64,000 nucleotides of DNA from contig CM057138.1 in the NCBI GenBank assembly GCA_029964075.1, forward strand, positions 10,472,932 to 10,536,931, written 5' to 3'. The stretch's first letter is position 1; every line of letters begins with the position of its first letter. Shown here one piece after another: positions 1 through 64,000 of this stretch. The translations under genes and the position numbers were made by a program. The DNA is from Patiria pectinifera (lineage: Eukaryota; Echinodermata; Asteroidea; Valvatida; Asterinidae). The notes under the pieces were generated by a model that was not told the DNA's origin, searched no databases, and saw nothing but the letters and a program-made list of their open reading frames with translations.

Positions 1-960
1 TGTGAGCTGTTTAAGAAAACAAAAATATTCTTTCACCTACCTATCTATATTTGGAACATTTTTACGTTTGGCGTAATTTCATGTTTTATAAAACAAAATC
101 AACGTATGGAACGACCTTTTGTATCAAATAACACAACTTTATCAGTTCTGCATATAATCTCAAAACTGTTGTAATACCTCACTCCAAGTTAATTTCAGAA
201 AAGTACATGTAGTTCTACTAATAGCCTTAGAGAGAAACCTAACCGTTAGCATAACTTAAAAATAAATAAATATTTTTGTTTTGCTGACTTGGCATTCCAG
301 CTAATCCATATTTCTCTGACCACAGAAACATTCAAATATAATCAACATAAAAATGGGTAACAACTATTTAGGATTTATTTTAAGACACCACTGCCTCACG
401 CGTAATGTGTAAACCATTTAAGAAAACCAAAATATTCGTTCACTTGCCTCCCCAGTCTTGGAATATTTGCATGTATTGATCTTGACACAAAACAGTGAAT
501 TCAAGATTAAGCAACGTAATGGAATGGAGTCTTGTATCAACACAACTTGATCAATCCTGCATATGGCGTATGACCCAATGCAGTGCATCTTTTGTAATAA
601 CTCACTTCACGTTAATATTAAAAAAAACCTCCAAATTATCAGAAATTAAAAACAATCATAAAACCCTATCTCCAATCAAGCACTGGTTTTTAGTACAGAG
701 ACCACCCATTAGCGCCAACACCACTCGAACCGCCTCTTGTATCAAATAAAACAAGTTTACCAATCCCACATGACCCTAAAACAGTGCATCCTTTGTAAAT
801 CACACCAAGTTACTTAAAAACAAAACACCAAAACTCTCAGAAGTTAAAACAACTATAGTATTTCATCTCTAATCAAGCACTGACTTTTAGTACCTAATTT
901 ACTAATAGCCTGAGAGAGTAGCCTGAGAGAGTAGCCTAACCGTCTGCGCCAACACCACTG
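1..960. repeat. Diverged tandem repeat downstream of SLC6
   Basis: Related blocks recur. A phrase like TTTAAGAAAACMAAAATATT is seen near 9 and again near 418, about 408 bp apart. A block with a TTGTATCAA core followed by ACACAACTT-like sequence recurs near 118, 530 and 735, each time leading to a CACYYCAAGTT-like word. No coding exon was recognised here. The SLC6 3'UTR would run into this region. A minus-strand AATAAA (TTTATT on the plus strand, near 372) is one possible polyadenylation signal, but this is weak. Confidence 0.5.
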
Positions 961-995
961 GAACCGTATTATGGCTCCGAGGACTAACTTCCTAA

Positions 996-1202
996 CTACA
1001 CAGCATTGTTCTCAATTTCGTCGGGAAGACTACTGTATTTTACTTGCATCTCGTCATCTTTCTTCTGTAAGCCTTTGCTGTCCGAATTCAGCTTCCCTCC
1101 CATACTGGTGCCCAACCGCCTGTGCACCTCCCAAGCATGCAGTCGGTTCTCAGGAAGGGCGGGGCCCCAGTTGTCACGTGGTCTCACCAACTGTTGCAGG
1201 CG
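996..1202 (-). CDS. SLC6 transporter exon 12 (C-terminal tail, stop)
   Basis: The acceptor is TTTTCGCAG|CGCCTG. The exon encodes [20 protein letters not shown] and then a hydrophilic tail ending EIENNAV and TAG. The NWGPALPE block is the conserved cytoplasmic end seen in glycine and related transporters. Confidence 0.92.
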   Translation of the reverse strand, partial: RLQQLVRPRDNWGPALPENRLHAWEVHRRLGTSMGGKLNSDSKGLQKKDDEMQVKYSSLPDEIENNAV

Positions 1203-4200
1203 CTGCGAAAATAGAGATCGTGGATAAGGTGTCATTGTTTGCAAGAACAACGCGGCTCTTCGGAGCCCCAAAAAACTTTTGAGAATTGTGCATAACTTTG
1301 TTGAGATCACCGGCTACACCTGGAACAGTGTGAATCAATACTTCGGCTTCCTTCAGTTTATACAGTTCGATGATGTTAGGCTAGGTCTGCAAAATACCTC
1401 TTTGAGTGTTCCCTTTTCCGTCATCATGGCATAGATCCACCAGAGTGGTATCCAAACCAGAACCACGATGAAGATGCTCCAGCCAATACCAGCCGACCAT
1501 GCCGGCAGTGGCCCGTTGTACTGCGGCTCAGTGCGGGTGATAAATTTAAATACCACCACGACCTAAGTTGAAAGGGAAAGGTTTCAAAATTGTGTAAACA
1601 TTAAAATAAGTGTGAAAGTGGGGAAAACATAATTGAGCACTCAAACGAAGCTGTTATTTTAGGCGTCTCTGATTTCTGCGTAAATCTCTCTTTTAAGACA
1701 AAACCCGAGTACAGAGCTTCAATATTATATTCGGGGTTTTGCCCCAGCCTGCACCAGGATTTTCAACTCTCTCGTGTCTCAAAATTTAACCCCGGTGGAG
1801 TTTATTAGTGGTTGAATGCCCTCCACGGTAGAAGTAGTAGTAAAGTCTGTCCCGAGCCAATGTGGTTCATCAGGCCGGTGTTTATCTCCGGTTTCCTTGG
1901 CATGAAACGACTGAGAATATTTCGTCGTGTGCCCGGCAGAAGGGCATAAGTGTGCATATGCCCTTATGCAATGTAGCGTAATGACCAACATGTTCCCAGC
2001 AAAAGGGCATATGCAGAAAACTGCCTCCATTTTAATGAAATTTTAACATTTTCGTCAGAAATTAATACAAGTTTTTCCTAAACTTATGATTCATACGTGT
2101 GACAAATTTCACATTCGTACGATTTATATTACGTGTGGGAGAACAATGGATACATAATGTGCGCGAGGAAACAACGGAACCTATCAATGCAATTTTCTTG
2201 AAAATGATTTTTGCGTCAGAACGCTCATATGCCCTTCTGCCGGGCACCCGACGATTTCTACTCCCCCTGAATGGGATGCCAGTCCGTCGCAGGATTACTC
2301 CCCAGCTAATGCCGGTACCCATTTATACTCCTGGGTGGAGAGGGGCAAGTGGGGGTGAAGTGCCTTGCCCAAGGACACAATATATGGCCAGCGGCTGGAT
2401 TCGAACCCCGGACCCTCTGATCATGAGTCACGAATCCTAACCACTAGGCCACACACTCCCTCAACCGGTAGGAAGCAAATATTATTATTTGACTGAATGA
2501 CGTTGGCTTGCCTAAACCCTCCCCAAATGGCCTTAACGCATACTTTCATATAAAAATATATTATCTAGTTTAACATTAACCCTAACTCCCTAGGAGGTGT
2601 GCAAAATCATTTTAAAATTGAAGGATTCAGGACCCTATAGTCCAGAAGTTAATCAATCTTTCGTTTATTTGATCGTATAAATAGGTGCATAAAAACTGGA
2701 AATCCAAAATTATCGGGCTGCACATTTACATAATGTGACCTGCGTTTGTTTATGGTGTAAATCGAGGACACACACATGCAACATCATCGATGAATCGAGG
2801 ACAACACCGAATCGAGGACTCCTTGGTTGGAAAGCGTGTACAAAACAAATGAGAGCTCTTGCTGAAAAGTAAAAGTACAAACAAAGGAAAAGGGAAGAGG
2901 AACAAAAGAAAACCCTCGATATACACCATAAACAAACGTTGGTGGATGGATGGGTGTGTGCAAGTATTGCATTCACTGTGTGGACGTCGGAACAAAAGAG
3001 GTCCACATAAACCAGGTATCAGCGACGTTGTGTGGACTTGCCCACCTCCACATAGTGTTTCCCCCTCTCTGAAAAACAGCTTAAGTGGCATTTTGGGGTT
3101 AGGTTTACGTGTGGCAAAATGAAGAGAAACACTAAAGGGAGTGAACTTTGTAATAATACAAGAAATGTTAACTCACCAACAAAAACAATGGCACGAGCAT
3201 AGCCCAAGCGAACGGATAGAGCTTGAAAAGAGGGAAATCAACGACCTTGTCGCCAATCATGGATCGGATGTCATTCAACAGTCGTCGGATACCGTAGAGC
3301 CAACTGATCGCCAGACACTCGCCAGCTACGAAAAATATGAGGGCGACTGATGGCGCGTACGCGTTAACGAATGCGAGCCAGTATGGTCCTGCCTGTATAG
3401 TGACAAATTTATATTCAATCATGTTTGCTGAACTTCAATATTTTAAATTGAAGTGCTTTTAACGTTGTGTACAGACGCAGTATCGGCAATAACTGGGACA
3501 GGGTCGGGTTAAGTCTAGTTAAAATAAGCAATGCATATAAAAAAAGTTTGTTTGTTTTCTTGCATGTTCTCGTCTAAATTAATAACAAGTTAATAATAGT
3601 AAATATTGTCCAAGACCAGTCAAAGCCACAGCAAACACAATTTTATTCAAGTGTAATGTTGTAATGTACATTCTGGCTTATTATTACTCACATTTGTCAC
3701 AAATATCAGCCCCACGAAGAACATGGCCAGACACCAGACGAGCAAAGTCAGTAATCGATGACGACGAAGAAACGCAAACTCATCTACCAGACCAGTCACA
3801 CTTCTCTCGATGATAACAAACTGCGAAATATAATCACATGAAGGCTATTAAGGTGCCTTGAAAATAGTTTATGGACGCTGTGCATGATGTTCATGAACAA
3901 TACATGTGTATGGCGCTTCCTAACCATTCGACGGGGTCTACCCGATGTTCCCCACTACCGATGTTCCCCGAAATCCTTAGGATTATAATTAGGGTTAGGG
4001 TTAGGGTTAGGGCTAGGGTTAGGGTTTGGGTTGGGATTCGGGGAACATCGGTATTGGGGAACATAGGTATGCACCCCCATTCGACTGAGCTCCATATTCG
4101 TGTACACTGGTTTACGTTTCGCTGAAAACAATGGTTCCGGCACTTTTTCGCGCAAATTCGTTTTTTGTCATTCGTTGTAATGTTGTCATTACATTTCGTT

Positions 4201-7200
4201 TCTGGTGACTTAAAACGTATGCGATTAGAAAATGCGCCCAATCTTCAAACTTATTTGAAGAATTGTGCGAATTGTGTAAGTATCGATATAGGCAATTCGT
4301 GTGAAACAAGGGTTAAAATTACCGGGAAAACCTATCCCAAAAATAATGTGTAACAGCGATGTTTTCCATAAAATTTACATATATTTGGCTTATCACAGGT
4401 CTTCCACCGTATTGCGCGAATGATTTTTGTATCTTTCCCAAACTATGTGATCGGTTATGTTATCTCTGCTCTGAGATTTAAACAGAGACTGGGTGATCAC
4501 CTGTGTGTCAAGTCCAATGATGAACAGCATGAAGAAGAACAGAGCAGACCAAAATGGTGCCAAGGGCATGCGGCTAACAGCCTCTGGATAGGCCACGAAT
4601 GCAAGCCCGTAACCTGTGTGGTAGAAATTGGCAAACGTAGAGGGACGTTACGGCCTGGAATACGCCCACTACATTTGAGCTACAAAACGCGTCTGAAACG
4701 AAATTATGTTAATTGGAAAGGGCATTTAAAAAGTATGATATAAACGTCTACGCAACCATGCTAGCATTCTTACGAGAGCCATGCGAGAACGCATGGGCGT
4801 CAATCGCTTTCCAAAGTGGCGGGACATACCTTGATCAGCACTAATGAGAGCGCGAAGCGTGAAGCCCTTACGGCGCGGGGTACGGGGCCGTTTAAGGGCC
4901 GGGAGAACTTTTGGATTCTAGAAACTCTGTGGTGCAATCTGAGGAAAGTTTTGACCACTTAAACCAATTTTTGTGAGGTGAGCAAAATATCATCTTTAAA
5001 TATAATTTTGAGTTTTGAGTCATTGAATCAGCTATTCTAAGCTTATGTTGGCTACAATTTTTATTTGGGGACACAAAAGGGGGGGGGGGGGGAAACGATA
5101 TGATATCCCCCACTTTAAAAAGTGGCTAGGGGGACTTGTTCCCCCCCCCCCCGTCCCAAAGCGATTGACGCCCATGCGAGAACGACCTTCGTGGGTCAAC
5201 AACTTGACTCTCAAAAACGAGCTAGTACGTGCTAATCCTGCCGCACAGTGCATCGTATTTTGCGGACGTGCGAGAAACAATATTTGTGTATTGGTGCTGT
5301 GTGTGTTATGTGACACACACACACACAACGTTTATCGTACATAGAATGCTAGCCTTGGTCAAGGCGCTAGTTGTTTTTTATCCGGCCGTAGCGCGGTAAT
5401 GCGTGCAGTCATAATGTCTATGCGCTTTGCAGGCAGTACAGTGCATTAAAAATACAGCGCGACCAGCGACCTCACGCGGCCACTATTTTTATGCAAATCA
5501 GTTGGACATTGGGTCCAACGAATTTGCATAGAAATGGTGGCCGCATGAGGTCGCTGTTCGCGCTGTATTTTTAATACACTGCATAATGCATGGCCCTAGC
5601 AAGGATATCGTTTACGCGCCACGGCCGGGATGAATAACATTTAGCGCCTTGACCAAGGCTAATAGAATGCAAACGGCTGGTAATACGTCTACGTATGTCC
5701 GCCGCGTCCAATGCAAAACGGGTTTTATTTTCGTCTTTTCTCGGGAACGGTAAGTTATTAAGTTAGTTTCTTCCGCAGACCTTTGAAATATTATAAGTAA
5801 GGAATCCCAAACATACAACAGACCGTAATCCCTTTAAAGATGCAGATAATAAGGCCTCCTTAAAATGTCTTGGCTACGGTCTAGCAGTAAAATACGTTGA
5901 TGTAATGCGTAATGGTGAGTAGCCGCAGCTGCTTCGAAAAGACACACTGTGTGGTTGCAAGCCGTAGCAAGTAACTCGGACGCGGCCTTAAGAGAGAGGT
6001 ATTGCTACTACTTCAAAAGAATCTGTCATAATGACTTTAATTGTAAGCATATTTTATGTATTATTTTTTTTTAAATTACCATTGTCATTTTGAAAAAGTT
6101 CTAAATTTTAATTGCGACAAACACAAAATACCTCTACTTTAAGAGTCCAAAAAGAAATAGGGCCTATTACATTGTTTATTTATTTTTTATTTTTTTTTAC
6201 ATACCCTGCGAAACCACATCACTGACGTCTTTTCCCTGTGTGTGAGCCATGTACCCGAGAATCGAGAAGATAACAAAGCCGGCAAAAATACTGGTTGCCG
6301 AGTTGATAAGTGGGACGATCAAGCCATCACTGGAGAAGAGCAATTATAAAATATACCTCGTCATGTATAATCGAGTAAACCCTGAAGTATATGGAGCCAT
6401 TATTACATAATGTAGGTTGTCCCGGTTATTTTAACACTCGCATCACACAAATTACCTATATCGATACTTGAATTTCGTCCCAAACATCGCCAAGCTCAAT
6501 TTTCAATTTGAATTTCAGAAAGCCACCACAAGATATAAAATAAAAAACGAATTTGCGTTTTCAATTCAACGCTGATTGCTACACGAGACGAATTTCACAA
6601 ATTTAGGACAAATCGGTATGCTGAACATTTGAATTATACTGAACCTAGTGGTGGCTGTCTGAAATTCAAATTGAAAATTGAGCTTTGCGATGTTCGGAAA
6701 CAAAATTAAAGTGTCGATATAGGGAATTCGAAAATGACCGGGAAAACCTATATTTTCCTGATGCATGAAAACCATATGTTGTTGGGGCGGTTTTATTTAT
6801 GGTAGGCCTATATATAGAGGTATTATGGGTAGTAATAGACACGTTTATTGGCCGGTCGAGTTATAATAAACGAGTGTGCGTCTAAATTCCATGCGTAACA
6901 TATCTGTCAAAACTGATAATTATACTTACATGAGACAATTATTGTGGAACGAGTTGTAGGATCCTAGAGTGAGTGTTCCTGATGAGCCGCTCCCTAGAGA
7001 AAAGAATATCTGACCGATTGCATCCAGCCAAACCTGGAATGAGCAAACAAAAATATTGTGTGGAAACAAGATAAATGCTTTCCGAACAAAATAATGTTAA
7101 ATAGGAGACTTGTAATCTGACAAGGGGGCGTTATAGGTCAAATACAGTCTTATCAGCTGCATCCGAATCATGTCAGCTGTCTAGCTGTCATAATTACGTA

Positions 7201-10200
7201 TTGAGCACTTACTTTTGGTTTGGTCAGTGTATTCCAACGAGGAGTAAGGAAAAATTCCACGCCCTTGTGATAGCCAGGAAGTGTAACACCACGAATGAGC
7301 AGCACAAACAAGCACACGTACGGGAAGGTAGCTGTAAAATAAACAGCCTGATAGGAAAAGGTAGAACAATGAATAAGGATGCAGACCAGTAAATATACTG
7401 CCATAGACATCAGTGATAATTCCGCCTACTTAAAAAAATATGAAAAAAATACAACTCTCCAAGGTGTTTGAGAACAAACATCTGATCTTTTTTGTTTGGG
7501 TGGGGGGTAACAAATGTGACTTTTGATAGAAGAATGCCATCCAAAGAAGATCACCCCCAAAAAAGTGTCCTGAATCCCCATCGCAATTTTGAAAAAAAGG
7601 ATGCTTACGCTCCATTGCAAAATAGAGCAGTTTTAGGGCCTAATATTTGTATCCGATTTACACGGCAGTACGAGCTCGCAGTCGTCTTCAAGGCTTCCAC
7701 CCTTCATTCTTACAAACCGTCAAGTTCACGGCCCACAAAATGATACCGGATAATTTGAGGGCTTGCAAATCGTGATTTGCCCGGCGAAATTTCGGGCCTA
7801 TGTACGCCAAAGAAAGGTCAAAATGTATAACACTGATATGCCGATACCTTTCCCGATGATTTGATGCCTTTTGCAACGCAGAGAAACACCACGATCCAAG
7901 CGAAGAGCAGACATAAGGCAAGTTGCCAGACCACGCCTCCTGTCTCATCCATGGACGGAGACTCTTGCAAGACTGCAAACCTGACATTCACATGTGAAAA
8001 TGCTAAGAACATCTTTCAAAATACGTGTATACCTGAATGACATGTTATATTACAACAAATTTGCCATGTTTTATTCAATTACTTCTATAAATGCATCGCT
8101 GAACTTATTTTGGTAGATATTGATCATTCGAATTCATGCATTTTGTCTTTGAAAAGTAAGCTGGGATAACATTGCAATAAGGAGGTAAAAATGTTGAAAG
8201 ACATAATTATGAGTGCGTTGGAGTATCTCACCCGGATCGACTCGGGTAAAGGCAGACGGGTTAGCCAAGACAGCCAGGTTATTCGAACGTTAAACCGCGG
8301 GCTATCACACGATCCCCACGTGACGCCCGTAGCCGTAGCCACTGACAAAACGCCCGTTTCGGATTGGCCTCAAGAATCGCAATGAACTCAACAAATTATT
8401 ACCGTGAGACTTCAAATAAGGTATTTTTAAAGTCCACTTGAGATTTCCGCTGTCCGGTCGCCATATTTGTCCGTTTCGTGGAAAGAACAACGCAATGCGT
8501 GTGACGTATTTCTACCATTGACTCTGCTCCACGAGCAGGGTCTGTGGTGGCTGACCCGGTTGAGCCTCGAAAATAACGTCAGAGCTAATCAAACGGCACG
8601 GGGCTGACCCGTGTCGACCCTTGTGAGCTAAACGAACGCACCCTATGAAAGATATAGACACACGAGTTAGATACAAGGATTTCCGCTGGTCCTAGAGGGC
8701 GGTCGACAGTCTTCAAAGGTGTTATGTACCTCAATGACTAACTGACTGCCTTACTGTCACTTGTGAATTAAACAGGTTACCTATCTCACTGAAGGAATAT
8801 CACTTGTGACTTTTACACTTGCTTCTATTAATGTATGTGATGTAGCATTTTTCAGAGTTATTACAAATCATTGAATTTAGTGACTCGAGTGTAGTCATTT
8901 TAAGGAAGCGACTCGATCGAGTCGAGTTGAGTCATTGCGTCAAGAAGGTTGAGTCAAGTCGAGTCACGTGACAGTTAGTGTTCGAGTTAAGTCGAGTCAA
9001 ATTTTTATGCTCGATTTAATTTGAGTCACTGATATTTGAACAAAATCTAACAAAGTACAGAAAGGAAGAAGGAACACAAGCAAGGCACCAACTTATTATC
9101 AAGATCCAAAGACTTAAATATGCTGCATGGTCCGCAATAGACAGCTTCTGCTGGACGTTTCTACTAAAGATCTACGTAACAGTTTACAAGACGTGCAACG
9201 TCGGTTTATCTGTGGATGGCTTCGGGTCTGAATGTTTACGCTGACAACATCCAAACTAAATTGCAACATATACATTTAAAACTGTTTCTGACTATACAGA
9301 AACATATCTACTTTTTTTTTTTAACAGTACACAAATTCAGCCAGGGTTCCATCAAGGGCTTAGGAAATCGCCGGGAGCAGATGATGAAGCTCATAATTGG
9401 GGAATGCGTTTAAAGTCTGGTTCCGGGATAGTAGTTTGTGCGCTACATTACAAAACCACGAGGTTGGTGTCCGTGATTACGGGGTATATTAGTACGTAAT
9501 AAGCGGCTACAACGCAAAGTACACGAACATAAAATAACTTTGCACCGTTAGTCACCGCAAATATATTTTCGAACAGTTTTGGGACTCGAGTGTTATTAGT
9601 CTTTGACTCGAGTCGAGTCCAGTCTGCTGATGAGGAACTCGAGTCGAGTCGAGTCATTTGCTCGCAGTGACTCGAGTCGAGTCAGTTACCCGTTGGGACT
9701 CGAGTCGAGTCATTGATTCGAGTCATTACAACTCTGCTTTTTTGTTCACCCTGTTATATGCATTAGTCTGACGCCGCTTGTTTCATGTATGGGCCTTATG
9801 CACCGGAGTTGGCCATTTTTGTCGAGTTCCCTTTATGTATTTCATAAATTGTTAACTGTTGAATGGGACGGCGTCAGACTATTTATGCAGCCTTATTTTA
9901 CTGTCAGTTTTTAATCTGGCTTAAAACATTAGAGAATGTTTAATTACAAATTTTAAATTATTCATTAAAGGGAATGTACAACATTTGCTTTTGCTGCAAT
10001 TTTCAGAAATAAATGGATTTGGAGGATTAGTATGTTATATAAAATAGTGTTAAACTGACTTGTTTCATGTTTTGGGCTTGTAGATGCTGGAAAAACCAAG
10101 AAAACCTATCATGTTCTTGTAGTCTGGTTCCCTGACCCCACTTAAGATGAAACGAAGCAATTAATACACTTTGGGGAATTGTAAGGTCAGAGAATCAGTC

Positions 10201-13200
10201 CAGCAGGCTTGTACCCCTTCACAGGTGTGTGATCAATTGCAAAGAAAAGTCAGAATAACTAAATATGAAAAATTAACAACAGTTTTTGAGAAAAAAAAAG
10301 TTTTCTCCAACGCAGGTCGGCCGACCAGCGTTGAAAAAAAATACAGTTTTTCTTGAAAATGTCAGCCCACCAGGAACCACGATTTTAAAGGATGCTTTAG
10401 ACTGTCAGTCCCCAACAATTCAGTAAGGTATTTTGTGATAATTTGATCATTTCGGTTTTTTTTGATGTTTGCAAATGTTGTATTTTCCCTTTAAAGCAGA
10501 CTTGAATTAATTAGTAATTTACATGCTTTCATTTCTCTTTGCAAGTTCCAAAAATGAAGATTTTACCTCACTTTTATTTCAATATGGCCGACTTGTGCAT
10601 AAGGCCCATACATGTACTTTCATGTCTCCATGCGAACGGCAAAAGTGAATTTCGGAACCACAACGTGTGTTATTCTAGGATTATTCTAGCTATTCTGAAT
10701 CAATTGTAAATTTCATTTCAAGGCTTTGTGAGCAACATTAATTAGTTTGCTTTATTTCGTTAGTTATAAAATACCTAAGTTAGTAAAACCGTCGGGGGAA
10801 ATGCAAAATGTAATTATTTACAATGCTATTAAAAATGTGCCGTCAAGAATAACTATTTCTATCGTAAGAATGGTGGTTTTTTATATTCTATATAGCTATA
10901 ACACTCACTCAAACATATCCCAGATATCAGGTGTTCACCGTGCACGTTTGTACAAATATCGAAACTGTAACGGATGTTTAGCCCTAAACCTGATATCAGT
11001 TGCAATAATGTTTAATTATTTGGTGGGGTCCTTTACTTAGTTATTTAGTATTAATTACCTCCAGTATTCTTCGCTTGAAGACCGTCTCAGGCCATCCAAC
11101 GGGTCAGTGTAATTCGACACATCGTAGTCTTCATCTCCTGTCGTCGTTACATTTAAACTCTCCAACTCTTGATCAGTAAGATTGCCCAGCTTCTGGCACG
11201 TGTTATTGAATGTGATGACGCCGTCTGCGTCCAGACAGTCGGAGACCAGACTGCTGCAGAGGGCGGTGTTCCACTCGTGGCCGCACCCAGTCCAAGGGAG
11301 ATTGGACGTGAACGACGCGAAGAAATAGAAGACTGAATATGTAATGACCACGTTGTAGTACGAGCCAACAATGAAAGAATAGACGACTTGACTGAAGCCT
11401 AATCCTGGGTAATCAAATATTGACGTTCGTATAAAAAAGAAGGGTTTGGTTCCAAAAACGCAATATATCAATTTCATAAAAGTAAAAAAATTGGCAAGGT
11501 TACTTTACACACACACACAAAATAATTACAGCTGTTTCTGGTTCTTTTTGGAACTAAATATCTTCTAAGCAGTAGTTATTACCACATGGTGTTACCGCAA
11601 ACCGAAACGATAAATTTAATATAGCTCTATGGTTTTAATGGCACTTTCCTCCGTTATAATAGCGAAAACAGCAACGTAAGTTGAAATACCTCATTTTTCG
11701 GCTTCCAAGCATTACCAATGTGCTATAATTTACTCCAGCCTCACTCATGTAGGCCTACACATAGATATACAGTTTAGGTATTAGGCATAATTAGTGAAGA
11801 TTAAAATATGGAGTTTTCGGCGAAAATTTCACTTGCCTTTCAGTAAAGGTACGGCTCTCCAGACCGATATACAGCCTAAACTGCTGTACTGTCCAAGCAC
11901 GAGATCAAGAAAGAAAGTCGGTAAACCGGCCAGAAAGAGGGCACCAAAGTACGGGATTAGAAATGCACCTGCAAAGATAGGTACAAACAGCACTTAATTT
12001 AGGTGAAATTGACACATGTACAAAAGGTATACGAAACAAGGTTTACAAAAAAGTATGCAGCAGACCGTGAATTATGCTACAACAATTTCTGAAAAGAAAG
12101 ACTTCAAATTAATTGCCTTTCATCCTCGAAAACAGATCTATTTTTTTCTAGAATGCACAAGTTATTAAATTTGGAAGGAGAAATCGAACCCAAAAATCCG
12201 CCAGTACAAGAATCATTCAAATCACTCATGTACATTTCAAGTTTCGGAATTTTAAACACAACCACCTTTTAAAGTTTTGTCCACGATTCACAATAAAGGT
12301 AAGTGTTCTTTCAGCAAAACGAAAACAATGTGTGTGAATGTTTTTCGATGAAAGAACACTCACCTTTGATTTTTAATTTTAGTGAAATAAAAAGGATTTT
12401 ATGGACAAAATTCTACGTTTTTTCCATTCCCCTTTTCATAAAAACTTCCCTTTTCCTAAAAGTGAAACATAATTTGAAACTTTGCTTTCTAAATTTACCG
12501 ATACAAGACTGGTACATGGCCAAACTCAGAAAAGAACTTAGGCATGGCCCGGTCCCCCCCCCCCCTGGATCCGCCCTTGAAGATAACTAGACGTATGCAG
12601 GTACGTAATTCAACTCGGGGCAATTACTTAATTGAAGGTGTCAATTCCATTCAATATCCGAGGTGGGATAAAAATACACTCCCGATTTCAAATTCACTCC
12701 CGATTTCAAATCCTCAAGGTCCTGAACACAACTTTTTTTGCGGAAATTTGCATGCACTGGTGTGGCTCTAACTATACCCTGGAATCCCCGTATTTGAGCC
12801 ACAGTGGGCTAAAAAAAGCCTCCCAGTCCCAGTCACAACTTTTTCCGGAAATTGTGCATGCATGAGTAAACCAAATTAAAGGCAAAGAGGAAATGAGTTC
12901 GGGAAGTTCAGGCGGTGCGGTGGTGGGCTACAAAAATAACAGCAAAAAGCTGTCTGAGTGGAAAACGTCGGTGTGCGATCTGCACTCTCCAAAGTCTCAT
13001 CGTGAATGTTCCTGTGTGCAACCATGGCAGCTATGATGTACCCTAACGTGGCGCGGCCCCAACGTGGCGCACTTTGATTTTTCGCCTGTAGCGCCTAGCT
13101 AGAGCAAAAGTTTTAACTGAAATTTCACAGAAAGTGACATTTTATCAAGTTCTAAATACTCCCGTTCATAAATTGTGATTTTATTCACCCGTTACAAAGT

Positions 13201-16200
13201 TAGAAGAAAAAAAATGTTGGCGTGATTTTCCGATTTTATTTTCAAGTGCAAAGTGAACACTTAGAAAATGCACCGAAAAATAAGAAAATAATTTTCTGAC
13301 AAACATCTGGCTGGGTATGTAAGTGAGATAATAATGATTTATCAGAATTTATCAAGTTAACAGAAATTCTTAATGTGAATTTGGAATTTTCCGAGATTTA
13401 TGTAAGTGCGCCACGTTAGGGAACACTCCGCGAATTTGTGCCCAATTTCCGGATGCCACCGTTTTTGAATTTCGGATTAAATTTTATGACACCGAAATAG
13501 TTCACAGAGGTTAAATAGCATGCATTAATAAGGTCACGGTACCAGTATTTTACTGCATGAATTTGAGGTTTGGCAACAAAAAGGTTTGGCAACACTATAC
13601 ACGAGGAAAGTTGGGTAAGCTTCGAAGTGCGCCACGTTAGGGAACACGACTATACACAGATTTCCCGCCGGAAGTGACTGTGAGGTGTGGTCCTTCAGCA
13701 GCCGTAATAATTGGATTAAAAACCTCAATTGAAAGGACTTTAAGCCAACTAAAATTAGCAGGGTGAGTATGCACACCTTTTTAAATTACCTGATAAACTG
13801 ACAAGTCAAGTGTAGTTTAACTTTATTACTTATTAGGACTAATTAATAAAAGACAGCCAGACAGTCCTCTGGAGTGCTCAGAAACGTGCAAAACTAAATG
13901 AGGCCAACTTTACTCACAGTTTAGCCAGCAAATTTCTCCAAAAATTCCACTGGGGCAAAGAAATGTCCTCAGTCATTGTCAGTATTTCACCACCCAAGTT
14001 TGCAGACTCAATTCAATTTTTAAAGGAGACTTTTCTTCAATATTTTGCACATGAGAGGGAAGTCAAGTGATTTCAAAATTGGGCTAAAGACTAAACTGAT
14101 ACAAGTCCAACCATGGTCCAACTATTTGAAAAGACTAACCTCTTCATTCAGTGTCAACAGTGTGATGGCTTGACTATGGAGAAATGTGTAGCAAATTAAG
14201 ACTAGTTCCTGCTTCATGCCACATATCTGTTAAATTCTTGTTGCATGGTTTATTGATGCAGTACTGAAGCTGTGTTGGACTGATTGTTTTAGGTGCCAGT
14301 CTATTTTCTTGTTTTGCATGTTTTCAATACCTACGGTTTTGGGACTCACATCAGAACACAGTATTGAAAGTCCCAAATTTTCAGACTAAAGACTAGCATG
14401 CCTATGCATTGCTAGGTTACGGTAGGTGATGTAGGCTTAATGCCATGATGGTAATTCTAATCTTAGCCCCAAAAATGTGGCCAATTTAGTATTTACTGGA
14501 CTACCTCCGTAAAGATAGGCCACACTTGGAAGTTGGAACATGTACCTGAAAATGTAGAACTTTGTCAAGTTTTTGTCATGTTTGTTTTCACATTTAGACT
14601 TTAGGCCCTATTGATCAGGACATGTTAATTGTTCTATGGTGTATGTCACTGCAGAAAACAATTAACGACGTCTGTGTATGGAAGTCCCATTGTCCGACAG
14701 AATACCCACTTACCACACGAGAGCGCACGTACGTCAACAGTCCATTGTCCGAAAAGATTATCTGGGATCGATGCCCACTTTCTGTGCCACGGTACTGTCT
14801 ATTGTCCGAGAGGATTACTGCCAACCACAGCTGGTCGTGTTCGGATTGCGTAACCGCATGTAATACACGTGTAGATACATAACTACATGTATACTGTATT
14901 GTGAGGGCTAAGGTCAAATTGTACTATAACTTTTTATATTTCCCCATACATATATGCAATCTTTCCCATAGAATAGGTCAAACTGTGCTCGGTTCCTTAC
15001 CCACACCTATTTCCTATTCATCCCATCCATTCAATTAGGGGTCAAACTGTGCCGGAAATTCCTAACCCCATTAATTGAGTGGTCGGGCACAACCCGACCA
15101 CTCTTTGGATCTGTTACGATTAATTGAGTGGTCGGGCACAACCCGACCACTCTTTGGATTTGTTGCGATTAATCTTTCTTTCTTTCTTTCTTTGAGTACC
15201 ACTCTCTGTTATTGTTACGATTAATCTTTTTTTCCGGACAATAATTCTCCGCGGGGTTTCTCCTAAACGGTACATGGTATGAACTTGTAACTTTCAACCA
15301 ATATCGACCCTCATCCCTAGTGGTGCATATTACTCTGACGTCATTATGACGTCATCGGGTGTCAAATTACAAGCGATTTTATTCGAAAAAAATGACGATA
15401 TTCTTTCACCTATAACTCTTGAATAAAATGATCAATTATGTTCCAACCTTGTAATCAGATAGACAATGAATTGGAAAACATTTCTAGTCGTGTACGTGAA
15501 CTAGCTTCACCTTTACTTCCGGGTCTACCGGAAGGTCAAAGTTAGGTAAATTTAAAATGAAGACTTTAGCCTGAAATCAAAACAAAGCAGAATTTCTTTC
15601 ACACCGTTCATGTTATGACCCAGAAACCTATTGTGAACTTGTACCATGCTACGAAGATGTTATAAATTTTGTTACGTCATCATGACGTCATCAGGGATCA
15701 AATTACAAGTGATTTCAGAGCAAATTTTGACAAAATAGTTTGCGTTATATTTTTTGAGCTAAATGGGGTATCGTGTTCGTTTTTTCGTGAGGTTGTAGAC
15801 TATGCTGTCAGAAACAATTCTTGTTCCCGGACGCATAACCGCTTGACCTTTACTTCCGGTGTTACCGGAAGTGCAATAATAACCGAGTATAACTCAAAAG
15901 GAGAAGCATATATTATGAAAGTGTTTATTGAGGAATGCCAGACACAAAACAGTGTGATGACGTCATCTTTCAAAAGGGCGCCCCTAGCGGCATATTAATT
16001 AGGGTTTGCTTTCTTTAATTTGAAAACCATCCGTTAAAATTTCACAAAATCGACCCTTGATATTCTTTGATAAACCACAGATAATTTGACAAGGTTTAAA
16101 ATTTATGACGTCATGAGACCGGAAGTTACTTCTATGAGAATTTAAAAACGATAATATTTTAAATTTAATTCTATCATTTGATTCATGTCGTATATCTTCG

Positions 16201-19200
16201 TAGCCCAAATAATGATATCCCTTACAATTTTTACCTTTTGCTTCCGAATACTGTGACGTCATCAAACCGGAGTTAGGTGTTATGAATACATACAGTTATA
16301 TTTTTCATATTCTTATACGTTATTTAACTTCACAACGAACATTTATCCACTCCGAACGAAATCAGTATTCACTTCCCGTTTTTGAATAATGACGTCATTA
16401 AGCCAGAAATAACTTGAATGTTTACTAAAATTTATCACACCGTTAAAGATGCATTTTTTATTAAACAAAATAATTGATTGTACTGGAACGGATTTAATTT
16501 GTGATCCTTGTTCTTACAAAAACATATTCATAACTCAATTCGGCAGTGTTTAATTAACAAATTGCCTGCCCGACCACTCTGCGTTTGTAAGAACAAACGC
16601 GAACCTCTAGGTTATTGTTTTCTTTTGCATGGGCATAATAAAATTCTGCACTGAATTTACGACAGAAAAGTTTGTGGCTACACGCTGTAGAAATATTTAT
16701 TTTTAGCATTCAGATATGAGAGGAAAAATGGCGAGGCGCGATTTCAATCGGTTATCGCGAAAAATATCAGAAAATGGACGAGAATATTAGAATTGAATTC
16801 ATGGTCAGAATTGGAATCGATAGACTTGAGGGCGGCCTCTATGACGTGTTTGGAGCTTAATATATGCAACATTTGATTATCTCAATATCAAAAATAAAAT
16901 GGCATATGTCTTTTGCATGCATGGGCTTCCTAAAATTCGGCTAGTTATCCTCGCATATCTGAATACTGAAAATTAATATTTCCACAGCGTGTAACCTACA
17001 CCTTTTCTGTCGTAAAGTCAGTGTAGAATTTTATTATCCCCATGCAAAAAAAACAACAACATCAAAACCATTTTATGATATGATTAGCATATGTTGCATA
17101 AACCCCAACGACGTTAGAGGCTCCGGCAAGTCTACCAATAGTCCCAACTGGTTGTATGCTTGAGTAGCCATCCATGCAGCACCAGATGTGCGCTTCCCAC
17201 AGACCTTCAAGTCTTGTCGAGGTAAAGCAACAAGTTCAACTGCAGGTTGTTTGAATTTCTTTGTGAAAAGCAAAGGGTAATGGGTGCAGGGTAATGGATG
17301 CAGGGTAATGGGAGGGGTAATGTTCAGTTCAATTATGATTAAGTAAACACAAGAACATATGCCAGCCCGACCACTCTGCGTTTGTAACTCAACAAACGCG
17401 AACCTCTAGTTCTTTCTTTCTTTCTTTTTCCGGACAATACTTCTCCGCGGATTTACTCCTAAACCGTTCAAGATATAAACTTGTAACTTCGAACACATAT
17501 CGACCCTGATCCCGAGTAGTGCATACTGTCCTGACGTCATGATGACGTCATCAGGTATCAAATTACAAGCAATTTAGTGTTTCTATTTTTTAATCATTAC
17601 AAATCGATATAAAATCAACCGTGAGAGATCGGAACTTGCTTTTAACGGCAGTCAATAGAATAATACTGGGTCTTCAATTTACCTCGTGGGTGTCAAATCA
17701 TACGACCCTTACTTCCGGTCAAAACTGGTCGAACCCGGAAGTGCCTTGTAATTTAAAAATGGTAAAAGATATGAACGTGCTTTCAACGATGTTAGTCTTC
17801 GGCAAGAAAGTACTTTTCGAAACTGTAACCGATGACGTCATGAAAAATTAGAGCGCCCTCTAGCGGCAGGTTGAAAAATGTCCAAAATGCATTTTGAATA
17901 GATGTCTGTGGCGAAGTTAGCTGTAATCTTCTGAAAATTGGTATATATGATGACCTTCATGCAAACAACACATTTGTGCAGTTTGAAGCCGATGACGTCA
18001 TCAGATCGGAATTTACAACGAAAAGACTTTTTATTCTTCAAAAATCGCTAAAAAATCAATCGTGAGAGATATAATCTTAAATTGGCCATTAAAAATGATA
18101 GACTAAACATTGGCGTCAATTGTGCCAGGCGCATGGCTTGTCACACATGTGACCCGCCGTCGACAAAAATACCCTAACGGTAGTCCGTCGCTCAAAAATT
18201 CAATGAAAGCGTAGAGCTGGGTGTGCGTGAGTACACTACATGAACAGGACATTGTACATGTACATTCATCCAGTGCAGATCCATTATTTCATCATCGTCA
18301 TGCTTATTGGAACGGGGCCAAACATCCTTTCATTGGGTGGTCGTGCTCAACCCGACCACTGTCTAGAATTGTTCCGATTAATCTTTCTTTCTTTCTTTTT
18401 TTTCCGTACGGCACGTTTCCGCGGGTTTTCTCTTAAACGGTATATGGTACGAACTTGTAACTTTCAATATATATCGACCCTCATCCAAAGTGGTGCATAT
18501 TACTCTGACGTCATGATTACGTCATCAGGTGTCAAATTACAAGTGATTTTATCTGAAAAAGTGACCAATTACTTTCACCTATAACTCTTGAACTAAACAA
18601 TCAATGATGTTTGTATTCTGTAATCAGATAGACCAGTAATCGCTTAAAATTTTTTGTCTGTACGTGAACTCGCTTGACCTTTACTTCCGGGTTAACCGGA
18701 AGGTCAAAGTTAGGTGAATTCAAATTGAAGACGTTAGCCTGACATCAAAACAAAGCAACATTTCTTCCCAACAGTTCACGGCATGATCACAAAACCTTGT
18801 GTGAAATTGTACCATGTTTCAAAGATGTTATAAATTTTGTTACGTCATCATGACGTCATCAGGTATCAAATTACAAGCGATGTAAGGCCAAATTTTGACA
18901 AAATAGTTTGCGTTATATCTTTTGAACTAAATAGAGTATCGTGTTCGTTTTTTCGTGAGGTTGTAGACTATGCCGTGAGAAACATTTCTTGTTCCCTGAC
19001 ACAAAACCGATTGACCTTTACTTCCGGTGTTACCGGAAGTGCAATAAAAACTGAATATAACTCAAAAGTGGAAACATTTTACCACAGACATATATATATA
19101 TTATGCAAGTGTTTAGTGAGAAATGCAAGTCATAAAAAACAGTGTGATGACGTCATTCATCCGAAAGGGCGCCCCTAGCGGCACATAAAATTGTGTTTGT

Positions 19201-20710
19201 TTGCTTTTACCTGAAGAACATCGGTTCCAATTTTACCAAATCACCCCTTGACATTCTTTGATTAGCCACAGATAACTTAGCAAGGTTTCAAATTCATGAC
19301 GTCATCAGACCGGAAGTTACGTCAATGAGAATTTGAAAATGATCATATTTTAAATTGAATTCTATCATTTGATCCATGTCGTATATCTTCGTAGCCCAAA
19401 TAACAATTTCATAACAATTAATGTTAACCTTTTGCTTTCAAATACTAGTGACGTCATGAAACCGGATGTTAGGTGCTATAAATACATACAGTTATATTTT
19501 CCATATTTTCATACGTTATTAACTTCACAAGAAACATTTATCAACTCCGAACTAAATCAGTTTTCACTTCCCTTTTTTTTTAATAAGACGTCATCAAGCT
19601 AGATATAACTCGTATGTGTACATAAAATGTTCATGGAAATTGAGCACATCGTTAAAGATGCATTTTTCAACAAAATAATTTATTGGGATGGACAGTGTTT
19701 GTTTTTTTAAATGCCTGCCCGACCACTCTGCGTTTGTAACAACAAACGCGAACCTCTAGTTCATACTTATATCTGGATCTACATATTTACATATTTATGT
19801 GACCTTTACATATTTCTATGCCAAAGGTCAAAGTGTGCTGAACAGTCAACCTCCACTACTACTATTGGAGTCTCATTTATGGGGCTAAAAGCTTTCTAGC
19901 CCAATGTGGCCAATTGACTTGAATTTCCAAATTCGTTTGCACACATTTCCGTATCAAAATCTCAACATGAAATTTCACGAAAATTAGACATCTGAAAAAG
20001 GCAGCACTGTCTGATTAGCCTATAAAGAGGTTGAGTATGCTTCTAAAGCAAATATAAACTACAAGCTAAGCCTAAATGTGAAAATCAAAGTTAGACAAAG
20101 TTCGACATGTTTTTGTACACGGTGGAAGTGTGGCCTTTATTAACCAAGGGGGAAAGATTTCCATATACGAAGTTCACTCATTTTCCTCTGTATTGACTAA
20201 CAAGCCCCCAGATAGCAATTTCATGTCATCAAAGTCAATTTGAGCAGTGAGAAAATACAAGCATTTTCTTAGAAAACACTTAGAATTCTGTCAAAAAAAC
20301 ATTATCATACAAATTCCTACAAATAAGTCGGAACCCCCGTGACACCCCACAAAAATTATACTGGTATAATGTCCGCCTGTTCAAAATACGGTACACCATT
20401 CTGTAATCTAGTGTTAATAATCGTTGAATTTGAACAGCGCTACATTTTCAGATATTTTACTGATGAAACCCCCCCCCCCCCGCAAAAATTCCTGGATCCG
20501 CCCCTGCACATTAAGGCTAAAAGCCTCCCAGCCAGCACTAATTATGAGGGCCTGCTTACCTCCACCATTTTCATAGCATAAGTAAGGGAATCGCCACACG
20601 TTGCCCAGGCCAATGGCCCAACCAAGACAGGCCAAGAAAAACTCCTTCTTCGAGGCCCACGTCGGACGGGCCTCGATTGGAATGTCACTGTTACCGGACT
20701 CTGCCATCAT
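996..20710 (-). CDS. SLC6-family Na+/Cl- dependent transporter, whole gene model (12 coding exons)
   Basis: The gene encodes a plasma-membrane symporter of the neurotransmitter/amino-acid transporter family, about 651 aa. The exons, read from high to low coordinates, are 20710-20560, 11968-11837, 11404-11059, 7980-7848, 7347-7213, 7033-6930, 6329-6205, 4613-4501, 3820-3692, 3392-3177, 1562-1398 and 1202-996. All phases agree and no stop interrupts. The TM1 signature [18 protein letters not shown] is split over the first intron. Other marks are LGQY at the end of TM2, a Cys pair and four N-glycosylation sequons in the second extracellular loop, NSATS in TM7 and GLDTQ in TM8. Glycine at the position of SERT Asp98 argues against a monoamine substrate. 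The tail [10 protein letters not shown] resembles glycine/neutral amino acid transporters. TM6 is unusual (see findings). The substrate is unknown; family membership is near certain. Confidence 0.93.
1398..1562 (-). CDS. SLC6 transporter exon 11 (TM11 end, TM12)
   Basis: The acceptor is CAACTTAG|GTCGTG. The exon encodes the end of TM11, a short extracellular loop ([15 protein letters not shown]) and TM12 ([20 protein letters not shown]), then TEKGTLKE. The donor is AAAGAG|GTATTT. Confidence 0.91.
2236..2461 (-). repeat. tRNA-derived SINE, copy 1
   Basis: On the minus strand the head reads TGGCCTAGTGGTTAGGATTC (pol III A-box-like) and GGGGTTCGAATCC (B box). The body has CCTTGGGCAAGGCACTTCA and TACCGGCATTAGC. 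The layout is shared with the copies near 40.7 and 55.3 kb. It lies in the last SLC6 introns. Confidence 0.75.
3177..3392 (-). CDS. SLC6 transporter exon 10 (TM10, start of TM11)
   Basis: The acceptor is CACTATACAG|GCAGGA. The exon encodes AGPYW, a TM10 ending [19 protein letters not shown], then [19 protein letters not shown] and the start of TM11. The donor is TTGTTG|GTGAGT. Confidence 0.92.
3692..3820 (-). CDS. SLC6 transporter exon 9 (TM8 end, TM9)
   Basis: The acceptor is TATTTCGCAG|TTTGTT. The exon encodes [15 protein letters not shown], then a basic loop FLRRHRLL and TM9 ([18 protein letters not shown]). The donor is ACAAAT|GTGAGT. It is 43 codons, phase 0. Confidence 0.92.
3948..4078. 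repeat. Interstitial TTAGGG array inside an inverted repeat
   Basis: Positions 3989-4030 are mostly TTAGGG units with a few variants. They are flanked by inverted copies of a CCGATGTTCCCC-type sequence: CGATGTTCCCCACTACCGAT before and its reverse complement, with small differences, after. It lies in an SLC6 intron, so it is not a chromosome end. Confidence 0.85.
4276..4345. repeat. End fragment of the 6.4 kb hairpin repeat
   Basis: AAGTATCGATATAGGCAATT, followed by AATTACCGGGAAAACCTAT, matches the right end of the repeat at 6417-6750 (AGTGTCGATATAGGGAATTC ... GACCGGGAAAACCTAT). Confidence 0.5.
4501..4613 (-). CDS. SLC6 transporter exon 8 (TM7-8 loop and TM8 start)
   Basis: The acceptor is ACCACACAG|GTTACG. 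The exon encodes [17 protein letters not shown] and then [18 protein letters not shown]. The family motif is GLDSQ/GLDST; here Thr replaces the sodium-ligand Ser, a conservative change. The donor is CACACAG|GTGATC. Confidence 0.93.
4792..5176. mobile_element. hAT-like MITE with 8-bp target duplication
   Basis: The terminal inverted repeats are CATGGGCGTCAATCGCTTT at the left and its reverse complement, AAAGCGATTGACGCCCATG, at the right. The flanks are identical 8-mers CGAGAACG at 4784-4791 and 5177-5184. The interior is non-coding with a poly-G run (5083-5092) and a poly-C run near 5143-5153. An 8-bp duplication is typical of hAT transposons; the superfamily call is inference. Confidence 0.8.
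5350..5661. mobile_element. Foldback element with 9-bp target duplication (MULE-like)
   Basis: The ends are TAGCCTTGGTCAAGGCGCTA and its exact reverse complement. The flanks are identical 9-mers ATAGAATGC at 5341-5349 and 5662-5670. A second, inner hairpin (about 5444-5580) has arms over 50 bp around TGTATTTTTAAT. A 9-bp duplication fits Mutator-like elements. There is no coding capacity. Confidence 0.82.
6205..6329 (-). CDS. SLC6 transporter exon 7 (TM7)
   Basis: The acceptor is TTCTCCAG|TGATGG. The exon encodes [19 protein letters not shown] then [11 protein letters not shown], the TM7 region. The Asn and Ser of the family's chloride site are present. The donor is CGCAGG|GTATGT. Confidence 0.93.
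6417..6750. mobile_element. Foldback repeat in SLC6 intron
   Basis: The arms pair around 6590. GTGGTGGCTGTCTGAAATTC at the right matches the inverse of a left segment GAATTTCAGAAAGCCACCAC, and AAGTGTCGATATAGG pairs with CCTATATCGATACTT. It is non-coding. Confidence 0.7.
6930..7033 (-). CDS. SLC6 transporter exon 6 (TM6)
   Basis: The acceptor is CATTCCAG|GTTTGG. The exon encodes [19 protein letters not shown] and then SYNSFHNNC. The TM6 unwound segment reads SGSSG where most of the family has a GFG-type sequence, so a pocket Phe is replaced by Ser. The donor is CTCAT|GTAAGT. Confidence 0.92.
7213..7347 (-). CDS. SLC6 transporter exon 5 (TM5)
   Basis: The acceptor is CTATCAG|GCTGTT. The exon encodes [19 protein letters not shown] followed by VTLPG and [10 protein letters not shown], the standard TM5 and following loop. 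The donor is CCAAAA|GTAAGT. It is 45 codons, phase 0 at both ends. Confidence 0.93.
7430..7795 (-). repeat. Interspersed repeat G, copy 1
   Basis: Reverse-strand homology to 21060-21440. Shared words include CAACTCTCCAAGGTGTT, an AAGATGATCACCCC-like segment, CCATTGCAAAATAGAGC, and GGCCCACAAAAT beside an AACTTGAGGG-like word. It lies in an SLC6 intron and is non-coding. Confidence 0.6.
7848..7980 (-). CDS. SLC6 transporter exon 4 (TM4)
   Basis: The acceptor is ATGTCAG|GTTTGC. The exon encodes [13 protein letters not shown] and then TM4 ([17 protein letters not shown]) and KGIKSSGK, a highly conserved family motif. The donor is GGAAAG|GTATCG, phase 0. Confidence 0.92.
8878..9732. repeat. Two GACTCG/CGAGTC microsatellite arrays with spacer
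   Basis: Imperfect arrays of ACTCGAGTCGAGTC at about 8878-9012 and 9588-9732 flank about 570 bp of unrecognised sequence. The intron between SLC6 exons 3 and 4 contains them. Confidence 0.75.
9760..10617. mobile_element. Inverted-repeat element containing a nested MITE
   Basis: CATGTATGGGCCTTATGCAC with a GGCCAT-type sequence near 9785-9820 is mirrored by an ATGGCC-type sequence with GTGCATAAGGCCCATACATG near 10580-10617. An inner hairpin (GTCTGACGCCG / CGGCGTCAGAC) lies at 9768-9870. The TTAA MITE at 9965-10494 sits between the arms, so it probably inserted into this element. Confidence 0.6.
9965..10494 (-). mobile_element. TTAA-flanked MITE family C, copy 1
   Basis: It begins TTAAAGGGAATGTACAACAT and ends with the inverse, ATGTTGTATTTTCCCTTTAA. 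It carries the internal palindrome GGTCGGCCGACCAGCGTTG and the phrase AGTCTGGTTCCCTGAC. The opposite orientation occurs at 39646, 61446 and 62541. TTAA duplication suggests a piggyBac- or Kolobok-mobilised MITE. Confidence 0.8.
11059..11404 (-). CDS. SLC6 transporter exon 3 (TM3 and second extracellular loop)
   Basis: The acceptor is TTACCCAG|GATTAGG. The exon encodes TM3 with the conserved SYYN and then [15 protein letters not shown], whose two Cys match the family's loop disulfide. The loop is long and acidic with sequons at NNT, NLT, NVT and NYT. The donor is TGGAG|GTAATT. Confidence 0.93.
11837..11968 (-). CDS. SLC6 transporter exon 2 (end of TM1, TM2)
   Basis: The acceptor is TTTGCAG|GTGCATTT, which continues the [11 protein letters not shown] signature. 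The exon encodes [14 protein letters not shown], where the Tyr corresponds to the family's chloride-ligand Tyr in TM2, and then [10 protein letters not shown]. It ends AAAG|GCAAGT, so the donor is GC rather than GT. Confidence 0.92.
12205..12360. repeat. Fragment of palindromic repeat family D
   Basis: CAAGAATCATTCAAATCACTC, followed by GTTCTTTCAGCAAAACGAAA, matches the complete copy at 55708-56201. The terminal CAGGGTG ends are missing here. Confidence 0.55.
13031..13430. mobile_element. Inverted-repeat element with GTGGCGC termini
   Basis: ACCCTAACGTGGCGC at the left and GCGCCACGTTAGGGAACAC at the right are inverse copies. A further isolated end (GCGCCACGTTAGGGAACAC) lies at 13627-13647. 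It is in the first SLC6 intron and has no ORF of note. Confidence 0.6.
13648..15070. other. SLC6 intron 1 sequence, no gene recognised
   Basis: This is unique-looking AT-rich intron sequence. 14670-14830 has an imperfect triple repeat around ATTGTCCGA. 14460-14620 shows inverted similarity to about 19870-20130 (GGCCACACTT, and CATTTAGACTTTAGGCC-like words). No exon was seen. Confidence 0.4.
15071..16610 (+). mobile_element. Helentron-like non-autonomous element, unit 1
   Basis: The left end has two 49-bp tandem copies containing GAGTGGTCGGGCACAACCCG and then a short TTTC microsatellite. The right end reads GCCCGACCACTCT, then the hairpin GCGTTTGTAAGAACAAACGC and the terminus GAACCTCTAG before T. 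A 3' hairpin shortly before a CTRR-type end, plus an inverted repeat of the 5' end placed inside the 3' end, fits Helentron/HINE elements. The interior is non-coding and holds seven TGACGTCA octamers plus several ACTTCCGG/CCGGAAGT words. The class call is inference. Confidence 0.65.
16626..17048. mobile_element. Foldback element with long terminal inverted repeats
   Basis: Arms of about 90 bp: GCATGGGCATAATAAAATTC ... CGACAGAAAAG ... TACACGCTGT at the left, mirrored by ACAGCGTGTA ... CTTTTCTGTCG ... GAATTTTATTATCCCCATGC at the right. It sits directly between two Helentron-like units. Confidence 0.7.
17360..18065 (+). mobile_element. Helentron-like 3' end joined to a partial unit
   Basis: A 3' terminus (GCCCGACCACTCTGCGTTTG, hairpin, CTCTAG ending at 17409) is followed at once by the microsatellite and interior sequence of another unit that lacks a 5' end. 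The interior carries four TGACGTCA octamers at 17532, 17543, 17833 and 17993. It looks like a tandem or rearranged copy. Confidence 0.6.
18331..19759 (+). mobile_element. Helentron-like non-autonomous element, unit 3
   Basis: It is closely similar along its length to 15150-16610. It starts near GGGTGGTCGTGCTCAACCCG and ends with hairpin GCGTTTGTAACAACAAACGC and CTCTAG before T. It contains five TGACGTCA octamers (18506, 18851, 19148, 19297, 19449). It is non-coding. Confidence 0.65.
20146..20295. repeat. Partial copy of MITE family F
   Basis: TTTCCATATACGAAGTTCACT, then CAAGCCCCCAGATAGCAATTT and GAGAAAATACAAGCATTTTC, match the complete 211-bp copy at 36815-37025. One terminus is missing. Confidence 0.6.
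20560..20710 (-). CDS. SLC6 transporter exon 1 (start, N-tail and most of TM1)
   Basis: The exon starts at tandem ATGs (20710 and 20707). The second has A at -3 and G at +4. The frame stays open upstream to a TGA near 20833 but has no other ATG, so this is the likely start. It encodes a short cytoplasmic tail ([12 protein letters not shown]) and TM1 through ENGG. It ends at a GGAG|GTAAGC donor with one base of the next codon. A poly-C run with repeat sequence follows in the intron. Confidence 0.88.
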
Positions 20711-21059
20711 GTCGTTCTGGAAGTGTTTGCTCAGTATGGTATTGAAGAGGAGTGTGTAATAAACTTGGGACCGACTGGCTGTGCGTGGATTACTAGCCGT
20801 GCGTGACGATTCTATGGACAACGATAATTGTCACACAATGAGCCTCATAGTATGCAAATATTGAATGCTTCGAGCGGTGTAGTAAAACTAACCTCCCCAG
20901 GTGATCGATGAGGCATTCTGTTTAGGAATGAAGCGGAACGCTCCATTCCATGGCCATTCTATTTTCCCGAGGTGAAGCTTAGCCAAGGGAAAATGTCGCT
21001 CGTACCCCCCGCCCTGCAAACAGGACGCTGGGGTTGAAGACCATTAAATAGGCCCCAAA

Positions 21060-21440
21060 TTGCCTACGCCAGCCAAATCACGATTAGCATGCCCTCAAAA
21101 TCTTCAGTATTTGAGAGTATTGTGGGCCATGAACTTGAGGGTTTGTTAAAAATATGGGTGGAAGCCGTGCACAGGACTGGGAGCTTGCAGTTGTGTGTAA
21201 TTTGGATGTAATTTGGACCCTAAAAGCGCTCTATTTTGCAATGGAGTGTAGCCATCGTTTTTCAAAATGGCGATGGGCTTCAGGACTTTTTTTAGGGGTG
21301 ATCATCTTCGGATGGAAATTTCTCCTAAAAGTCATCAGTTGACCCCCCAAAAATTGAAAAGAAAATGAAAGGTGATAAAATAAGCTTTAATTTGATGTGT
21401 GTCTCGAACACCTTGGAGAGTTGTAAGTATATTTATCCCG
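21060..21440 (+). repeat. Interspersed repeat G, copy 2
   Basis: Matches 7430-7795 on the opposite strand, with a partial third copy near 30840-31060. It lies just upstream of the SLC6 start and is non-coding. Confidence 0.6.
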
Positions 21441-22452
21441 AATTTCTGAAGTGGGAGCATTTACCATTGGGGTCTATGGAAGTTTATTTACTGGTCTGCT
21501 ACCTATAGTTTCAAAATGGCGGCGTCCGTGTTGTGATGAAATTGGGATTGAAAAGGGGCAATTGCTGTCTAAAATTGTTGATTACAAAATGAAATAAACA
21601 CCAAAAAACTTTTAAAGACAATTTCTTGACAAATTTTTCTGAAGTTCTTATTTTTGGCTGTGTTTTTTGAAAAACAATTCATGCAACATATCATTCGTGT
21701 GGATTGTTATGTAAACACAAGAGTACACACTGCTCCATTCTCCATAGTCTTAAGGTGCTTCGAATAGTTTCTTTTCGTTGGTTAAATTTTCCTTTTCTGG
21801 CTAAAACAGGTCCATGTACTTTCATTAATATTAATTAATTAAAGTATTTTCGCTCTTTGCTGAAAAACCGCTTGGCATTACTGTCATGTTTAAAGTAAAT
21901 AGGAGGCTGGGAGAGGCATTGCAGTACTAGGGTAAGGATGGAAACTTACAGCCAATGGCATGAATGAATAGACCGGTAAGCAATTCTTAATGTCAAAATG
22001 GAGGCCAACGATACAAAACAATGGTGTGGAAGGATTAAATATGCAATTTCTAGAAGAGCCAAAACAAACAGGAGTGGATGTTTGGTGTGGGCGGGGTCCA
22101 CGAAGACTGGTTCCAGAAAAACAAAATATGGGCAAATTTCATGCCGAATGCCTGGCTCGAAGAGACGCACAATGAAAAGTGTGCATTGAGTGGCTTACAG
22201 CGCACATACCGAGAATTTCAATTTGCCCCGGGAGTGGTCACTTAATTGTGCCACAATTCATTGTGTGTCCTCTTCGAGCACCTTTCCCTGTAGCCAAGGC
22301 TGATCAACAACCAGCGGAAAGTTTGCCGAAGGCAAAAGAAATGCCAAGGCCATGGAACATACAAAAGTTGTGTCCTGTGAAAAAAAAACTAGTGTACTGT
22401 AAGTATGGCACTAAATTACATTACTACTGTACTAGCCTTCCACAAAGTTAAA
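21441..22452. other. Intergenic sequence, no gene recognised
   Basis: Only short ORFs on both strands, without recognised domains. AT-rich stretches lie near 21800-21860. It may belong to the transposon carrying the ORF at 22453-23391, but no terminal inverted repeats were identified. Confidence 0.35.
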
Positions 22453-23391
22453 TTACTTGCTAGGAAACTGCTTGCAATAATTATGGTCGAGTCTAACATC
22501 GTGACTTCCATTCACTCCTTGGAATTTGAAACCGTGCTTCGGATTCATTTGGCCCTTCTTATACATATTTTGGGTAAAATAATAGGAATGAAACCTCTTA
22601 GATCTACACTGTGCTCGGCTTTTTCTGTAGGCTACCCCCTTTTTCCTTTCAGCATGATATTTCTGTGCCTTTTCTTTTTCAGCGAGGGCTTTTGCAGCTG
22701 GAGAGCCTGGAGTAACTGAGCAACTAGCAGCTTTACACTTTTTCACGATTGAATTGGCATGCTCATTATTGACCATATGGATGGCACTGTGGTCCCGACT
22801 AGAACCATTTCTAGAGAAGGTTTGTGTTCCTTTCGGGTTTGTAACCGCAAATGCATGGTTCATCGATTCAGATTTTTGGGTACTTGTTCCATATTTGTTT
22901 TTTTCCAAAGCTTCATTGCCAATTCTTTTGATGATTAGTCTAAGAACAGTTTGTTCATCAGTTGCTGAAATGTTTAATTTACCCCGAGCATCAGCTGGCA
23001 GGTATGGAAACTTATATCTACCACCTCCACAAACTATTGACCACTTTGTACAAAGGGTATGTTTCCCAATGCTAACGAATCGGTATGTTTCTCTCTGTCC
23101 TTGCAGAACCTCCCGATGCTGAAGCTCTCCTACTGGGGTAGTTTCGTGGACTTTGGGTCGGAGCAGCATGACGGACCTGGTTGGCTCATCCACGGGAGTT
23201 TGACAGTGGAATCCCTCCGCATCTTTGGTGACCGTCTGCTCCAGTTGCTCATGCGTTGGTCTTTTGTAGACTGTAGGTGAGCCTGTGTGCAATTGACGTT
23301 TTTGTGGATTCAGTTTTTGAGGTGACCAAGTGTTGCCCTTCTGAAATCCTGCCTTCTTCCTCTTGTACACAACACGCCCAAATCGCCCCAT
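22453..23391 (-). CDS. 312-aa ORF, probably transposon-derived (Mutator-like?)
   Basis: The uninterrupted ORF starts at a genuine ATG (MGRFGRVVYKRKK). It is very basic and unspliced. The middle has a KxESMNHAF segment followed by TQTFSRNGSSRDHSA and IHMVNN. The C-terminal third is Lys/Arg/Tyr-rich (KAQKYHAERKKGVAYRKSR). The KSESMN pattern plus a basic N-terminus is reminiscent of Mutator-like transposase-related proteins common in invertebrates. The protein is short for an intact transposase, so an internally deleted copy is possible. No catalytic triad can be assigned. Family assignment is tentative; protein-coding ancestry is likely because the frame is long. Confidence 0.5.
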   Translation of the reverse strand: MGRFGRVVYKRKKAGFQKGNTWSPQKLNPQKRQLHTGSPTVYKRPTHEQLEQTVTKDAEGFHCQTPVDEPTRSVMLLRPKVHETTPVGELQHREVLQGQRETYRFVSIGKHTLCTKWSIVCGGGRYKFPYLPADARGKLNISATDEQTVLRLIIKRIGNEALEKNKYGTSTQKSESMNHAFAVTNPKGTQTFSRNGSSRDHSAIHMVNNEHANSIVKKCKAASCSVTPGSPAAKALAEKEKAQKYHAERKKGVAYRKSRAQCRSKRFHSYYFTQNMYKKGQMNPKHGFKFQGVNGSHDVRLDHNYCKQFPSK

Positions 23392-23636
23392 GTTATTACA
23401 CCAGAAGTATATGGATGGGATATAACAAAATTCCCCCCTCTGCTTAGATGAAAAAGTGAGAAGTGCATGTAGTTACACATACACAAATTGTCAGGCTCAC
23501 TTACAAGTGATGTGTACAATAATGAGTAAACCCGTAGGGATACATGCTTCAGTCCCCCTTGTTCATTTTTATGGGGGGGGGAGGGATGGTGATGATGGTA
23601 GATGGGGATGCTTCCTTGAAAGTAATTAATCCCCAA

Positions 23637-24179
23637 CCAGACTATAGTGCAGACTGTAGTGCGATATTGACACAGACAGAGGGCAATTAATTGAAGACAG
23701 TCAGTAAGTCAGTAAACTTCCATAGCCACTTCTGAATTGAACTCTCTTCCAAACTACCCCTTCACGAAATGTATGAACCCAAGTCTGCGGCGCGCTCTCT
23801 TTGGAACAATACGCGCTACGCGCAACGCGCACACCAGCATCCACTTGCACGCAAATACCGCGCCGTGGAAATAGAACTTTGGTTGCTAATGGTATAGTAC
23901 TTTGGTTGCTACGGGTATACTTTTGACCGTGCACAGAAAGATAGCGAAATTAGAAAGTAACATGTGACTCGCTTTCGGCCAATCAAGACACAGAATCTGT
24001 GGGTGAGGTGTTATAAAAGCAACTGGCGCCTTTTCTGCACCGTACCAAGAAAACATGCAGTTGTCTTCCTTCTGGCAAAATATATAAAAAAAAACATGAT
24101 GTTTAGCGTCCCCGCCCGCTTCCTTTTTGGAGGCCGCCTCCTTTTCTTTTTTTTACCGAAAAAAATGATACATTTTATT
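23637..24179. other. Intergenic sequence before the DIRS element
   Basis: No exon was recognised. There is a GC-rich palindromic patch near 23815-23835 (GCGCTACGCGCAACGCGC). The left boundary of the retroelement begins near 24180. Confidence 0.35.
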
Positions 24180-24183
24180 CCAC

Positions 24184-24335
24184 TTCAGGGACTCCCTTAC
24201 CTGTTAAACCTATATTTCCCTAGCCGTAGGCTTTCACGCTAGATTCTTTTTACCACACCGCAGTAGCGCCCTCCATCGTCCAGGCTCCCTAAGTCGGTCC
24301 ATTATTAAAGCCAACTCGTCCTCTTTTTCTCTAGC
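24184..24335. repeat. DIRS left inverted terminal repeat
   Basis: TTACCTGTTAAACC, AAGCCTACGG-complement (CCGTAGGCTTTCACGCTAGA), and GCGCCCTCCATCGTCCA all occur inverted near 29890-30020, with a few mismatches. Confidence 0.88.
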
Positions 24336-24563
24336 GTTTGGAGTATCCGGACGTGGTTTGTGTCACGGTCTTCGAACGTTTGTATGAGCTTTCATTGATT
24401 CTTTATTGAACTATTTTCAGATTGTTTGGATTCAAGACAGGTTTTACCAGTGTGTCTTGTGTCCTTTCTCTTTGATTTTACCCACCATTCCCGTTTTATT
24501 TTGTTGTATTTTCACTCGTGCGGTAAGCAACGTTCCGAGTCCTTTGTTTGATTTTGATTCAAG

Positions 24564-26410
24564 ATGGCGGAGTCGCGCTATTCTAAACGAAGTGCGTCGG
24601 CAGTTCGACTCCGGTCTCACTCCCCCTCTGTAGATACCACAGGGGGAGAATTATTTTTACCGGGGATACGCTTTCCGGGCCTCTGGCCCCTGGTAATGTT
24701 TCTGACTCAAGTGTTAGAGCTGTAGTTTCGGGCCTCCAGTCTCTACACCTCCATCTATTACCCCTGCTGGGGACACGCTTTCTGGGCTTCTGGCCCCCAG
24801 CAGCACGGGTCCTTCGGGCAAGCCGGTTCGAGTCTTGAATCCCGCTGATGGTAAGAAGGTGAAAAAGGTTATTTCAAAACCCAGAAAAAGTACTGGAGCT
24901 AAGCTTTCCGAGCCTCTAGCCTCCGGTACTCAGGTTCCCGTCGCTTCCGGCACTAAATCTAAGAAAAAATCTGGGGTCAGTACTTTGAATGTTCCTGCCT
25001 CTTCCCCCAGCGTAAGTGCTAATTCCGGTGTTACGGGTCAGGAAAAATCTTCCCGTTCCGACCGCCATCGACGTCATCATAAGAAAAGGCGTCGTTATTC
25101 TAGCTCGAGCTCGGGGTCCTCGGATGAATATTATTCTTCTTCGTCTAGCCGTTCGGAGGGCCATCGTCGCCGCCGCCGTTCCGGCACTTCTACACAGGCC
25201 ATGCTGAAACAACTGACGGCCACAGTTTCGGCTTGGTTCAACGCCCAGCTAATATTAGCGCTTCAGTAGATGTTCCCCCGCCGGTGTCGATGCCAGTGGC
25301 GGCCACCATTGCAGACCCCGGCCAGGATTCGGAGGGAATCGTTTCCTTGTTTCCATTTGATAATTTTTAAGAAGATTCTGATTCCCGTCCTCGACCCCGG
25401 ACATTTCTGTCCCTTTACCTCCGCGGGGGGCGGAGTCAGCTCCGGATGGCGGTAAGAAGTCTGACACTTTCTTACCCCCGCACAATTTAATCCACCGGGT
25501 GATTATTCATCGGACAATGGCACCGTAGAGTCGGTGAATTTGTCTTCTTCAGATCTTAGATTGCGTCATGTCATGCGTGATATGGTTCGTGTTCTACATA
25601 TGGATGTGGAGGATTCGACCCCCGATAGTGAGGTTCGTAAGTCCTTTAAAAAACGCACTGGTCCTCCTGATTCTAAGGCTCAGTCCTTCCCGGTCCTCCC
25701 GGTTGATCGCACGTGTGCAGATCGTATCGAGGTCATTAGCGGAGTTAAGAAATGGCGACCAGTGGCCAAGCGAGACGTGCGTCATTTCCGGGTCCCTAAG
25801 AAGGATTACGAGACGTATCTTTCAGTTCCCGCCTTACCAGATGCTGGTAGAGACAAGATTGCGGCTGACTCTGGTGGACGCTCGACACTTAAATCACCGT
25901 TTTCAAGTAAAGAGCGCAACACTCTTGAAGACAGTCAAGGTTGACAAGGCCTCCAAGGCGGGCCTTCGAGTTACATGTTTTTTGCAGTTGCTTTCGGAGT
26001 ATCTGGTCTGTTCATGTGAAGCGGATTCCGAAGTGGCTCCCGAGAACGTTGAACTAGGCTTTCGGTGTGTGGACGACTGCCTACGTGTCTGTATGGATCA
26101 GTTTACAATGATTTCTTCCTTTTCTACATCTATACGTCGGGGTAACGTACTGGATGCCATCTATCTGCCTACTGAAGGGGCTCGTACCCGGCTCGAGGCT
26201 CTCTCTCTTGGTTAGGTACAGACCTTTTCAATGGGAAGTTTCAGCTAACCTTTGAAGAAGAGGCTAAACGGATCAAGGCAACGGATAAGATCAACCAGCG
26301 AAAGCCGACTCAAGGTTCGTCTCCTGCTGGTCGTGTTGGCAAGCGAGGTTCCGGTCTGCGTTTTCCTCGTAAGCCTTTACAGCCTTTTAACGGTTCCGGC
26401 AGGTCTCTTT
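24564..26410 (+). pseudogene. DIRS gag-like region, frame broken
   Basis: An ATG near 24564 (MAESRYSKRSASAV) opens a short frame that stops. 24835-25269 carries a Ser/Arg/Lys-rich stretch (SSRSDRHRRHHKKRRR, SSSSSGSSDEYYSSSSSR). 25534-25944, and then another frame to 26215, carry a globular part (VKKWRPVAKRDVRHFRVPKK; DARHLNHRFQ; LLSEYLV). At least two frame changes are needed to read through, so no intact product is made. Identity is inferred from position before the reverse transcriptase. Confidence 0.65.
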
Positions 26411-26562
26411 AGCCAGCCCGGCTAACCCCTACTCAGGCTCCCCTACTCCTTAGCCTCAGCCTTTGTTGACACCTAGCTCCGGTTTTGGTGGTCGTAGTCG
26501 TGGCTCCGGTCCCTCATATACCCCCGCTCCAAGGCCAACTATGGGAGCGGTCGGGGTAGGCC

Positions 26563-28479
26563 ATGGCGGCGGTGACGCCCCCCCCCCCCATTAGCGCCCC
26601 CCTACTACGGGCCCGTAGGGGGTCGCCTTCAGTCTTTCGCAAAGACTTGGGCCCTCTATTCCGACGACAGATGGGTACTCGACACCGTCGCTCACGGTTA
26701 CAAGATAGAGTTTACGAGTATCCCTCCGTCGTCGTATGTCCCTTGGCCAACACCGATTCCCTCCGATCAGACCAAACGCTTGGCTCTGGAATCAGAGATT
26801 CTCGCCTTACTAGAGAAACAGGCGATTTATCAAGTTCCGGTGGAGGACTCCAAGCGGGGATTCATTTCCTCCTTCTTTCTAACCCCAAAGAAAACCGGGG
26901 AATGGCGTCCAATTTTAAACCTAAAGCCATTAAACAGGTACATTCGGCCCCGCCGGTTCAGAATGAAAACCCTTCGTACGGTTCTAGATTGCCTGACGAT
27001 TCCAGCTTGGGCGTCAACATTAGATCTGAAAAACGCTTACCTGCAGTTCCAATGTTCAAACATCACCGTCATTTTCTCCGTTTTCAATATCGGGGAATGA
27101 TGTTCGAGTTCCGATCACTTCCTTTCGGCATTTCGACAGCCCCAAGGGTGTTTACCCGTCTTGCAAACACTGTCGCAGCCATTCTCCGCTTGCATCACGT
27201 GCGAATTTTTGTCTATCTCGACGACTGGCTCGTAGTAGGACAATCGGAGGCCGAGACCCGCTGGGCCATGGACACAACCCTGTCTCTGGCAAGAAATCTG
27301 GGATTCATCGTCAACGAGAAGAAATCGCATCTGATCCCATTCTTTCACCCCAACCTACCTCGGTGCCGTGCTCAATCTCCACCGGGGCATTGCAACACCA
27401 ACAGAGGAAAGGATTCACAACCTTATACAATGCGTGAATCTATTCTTTGCAGTCACGATCGCTCCAGCCTTGGCCTGGTTACGCCTTCTGGGACTAATGG
27501 CAAGTCTAGTGGACCTCGTTCCTTGGTGCAGAATGCGAATGCGTCCCATACAACTCCATCTCCTGGCCTTGTATCGTCCGAAACGAGATCCTCTCTCGCT
27601 TTTGGTCCCGATTCGGCCCCTAGTACTTCAACATCTCAACTGGTGGCGCCAACGGGTAAACCTCAGTTGCGGAGTGACCTTCCCTCGACCTCAACCCACC
27701 TTGACTCTGACGACAGACGCATCCATACAAGGATGGGGTGCTCACCTGGGAGCAGAGACCACAGCCGGAATGTGGTCCCCAGAAGAGAGTTTATATCACA
27801 TCAACGCTCTAGAGTTGTTAGCAGTCCAACGAGCTCTAATTCATTTTTCCAAACTGGTGACAGGTCATCATGTTCGGATCATGTCCGACAACTCGACAGT
27901 CGTCTCGTATGTCAACCGACGGGGGGGGGGGGGGGACCGTTCCCCCCGTTATGTTTTCAGACATGGGACCTCCTTTGTTGGTGCCCAGCGAACAAGGTAC
28001 GACTAACTGCATCTCACCTCGCAGGGAAAGTGAACACCCTGGCAGACGCCCTATCCAGGGGCAAGGTTATCCCCACAGAGAGGACACTTCATCGAACTGT
28101 GGTCGAGGCTATCTTCAAGAAATTCGACCGACCTCACATAGATCTGTTTGCGTCGGCCCTAAACCACCAGCGGCCGGTATACTGCGCTCGCAGTCGGGAT
28201 CCTCAAGCATGGGCATCGGACGCTCTCTCGATCGATTGGACAAACATGTACGCTCATGCGTACCCTCTGATCTCACTAATTCCGAGAGTTCCAACCAAGA
28301 TAGAAACGAAAGCGTGCAGGGTTCTTCTCATTGCACCCTTTTGGCCTCGCCAAGCATGGTTCCAAAGACTTATTCGCCCTCTCGTACATCCCCCAGTCTA
28401 TTACTTCCACAACGAGCGGACCTCATTTGCCAACCTCGGTCGAAGATTTTTCACAAGGGGTCAGAAAATCTCCACTTAA
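26563..28479 (+). pseudogene. DIRS reverse transcriptase-RNase H-C-terminal domain, frameshifted
   Basis: The RT starts in one frame (26780-27070: GFISSFFLTPKKTGEWRPIL, LDLKNAYLQ) and continues in another (FRSLPFGISTAPRVF, VYLDDWLVV with the catalytic YLDD). RNase H lies in a third (27368-28006: TTDASIQGWGAHL, INALELLAVQRAL, SDNSTVVSYVNRRGG). The frame then returns for ADALSRG and PHIDLFASALNHQ, the region typical of DIRS polyproteins. The last change falls at a run of G near 27920-27935. The reading frame is broken at least three times. Confidence 0.85.
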
Positions 28480-29670
28480 CGTGTTGGATGTTGTCCAGTA
28501 TTCTTTCCGATCAGCAGGCCTTTCAGCAGACGCTGCCTACATGGCTGCCAGAGGCCGTCGGAAATCCACTAGACAGACTTACGACAGCCGCCTTCAACAT
28601 TTCTATAAATGGTGCAGAGTCGACTCGGTGGATCCGTGCTCAGCGCCTTTGAAAGATGTTGGTGATTTTCTAATGAAACTCTTCAATCAGGGCCTCACGG
28701 TGGCGACTATTCGAGGCTATCGTTCGGCTCTTGCATCAGTTCATGCTGGGTTTCCAGATGGTAGTACTATCTCTAATAATAACGCTCTAACCCAAATGCT
28801 TAAGGGTATGTTCATTGAGCGTCCTCCAAACAAGAAACTCTTTCCGACTTGGGATCTTGGGCGGGTCCTTCAGACATTGTCTAAGCCACCCTTTGAACCC
28901 TTATCTGAGGCCGCAGCTATAGATTTAGCTGTGAAAAGGGCCTTCCTTGTGGCTACGGCCACTGCTAGGAGACGGAGTGAGATCCATGCTTTCTCTATTG
29001 ATCCAGGCCATATTCGATGGGAACCAGGTGGTGTTCGTCTGGTTCCCAACATGTCCTTTCTGGCCAAAAATCAAACCCCGTCTTATACGCCCCCTGATAT
29101 TTTTATTCCTGAAATGAAGTCCTTGTCCTCAGTAGCCGAGGACAGATGCGAGCTTTAAAGTGGTACATTGCTCGTACCAAGTCTCTCAGAGGTAATGTTT
29201 CCCAACTGTTCATTACTACTACCAGTCCGTATAAGGCTGTCTCACCAGATACCATTTCTCGATGGATTGTAAGGGCGATACGCTCATCCTTTAGTTCCTG
29301 GCCAGGCCTGACAGCAGATGCTCAGGCGGTGAATGCCCACGAGACGAGATCCATGGCCACGTCGTGGGCCTTCCTTAAGGGTGTTCCTCTCAAAGATATT
29401 TTACAGGCTGCAACCTGGAAAACTCCAACTACATTTATGTCATGCTACCTCAAAGATGTCGAGTCATCTGGAGGCAGAGTCGGCCGTAGTGCTCTGAGTG
29501 TACCACAGCCTTCTGTGACAGCCCCCCCGGGAGTGATGAGATGTTTCTACCACTTCTCCCTGGGATTTATATTTATCGGTGAGTTGGCTTCCTTTCTTTC
29601 CATCTTGCTTAAAGAAATTTGGAAGAGCGCGAAGGGACGATATTTATCTCTTTTACCAAGGACTTGTTGA
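28331..29670 (+). pseudogene. DIRS tyrosine recombinase, one frameshift
   Basis: The N-terminal core-binding part (TYDSRLQHFYKWCRV, TIRGYRSALASVH) and the first catalytic Arg (ATARRRSEIHAF) lie in the frame ending at 29158. The second half, in the frame from 29146, has AHETRSMATSWA (His-x-x-Arg) and FMSCYLKDV with the nucleophile Tyr. All four catalytic residues are present but split over two frames. It overlaps the end of the RT region, as in other DIRS elements. Confidence 0.85.
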
Positions 29671-29724
29671 TTTATTGTTACCTTGCGCCTCACCCGTTGA
29701 CCCTCCTCCTTTTTACGGTGCCAG

Positions 29725-29832
29725 TCTATGCAATTGTAGGTTTAACAGGTAAGGGAGTCCCTGAAGTGGACTCCCCCAAATCAAGGGTGATTTGGGAGTC
29801 CGCGAAGGGATACTTACCTGTTAAACCTCCCA
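29725..29832. repeat. DIRS internal complementary region
   Basis: AGGTTTAACAGGTAAGGGAG, followed by TCCCTGAAGTGG, is the exact inverse of the left end. It is directly followed by CCCCCAAATCAAGGGTGATT through TTACCTGTTAAACC, the inverse of the right end apart from three missing bases. The joint therefore mimics the circle junction of the element. Confidence 0.88.
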
Positions 29833-29879
29833 CCCTCCTTCCCCACTGGGGTTCGGCTTTACTGTGTCTTTTTACCAAC

Positions 29880-30067
29880 ACCTCGAGAAAAAGAGGACGA
29901 GTTGGCTTAATGGACCGACTTAGGGAGCATGGACGATGGAGGGCGCTATTGCGGTGTGGTAAAAAGAATCTAGCGTGAAAGCCTACGGCTGGGGAAATAT
30001 GCAATTGTAGGTTTAACAGGTAAGTATCGTCCCTTCGCGGACTCCCAAATCACCCTTGATTTGGGGG
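29880..30067. repeat. DIRS right inverted terminal repeat and terminus
   Basis: GAGAAAAAGAGGACGAGTTG through CTAGCGTGAAAGCCTACGG mirrors 24190-24335. It then runs through TTTAACAGGTAAG to the outer end near TTGATTTGGGGG. Confidence 0.88.
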
Positions 30068-30112
30068 AAACAGTGACATCATTTTGGCCTCTTTGTCTGT
30101 TGCATCCAGGAC

Positions 30113-30476
30113 CCCCCAAAAAAGTCTCCGGTTTCTGGTATGCGCGCGCGTCGCCGTAGCCATGCGCGTCGGCAAAATGAAAAAGTTTTTTTTTTTTCAA
30201 TGAAAGATGATGTCTCAAAAACGCCAAACTCACTGGTTTGACTGTAATCCTGCTGCTGCACAATTTTAACGTGTTTTTAGATTGGGTTAGGGTCGAGAAT
30301 AAGCTTTATGTGGCCTCTCTGGACTCCCATATATTTGCACTAAGTTTAGTCAGGCACCATTTGCTGTAATCAGCCGACATTTGAAGCAAAAAAATCAGGT
30401 AAAAAAAAAAAGCCGCGTCGCCGCACCACTTTTTGGGCAAGCTCCATACCAGAAACCGGAGACTTTTTTTTGGCCT
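30113..30476 (+). mobile_element. MITE family A, copy 1
   Basis: Ends are AAAAAGTCTCCGGTTTCTGG and its inverse CCAGAAACCGGAGACTTTTT followed by GGCC. The interior shares GTCGCCGTAGCCATGCG, TCACTGGTTTGACT and AAGCTTTATGTGGCCTCTCT with the copies at 41.8 and 46.7 kb. It lies within 50 bp of the DIRS right end. Confidence 0.85.
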
Positions 30477-31080
30477 AGCCCATATAAAGCTGGTATGTCA
30501 TTTCCTGAGTCCAAGTGGCGACCATTTTTTAAAAAAGCTGGCGGCCATCTTGAAAAATAACCGGCCGGTCGTTTTGGAGAAAAAAAAAAGTAAAGGGCCT
30601 ACTCCTTCCTTTTTTCAAAAAGGCAGCAGACGCTGAACATGTTTTTTTTTATGTGGCCTAAACGTACACAACCAACGTATACAGCCTTGAATAGCTATGC
30701 TCTCTTTCAATAACCTGCTCCATCCTCCTCTGCATCTGACAAGCTGTATGGACGGTCTATATGCGTTCGTAGAAATTAAGGGTCCCGGCTCGTGGTCTTT
30801 GAACTTGTATGTCTGAGAAATGTGGGAGGAAAATGTGAAGTCGCTTTAGTTATTTTGCAAAGGAGTGTATGAGTGGAGGGATCGGATTTTTTTTCAAAAT
30901 GATGATGGCTTCCGGACTGCTCTTAGGGGTGGTCCTCTTTGGAGGGAAAAAATCTCTCAAAAGTCAACCCTCAGAAAGCTAAAGATTGATACGTAAATCA
31001 AGCTTTAATTTGATGTATTGTATTCCGGCCTGCGAGAGATTTTTTTAAATGGGTGTAGGCCTAATTAATATGATTGTGAC
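30477..31080. other. Intergenic sequence with repeat G fragment
   Basis: 30840-31060 is a diverged copy of repeat G. CTCCTTCCTTTTTTCAAAAA, then GCTGAACATGTTTTTTTT, near 30600-30650 recurs near 47350-47395 and 47705-47750. No gene was seen. Confidence 0.45.
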
Positions 31081-31084
31081 TATA

Positions 31085-31538
31085 CAGGGTGGTCCAAAAA
31101 AGTCCGGAACCTCATACTTCCATTACCCGGAGACTCAAACCATAATACCAATGCATGGAGAATCTTTTTAGAGGAAAAATGAAACCAAGATCGCCCAAGA
31201 TTCGGTCCAGTAGTTTTTGTTCCGAGAGCCTAATTTGTGAGGCAATGAGGTGGGGGTCATTTTGTCCTGATACTAAATAAACCGCGCCCGGGAATTTGAC
31301 TTGCATTGTAATTGATAGAGGACTGTTATCTAATAATATTACCCACATGAAAGAAGTATCCTTCACAAAATAGGCTCTGCAGCAAAAACTACTGGACCGA
31401 ATCGGGATATTTTGGTATGATTCTTCTAAAAGGATTCTCCATCAATTGGTACAGGTGGTTTGAGTCTCCAGGTAGTGGAAGTAGGCCTATGCCGTTCCAG
31501 GTGGGTGTTTTTTTGTTGGGGGGGGGGGGCGCACCCTG
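31085..31538. mobile_element. Palindromic MITE with CAGGGTG ends and TA flanks
   Basis: The left end is TATACAGGGTGGTCCAAAAA and the right end is GCGCACCCTGTATA. The two halves are inverse and imperfect (GGAACCTCATACTTCCATTA vs GTAGTGGAAGTAGG; GGAGAATCTTTTTAG vs AAAAGGATTCTCC). TA flanks and these ends resemble Tc1/mariner-type MITEs. Confidence 0.72.
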
Positions 31539-31810
31539 TATACGAGAAATTATTTGACTGGTTTACGTCGATGGATCACTAGCTGCGTATCATGTTAAAT
31601 GAAGTTGCCAACTGATTAATGACTATTGCTTCTCTGTTTCTGAGGGCGCCCTACAGCACTTACGGATGCATATCGAACACATGTACACTGTATATGTACG
31701 TTGTCCAGTGCATCGAGGGACAAATTATAATCCCCAGTGATGCTACACTGTTTATTTCGCTCTTACCCCCGCCCTGCAAACAGTTTGCAGGGCGGGACGC
31801 GGGGCACGGG

Positions 31811-32443
31811 TAGCCTTTCGCCATGGACATCGTGGCTTAGAGCGGCGGAGTTGCGAAGACCCGAAGCGACTGAAACAAAGATTAAGTTAGCACACACGAG
31901 TGGCAAAGCCACGAGGCCTTTCCCAACTTGATTTTGTTGAATTATTCATAGTTTTATGCAAATAAGAAGGGTGCTGAAGGTTAACCAATCACAACGTGGA
32001 TTTTGCCTAGTCGCTTCCATTTTTAAAAGAAGGGTGAGTACGGAAAACGTAACAGTTCATACACTCAAATAATTTCTTGAAATACTTTTTACAAGTAAAA
32101 TTAAAATAAGATAATGTAAGAACAATTACACGGTCACGATCTCGTGGAAAACTAGACTCGCATTTTTTGTTTTTAAATTTTGTGCAAGCATCCGGGCGCG
32201 TCGACGCGTCCGGGTAGTAGCCTCGCACGCACGAAAAGGCTGATGATTGGTTGGAATTGTGCTTCCCTTGGGGTAGCAAAAATCGAGATTATAAAGAAAA
32301 ACATAAGAATTTCTCGACAAGTTAGAAAAGGCCCTCGTGGCTTCGCCACTCGCGTGTGTGGTCTCCATCTCCAGTCGATTCGCTCTTTCGCCGCTTTGTC
32401 TCATGCCGGCAAGTTAAGCCACGATGGCCTTGGTGAAAGGCTA
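31811..32443. mobile_element. Inverted-repeat element, possible 9-bp duplication
   Basis: Arms of about 130 bp: TAGCCTTTCGCCATGGACAT and GAGTGGCAAAGCCACGAGG at the left, inverse at the right (CCTCGTGGCTTCGCCACTC; GGTGAAAGGCTA). The flanks GGGCACGGG and GAGCACGAG match at 7 of 9 positions. Confidence 0.65.
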
Positions 32444-32932
32444 GAGCACGAGCGAACACAGTAACTTTATAAACCAAAGATCCATATATAGAGGGCGCTA
32501 TGGGATCTGTGCAGGCTAGCTCTGTTTAATGCGTTTGCCGGGTATTTTCATTTTGCGTATCGAAGCAGACGGCATTAACACATGTAACAGCTTAACTCGT
32601 CCCGTCTTTTTCTTGTGTGATTTTGTTCTCTTCACAGTGACTTCAGTTTCTGTTTCAATCATCAAGTAGGGCCTACAACTTACAAGACTTCACTCTAACC
32701 TGCTAACTAAGCTTCGGACATTGCACAGGTAGGATGGGTTGCCATATTATCGCGGTACTTTACTTAGGCCTATCAGTATCACGTTTCTCGTTCGGAATAG
32801 AGATTCCCCACTAACCTTGCCGAATTGTCCTGTCTTTTGTGTCGTATAACTCTTCCTTTTCAAAGGGGGGGCTGGTCACCACAAAATTTGCACTAGGTGC
32901 TGGGGACGCTGTTCAGGACTATCAACATGATT

Positions 32933-33814
32933 AGCTCTACTGAGTGGAGCGTTGAATTACGGGTACCCCTCCATACAAACGCTCCACCGATTTGCCATAC
33001 TTTGGTAGCACTTACACGGTCGTCATGACGGTTTGCATTTTGTGCATGCCCTCGCGAGGACAAGGCCCAAAAAAACTGATAAAGAAAATACAAATGAGGA
33101 AGACAGTAACCCTGGATAGATCCACACATTCATGACATTCCATAAGACCCCTCAAATTGTTTCAAACAACCGGTAATTTTGAAAAAAGAACAAAATAGTC
33201 TGAACTTACCGCTCACAATTAAATGTGTCTGCCGAGTTGCACAGTCTATTTCACTGACATGACTGATGCATAATTCATTGCGCGCGTGTGTGACGTCACT
33301 ATTGAAGAAAAACAAGTTGCGCTTACTCAATAGCTGTTTCATGTAGTCATATGTGCCCCGCGCCGTCTGACTGTGGGTTTTTGGTGCGGGGCACATATCA
33401 GTACATGAAACAGTCGTTGATTAAGCGCGACTTGTTTTTCTTCAATAGTGACGTCACACACGCGCGCAATGAATTATGCATCAGTCATGTCAGTGAAATA
33501 GACTGTGCAACTCGGCAGACACATTTAATTGTGAGCGGTAAGTTCAGACTATTTTGTTCTTTTTTTCAAAATTACCGGTTGTTTGAAACAATTTGAGGGG
33601 TCTTATGGAATGTCATGAATGTGTGGATCTATCCAGGGTTACTGTCTTCTTCATTTGTATTTTCTTTATCAGTTTTTTTGGGCCTTGTCCTCGCGAGGGC
33701 ATGCACAAAATGCAAACCGTCATGACGACCGTGTAAGTGCTACCAAAGTATGGCAAATCGGTGGAGCGTTTGTATGGAGGGTACCCGTAATTCAACGCTC
33801 CACTCAGTAGAGCT
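32933..33814. repeat. Large palindrome P1 (about 430-bp arms)
   Basis: The left arm 32933-33361 is mirrored, with few differences, by 33386-33814, around a 24-bp spacer. The same open reading frame therefore appears on opposite strands on either side. Arms include AGCTCTACTGAGTGGAGCG at the outer end and GTGCCCCGC at the centre. It is non-coding. Confidence 0.9.
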
Positions 33815-33914
33815 ACAACATGATCAATATGTATACTCATGCTTACATCAAAACGGCGCATTTTTAACATGTTTAAAGCTTTTGTACTTTCTGAGTTTCT
33901 TTCTCCACCTTTCC

Positions 33915-34721
33915 TAGCCCCACTAGTGTGGCCGTCGGTATGCTGCGCTGAACCTCTGGCCACACACCGCGGTACCGCGTGCTACTGAGGACGAAGTTTC
34001 ATAAAATCTGCGGTCCGTTTCTTACATTCTCAGTTTCTTACTTTCTTAAGGTTGTATTCTATGATGTCTCACCTATCACTTCTGGGATGCTTAGGTCTAA
34101 TAATATTCCATTTTCCGAGATATTCTTCAATCTTTCTGGAGCCCATATCAATTTGCACTCGTGAAACGTCTGGTGGTGATGGCAGCCATTTTGAATGTGA
34201 CAAGAGATAACCTCAAGCTGTGACGTCGCGTTTATGCAAATTGCTTGTCGAGCGCGAGTTGCAAATGCGACGGCTGTTTCCTGTGCCGTAGATCCTGAAT
34301 AGAGATCAGTGCACGTGGCCCCCCGACGATAAATGCATGGTACAGGAAACAGCCGTCGCATTTGCAACTCGCGCCCTCGCGCGCTTGACAAGCAATTTGC
34401 ATAAACGCGACGTCACAGCTTGAGGTCATCTCTTGTCACATTCAAAATGGCTGCCATCACCACCAGACGTTTCACGAGTGCAAATTGATATGGGTTCCAG
34501 AAAGATTGAAGAATATCTTGGAAAATGGAATATCATTAGACCTAAGCATCCCAGAAGTGATAGGTGAGACATCATAGAATACAACCATAAGAAAGTAAGA
34601 AACTGAGAATGTAAGAAACGGACCGCAGATTTTATGAAACTTCGTCCTCAGTAGCACGCGGTACCGCGGTGTGTGGCCAGAGGTTCAGCGCAGCATACCG
34701 ACGGCCACACTAGTGGGGCTA
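33915..34721. repeat. Large palindrome P2 (about 370-bp arms)
   Basis: The outer ends are TAGCCCCACTAGTGTGGCCG and its inverse. The inner parts of the arms (GAGTTGCAAATGCGACGGCT / AGCCGTCGCATTTGCAACTC) surround about 50 bp. It follows P1 after about 100 bp. A short relative with the same ends lies at 47438-47575. Confidence 0.9.
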
Positions 34722-35328
34722 TACTTGGGCCAGCCCATGTGTCTGGATCACTTCACTTGGGATGGTCCCAAGCAGGCCTGCCAACTCTCACCTGCTCACG
34801 TATTGAGCGTGAGACTCTTGCATTTCAGGTTATTCTCACTGTCTCACGCCCGCACAGGATTTCTCACACTAAAAAAAAAAAATCAATAAATAATTGACTC
34901 CAAACGCGAAAGATGATGTTTAAATGATGATCTTTTGCTAAAAAAAAAAGTTAAAGTGGTCAGAAATTGCCTCAGATTGCATCACAGATTGTCTAGAATC
35001 CAAAGTTTTCTCGGGGCCCTTAAGCGGGCCCCGAAGCCCACGCCGTTAGGCATGTTAGGGCTTCCTGCTTCACACTGGCATTAGTTTTGATCAAGCTTCA
35101 TCGCCAAATTCTCACTCTCAGCTCTTACTTAAAGTTGGCAGCCCTGGCTGTAGACTGAGCATAAGATTACAGTACTTCAGGTACTAGGAGTAGTAGCGCT
35201 ATTTCCGAAACGATCGAGTCTCATGTGAACGATTACCATTTGCATATAGTGTGCAGTGTTAACTCTTGATCTTCAGAGAACAGATCCTTAACTGTGTGTT
35301 TGCTTTTTCAGAGACATCAATTACAGTC

Positions 35329-35571
35329 ATGGGCAACTGGCTTTCCCCGATCCCTGACGTCCCCATGGACTCCCCGGAGGGGACACTGGTGCAAGAGATC
35401 CTCCACGACAAGATTGTGGTGGTGTTCTCCAAGACGCATTGTCCGTACTGCACGATGGCCAAGAAAGCCCTGGACGAACACAATGCCAATTATGCAACGG
35501 TGGAGCTGGACAAGCGAGAAGATGGCAAACGCATTCAGAGTGTACTTGGGAAGATGACTGGGGCAACCACT
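35329..35571 (+). CDS. Glutaredoxin exon 1 (CPYC active site)
   Basis: ATG at 35329 (MGNWLSPIPDVPMDSPEGT). The exon encodes KIVVVFSKTHCPYCTMAKK, VELDKREDGKRIQ and KMTGATT, 81 codons, phase 0. The donor is ACCACT|GTAAGT. Confidence 0.93.
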
Positions 35572-37165
35572 GTAAGTGCTTATTTTGTGTTCTTTTAACC
35601 CTAGCTTTTTTCATTTACCCAAAATCAACCAGGCGCAGGCGGTTTTGGAGAGTTTTGGAGGATGGATCCGGCCGGAGGCTGTATGCCTTTTAAGCCAGCG
35701 CTGGTTGATTTTGGAAGATGCATCAATGTCTTAAGCTGTACCTTTCATTTTGTATGTCAGCATGCATAATTCAGACCAACTGTACACATATGTACAGCCT
35801 ACCGGTACATGATATACAAATGATGAATGTTTGTGAGTGCAATGGTAAGAATAATTTCATGAGGTGACAGATGAAATGTTCCATTCCACGAGGCGAAGAA
35901 TGGAACATTTCATCTGTCACCGAATGAAATTATTCTTTCCATTGCACGAACGTGAAACATTCATTATTTGTTATATATAACACCTGAATAAATCCTCGTC
36001 ATCTGATTGGTTGACTTTTAATAGCCAATTTATTCAGGTTAAAACTGTTTAAAAGTTCCACAAGTTCATTGTATTTATTTTGATGCAAACTGTTCAACAG
36101 GTTCAGAACATTCATATGCAATTTATCTGGATTTAAAACAGCGCGCCACCAGCAGCAGTGACACCGTGCAATGGAAGTTCTATTCAACGTGCAATATAAC
36201 TTCCATTGCACTGTGCGCTGCGCGTTGGTACGAATAATTCAATGACATGTGATCAACGATCCACCAATCAGATGACGGGGATTTATTCAGGTGTTGTATA
36301 ATACTGGATATCACCCGCACTGTACTGCTTCGAAATATGCCATAGTGCACTATTCCAAGTTCATCATAAAAAGTGAGTCAGAGGATTTTGAAAGATTGAG
36401 GCACAGGTCATCGACCCTCCACTAAAGAAATTCAAGAAATAACAGATGATTTTGGAGGATTGAGGCTGTATCCTGTTTTTACATTCAGGAAATTCAAGGA
36501 TTTTGGGGGGGATTGAGGATGCATACTACAGGTAGCTAGGGCTAAGGTAAGGGGTAATATGATCTGCTTTTGTGTGACCGTTTACAAGTTGTCAACAGAT
36601 CTAGTCACAAGTAAACCACAAGTCAATTCAAAAGTCTGGTTATTATTATGAATAGTAACAAACACTGATGTCACAGTTTACTCTATACTTAGTGCTGTTC
36701 GAGGGCTTGTGACGAAACTACACAACCCACTACATCCTGCTTACTGGTACGACGTCTTATTTTCCACTTGACCACAATTTCAAATTTGATGTAAAGTGCT
36801 GAAATTAATCACTAAGTGGAAAGGTTTCCATATACGAAGTTCACTCAACACCCTGTGTACAAACCCTATGAGACTGGACTGAAAAATTCCAAGTGTTTTC
36901 TAAGAAAATGCTTGTATTTTCTCACTGCTCAAATTGACTTTGATGACATGAAATTGCTATCTAGGGGCTTGTTAGTCAACACAGAGGAGAATTAGTGAAC
37001 TTCGTATATGGAAATCTTTCCCACTAAATTTTTATTCTGATGATTTTTGTACAGGTGCCAAGGGTGTTCATCAAGGGAAAGTTTATCGGCGGAGGCACAG
37101 AGGTCAAGCAACTGAACGACGAAGGAAAACTGGAAGGAATGCTTCGAGACTGCGGGGCCATCTAA
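35329..37165 (+). CDS. Dithiol glutaredoxin, whole gene model (2 coding exons)
   Basis: The gene encodes a 117-aa glutathione-dependent thiol-disulfide oxidoreductase. Exons are 35329-35571 and 37055-37165. The active site CPYC lies at about residues 43-46 in SKTHCPYCTMAKKAL. The cis-Pro motif TVP is split by the intron (TT|VPRVFI), and the glutathione-binding GG lies in GKFIGGGTEV. All core thioredoxin-fold motifs of class I glutaredoxins are present and nothing is missing. The start MGNWLS gives a Gly2 context compatible with N-myristoylation; no mitochondrial presequence is evident. An acceptor at 35310-35311 (TTTTTCAG) just before the ATG suggests an upstream untranslated exon. Orthology to GLRX2 versus GLRX cannot be settled here. 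Confidence 0.93.
35815..36303. mobile_element. Double-hairpin MITE family E, copy 1
   Basis: The first hairpin is GATGAAATGTTCCATTCCAC and inverse, with AATAATTTC / GAAATTATT arms. The second spans CACCTGAATAAATCC ... GGGGATTTATTCAGGTG with ATCTGATTGG / CCAATCAGAT inside. It is almost the same as 58989-59548. It lies in the glutaredoxin intron. Confidence 0.8.
36815..37025. mobile_element. MITE family F, complete 211-bp copy
   Basis: The left end AGTGGAAAGGTTTCCATATA, then CGAAGTTCACT, is mirrored by AGTGAACTTCG, then TATATGGAAATCTTTCCCACT. It occupies the end of the glutaredoxin intron, 29 bp from the acceptor. Confidence 0.8.
37055..37165 (+). CDS. Glutaredoxin exon 2 (cis-Pro and GG motifs, stop)
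   Basis: The acceptor is TTTTGTACAG|GTGCCA. The exon encodes VPRVFIKGKFIGGGTEVKQL, then LNDEGKLEGMLRDCGAI and TAA. A MITE ends only 29 bp before this exon. Confidence 0.94.
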   Translation: MPRVFIKGKFIGGGTEVKQLNDEGKLEGMLRDCGAI

Positions 37166-37381
37166 GAAACGTTGCACCAAGGATGAAAGTAGAATCCAAC
37201 TTGATAGGTATCGTACCTGTAAAATCATCATTCAGGCATACACAATGGCAGCAGTTCTAGTCTGCGCGGCTGCATTTGACCATACACATGTTGTATTCTT
37301 TGACTAGTCATCACAAAGATATCCATCAGTAACACAGTGGACATGACGAATGACTGTTGAAATTTGAAGTTAAATTTTTCA

Positions 37382-37387
37382 AATAAA
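37382..37387 (+). other. Candidate polyadenylation signal AATAAA of glutaredoxin
   Basis: AATAAA lies 217 nt after the stop codon. It is a plausible 3' end; other AATAAA words occur further on (near 38180). Confidence 0.45.
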
Positions 37388-37822
37388 CCACAATTTTAAG
37401 GTTGTACACAAATAAGTTGTAGCACTGTGAAAGCAATGCCCAGCAATTACAGTGCATTACAGGAACAGCATATCTTACAAGACCTCACTGTTAACCTTTG
37501 AATTATTTTGGTTGTGGGTTTTTTTGCTTTGTATTGTTATTTTGTTTACATTCAAATTTTCTCCCATTACTTTTACTTTCATTATGGTTTATGGAATTTG
37601 TAAGTTACAAATTTGTTTTCAAGAAACTACAGATGTATACACCACTCTGTTTGACCTTTTCGACAATGTACAGTTATTACTATAGTCAGCTAGTGTAGAT
37701 GCTTATGTTGATTATTTGTGATAGACACACTCAACAAATATTTGATTGTGCTCGCTGGTACGTCAGCCTTGAACCTTGAACCGGGCATACATGTACATGC
37801 CCTAAGGCCAGCTGACCCCAGC

Positions 37823-37900
37823 AAGCTCGATGGCCAAGTGAATACGTCTGCACTAGTAAGCAGGCAGAAAGTTCTGGGTTCAAGTCCCAACTAAGTAAGC
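37823..37900 (+). repeat. tRNA-like sequence (SINE head or tRNA pseudogene)
   Basis: AAGCTCGATGGCCAAGTGAA ... GTCTGCACTAGTAAGCAGGC ... GGGTTCAAGTCCC resembles the tRNA-like sequence at 52799-52870, with a B box GGTTCAAGTCC. The folding is imperfect. Confidence 0.5.
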
Positions 37901-39645
37901 TTGTGCATTTTTTTCCTTGCAAGCCCGCAGACAATACAAAGAGTGTATTTCCACAACGCGACGTATCCATTTCAAAAAGGTGACAATTTTGCCTAGTTTT
38001 AACACTACATACTGATACATAAATTACAACAGCTATTTCTAAACTTCAAATGTCACAATTATTGGATGCTTAAGTTGTGGTTAAGAATAAGAATATGGCA
38101 TCCATCCAAATTGCTTTTGGGCAGCGAGGAGAAAGCAGGACTCTAAAAGTGAACAAAATGGGATGTGTCACGTTTTTGGAAATAAACTCTTCATCTTCAT
38201 ACAGAGGTACAGAGTTTATGAATCAGGGCAAAACCAAATACGTTTGAAATGTAATTTCCATCAGCAATCGGTGTATAAACAGAAAGCTCTGAAATGAGTC
38301 ATGGGAACAGACTGAGTTTTTCGACACTTGCAGTATTTAACACGATGCATGAGAACATGTAGTTCTTTTTTTCCTGTTTATATCAATGCATGTAAACACA
38401 TGTATGGTTGTTGGAACTACATGTACATGGACGTGTATGCAATCCGACTTCAACAAACTAGGACATATTTTGTACTTCCATGTTATATCAGCACACCCAT
38501 AAAATTCTCTTGCCTGACTAAATTGTTAATACTTAAAAACTTTTTAACTGAAATTATACACCCATCTTTCATGTATAGGCCTATATTTTTTTTGGAAAGA
38601 GAAGAATTTAAAAATTGTAATTTTTGTGTGCATACTATATCATGCACACTGTGCCTGTTGCCTTAAATGGGGGTTAACTTGCACAATGAAAATGCGGGTC
38701 ACAATTAACCTTGGTGCCAATAATGGTTCATTGCAAAAGTACCATAAAGCCATGGTACCAGTACATGTACTGTATAACCTCATGGTTAGCATAGCCATAT
38801 GCTATGGATTTCATACAAACAAGTAATCTCATCTGGAGGTTATATAGTCTCAAGTTATTCTAATGAGTTTTCATGACAAATGCAGTCTGTTCTTTGTCCT
38901 TGAATGTCTCCAATTACTTGGACCTGATCTGTTTCAGTTATGTTATTGTGACTGACAAGACACAAATCATCAGGAGAATTTTTTAAGCAATGTTTATAAT
39001 ATCAAAATCATGTCTTCCGTTGTTGTGTTTTGTATTTTTAATTGAAACTATATTCTGTATTTCGTTTTTAATTGAAAAGGGAATTAATTCAGTTTTTAGT
39101 TAGTAACAGTATTCTTTACTTTTGTTAACCATTTCAACTTTAACATTCAGTGTGAGAATTATTTCAAATTAGGGCAAAATGTGATATTAAGAAGGCGTTA
39201 ATGTGAGGTTAACTGCAAGGTTTCACGAGACTTAGCCTCAGAGTTCAACCTCGAGTTACGGCTTGTTATAATTCGCATTCTTCCCTAGAAAATTTAGTAT
39301 GTATTCATTGTTTTGCACTTAATACTATTTATTTAATAAGTCACTTTTTCTTTGTAACATTTTTTGTTTAATCTGGGAAATGTTTATAGTTATACGCTTA
39401 ATCTCAATGTACTTGTGTGTATTACACTATTTTGTTTACGAATTTACGCAAATTTTAGCCAAAGATTGGCCATTTATTCGAAAATTTTATTATAGGCAAT
39501 ATCTACATAATATGTATTCCTTTCTAGTATTATATTTGATAATCAGGTGATTAAAACTTTTGTTTGGATTGGTGAGGATGGAAGTGGTTTATATATAGGC
39601 CAGTATAGTCAGGGAAGTTGTGCATTTTCCCAAGCCCCCTGTTTG
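37901..39645. other. Intergenic sequence, no gene recognised
   Basis: AT-rich, with short ORFs only and no recognised repeat or exon. Part may be glutaredoxin 3' flank. Confidence 0.4.
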
Positions 39646-40181
39646 TTAAAGGGAATATACAACATTTGCAAACATCGAAAACTAAAATTACCAAGTTTTT
39701 ACAAAATACCTTAATAGGATGTTAGTAAATGACAGTCTAAATTATCCTGTAAATTATGGCACCTTGTGTGAAGTCATTTTCAAGAAAATGGTATTTTTGT
39801 AAAAATTTCCAGCAGTAGTCGGCCGACCACCGTTGGAAAAACCCAACTATTTTTCAACTACTGCTCCAAATGTACCATTAATTCAGTCCAAATTTTGTTT
39901 GCTATTGGTTACATGTTCATAAACGGGTGCAGGCCAGCTAGACTGGTACCCTTATCTTACAATTTTCTGGCATCTGTAAATTGATCCATTTTATATTTAG
40001 TGGAGTCAGGGAACCAGACTACTTGAACAGTTTTGTTTTTCTTGGTTTTTCCAGCATTTTCGAACACAAAACTACAAACAAGTCAGTGTAACAATATTTG
40101 ATCTATTATACTAACCCCTCAAATAGTTCATTTCTGAAAATTACAGCAAAAACCAATGATGTACATGCATATTCCCTTTAA
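39646..40181 (+). mobile_element. TTAA-flanked MITE family C, copy 2
   Basis: TTAAAGGGAATATACAACAT at the left, inverse-type end ATTCCCTTTAA at the right, internal GGTCGGCCGACCACCGTTGG, and GGAACCAGACTAC. Confidence 0.85.
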
Positions 40182-40663
40182 AAAAGAAGAGAAAAACCAA
40201 AAGTGTCAGTACATTAGCTATGGGAAATTTGCCATTGCTGATCTATAAAGTAAACAGTCCAGCATCTGACCTCATTTCAGTCGGCATATAAAACCACAAT
40301 TATCCATATATTCTGTGGCACTCATTCTGTGCTAACAAAATCCAATTTATTCCAACAATACTCATAGAATTGAAAATCACTGGTGCAGAAACTGGCATTT
40401 AAATGGCAACCCCTTGAAGAAACACACTACAAGCATTGACAGGCTGTATAGCCTATTTGGCCTACTGGCTTTGCACATGTACACAGTGTATATCCCTTTT
40501 CAATGATCTTGAATGCCCGAGTTCTGCTCGCAAGAAGTCCAAGTGGCCATTTCTTTTGAAAAAAAATCCTATAGTGCTGTACAGTAAAGTATAAAGGGGC
40601 AACTGTGCAAAATAAAGTAACAACAAAAATATGTCTGTATGAGCCATATGACACAACTAGGAA

Positions 40664-40878
40664 TCCCCCCTGGATGGGATGCCAGTCCATAGCCTAGGTT
40701 ACTCCCGAGCTAATGCTGGTACATGTACTTATACTGCTAGGTGGAGATACTGGTAGGCAAGTGGGGGTGAAGTGGCTTGCCCAAGGGCATATATATGACA
40801 TGCAGCCAGCAGCTGGATTTGCCCCTGACCCTCTGATCAGGGGTCACGAACCCTAACCACTGGGCCACGCTCCCCCAC
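40664..40878 (-). repeat. tRNA-derived SINE, copy 2
   Basis: Same order as copy 1 on the plus strand: TGGGATGCCAGTCC, AGCTAATGCTGGTAC, AAGTGGCTTGCCCAAGGGCA, then the inverted tRNA-like head ending CCCTAACCACTGGGCCACGC. Confidence 0.75.
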
Positions 40879-41760
40879 AGTATGTAAATGTATCCCTCTT
40901 ACTTATTTTCCTTATTATAAAACCAACTTTTAGCTAAGTGTTGCATAAGAAGCCTAAGTTGAGGTATGGCGGCCGCAAAAGGCCAGAGCGCGCCGTTTGA
41001 TTTGGGTATAGTCTTTTGTATTTACCCAAACCAAATCACGCCCTGCTATTGTGTCGGCCATAACTCAAGTAGGCTAATGCATACTCCATGGTTTTGTACT
41101 GTCAAGTAAGCCTTACAATTTGGACATTGTAATATTAAAGAATATTCAGGACAGCTATACGCACTTCATTTTCACTTTGCTCTCTTCGCTTTATTCCAGA
41201 GTTTCTTGTTTGGAACAATTTTAACCTTAATAGAGTTGGATGTACAGTACACATGTGTTCATGAATTTTACATATTTTATATGTTGTTCAGTCAAAGGAA
41301 AATATACGTACTGTTTTGAATAGTGTTGTACGTTCCCAACTCTCCTTTAATAATAGTTTTCTTCAAACTTCATACATAATTTCAGAGATAAAACTTGTTT
41401 CACACTTTTTGAACAATTCACAACAAATATATACAAGTTATACATTCATATATTTTTTTTACAACAGTTCACACCAATAAATACAGGCCTACTGGCTTTT
41501 TGATATCTTTAAACATGGTAGACAGATATTTAAAGTTGTCTAAATTCATATTTCTGCAAGAATTGCATGTTAATTTTTTATTTTATTTTAGTTTTTTTTT
41601 GGGGGGGGGAGGGAGGCTGCATTTTGTTCTTTAAAGTGGGTCCTCTTATAGTGTGCATAATCCGTGCAAGTAAATTCAGCCCAATGAATATACTGTACAT
41701 TTTGAGAAAACGGAAAACGTGCACAACTTTTTGAGTCCCATAACTAGATTATGGTGCTAA
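40879..41760. other. Intergenic sequence, no gene recognised
   Basis: AT-rich with a poly-T/poly-G transition near 41590-41610. No exon was seen. Confidence 0.4.
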
Positions 41761-42131
41761 GGCCAAAAAAAAGGTCTCCGGTTTCTGGTACGCGCGCACG
41801 TCGCCGTAGCCATGCGAGTCGGCAAAATGAAAAAGTTTTTTTTTTCAATGAAAGATGATGTCTCAAAACCGCCAAACTCACTGGTTTGACTGGAATCCTG
41901 CTGCTGCACAATTTTAACGTGTTTTTAGATGGGGGTTATGATCGAGAACAAGCTTTATGTGGCCTCTCTGGTCTCCCATAATATTTGCACTAAGTTTAGT
42001 CGGGCACCATTTGCAGTCATCAGCCGACATTTGAAGTAAAAAAAACAGGTTAAAAAAAAAAAAAAGGCTGCGTCGCCGCACCACTTTTTGGGCAAGCTCC
42101 ATACCAGAAACCGGAGACTTTTTTTTTGGCC
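41761..42131 (+). mobile_element. MITE family A, copy 2
   Basis: GGCC and poly-A followed by GTCTCCGGTTTCTGGTA at the left; inverse at the right, ending in GGCC. Nearly the same interior as 30113-30476. Confidence 0.88.
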
Positions 42132-42871
42132 TAAAGCACAAAAAATGTGAGTGAAATTAAGGCATATAAGTAAATGATGTCGGTATACCTGGCACTACTC
42201 AAAAGCACTCATATTTGGCTTACAAGTTGCTTATTTAAAATGTCCATTATCTAAAGACTCCTCAAATCTAACGTCACACATAAATAAGTGCATGTCTTTG
42301 ATCTTATGCCATAAGCCTGTATACAATGCGAGGATTCAGGTGCACATATGCTTGAATAAATGTAAATGCACTGGTGACTAAGTGGGACAGTGCCCTCTAT
42401 AGTTGAACAGAGCCAACATAAATTAACTACAGCCACTTCTCACTTTCAGGGTGTAGACAAATCAAGCAGCAGCCATTATCTGCGGTGGCACCAGGCTGGC
42501 GCGAGTTGTGCTCAGGTAGTGCGCACCCACTCCAAGCTCCTTCGACCAATAGGAGTACCAAAATGCGCATGCGCCTCGTCTTTAAGAACGTGTGTACCAT
42601 GCGTGTGAAGTGTGACACCACCGCAGTAAAAGCTTTTAATTGTGATCCCCAGATTCCACTATAAAAGCTCAGCCACTAAGCAGAAATTAATGTTTGGCAA
42701 ATAGCGTGCGCATAGTACCATGAAGCTACGTGTACATAGTACTAACCAGGAAAGCACCAGGCAGTTATAGCTTCCAATTTGCCTCGTACATTGTACATGT
42801 AGGCCCAATCTGTTTTAGCTGAGACAATTCCTGTTCTTATCAAACTCCTATGCTGAGCATAATTCATGTGT

Positions 42872-43419
42872 TTAAAGCTATAGTCCATCATTTGCAGCCA
42901 TCCGAAAAGTAACTGGCATAATTATTGTTGAAAAACATACTTGGTTGAAAGATAGTAAGGAAACTAAACTCCCTATGAAATTATTATTTCTGGCAAGCTG
43001 TCATTTTGAAGTAATCAATGAAAGAAGGCCTTTCCAACGGTGCTTCTTAAGACGCACCGTAAAATTTTTTAAATTAGTAGTTCGTTTTGTTATTCGGCGA
43101 AGTGTGCGCAAGCTTTGGCACGACGCACACGCGCGCACGGTTGCTATAATTCGTCGGATCAGTGCGCGACATCACGTAGCTGCAATCGGCTCAGTGAGAA
43201 CGTGTCTCGGACGCTGAATTCAGGCCCAATTCAAAACATGATTCAGCAACTTTTGATTTGAAATTGAGATCCTAGAATGCTGTTTTTCTCGGAATATACA
43301 GCTGAAGCTGAGCTGAAACTTCATCAGGTTAGTTCAGAATCCTTCATTAGATTTTGAACACTTTTGTTGCTTCAAACGAACAAAATGCACAAATTACAAA
43401 TGATGGACTATATCTTTAA
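42872..43419 (+). mobile_element. TTAA-flanked MITE family B, copy 1
   Basis: The left end TTAAAGCTATAGTCCATCAT and the right end ATGATGGACTATATCTTTAA are inverse. The interior has a G+C-rich patch with GCGCGACATC-type sequence and GATTCAGCAACTTTTGA. Full copies also lie at 56928 and 60793. Confidence 0.88.
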
Positions 43420-43828
43420 CATAATTGATGTGTTCAGCAAAATATGGCTGCAAACTAAACCATTATAAATCTTAATTGGATTCAGACTTGACTGAGGACA
43501 AAGATATAATACTAAACACTACTGAATGGACTCAGACTCAGCATTTGTAGGGTGACTTTAGTAGTCTGCCATTATACAAAAAATGTTCATCTGCTTCTCA
43601 ACGTGTAAGGTTACAGTGCATATATTCCACTGTGTTTACTCAAAAATAAAAGAAAATGTACATTAACTTTAATAGGCAAGTAAAAAACAAATATCTGAAG
43701 CCTTACATGTATATACACATGTACTTTAAAAAACTGCTTTAAAAAAGTCCTAATTGGAAATCAATTTCATCAAAGCTTTTTTATTGTGTTTTGGATACAT
43801 TGCATGGTATTTGAACAATGCAGAATAT

Positions 43829-44139
43829 TCAGGGTGAGTAAAACAAACAACGAAACCCAAATGTTGGGATCATTGTTTTAGTGAAGTTTTGCATGTAGCA
43901 CTTTCAAAGTCTAGGATATGATAGCCCAATTCATAAGCTTTCTTTTAGTACAAGAATAATTCAAATCACTCATGTACTTTTCAAGTTACGGAATTTTAAA
44001 CACAATCATCATTTTAAAGTTCTGTCCACTGACATGATGGATCACAAAAAGGTAAGTGTTCTTCCAGCAAAACGACAAAAAATCACATAGGGATGTGTGT
44101 GAATTGTTTTCGTTTTGCTGAAAGAACACACCTTTTGCA
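43829..44139. repeat. Palindromic repeat family D, partial copy
   Basis: CAGGGTGAGTAAAACAAACA, AACGAAACCCAAATGTTGGG, then GTACAAGAATAATTCAAATC and TTCTTCCAGCAAAACGAC, similar to the left half of 55708-56201. The right terminus is missing. Confidence 0.65.
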
Positions 44140-44518
44140 ATGGACGGAAAAGCAGTAAATCTCAAAGTGTGACTTGCAGTCGGAAAAGGTGTTTTGTCAA
44201 TGGCCACGGCCTTGGCTAACGGTGTCACGTGAGGATCATGATGGCCCGTGTTTGAGCATTTGATTAGCCCGGCTCTAGTGGCTAACCCATCTGCCTGTAC
44301 CCGGGTGAGCTACTCCAATGCACTGTTTGTAGGAACCATTGGCATATTGTGCAACTGGCACATCATCAAGCCCCATGTGCAATAATTGCAGCCACACTCT
44401 ACCTGTATCGATCCTGCAAAATCCTCTCAAAACAATCTGAGTGGATTTTGCAGGATCTGGATAGGTTGGAACAAAATCTACAACAGTGTTCTTAAAAGAG
44501 GTTAAGAGGTTTTGGAAA

Positions 44519-44703
44519 TTACGCAGTGTTGCCGCTGTCTGCCCCTCCTTTCTCCGCCCCTCCTTGCTCCGCCCCTTCAGGGGGTGGTTTCTCGTAGTTG
44601 CCTTTCCTCTGGTGTCGGCACATCTTACAATCGTCGTCATCGTCACTGTCATCACTTGATGAGCTCTCCCCAAACATACGTGGCTTCTCATATATGCAGC
44701 AAC
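44519..44703 (-). CDS. PPP1R11: PPP1R11 exon 3 (Cys cluster, acidic tail, stop)
   Basis: The acceptor is GACTTCACAG|GTTGCT. The exon encodes CCCIYEKPRMFGESSSSDDS, the acidic run, CKMCRHQRKGNYEKPPPEG, and a Gly/Glu/Ala-rich end with TAA. Confidence 0.94.
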
Positions 44704-47700
44704 CTGTGAAGTCGAGACATTTTATATGCTTACAATAACACAAATAAGCGGCCTGCTCTGACGAAATGCCTGTAAAGTTGCCAGATACTGTTTGGAAAAC
44801 CCCTACGGAAACCAGCAGCTATAGTTAAATAAAAGTGTCAGTGAATTGCCAAACTGCTTCTGAACTAAACCGACTGGAACCGAAAATTGCAAATGCAAAA
44901 CTGAAACCGACCCAACTGAAAAGATTGAAAAACCGACACGACCTGAAGTCGATTTTGGGTTGGGTTGGTTTCGGGTCGGGTTTGAACATTGCTCCAAGGT
45001 ACATGTACATGTAAGTTGTCCAGTAACCTTGCCGAATGCAACATCATGTAATAATTGTCAAAGTAAGAAGCCTGCCCAGTGTAACAAGATCCAAAAGGTC
45101 AAATTTCTGAAAAGGCCAATTAGCCTCAGAGTCTGTGGTTGCCAACTGCAATAGGGTAGAACAGTGCCCATTGTCTCAGAATTGGCTCAATACAACAAAC
45201 TCTCACAGACTTTATCACCTGTGGCAATGTGTTGGATAAAGAATGAATGAGTAAGGGCCCCCCCCCCCCCTCAATTCATATCCAGGACGAGTTCCGGACA
45301 AGTTGTGGGTAGAATCATTCACTTTGTCCGTAAGAAGCTCTGCATTTGTCCCAGACATGTTCCAGGGATATTTTCATTAGCAACTGCTTGATTCACCAAT
45401 ACTGATAACTTCATTGCGGAAAGATTACAAGGAACTTTAACTAATACCTGATTGCATTCTCAGCAACTTGTCTGGAACTTGGCCCGGATATGAGTTGAGA
45501 CAGGCCCTAAATTAAAATGGGTATAAAGTAGTCTTTTCCAATTCGGGCGATTCACAATGCAGTGGCGCCACCAATAGTTTGCCACGGAGAGTTCATTTTT
45601 CCCAGTGCATTGTGGGAGATGGTCGACAAATTCGCAGTACGGGACATTTGAAATTGTTAGTTTTTCCGGTCAGTACTTTCGTAAGCGTATGATTTGAGGA
45701 TCTGTTTGCCCTTTTCTTTTCTTCTCATCAATATGGTGATTTTTGTAAGGCGGCAGAACGCTATGCTCCAATCTATAACATATTAGCTCAAGTTGTCTTC
45801 TGACACTCATTCAAATGGACCATGTTTTGTCGGCCGTAAACCTGAAAAATGGACTCTCCATGGCAAACTCTTGGTGGCGCACTGCATTGCGAATCGCCCG
45901 AACTGCTTGCTGTGTATGTTAGGCCCCAACTATAGCAATGGCCTCAACTAAAGTTGGGAAAGTCCAAACTATAGCTGGGGAAATCCCAGTTCACGTATAA
46001 TGCTAACTATATTAGGATCGGCCCATAATTATAGTTCAGGCGATACTATAGTTGGGGCGTAACATATATATATACATATTACAGTACTTACATTTTGATT
46101 TCTTTTTCCCCATGTGCTCATTATCTACAACACCATTTTTCCAGTTGACTTTCTTATCAGACTTGGGCTTTCTCAACTTTAGCGTTACTGACGGCTGTTG
46201 AAGGAAAGACAATATGATATATAAATACAAATGTAATTGATCAATTAAAAAGTTCGAGTCCATGCATGCGTATGACTGTTCGATACGTGCTCCGATCCAT
46301 GCTGTACAACAGTATGGGCTTTGAATACACAAAAGGTGCAGACGACTTTAACATACACGTTCAAATGACGTTTCAGCCGTCTCCACCTTCGTTGTATTCA
46401 AAGCCTATACTGTCGTGCTGCACTGATCGGAGCATACATGTATATCATTACACGAAACAGTCGTTGATAAAGCGTGACTTGTTTTTCTTTGATTGACGAC
46501 GGTGAGGTCACTCGGAAGAGTAGTAAAAGGAACTGAGCAATTTGGCAAACCCTCGGTAAGTTTTCAGGCTATTTTTTTTTTTTTTTTAAACTACCGCTAG
46601 TTAGGAACAAGTTAAGGGGTCTTAGGGAGTGTCATTTTTGTAGAACGATCCAGGGTAATTAACTGTCTTTCTCATTTGTATTCTCTTTAGGCCCCCCCAA
46701 AAAAGTCTCCGGTTTCTGGTATGGGGCTTGCCCAAAAAGTGGTGCGGCAACGCGGCTTTTTTTTTTTTTATCTGTTTTTTTTGCTTCAAATGTCGGCTGA
46801 TGACTGCAAATGGTGCCCGACTAAACTTAGTGCAAATATTATGGGAGACCAGAGAGGCCACATAAAGCTTATTCTCGATCATAACCCCATCTAAAAACCT
46901 GTTAAAATTGTGCAGCAGCAGCATTCCAGTCAAACCAGTGAGTTTGGCGGTTTTGAGACATCATCTTTCATTGAAAAAAAAAACTCTTTCATTTTGCCGA
47001 CGCGCATGGCTACAGCGACGCGCGCGCATACCAGAAACCGGAGACTTTTTTTTTTTTGGCCTTAGGCCTACCAGGTTTTTTGGGGGGACCTTCTGTACCT
47101 ACAGTAGTGTGGGTATGTACAAACTGCTACCGTGTACCAGTCACCAAAAAATGCATAATCGGAGGAGCGCGTGTTCATAGGGTACCATAGTTCCAGCGTT
47201 CCACTTGGTCTCAGTAGAACTAGGACATCATCACATGTACTGCTTAAGGTTGACAATGTCATTTTCTAGTAATAAAAAAAATTCTTGATTCTGATTTGAT
47301 CGAAATGAAACAGGGGCTCTACACTACACGATTGCCCAAAAAAGGGGGCTCCTCCTTCCTTTTAAAAAACCAGGATGCTCAACATGTTTTTTTTTAATTT
47401 CGACTTAAGTTAGGCATGTGAGTGGTAAGGGGCCTGTCTAGCCCCACTAGTGTGGCCGCGATATTGCTGCGCTGTATCTCTGGCCACACGCCAGGTTCTC
47501 GCCCACTACTGAGGAGGTTCCCAAAAAATTTCGCAAATTTTCTTAATATCGCGGCCACACTAGTGGGGGCTAGGGCGTGGTCCAGCATGTCAATTATACA
47601 TGTCTGTTTCATTTTTTGTCTCAGTGAACAGTGTAAAATTAAAAACCAACAGTTGTCAGCTATCTTGAAAATAAATAAATACAAACTAAAAAGTCCCTCC

Positions 47701-48981
47701 TCTATGTCCTCCTTTTTTCAAAAACCTGGACGCTGAACATGTTTATTTTTTACTTGGCCATTTGGGAATTTGGGATAGCCTATGGCTATGCCATGGCATG
47801 AATGTCAGACAAGTCGACCGTTGAACCAACTAGACTCGGGACAAGTCGACCGTTGAGACAACTCGACCGTTGAGACAAGTCGACTGTTGAGACAACTCGA
47901 CTCGGGACAACTCGACCGTTGAGACAGCTCGACTTCATGGAAATGTATACACGTGGAGCGGAAAAAATGCATAAATTTGTGGTACAGTGGGGGGACCGGT
48001 CCCGGGCGTGGGGCTGGCATACTCGATGCACAGAGGGCGCTCCGATCCGGTGGCCGTCGCGAGGACCGGGCCTGGCCCGGCACGCGGGCACGTTGACCGA
48101 CCGGGGATGGGATAAGTGGGCGCACAGGCCCGGCAAAAACGATGCCACCGTGCACGGTACGGCCACGTTGACCGGGGATGTGCGCACAGGCCCGGCAAAA
48201 ACGAACGATGTGCACAGACAATCATGCTGCGCCATATCAGCTCTGTTATGCAACCAAAAAAAAACAACTCATGTATCATAACTCCCAAACTGCGATCAGC
48301 CACCGTCAAAATACCCGGTACTATCCCCAAAAACCAGGCCCCAAAACATGCGAGTTGATTTGTCTCAACGGACGAGTCGTCTCAACGGTCGACTTGTCCC
48401 AATCGAGTTGTCTCAACTGTCTGACCCCCCATGGGATAACATTAACGCAGTGGCTATTGTTACGGCAGCCGTAACGCATTTCCCATTTTCTATCGTTACG
48501 GTGGTACTGCAACTTTTATAAAAACATGAGAAGAAAATATAAATTAGAAGGAAAAAAGTAAATTTGAACGTTATGAAATTCGGACTTTATTTCCCGTTTA
48601 AAAAAAAAATCCTTCACAGCCTCAGGTTAGAAAAGGAAAAAGATTCGAGTGTAAAACTGAGAAGTGAGATGCGAACCCGCAACCTCGCGGTGCAAAATCC
48701 TACTCTCTATCGACTGAGCTGTCGCACTGCTTACCAACTGACCAAAACGTGGGGAAAGAAATAATTATTTATATACCTGCGTGCGTATCAAAAAAGTATC
48801 GTAGAGGGCGCTAAACAACGAATGCCGTAACGATAGCCACTTCGTACGCGTAACATTAACCATGATTATAAGTGATTAACAATAACAGTCAGACAGTTAA
48901 CACATTACGCATTACCGATCTTTGACTCTGCGTTTCTGTTAACGTTGAAGTCACTCCTGGGGTAGGTAAAGTTGAAGACAT
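44519..48981 (-). CDS. PPP1R11: PPP1R11 / protein phosphatase 1 inhibitor-3, whole gene model (3 exons)
   Basis: The gene encodes a small, heat-stable-type regulator that binds and inhibits PP1 catalytic subunits; vertebrate PPP1R11 is also reported as an E3 ubiquitin ligase. The exons are 48981-48916, 46194-46092 and 44703-44519, with phases 0 and 1 matching, giving 117 aa. It shows LKLRKPKSDKKVNW, which contains a KVNW PP1-docking (RVxF-type) motif, then [27 protein letters not shown], an acidic stretch (SDDSDDDDD) and CKMCRH. The Cys cluster and the [10 protein letters not shown] block are family hallmarks. The tail is Pro/Gly/Glu-rich. Length agrees with the family (about 115-130 aa). It starts 223 bp from the GTF2H4 start, in the opposite direction. 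Confidence 0.94.
44704..46091. other. PPP1R11 intron 2 with two hairpin repeats
   Basis: 45542-45902 has ends TTCGGGCGATTC / GAATCGCCCGAA and arms of about 60 bp. 45920-46060 carries inverted GGCCCCAACTATAG / CTATAGTTGGGG copies. 45257-45267 is a poly-C run. No further exon. Confidence 0.55.
45542..45902. mobile_element. Foldback MITE in PPP1R11 intron
   Basis: The left arm contains TTCGGGCGATTCACAATGCA, GTTTGCC and GGAGAGTTCATTTTT; the right arm is its inverse (AAAAATGGACTCTCC, TGCATTGCGAATCGCCCGAA). About 245 bp of unrelated interior. Confidence 0.75.
46092..46194 (-). CDS. PPP1R11: PPP1R11 exon 2 (PP1-docking motif)
   Basis: The acceptor is CCTTCAACAG|CCGTCA. The exon encodes PSVTLKLRKPKSDKKVNW, then [13 protein letters not shown]. 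The donor is CAAAAT|GTAAGT with one base of the next Cys codon. Confidence 0.94.
46270..47230. repeat. Diverged relative of palindrome P1 carrying a nested MITE
   Basis: 46440-46690 and 47062-47225 together follow the order of the P1 right arm (GAAACAGTCGTTGATAAAGC, GGGGTCTTAGGGAGTGTCAT, GATCCAGGGT, TTTGTATTCTCTTTA, later ACCGTGT and ATAGGGTACC). The MITE A copy at 46690-47061 interrupts it. A small hairpin at 46300-46420 precedes it. It lies in PPP1R11 intron 1. Confidence 0.65.
46690..47061 (-). mobile_element. MITE family A, copy 3 (inverted, nested)
   Basis: Same element as at 30113 and 41761 but in the opposite orientation: it begins AAAGTCTCCGGTTTCTGGTA, then GGGCTTGCCCAAAAAGTGG, and ends CCAGAAACCGGAGACTTTTT, then GGCC. 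Confidence 0.87.
47438..47575. mobile_element. Short foldback element with P2-type ends
   Basis: TAGCCCCACTAGTGTGGCCG at the left and CGGCCACACTAGTGGGGGCTA at the right. ATATTGC and TTAATATCG-type inner arms. The ends equal those of palindrome P2. Confidence 0.8.
47805..48425. repeat. GTCGAC-CGTTGA array around a GC-rich core
   Basis: 47810-47935 is a run of GACAAGTCGACCGTTGA-type units. Inverted units (TCAACGGTCGACTTGTC) occur at 48358-48420. Between them, 47985-48215 is unusually G+C-rich, with repeated GCGCACAGGCCCGGCAAAAA units. It lies in PPP1R11 intron 1. No gene is recognised. Confidence 0.65.
48664..48728 (-). repeat. tRNA-like sequence (A and B boxes)
   Basis: On the minus strand: GTGCGACAGCTCAGTCGATA (A-box-like) and GGTTGCGGGTTCGCATC (B-box-like). 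The anticodon stem does not pair well, so a tRNA-derived repeat is more likely than a working tRNA. Confidence 0.45.
48916..48981 (-). CDS. PPP1R11: PPP1R11 exon 1
   Basis: ATG at 48981. The exon encodes MSSTLPTPGVTSTLTETQSQ and two more residues, a Ser/Thr-rich N-terminus like that of other PPP1R11 proteins. The donor is GATCG|GTAATG, phase 0. Confidence 0.85.
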
Positions 48982-49204
48982 CGTAGTGCAGCACTGTAGA
49001 GTAGAGTACTCAGTAGAAAGTTTGTCGAGTTTTGCGGTGTTTTTATTTGTAGTTTTGTGCACTCGACTGCGAGCTGCTTCAGTGCTTGTCGCTTGTTGAA
49101 GTTGTTATTGACATGTAACTGGTGCCCGGCAAAGCTTATCATTCACACTTTTTCGCCATTGATTACCAGTGTAAAGTCCAACAATGCGATTTAGTAATTT
49201 CAAG
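48982..49204. promoter_or_regulatory. Shared bidirectional promoter region of PPP1R11 and GTF2H4
   Basis: Only 223 bp separate the two divergent start codons, so both 5' UTRs and core promoters must lie here. No TATA box is obvious. CAAGATGGCAGCC over the GTF2H4 start resembles a YY1 site (AAnATGGCGGC), common in TATA-less housekeeping promoters. Promoter function is inferred from geometry. Confidence 0.7.
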
Positions 49205-49326
49205 ATGGCAGCCTCCATGGGAGAGAAATTGAAGTGCAGAGATTTGCACGGATATTTGCAGACTTTGCCTTCATCTGTACTTGACAGACTATACAATCAT
49301 CCAGCAACATGTTTGGCTGTGTTCAG
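49205..49326 (+). CDS. GTF2H4: GTF2H4 exon 1
   Basis: ATG at 49205 ([20 protein letters not shown]); a second ATG four codons later is an alternative. It ends TTCAG|GTAAAA in phase 2. Confidence 0.94.
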
Positions 49327-52300
49327 GTAAAAGATCTGAGGAATTTAAGGGAAATATTGCAACCTGACGCCACTTCAGCGGTTGTGTACAAAGTCTACGG
49401 AGAGTCTATAACGTACGACCCGTGAACGGCGTTGTGTGTGGAGCGGGATCGGACCGTACTAAATTTTGCCCGTGCTTAACCATGGCGGGCGGGCCGGCCG
49501 CGCCGTCCGGCATTGTTTGCTTGGCGTGCACCTGGACAGTGCAAAGGTCCGGGGGAAAAATCGTATTTTTTTGTTATGTATTGTAGGCCTATGTCGCCTA
49601 TATGAGAGGTAAAAACCTGATTCAAAAATCAAGTTTAATTGTTGATTTATTTAATGGGGATTCCTTTGAGTTTGACGTATGATATCAAACATTTTGATAG
49701 GTTTGAAAAAGGAGATCAAAAAGGAGAAAAAGGAGATTGTCAAAATAAACAAAATATTGTATGATCTATAAATGATCCCTTTTGAATTTTTGTGTGTTTG
49801 TGATTTTCTTTTAACAGGGAGTTGCCAACACTTGCCAAGCATTACGTAACTAGAGTACTTTTTGTTGACCAGCCGGTGCTCAAAACTTCAGTGGAGTCGT
49901 GGGTACAAAAATCTCATCTAGCGTAAGTTTCTGCCATGTTGTCAGACAATTCAAGTTATATTTACTACTTAGTCTCACTAACCATGCTAACTGGGGCGCT
50001 AGAACTCCTTTTTTTGACATTTGGGATGTTGGTCTGTCGTACTAGCGTCTCACTAAGGAAGTATTCTCAATGTTGCAATTTCCAAAGTTCACCATAAAAG
50101 TTGGTCCTGTCGAGCGCAATTTGAGTCCCCCACGCAAGTTTAAAACTTCGCGCAAAGTTTAAAACTTGTGGACCTGGACTCCTGCAATTACACCCGCGCG
50201 CCATTTTGCGTTGCAAGTTTTGCGCAAGTTTAAACTTGCGATCGCAACACTTAACGCAACCGCGGGATTTTCATTGATGAAGAATTTTTTTTTTCAAAAC
50301 ACGAGTACATGGAGAAATAATGGAATAAATGAATGAATAAAGAAATAAATAAAAAGGGGAATTCAATTAGCGTCAATGAAAAGAATCATTGCGATTTAGC
50401 AGTGCTTATCAGAGAAGTTATTTAAGGGTCCGTGGGGGCGGGGCCAGGGAGGGGACCGGGCAAATAAACAATAACTTAAACACGGCGGCTTGGTGAGTGT
50501 ACTGAAGTAAAGTTGTTGGAAAAATGGAGACCAGCTTTTTTTTTTTGTTTTTTACCCTAATTAGCATTTTATTTATATTCTTGAATGTAAATAATTCATA
50601 ATTTCCTAGGTGTAAAACCCGCTGTTTACGTAAAAAAGATGATTAAGATCAATTGTTCAAGTTTTGACATTATACAAATTATTTACATTTTTAAAATGCT
50701 TATGTATTCTACAATTAAAAAAATACTTACTCTTAAAAATACTAATTAATTTAACAATTAATAAATTGTACGGTGCAATAATTCATATTGTTTTTAGAAA
50801 TACTTGCATAACATTTCGGCGTTGTGTACATAATTCAAAAAATGCATTTGAAAAAAAAAAATAATGAATGCATATAATCATGCTAATTTAATTAATTAAT
50901 TAAATGTATTACTTTAACAAATATTTTTTATTTCAGGCTCAATAATTCATATTAAAAATGTTTACACTTAAAAAAAATGCTAAAATAAAATGGTAATTTT
51001 TTTTTTAGTAAATACATTTGCAAATCATTTAATTAATTAATTTAATCAAATGTTTCACAAAAGGAATTAAGGCATTGTCTCCCGAGCAGTGATGATCGGA
51101 AAAAATCTGCTTTAAAAATAATGTTACATATCTGCATTAGTATACCATGTATACCCGGGGCAAAATAGTTTAGCGGCTCTGTATTCGTGGCGGGAAAAAT
51201 CTATGCAGTGCGCAAGTTTAACGTTTAAACTTCCGTACGCGCAGGGTTTAACTTGTGTGCGCGCCAAGTTTAAACTCATGGGATCTACTTATGCCGACAG
51301 TCCTACTAAAATGCGTCAACAAACGTCAACAAGCGTAACAAATAGTGACAAAGGACACAGTCAGCATATGAAATAAAGTTACAATTATTTTAAAAACTTG
51401 TTTGTCGAGTTTGGGTTGGCCACCATTTTGTTTACGTGAAGCTAGCCATAGTACGCATGCGTGAAGTGTACAGAGCCAATCTACAATCTAATCTACAAAC
51501 TCGTACATTTCGTGTTTAAAAACAAGTTTTGAAATAGTTTTAACTTTATTTTATATGCCCAATGTGTCGATTGTCACTATTTCTGCCATAAAAAAATGTC
51601 TTTTGATGTTCCAAAACTTATACGAAATTTGTTGATGCTTGTTGACGACCATTGACGCTTGTTGATGCTTGTTGACGCATTTTAGTAGGACTTATAAAAG
51701 TTGCCAAAAATCACGCAAATTACTTGACAAAAATACCTTTGAAAGCACCTACTGGCCTTTTCACATGTCAAAGACGAAGTAACGGGGCATCAATGATACT
51801 CACGATTATTTTTGGGGTTGCAAATTAATCCGAGAAATTTAACCACCATAGCACAGGTCTGGACATCATTCAAGGATCATTCAATAATACTGTGGCCGGT
51901 TTTTGATCTACGCATTGTCTATGCACGTACATACGAACACGTACACTGTACGTGAAGCAGGGGACACGACCGTGACCTGCCTCAAAAAACAAACTTACGT
52001 GTAGATCGGGGGATACAACAACAACTGTTTCATGGCAAGGCAGTCAAGCACTGTATCATCACGCTCGCGCTGTCCGGTCGTCGTGCATACGTACACGCTA
52101 TGCACGTTGCAGGTGTACTCTTGTACCGCCCGTTGTCATGAAACAGTCGTTGGTGCATCCCCCGATCTACACACGGAGTTTGCTTTTTGACTAGGAGCAA
52201 CTAGGACTCTACGAAGTTTGTTTAAGTAACTAAGACTCTACGAATCGCCATTTTTAACATTTGAACATGGTCAGGCAATACTAGAGTCCGAGGTCGATAG

Positions 52301-55300
52301 CCGTGGTCACCTGGATTGGTCGCCATGGGGACCAATCAAAGTGCACTGTGATTGGTCTGTCTGTTGCTTGCCAGGAAACAATCTAGCCAGAGCCATGCAA
52401 AAGTCTTATTTTTCCTGAATTCAAAATGGCAGCCTCAAACAAGGCGTGTGTGACAAGGGTGTTTCCCAAATTGAAGGTGAAATTTCTCTTTTTTTCCCAA
52501 AGGTATGTGAACCTAACCATCACCATTTGTATTGTCAATTCCCACTGAAGCCTACAGGGTCCTATAAGGCAGTTTGAAAACTGTTTTTGGTGAAATCTGA
52601 AGATTTTGATTGGGGTTACGATTGAAAATGGTAAACAAAAATTACTAGTAAAGGCAATACGGCTATCGACCTCGGACTCTACTATCACCCGGCCATGTCC
52701 AAATGTTAAAAAAAAGTCGATTCGTAGAGTCCTAGTTACTCGGACTATTAATGCGCTACCCGCTGCTATGTACATCTGATTTAGCTCGGTGTTAGTTAGC
52801 TCGGTGGTCGAGTGGTAAGACATCTGCACTAGAAGGCAGGAGGTTGTGGGTTCGAGTCCCACCCGAGTGATTTTGTCCAACTTTCACTCAGAGGAAGGTA
52901 CATGTGTATACACACCAGTGTTGTAGGACTCGGACTCGGGACTCGGACTCGAGTCCGGACTCGAGTCCTTTTTTCAAGGACTCGGACTTGGACTCGAGTC
53001 CTTTGCTCAAGGACTCGGACTCGGACTCGGACTCGGACCCCAAGGACTCGAGGACTCGGCCCGAAGTCCGGCTCGAGTCCAGCAAAATCGGGTCTTTTTA
53101 GGTGTTTTATTTCAATTATTTTATGTCTTTCACCTTGATTTGGTTTTGCTGTGGAACCAATTCCGCAGTTCTGCCGCCGCAAAATAACTTGCCGATTGAT
53201 CAATGATCAATTGATTCATTCCAACCTAACCTAGCCAATTGCCCACCAAATAAATCGATTCATCAGTTATTCAGTTGCTTGCCGATGTGTTGGACTTTTT
53301 GTTCAATATTACTAACATGGTTGACACAATGACAAGGAGCTATCTCAGCCGCATGGAATCAACGCCATACAATTGGGCAAGTTTTTTTTAATGTACATTA
53401 TAAACATAATGAATGCATTGCATAGTGCATACAGCCAAAACCATTACCCCTTCTCTATCACCTGACATTTGATAGTGACATTTTGAAAACGTTAATATAG
53501 TATTGGTGAACCGCGACTTGAATTTGATACATAAGGACTCGGACTCGGACTCGAGTCCTTTTTTCAAGGACTCGGACTCGGACTCGGACTCGGACATCAA
53601 AAATTGACAAGGACTCGGACTTGGACTCGAGTCCTTTGCTCAAGGACTCGGACTCGGACTCGGATGAGGCGGACTCGACTACAACACTGATACACACTGA
53701 GTATACAGTGTTTAAACGTCGGTGAAGGGCAAAACCTAATAGAATTTACTTCCCCCCAACTCAAAAATCCATCTTTTGAATATGTGTTGTTTTTCTCTTT
53801 CAGAAATCACAAGAAGGCAATACAGGTATTATCAGACCTACGAGTGTGGCAGGACCAAACGCTGCCTGGTGGCCTACCTGGATGGCAGCTCAACACGATC
53901 TTCAGAACGAACCTGAGAATAACACTATTGGGAGGGTACGTTGCAAAGGTTTCAGTGTATCAAGGTCCCAATGTCATCACTTTTGGTCTCCGAAGAGAAA
54001 ATACCAACCCAATCTCGCTCGAGTTGAGAGAGTTTAGGGACTGAAGTGCAAGGCACCTGCAGCCGATTTCACAAAACATTACTTACGTCCTGCGCAGGAC
54101 TTATGCTACAAATTTGTTGTGCAGCTGCGCAATAAACTTATAACAATTTCTCAAAATTTGGCGTTCATGTAGTTGGGCAACATGTTAAATAATCTAAAAA
54201 TCTTAGACGAGGATGATAGCAGCATTTAGGACAGCTGTTTGTGTATGATCCTCATTTGCTTCATCACCATTCATCCCCGATCCTCCAAAATCCTTCAAAA
54301 CCTTCAGAACCTTAAGGAGGATTTTGGAGGATTGACAAGGTTTAGGGTTGAAGATGTTGGTGCTTGTATAAAGCAGGAGGGCACGAGTTCAAGTCCTACC
54401 TGAGTACAAGTATACGGTATTTACAGAATGACATCACAGAAAAGGCAAAACACAATGTTGAGGATTTCTTTCTATAACATGTCTGTCAATAGGGGTAAAC
54501 CGTGGTCTGGCACAGGCAAAACAGCCCCCGACAAGAATGCTAAGGACATAGAGAGCCTCAGCAAGTATGCACTGGACCGATGGGAGGTAAGTATCTGTGT
54601 TTCTTTACAAAATCACAAATATGAAATGGGTGGAACAGAACCAAATGTAGTAAAGTGTCTTGCCCATGAACACAAGCACCATAGTTCTCCATTAGGCCTA
54701 AAGTTCCATTTGGGTTTGAACCGTTTGTCAAACCAATAGTGACATGAAACTTTACACATCAGTCAGACATTGTATATTTCACCACTTGCACTTGCAATTA
54801 CCAAGAAAAGTGGAATATGGCAATTTCTAAATTTTGAGATTACAATCTTTTAACCCTTAGTCCCTAAGCCTTTGTGGTAGGACGCAAACTCAATCCTGCG
54901 AATCCTGCAACTGCCTCTGTGTAAAAATTGCATGCAGCCTCGATCCTCCAAAATCATCCGTTATTTCTTTAATGTTGTCCTTGGAGGTGTGACCACTGCC
55001 TCCATCCTGCAAAATTCTCCAGTAATCACTGTCAATATGTTGAGGCAGAGCCAGTGAAATCCTAGAGCAGTGCAGAGGATCAGCCTCACAGTTTTGCCAT
55101 AGAGCCTCAATCCTACAAAATCCTCCATTTTGCAGAGAGGATTTTGAAAGATTTTAGAAGGTAAAGTGTTAAGGAAGCAGCATTAAATTCATTTGTGGGC
55201 ATGTGTGGTCTAGCGGTGGAGCACAGGATTCATGATCGTGAGATTGTGGGTTCGAGCCCTGCTGCGGCCATGCGTGTTGTGCCCTTGAGTAAGGCGCTTT

Positions 55301-58300
55301 ACCTCAATTACTCCTCTCAACCCAGGTGTTAAATAGGTACCGGCATTATTCAATGCTGGGAAGGTAACAGACTCGCTGTGGAGGAGGTGTGGCAATCTCC
55401 CCACAGCAGCATATGAGTCTGGCCCAATCGCTAACGAATTAGAGATGGGCACTCCATTCTTGTTAACACAGGTTCGTCCCCTTTACCTTTACCTTTTATT
55501 AAATGATTCCTAAATTCCTCTGTTTTTGGTCATTTTTTTCCCTTAACAGCTTGTACTTCATTTCCTTGTTGGGTCCAAGGGAGAGGATAGTGTTTCTGCT
55601 GATATCGCTCACGTTTTAGTTCATTCAGGTCTCATGAAACAGTAAGTTTAGTCCTTGTTTTTTTATTTCCAGAAAAGTGCCATCCTTAAAGGTAATTACA
55701 ATGTATACAGGGTGAGTCAAAAAAAGCGAAACCTAAATGTCGGGACTATTGTTTTAGTGAAGTGCTGCATGTAGCACTTTTCTAAATCTAGGACATGAAA
55801 GCCCAATTCACAAGCTTTCTTTAAGTACAAGAATCATTCATATCACTCATGTATTTTTAAGTTATAGAATTTTAAACACAACCACTGTTTTAAAGTTCTG
55901 TCCACCGATCACAAAAAAAGTGTGCGTTCTTTCAGCAAAACGAACACAATTGACACACATCCCTGTGTGATTGTTTTCGTTTTTCACTTACCTTCTTGTG
56001 ATCCGTGGACAGAACTTTAAAACGGTGGTTGTGTTTAAAACTCCGTAACTTAAAAAGTACATGAGTGATTTGAATGATTCTTGTACTAAAAGAAAGCTTA
56101 TGAAGTGGGCTTTCATATCCTAGATTTTGAAAGTGCTACATGCAGAACTTCACTAAAACAACGGTCCCGACATTTGGGTTTCGCTTTTTTGACCCACCCT
56201 GTACAACATTTGCAAACATCAAAAAAAAAAAATACTGCGCCAGTTTAACTTTGCATGTGGCGATCAATATGGGGCTAGAGTTTTTTTTTCAGTATTGTAT
56301 AAAAAGCCTTAATGACTGCTAAAAGCATGTGAACAAAGAACCACCATCAACTTAAAGGTTACCATGGACAAAAAATGTGGCACCTGACAATAAAGCACTG
56401 CAACTTTACGATAAAAAAAATATTTCATTTGTGTGAGTAGTGCATAGTTTTTGGTTTGCGAATATTCAAACCGGCCAAAAGCTATTCAAATATTCGGTAA
56501 ATGATCGAATATTCCAGTGTTTGGTATGTACTCAGGACAGCCCTATGCTCAGGATTATAATGTCAACACATAGTATAACCTGTTTCCAAGGTTTATGTTT
56601 AGTCTTGAACTATCCGGTTCGTTAGTGTGACGTCACCTCCAGCACTTTCTCCACAATTGGAACCGGAAGTTAACGCAGTTCGAGCGTTTGTAGCCAATGG
56701 GCGCTAGTAATCAGTGGTGCGCGTGCGTGTATGACGTTTTTACTAACGAACCGGATAAAGAGGTTGTGAATAAAGGCACGATAGTGATCTCAGATTTGTC
56801 TGTGTCAAACCAATACATGTATGGGTGGGGGTATCAAAGTGAATCTTTCCTTGCACTTTTCCTCAAATTTGACCAGCTACAAAGTGGCGTCCATTATTAA
56901 TAGCTCACTTTGTTAAACAACATAGTTTTAAAGCTATAGTCCATCATTTGCAGCCATCCGAAAAAGTAACTGGCGTATTATATTGTTGAAAAACATACTT
57001 GGTTGAAAGATAGTAAGGGGACTAAACTTCCTGTGAAATTAATCTTCTAGCAAGCTATCATTTTGAAGTAATCAACGAAAGAAGGCCTTTACGCACCGTA
57101 GGAAAATTTAAATTAGTAATTCATTTTGTTATTCGGCGCAGCGCGCACAAGCATTGGAACGACGCACAGGCGCGCGCGGTTGCTATAATTCGTTGGATCA
57201 GTGCACGACATCGCGTATAGCTGCAATTCAAAACAATTCAAAACATGATTCAGCAACTTTTGATTTGAAATTGAGATCCTAGAATGCTGTTTTTCTCGGA
57301 ATATACAGCTAAAAGCTTAGCTGAAACTTCTCAGGTTTGTTGTTCAGTATCCTTCATTAGATTTTGAACACTTTTGTTGCTTCAAACGAACAAAATGCAC
57401 AAATTACAAATGATGGACTACATCTTTAAGTTTCAAACTTCAACAGTTGTTCTTGCATTATAAAGCAAAGATCCTGGAGAATGTTGTTTCAAATAGGCAG
57501 CCTGTTTTCTTGTTTCATACTCGAAATGTATGCGAGAGCACCCGACTATGTTTTATGATGTTACAATGTAGGAATGAGCAAGGCAAGCCTGTTATAACAC
57601 CATCTGGTTTCCAGTTTCTGCTTTTGGACACGGCATCCCAGGTGTGGTTCTTCATGCTACAGTACCTAGAGACGGCAGAGGTGAATATAAACTATTATAT
57701 CACTGACATACAGATCCTTGTCATTTGATTGGTGGAACTCACATCACATGACATTCATTATTGCTCCCATTCACGCCGGGGCCCAAAAAGTCCCATCGCC
57801 TTGGTGAATGGGATTTACTATTCAACAGTTACGATCATCCTTGTTCCTTGGTTTGGTATTTGTGTGCAAATGCATGTTGTGTACGTGCGCGATGAGCGTA
57901 GTACATATTATTCCCAAGTGCCAGTAGCTACAGATTTGGGTTCAAACATTTCGTGAAGGGGTGGTTTAGAAGAGAGAAATATATTTCCCACCAATTTTGT
58001 ATTGAAATAGATGTTCATTATAACGGTATTAAATCAAATGATCTATAATGTCAATTATATAAAACAATGAAATGGGAGGAATACTATCGCTCGGTAAAAT
58101 CTGGACTTTTCCATTTCACTCAGCTTTTGCTCGTGAAATAAAAATGTCCAGATTTTACGTTGTGATGATATTCCTTCTTTTCCACTCTGAGCCACTCAGT
58201 ATTTGTATAATAATCAAGTTTGTAGATAGTTTCACAATTCTTGATTCTAACCAACCTGCTAACTCCATTTGTGGAAGGAGCCTTTCTGAATCCGCTGAAA

Positions 58301-61300
58301 TGTTCCAAAACTAAGCTTTCACTCATTTTCCTCCCTGGAAGAATTGAAATTCTTAAAGTCCAACATGGAGCAATGATTAGGTTTACACTTTACCAGAAAT
58401 GAAGAAATAAAATTTGACATTGGAGATGATGAATGTTTTTTATTTAATTACCAATGCTTTGGATACACAGAAAATTGTGAAAAAGTCCATGGACATTAAC
58501 CCTAACCCTACTAAATCATCCAAAGTCCTACGGGCAGTTTTGGAGGATTTTTAGGATGAATGCAAGGTACTATTTTGGAGGATCGTGGAGGATTGAGGGC
58601 ACATGGACATTCAGTATCGGTTGATTTTAAAGGATTGAGGATGAATGGTGTTTGAAGAAGAGGAGGATTTTGGAGTATTGAGGCTGAATGCATTTTGGGC
58701 TGTTGGAGGACTTTGAGGGATTGAGGCAGTGGGTATCCTTAATTCAAACATACATGCAAGTGTAACATTTTGGAGGATGGTTCCTAGCAAACAGGGCCTA
58801 GGGTTGGGGTTAATATCAAAACACAGCATTCCAAGAAATACAATGAGAATAGGTATTCATGTGAAAAAGTAATGGGTGCACAAATAACTTTTGTGAGTTT
58901 GTGAGGTTTTTAAAAGAACCGGGGAAACTGCTCAACGTTTTGGACAGTGTACTCTGCCCATCGCCAGCCTCATGATGACTGACAGTATACAAATAATGAA
59001 TGTTTGTGAGTGCAATGGAAAGAATAATTTCATGAGGTGACAGATGAAATGTTCCATTCCACGAGGCGAAGCCGAGTGGAATGGAACATTTCATCTGTCA
59101 CCTCATGAAATTATTCTTACCATTGCACGAACGTGAAACATTCATTATTTGTTTTATATAACACCTGAATAAATCCTCGTCATCTGATTGGTTGACTTTT
59201 AATAGCCAATTTATTCAAGTTAAAAATTGTTTACAAGTTTGACAAGTTCAGAGTTATCATATTTAATTTATGCAAACTGTTCAACAATTTAAAACTTTTC
59301 CATAAGTTTAGAACTTAAACAGTTCAATAAGTCCAGAACTTTTATTGCCAATTTAAACACCACAGCGCCACCTTCGGCAACATGTGCAGTGACAGTGCAA
59401 TGGTACTTCTAATCACAGTGCAATAGTACTTCCATTGCACTGTGCGCTGCGCGCCACGCGCGCGCCGTGCATTGGTACGAATAATTCAATGACATGTGAT
59501 CAACGATCCACCAATCAGATGACGGGGATTTATTCAGGTGTTGTATAAAGTATACTGTCTGAAACATTGTGTTTCCCCCGGTTCTTTTCAGAACCTCTGA
59601 AACTCACAAAAGAGATGTGTTACATGGTGCAAACGTAAACTTTATCTTCACCATGCAAACCTTGAAAATCTTATCTAATGGGTAAACTAAAATTTAGTGT
59701 AATATAAGACATTTTAATGAAGGTATTAAAAATATTGAAATGCCCTTTGCTGTCTATGTTTTTACATTTTAGTCCAGAGGACTGAATCTTGTGGATGCTC
59801 TGTCATTCCTCTTTCGGCTCAGCTTTTCAAGTTTTGGAAAGGTAATCTAAAGTTGATCTGCATTCCAATTATAATGGGAGCATTGCTAAGATTTGCCATT
59901 TTTTTTTTAGGGACCATGACCATTCAGCCCTGGTATGAACAGGGCCCCCCGGTACCTCGTCCGGTCCAGAGCCAGTCCGGTCTTCAGCCCAGTCTCGTCC
60001 GGTACATGGTCCTGTCTGACCAGAAGTTTTGAAGTCAGTCAGGCGCATCAATTTATTGCCCTTCCAAGAACGTCCAGAGCAGAACAATAGCAGACTTACC
60101 GGATTAAAGATAAAATCCTTCCAAACGCCTTTTTTAATTTACGGTCCCATTGTGTGCGAAACCGCATGGCAGTGGTTTTGATCTGTGCGGACGAAAGTGT
60201 TCTATTGTTTTGCGCTGAGAGATGAAAACCACAAGCAGGTTTCTTCTGAGATATATTACATGTGTCAATACTTGCAAGCAATAGACCCCAGGATAGAGGA
60301 GTTCCTGATTAGCAACCGGACCAGCTCCTGGGCCGGTAACTGGGACGGTACGAAAGGACTTCTTGGGAGGGGACGAGCTTACCGGGGGGCCCTTTTCATA
60401 CCAGGGCTGAATGGTCACGGTCCCTTAGATCTATGTTACAAGATGGTGTTTTGCAGAGCCACTTAAAGAGATTTCAAGTTCTTGTCACATTGTACAAGCC
60501 CAAACTTTAATAATGCTGACTTCACCGTGCAAACTGTCAACTCTTGCCAAAATATGAACAAACTATTTCAATTGGTACTCCATGTACATGTATATTTACA
60601 ATATCAAACAGGCCAGACACAAGCACAAGTAACTTCACACTTTTTTCTTGTATGTATGTTTCTTATTAGGACTATTCCTGTGAATCGATGAACGAGTCGC
60701 AATTGCAGTTTTTGCAGCACCTCCGAGAGCTAGGCCTGGTCTTCCAGAGAAAGGTGAGACCAAGAAAATGCTTGAAATATCTGTAGGATATATTAAAGCT
60801 ATAGTCCATCATTTGCAGCTATCCGAAAAGTAACTGGCGTAATCATTGTTCAAAAACATACTTGGTTGAAAGATAGTAAGTGGACTAAACTCCCTGTGAA
60901 ATTATTCTCTCTGGCAAGCTGTCATGTTGAAATAATCAACGAAAGAAGGCCTTTCCAACGGTGCTTCTTAAGACGCACCGTAGGAAAATTTAAATTAGTA
61001 GTTCGTTTTGTTATTTGGTGAAGCGCGCGCAAGCATTGGCGCGACGCACATGTACGCGTCGTTGCTACAATTGGTCGGATCAGTGCGCGACATCGCATAG
61101 CTGCAATCGGCTCAGTGAGAACGTGTCTCGAACGCTGAATTCAGGCCCAATTCAAAACATGATTCAGCAACTTTTGACTTGAAATTGAGATCCCAGAATG
61201 CTGTTTTCCTCGGAATATACAGCTAAAACTGAGCTGAAACTTCATCAGGTTAGTTGTTCAGTACCCTTCTTTAGATTTTGAGCACTTTTGTTGCTTCAAA

Positions 61301-63533
61301 TGAACAAAATGCACAAATTACAAATGATGGACTATATCTTTAAACGGGGTTCAGACAGTCATAGGTAATTCGGTATTAGTAGTTTCTATATGTGCAGAGC
61401 TTTGTAGTATAATGAAGTGCTAGGACACGGTGACAGGATGCCTCATTAAAGGGAAAATACAACTTTTGCAAACATCAAAAAATAAAACTACCAAATCATT
61501 TTGAAATACCTTGCTGGACTGTTAGTGAATGACAGTGTAAAGCATCCTGTAAAATCATGGCACCTGGTATACTGTCATTTTCAAGAAAAGTGGTATTTTT
61601 GTATCAATTTCCAACGCTGGTCGGCCGACCAGCGTTGGAAAAAAAACTGGCTTTTTTTCAAATACTGGCCCCAATTGACCATCGCACTTGTTTGCAATCG
61701 ATTACACACCTATGAACGGGTACAAGCCAGCTAGACTGGTTCCCTGACCTTACAATTCCCCATTGTATGTAAACTGCTCTGTTTCTTCTCATATGGAGTC
61801 AGGGAACCAGACTACAGGAAAATGATTGTTTTTCTTGGTTTTTATAGCATTTTCGAACCCAATGCAAAACCTCAAAAAAGTCAGTGTAACTGTATTTGCT
61901 ATATATTTCCAACCCCCCAATTCCATCCATTTCTGAAAATTACAGCAAAAGCAAATGATGTATATTCCCTTTAATGTTTTGTTACATGTAAATTTCACAT
62001 GAACAAGTATGAGGATGGTTTGCCAAAACCAATACATTTTCAAATTTATGTGAATCAGTTTTTTGGGCATGTTTCACTTTTGATTTCAGAGGAAGAGTAT
62101 GCGCTATTATCCAACAAGTCTAGCAATCAATCTGGCATCAGGTAAGGCTACAAAGTTACCAGAATTTTGGATATTTCGCGGTTGTGTAAATGTTCTTTTC
62201 GTTGGTAATTCGTTGTGTCAGTGCATGGCAGTAAGCCCATGAGCAAACTTTTCTCACAAATGTTTTCGATGAACAGATTTTTGGATTCATATGTGAACAG
62301 AAAACCCCCAAACTGAACAGTGTCTCCCTGAAATGACCACATCAACAGCGCCCTCAGTGTCTGTGTTCGGAAAAACATGGATAATTTTAAATGTTTAAAG
62401 ATGTGCACTCCTGAATACAATTAACCAAAGAGGGATGTCAAATAGTTTTTATATTTATCTAAAAATTAATGTGGCCTGACGTTGCGAACTTAGCAAGTTC
62501 TTCTTCAGAGGCTAAAACAGAAATGACAGAGGTACATACATTAAAGGGAATAAACAACATTTGCAAACATCGAAAAATAAAACTACCAAGTTTTTACGAA
62601 ATACCTTACTAGGATGTTGGTAAATGACAGTCTGAGGCATCTTGGAAAATTATGGCACCTGGTGTGAAGTCATTTTCAAGAAAATGGTATTTTTGTACAC
62701 ATTTCCAACAGTGGTCGGCCGACCAGCGTTGGAAAAACCTAACCATTTTTCAACTACTGCTCCAAATTTACCATTTTTTCAGTCCAAATTTTGTTTGCTA
62801 TTGGTTACAAGTTCATGAACGGGTGCAGGCCAGCTAGACTGGTTCCCTTGCCTTACAATTTTCCATCATCTATAAATTGATCCATTTTATCTTTTGTGGA
62901 GTCAGGGAACCAGACTACTTGAATTTTTTTGTTTTTCTTGGTTTTTCCAACCTTTTTGAACTCAAAACATCAAAAATGTCAGTGTAACAATATTCGATCT
63001 ATAATACTAACCCCTCAAATAGTTCATTTCTGAAAATTACAGCAAAAGCCAATGATGTACATTCCTTTAACATGGGGGTGCACACAAACATGCAGGGCTG
63101 AAAGAAGAAACACAAAAGGAGGATTAGGTGGGAAAGGTGTGGAAAGATGCAGGGGAGGGTGGATGAGTTTTTATATTTATTAGGGGTAGAGCATTGCACA
63201 AAATGTGTTCTTAACAAAAATTCATTTCATGGACACTTTAAAGGCATACAGTCTCAATCGTCTGAAATCCTCAAAAATCACTTAGCTGATTTTGGAGGAT
63301 TAACGAGGGTCAGGGTATAATGACAGTGTTGATCAGAGTTTGACAGCTTGATTTGGAAAACATTTGTGCTTGAACAATTGATACATCTTTAATCCAACAG
63401 GTGTTACTAATGCGAGTACAGACACTCACCGGGAAGGCTTCATTGTGATTGAAACGAACCACCGAGTCTATGCCTACACTGAGTCTGATCTTCAAGTAGA
63501 GATCCTTGGTCTGTTCACACAGATGCTGTACAG
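49205..63533 (+). CDS. GTF2H4: GTF2H4 / TFIIH subunit p52 (Tfb2), first ten exons, 3' end outside window
   Basis: p52 is a core TFIIH subunit that anchors and stimulates the XPB helicase in transcription initiation and nucleotide excision repair. Ten exons with matching phases give about 330 of an expected 460 residues: 49205-49326, 49818-49922, 53804-53935, 54493-54586, 55550-55641, 57572-57680, 59773-59841, 60670-60753, 62090-62141 and 63401-63533. Recognisable blocks are [93 protein letters not shown] and [10 protein letters not shown]. These agree with my recollection of vertebrate p52 along the whole length. The missing part is the C-terminal XPB/p8-binding region. Confidence 0.95.
49818..49922 (+). 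CDS. GTF2H4: GTF2H4 exon 2
   Basis: The acceptor is TTTTAACAG|GGAGTT. The exon encodes [20 protein letters not shown], then [10 protein letters not shown]. The donor is CTAGC|GTAAGT. Confidence 0.94.
50100..51285. repeat. AT-rich intron element with inverted GCAAGTTTAAACTTGC words
   Basis: Copies of CGCAAGTTTAAAACTT and GCGCAAGTTTAAACTTGCG cluster at 50134-50245 and again, inverted, at 51218-51280. The middle is very AT-rich with TTAATTAATTAA runs. It may be one foldback element. It lies in GTF2H4 intron 2. Confidence 0.5.
51299..51692. mobile_element. Foldback element with AGTCCTACTAAAATGCG ends
   Basis: The left AGTCCTACTAAAATGCGTCA is mirrored by TGACGCATTTTAGTAGGACT at the right. Longer arms pair AATAGTGACAA / TTGTCACTATT and AATAAAGTTA / TAACTTTATT. 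Confidence 0.8.
51985..52192. repeat. Hairpin repeat
   Basis: GTAGATCGGGGGATACAACA ... AACTGTTTCATG and its inverse CATGAAACAGTCGTTGGTGC ... CCCCCGATCTAC enclose GC-rich sequence. The GAAACAGTCGTTG word recurs in palindrome P1. Confidence 0.65.
52193..52745. mobile_element. Foldback element in GTF2H4 intron 2
   Basis: Arms: ACTCTACGAATCGCCATTTT, GGCAATACTAGAGTCCGAGG and TCGATAGCCGT at the left; ACGGCTATCGACCTCGGACT and TTCGTAGAGTCCTAGT at the right, in mirror order. Confidence 0.72.
52799..52870 (+). tRNA. tRNA-like sequence, probably pseudogene or SINE head
   Basis: The 72-nt stretch folds to a cloverleaf. CTCGG / CCGAG form part of the acceptor stem and GTC / GAC the D arm. TCTGC / GCAGG closes an 8-base loop ACTAGAAG. 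GTGGG / CCCAC closes the T loop TTCGAGT. Box A (TGGTCGAGTGG) and box B (GGTTCGAGTCC) are intact. The 8-base anticodon loop and the incomplete acceptor stem argue against a working tRNA. Related, more decayed copies lie at 37823 and 54355. Confidence 0.5.
52926..53690. repeat. Two GGACTC arrays with spacer
   Basis: Arrays of GGACTCGGACTC with GGACTCGAGTCC palindromes and a TTTTTTCAAGGACTC phrase at 52926-53075 and 53534-53684, about 460 bp apart. Confidence 0.8.
53804..53935 (+). CDS. GTF2H4: GTF2H4 exon 3
   Basis: The acceptor is TCTCTTTCAG|AAATCA. The exon encodes [40 protein letters not shown] and LLGG. The donor is GGAGG|GTACGT. Confidence 0.94.
54493..54586 (+). CDS. GTF2H4: GTF2H4 exon 4
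   Basis: The acceptor is GTCAATAG|GGGTAA. The exon encodes [31 protein letters not shown]. The donor is TGGGAG|GTAAGT. The polypyrimidine tract is weak. Confidence 0.92.
55199..55495 (+). repeat. tRNA-derived SINE, copy 3
   Basis: The head is TGTGGTCTAGCGGTGGAGCA and GTGGGTTCGAGCCC (box B). The body is GAGTAAGGCGCTTTACCTCA, GGTGTTAAATAGGTACCGGC. The 3' end is TTTACCTTTACCTTTT. It lies in GTF2H4 intron 4. Confidence 0.8.
55550..55641 (+). CDS. GTF2H4: GTF2H4 exon 5
   Basis: The acceptor is CCTTAACAG|CTTGTA. The exon encodes [30 protein letters not shown]. The donor is AAACA|GTAAGT, phase 2. Confidence 0.93.
55708..56201. mobile_element. Palindromic MITE family D, complete copy
   Basis: CAGGGTGAGTCAAAAAAAGC at the left and GACCCACCCTG at the right. 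The two halves are inverse through ACCTAAATGTCGGGAC / GTCCCGACATTTGGGTT and TTAAAGTTCTGTCCAC / GTGGACAGAACTTTAA. TA-type flanks. A partial copy is at 43829. Confidence 0.8.
56928..57429 (+). mobile_element. TTAA-flanked MITE family B, copy 2
   Basis: TTAAAGCTATAGTCCATCAT to ATGATGGACTACATCTTTAA, similar throughout to the copies at 42872 and 60793. It lies 142 bp upstream of GTF2H4 exon 6. Confidence 0.88.
57572..57680 (+). CDS. GTF2H4: GTF2H4 exon 6
   Basis: The acceptor is ACAATGTAG|GAATGA. The exon encodes [36 protein letters not shown]. The donor is GCAGAG|GTGAAT. Confidence 0.95.
58500..58760. repeat. GGAGGATTTTGGAGGATTGAGG-type cluster
   Basis: Many variants of TTTTGGAGGATTGAGG are packed here. 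Shorter runs of the same word occur near 36400-36520, 44400-44460, 54270-54340, 54935-55160 and 63250-63310. Function unknown. Confidence 0.6.
58989..59548. mobile_element. Double-hairpin MITE family E, copy 2
   Basis: Same two hairpins as 35815-36303; the first is longer here (GGTGACAGATGAAATGTTCC and inverse around GAGGCGAAGCC). It lies in the intron before GTF2H4 exon 7. Confidence 0.82.
59773..59841 (+). CDS. GTF2H4: GTF2H4 exon 7
   Basis: The acceptor is TACATTTTAG|TCCAGA. The exon encodes [23 protein letters not shown]: 23 codons, phase 0. The donor is GGAAAG|GTAATC. Confidence 0.94.
59909..60425. mobile_element. Foldback element in GTF2H4 intron 7
   Basis: AGGGACCATGACCATTCAGC, then CCTGGTATGAACAGGGCCCC, is mirrored by GGGGCCCTTTTCATACCAGG and GCTGAATGGTCACGGTCCCT. 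The interior contains CCGGTCC-type words and short ORFs only. Confidence 0.78.
60670..60753 (+). CDS. GTF2H4: GTF2H4 exon 8
   Basis: The acceptor is TCTTATTAG|GACTAT. The exon encodes [28 protein letters not shown]: 28 codons. The donor is AGAAAG|GTGAGA. Confidence 0.95.
60793..61343 (+). mobile_element. TTAA-flanked MITE family B, copy 3
   Basis: TTAAAGCTATAGTCCATCAT to ATGATGGACTATATCTTTAA, with the shared interior. It begins 39 bp after GTF2H4 exon 8. Confidence 0.88.
61446..61974 (+). mobile_element. TTAA-flanked MITE family C, copy 3
   Basis: TTAAAGGGAAAATACAACTT at the left and ATATTCCCTTTAA at the right. The internal palindrome CCAACGCTGGTCGGCCGACC is at its most perfect in this copy. 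Confidence 0.86.
62090..62141 (+). CDS. GTF2H4: GTF2H4 exon 9
   Basis: A short exon below ORF-finder limits. The acceptor is GATTTCAG|AGGAAG; it encodes [17 protein letters not shown] plus one base. The donor is GCATCAG|GTAAGG. Found by phase and by similarity to the p52 RYYPTRLAINL block. Confidence 0.94.
62541..63070 (+). mobile_element. TTAA-flanked MITE family C, copy 4
   Basis: TTAAAGGGAATAAACAACAT at the left and ACATTCCTTTAA at the right, with internal GGTCGGCCGACCAGCGTTGG. Confidence 0.86.
63401..63533 (+). CDS. GTF2H4: GTF2H4 exon 10
   Basis: The acceptor is ATCCAACAG|GTGTTA. The exon encodes [43 protein letters not shown]. It ends TACAG|GTAATC in phase 2. The next exon is outside the window. 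Confidence 0.95.
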
Positions 63534-63566
63534 GTAATCTCAATGACGGCACTATAGCAACAACTT

Positions 63567-63878
63567 TGGCCAAGTTCGCGCAAGGACTATAGTTTACCAA
63601 TGGTTGACTAACGTTTGCCCGAACTCTGTCTAGTCGACGGTGGTTGACTACGCTCGTCGACTATTTGGAACCAGCCTACTGGGGTTGGTTGCTTCGCTGG
63701 TAACCAATAGCCGCGCGCATTCATAACGCAAGCAGAGAGCCAGGATCCAGAAGTTTTGCGATGACATTTTGACCAGCGTTTGACTAGAGACGTTCGCACG
63801 TTGCTATCAGTGCGCAGGCGTAAGGTACGTCACAAATCAACCACTAGTCGACTAATGGTCCTTGCCCGAACTTGGCCT
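63567..63878. mobile_element. Foldback element after GTF2H4 exon 10
   Basis: GGCCAAGTTCGCGCAAGGAC at the left and GGTCCTTGCCCGAACTTGGCC at the right, with inner GTTGACTA / TAGTCGAC words. It begins 34 bp after the exon 10 donor. Confidence 0.7.
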
Positions 63879-64000
63879 TGTTTGTTGGGGGGGGTTATAG
63901 TGACCAATGATCCTTGGTTATTGACGCAAGACCAGAAGACATGTAAGATTACATGTTGCTATAATAATCTTAAATAATGAAAGGTTTGCGGAAACACCAT

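Follow-up and report, generated by a model that had tools for sequence, protein, structure and literature searches.

A head-to-head PPP1R11–GTF2H4 gene pair with a probable shared promoter on a contig of probable MHC-ancestral descent

In the stretch of 64,000 nucleotides that we analysed (the window), PPP1R11 on the minus strand and GTF2H4 on the plus strand are divergent neighbours, arranged head to head with start codons at 48981 and 49205, respectively. We consider it quite probable that they form an intact pair with a probable shared promoter on an MHC-ancestral chromosome, the adjacency itself being either a relic or a product of shuffling. The explanation that fits best would have two intact, single-locus housekeeping genes lying back to back over about 200 bp and served by one compact divergent TATA-less promoter region. 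Their contig, which we call C10, would descend from the ancestral linkage group from which the vertebrate MHC later arose, and their immediate adjacency would represent either a surviving piece of an old class-I-framework neighbourhood or the outcome of within-chromosome shuffling.

Judged from the sequence, both genes look intact (Table 1). The spliced PPP1R11 product comprises 117 aa from three exons, has no internal stop and derives from a model in which both introns are GT-AG. This inhibitor of PP1, also termed an E3 ligase in PDB entries, matches the Pfam family PPI_Ypi1 (PF07491) with E = 1e-24 and PPP1R11 in the PDB with 3e-16. For GTF2H4, the p52 subunit of TFIIH, ten exons lie within the window and at least 14 are recognised in all, the introns of the window exons being GT-AG; the protein matches Pfam Tfb2 with E = 1e-135, and its top PDB match is GTF2H4 p52 (1e-34). 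The gene does not stop at 63533 but continues about 6 kb past the window.

Table 1. Features of the PPP1R11–GTF2H4 locus, in window coordinates
Feature	Position	Strand	Basis or remark
PPP1R11 exon 3 and stop codon	44519..44703	-	spliced model
PPP1R11 exon 2	46092..46194	-	spliced model; PF07491 match in six-frame genome search
PPP1R11 exon 1 with start codon	48916..48981	-	spliced model; Pfam PF07491 on spliced protein
Intergenic gap between start codons	48982..49204	.	223 bp; candidate bidirectional promoter
GTF2H4 alternative upstream ATG, in frame	49184..49186	+	gap 202 bp with this ATG
Presumed YY1-like CAAGATGGC spanning GTF2H4 ATG	49201..49209	+	weak evidence
GTF2H4 exon 1	49205..49326	+	splice model
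GTF2H4 exon 2	49818..49922	+	splice model
GTF2H4 exon 3	53804..53935	+	splice model
GTF2H4 exon 4	54493..54586	+	splice model
GTF2H4 exon 5	55550..55641	+	splice model
GTF2H4 exon 6	57572..57680	+	splice model
GTF2H4 exon 7	59773..59841	+	splice model
GTF2H4 exon 8	60670..60753	+	splice model
GTF2H4 exon 9	62090..62141	+	splice model
GTF2H4 exon 10, final one inside window	63401..63533	+	splice model
GTF2H4 exons past window, joined to model	65687-65813, 66671-66749, 68403-68464	+	
GTF2H4 C-terminal exon, unjoined	~70,145	+	Pfam Tfb2_C

The 223-bp divergence described in the first-pass annotation is confirmed, the span between the two start codons being 48982-49204. The GTF2H4 start codon is uncertain because in-frame ATGs are also present at 49184 and 49217, and the gap ranges from 202 to 235 bp with the choice of ATG. 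Given a mean gene spacing on C10 of about 25 kb, a figure that assumes 25,000 genes in the genome, a gap of 223 bp is atypical. Both genes are broadly required, and the locus resembles the bidirectional housekeeping pairs of animals in that the genes lie on opposite strands, their start codons are separated by 202-235 bp and a TATA box was not found in the gap. The layout is of a common kind, since in humans over 10% of protein-coding genes stand head to head with transcription start sites within 1 kb (PMC3552671). The short distance suggests that a single compact, divergent promoter region without a TATA box probably serves both PPP1R11 and GTF2H4.

Neither in CpG nor in motif content does the gap stand out. 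Its CpG observed/expected ratio of 0.95 falls at the 66th percentile of the window, and TATA-box, CCAAT, SP1, NRF1 and ETS patterns gave no match in 48900-49330. As repeats, the gap contains only short two-copy ones, all imperfect, together with two inverted pairs of 10 nt, and no second copy of 48850-49340 was found within 184 kb around the pair. The motif over the GTF2H4 ATG, which we take to be YY1-like, was rejected as a specific promoter mark: CAARATGGC occurs nine times in the window against 1.6 expected, and the motif at the ATG is therefore weak and not specific. In the open-access literature searched, we found no printed report of a PPP1R11–GTF2H4 head-to-head pair.

At the level of the chromosome, the evidence supports a linkage of PPP1R11 and GTF2H4 that predates the vertebrate MHC, provided that this genome is, as seems likely, non-vertebrate. 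PPP1R11 (PF07491) and GTF2H4 (PF03849) have one locus each in the 613.5-Mb genome, both on C10. When eight further families of the human MHC were searched, five had an assignable locus, and four of these five are on C10: profile search of the genome places CSNK2B (an MHC class III gene), VPS52, WDR46 and ATAT1 there, RPP21 on C18 being the exception. With C10 taken as 3.9% of the assembly by bases rather than by genes, the binomial P is 1.1e-5, or 1.4e-4 with the three blanks counted as misses. The search was six-frame and exon by exon, such that a blank does not show a gene to be missing; the C6orf136 and Flot families yielded nothing usable from it. PF12848, tried as a route to ABCF1, was rejected after giving only genes on C11 and C6, which we take to be ABCF2-like and ABCF3-like. 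Two chosen controls, GTF2H2 on C6 and GTF2H3 on C19, both lie off C10. Because four other MHC-region genes are found there, C10 would appear to be a descendant of the linkage group that later gave the vertebrate MHC. The earlier proposal of a pre-MHC linkage is supported at chromosome level (six genes common to C10, RPP21 excepted), and the adjacency is a possible relic on a chromosome whose gene order is scrambled. RPP21, whose place on C18 counts against this reading, sits between PPP1R11 and GTF2H4 in the human order given in PMC1309616.

A compact class I framework cluster in conserved order was not found on C10. ATAT1 lies 13.2 Mb from the PPP1R11–GTF2H4 pair, and probes for DHX16, GNL1, POLR1H, ABCF1, MRPS18B, TUBB and FLOT1, of a kind whose blanks are weak evidence, matched 0 of 7 within 184 kb around the pair and again 0 of 7 in the 70 kb around ATAT1. 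An ortholog of DDR1/2, found in the first 40 kb searched around ATAT1, is located about 11 kb from that gene, possibly with an intervening gene; ATAT1–DDR1/2 is a second class-I-framework neighbourhood besides the pair. VPS52 and WDR46 are separated by 14.1 Mb, and probes of the same kind for RPS18, PFDN6, RING1 and RXRB gave no match in 20 kb around WDR46. What adjoins WDR46 is a SAPCD gene; human SAPCD1 is an MHC class III gene that is not known to lie next to WDR46, and neighbours can therefore also form across blocks.

In the duck, the published map (PMC10845735) places PPP1R11 and GTF2H4 within one 12-gene D-P block, in the order DDR1...GTF2H4...ATAT1...PPP1R11 and not adjacent, and places VPS52, WDR46, RPS18, PFDN6, RING1 and RXRB together in a single block. 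The D-P block resembles C10 in that orthologs of PPP1R11, GTF2H4, ATAT1 and DDR are all on the contig, with ATAT1 and DDR still about 11 kb apart, and differs in that its members are split here between at least two sites 13 Mb from each other. The bat map (PMC4753418) has both PPP1R11 and GTF2H4 on the plus strand with about 537 kb between them, and has ZNRD1 upstream of PPP1R11 in tandem rather than divergent orientation. The two genes are thus adjacent and divergent here, have other genes between them in the duck and share a strand in the bat, so that adjacency is absent in both lineages compared. The suggestion that the pair might be held together by a shared promoter is unsupported: with the genes on one strand and 537 kb apart, no shared promoter kept them together in the bat, nor would it have done so in mammals as that map represents them, and genes intervene in the duck. 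Chromosome membership kept while order is scrambled is also what characterizes ancestral linkage groups (PMC7269912); C10 is another instance, and we found no contradiction with such deep chromosome-scale synteny in the C10 data. A larger proto-MHC chromosome (MHC+NKC+LRC) is called an artefact in PMC8302630.

That PPP1R11 and GTF2H4 share C10 by coincidence, with no ancient linkage at all, is very improbable: RPP21 does lie elsewhere, but four of five independent MHC-region loci fall on a contig that makes up 3.9% of the assembly (P of about 1e-5), and both controls are off it. For the adjacency, we give about an even chance to a local accident, that is, a lineage-specific reshuffling of a chromosome on which MHC-region genes were already plentiful. 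The scrambled order of C10 agrees with this, as VPS52 and WDR46, one block in the duck map, are far apart, the probes for four of their duck neighbours are blank around WDR46, and WDR46 adjoins a SAPCD gene instead; moreover, if C10 carried 60-100 MHC genes, 10-24% of these would adjoin another by chance. A local accident accounts less readily for how low the chance figures are when genes come from one small block, and for the second same-block neighbourhood found, ATAT1–DDR.

We give slightly less than an even chance to the reading that the adjacency is ancestral, with PPP1R11–GTF2H4 and ATAT1–DDR as two remnants of a pre-vertebrate class-I-framework block. Both genes of the pair fall within the 12-gene block of the duck map, and the DDR1/2 ortholog near ATAT1 belongs to the same block; the chance of finding any of the eight other block genes in the 70 kb around ATAT1 is about 2%, were all of them on C10, and that of the given pair being adjacent by chance within C10 is about 0.2%, the gene number being assumed. 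Against an ancestral adjacency, however, 13 Mb separates the two fragments, a gene may lie between ATAT1 and DDR, the seven framework probes are blank (weakly so) near both, and the bat genes are neither adjacent nor divergent in the published map. The pair was also noticed post hoc, and 20 framework genes on C10 would yield 0.3-0.5 adjacent pairs by chance. Building on the ancestral reading, we tentatively hypothesize, while leaning somewhat against it, that a tight block of DDR, ATAT1, GTF2H4, PPP1R11 and perhaps more genes predated both vertebrates and MHC class I, that in this lineage it came apart into a pair of micro-linked remnants, of which one was locked head to head by a shared promoter, and that vertebrate immune genes joined a pre-existing housekeeping block. 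Should both the pair and ATAT1–DDR turn up again in further invertebrates, some of the class I framework would prove far older than the MHC class I genes, with a direct bearing on the question of where the region of adaptive immunity was assembled. If they do not, C10 offers a clean case of chromosome-level linkage far outlasting gene order, and a caution against taking a single adjacency for a relic.

The protein divergence of DDR, CSNK2B, GTF2H4 and PPP1R11 makes it likely that the genome is an invertebrate's. The CpG observed/expected ratio over the 274 kb sampled is 0.72 (0.43-0.96 by stretch), a measure that does not discriminate animal group. Compared with human, the PPP1R11 core is identical at 29 of 42 sites and GTF2H4 shows 56% identity over 112 sites. 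Among vertebrates the CSNK2B protein is nearly invariant, yet the exon found here departs from the human chain at 4 of 61 sites. For the kinase pieces of the DDR gene, the scores are 134 bits against DDR2 and 131 bits against DDR1, near-equal values as expected if the gene predates their duplication; the discoidin piece is less even, with 58 bits against DDR2 and 47 against DDR1.

PPP1R11 and GTF2H4 lie head to head with their start codons 223 bp apart, and the first-pass annotation had described this divergent pair correctly. PPP1R11, on the minus strand, has three exons and a 117-residue product that matches Pfam PPI_Ypi1 (1e-24) and a solved PPP1R11 fragment in the PDB (3e-16). GTF2H4, on the plus strand, has 10 exons inside the window (C10:10,472,932-10,536,931), with GT-AG introns, and three further exons were joined past its end; the 13-exon product matches Pfam Tfb2 at 1e-135, 120 residues of its N-terminal part match p52 in the PDB at 1e-34, and identity to the human protein is 56% over 112 sites. 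Beyond the window a C-terminal exon, unjoined to the model, is recognised by Pfam Tfb2_C. Both genes look intact, and a genome-wide search (613.5 Mb, 1020 contigs) found a single locus for each of their Pfam families. The GTF2H4 start is ambiguous because in-frame ATGs also occur at 49184 and 49217. One of its introns holds a tRNA-like sequence (Rfam tRNA, 48 bits; no resolved anticodon from ARAGORN), perhaps a tRNA-derived repeat.

Since the start codons are so close, the 223-bp gap is likely to be a promoter common to both genes; in human, according to the abstract of PMC3552671, head-to-head genes within 1 kb are common, at more than 10% of protein-coding genes. The gap sequence itself adds little to the case for sharing: a pattern scan of the gap found no TATA box, its CpG ratio is ordinary, and the YY1-like motif there is not rare elsewhere in the window.

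We then asked whether C10, the 23.79 Mb contig carrying the window, holds further human MHC-region genes. C1-C22 are apparently chromosome-sized (sizes checked for 18 of the 22); C23 measures 25 kb. Eight families were searched besides the pair, and five gave an assignable locus, four of them on C10, including CSNK2B of MHC class III; C6orf136, Flot and ABCF1 gave none in the family searches of the genome, the matches of the ABCF1 probe being confined to ABCF2-like and ABCF3-like loci elsewhere. For a contig with 3.9% of the bases, four of five has a binomial P of 1.1e-5, or 1.4e-4 if the three blanks are taken as misses, and two TFIIH genes chosen as controls, GTF2H2 and GTF2H3, lie on C6 and C19. 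From the four loci and the controls, we conclude that C10 very probably descended from the linkage group that bears the MHC in vertebrates. In the CSNK2B exon, 4 of 61 sites depart from the human sequence, although the protein hardly varies among vertebrates; the divergence of DDR, CSNK2B and GTF2H4 would place the studied genome outside them. The counter-example is RPP21, which maps to C18 and so away from the remaining MHC-region loci; in the human gene order excerpted from PMC1309616 it is a class I region gene between PPP1R11 and GTF2H4. Such descent of C10 is to be expected under deep chromosome-scale synteny (PMC7269912). PMC8302630 judges a larger proto-MHC chromosome, one that unites MHC, NKC and LRC, to be an artefact, a view on which our results have no bearing. 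The earlier proposal that the linkage may be older than the vertebrate MHC is supported at the level of the chromosome, provided that the genome is indeed not a vertebrate's.

Features located around the pair and elsewhere in the genome (window positions count from its first base)
Feature	Location	Strand	Basis
PPP1R11 start codon	window 48981	minus
GTF2H4 start codon	window 49205	plus
SLC6 family, 2 exons	window 11055-20830	minus
Retroelement remains (apparent)	window 22453-29670		RVT_1; phage-integrase-like N-terminal domain
Glutaredoxin exon	window 35263-35598	plus
tRNA-like sequence	window 52798-52870	plus	Rfam
CSNK2B	C10, 0.72 Mb		family search
VPS52	C10, 5.13 Mb		family search
Carboxylesterase copy 1	C10:10,439,243-10,443,090		Pfam COesterase
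Carboxylesterase copy 2	C10:10,461,697-10,465,574		similarity to copy 1
PSMB1 exon	C10:10,580,677-10,580,877	minus	PDB matches
SAPCD-family gene	C10:19,231,524-19,232,333	minus	Pfam SAPC2_N, 3e-32
WDR46	C10, 19.24 Mb (recognised exons 19,236,683-19,237,422)		family search
ATAT1	C10, 23.70 Mb (23,700,623-23,701,733)	plus	family search
DDR1/2 ortholog	C10, within 23,712,001-23,732,000	minus	PDB, Pfam
RPP21	C18, 3.73 Mb (3,725,659-3,725,793)		family search, reading frame checked

Tail to tail with ATAT1, and about 11 kb past its last recognised exon (an intervening gene is possible), stands a DDR1/2 ortholog. It matches DDR2 and DDR1 in the PDB at about 1e-38, against 5e-21 for the next receptor, and Pfam DDR1-2_DS-like at 5e-51; its kinase pieces score nearly equally against human DDR2 and DDR1 (134 and 131 bits), and a discoidin piece 58 and 47 bits. 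ATAT1-DDR is a second neighbourhood of class I framework genes on the chromosome of the pair. The CpG ratio is 0.43-0.49 around DDR (C10:23,702,001-23,752,000, near the contig end), compared with 0.6-0.96 around the pair.

Whether the adjacency of PPP1R11 and GTF2H4 is a relic of an old neighbourhood or an accident is, in our judgement, close to even. For a relic speaks the 12-gene duck block (PMC10845735, in the portion describing it) that contains both genes, together with the micro-linkage here of ATAT1 and DDR, two further members of the block; if the eight other block genes were all placed at random on C10, at least one would land in the 70 kb read around ATAT1 with a probability of about 2%, and any of 18 framework genes with about 5%. 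Against it, ATAT1 itself lies 13.2 Mb from the pair, and probes for seven framework genes matched nothing either in 184 kb surrounding the pair or in 70 kb surrounding ATAT1, though blanks with such probes are weak evidence. The bat genes, in the section of PMC4753418 that maps them, are both on the plus strand (PPP1R11 at 133,578-135,422, in tandem after ZNRD1; GTF2H4 at 672,626-677,439), some 537 kb apart.

An accident is favoured by the scrambled gene order of C10: VPS52 and WDR46, in one block on the duck map as excerpted from PMC10845735, are 14.1 Mb apart, and probes for four other genes of their block found none in the 20 kb around WDR46. What does stand beside WDR46, at most about 4 kb from its recognised exons, is a SAPCD gene. 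We take its human counterpart to be SAPCD1, in MHC class III and away from WDR46, so that genes from separate MHC blocks can come to lie side by side on C10 as well. With 60-100 MHC genes on C10, and assuming 20,000-30,000 genes in the genome, 10-24% of them would have an MHC neighbour by chance. The further suggestion that a shared promoter kept a relic pair together finds no support, the arrangement being absent from the bat and duck maps in the portions of PMC4753418 and PMC10845735 that give them.

Past the 3' end of PPP1R11, the next recognised gene is the one with the glutaredoxin exon. The reverse transcriptase and integrase-like domains in the window look like remains of a retroelement, probably of DIRS type, and the two SLC6 exons match the sodium:neurotransmitter symporter family. 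The exon of PSMB1 (proteasome beta-1) lies about 44 kb past the window end; upstream of the window are two very similar carboxylesterase copies, about 22 kb apart.
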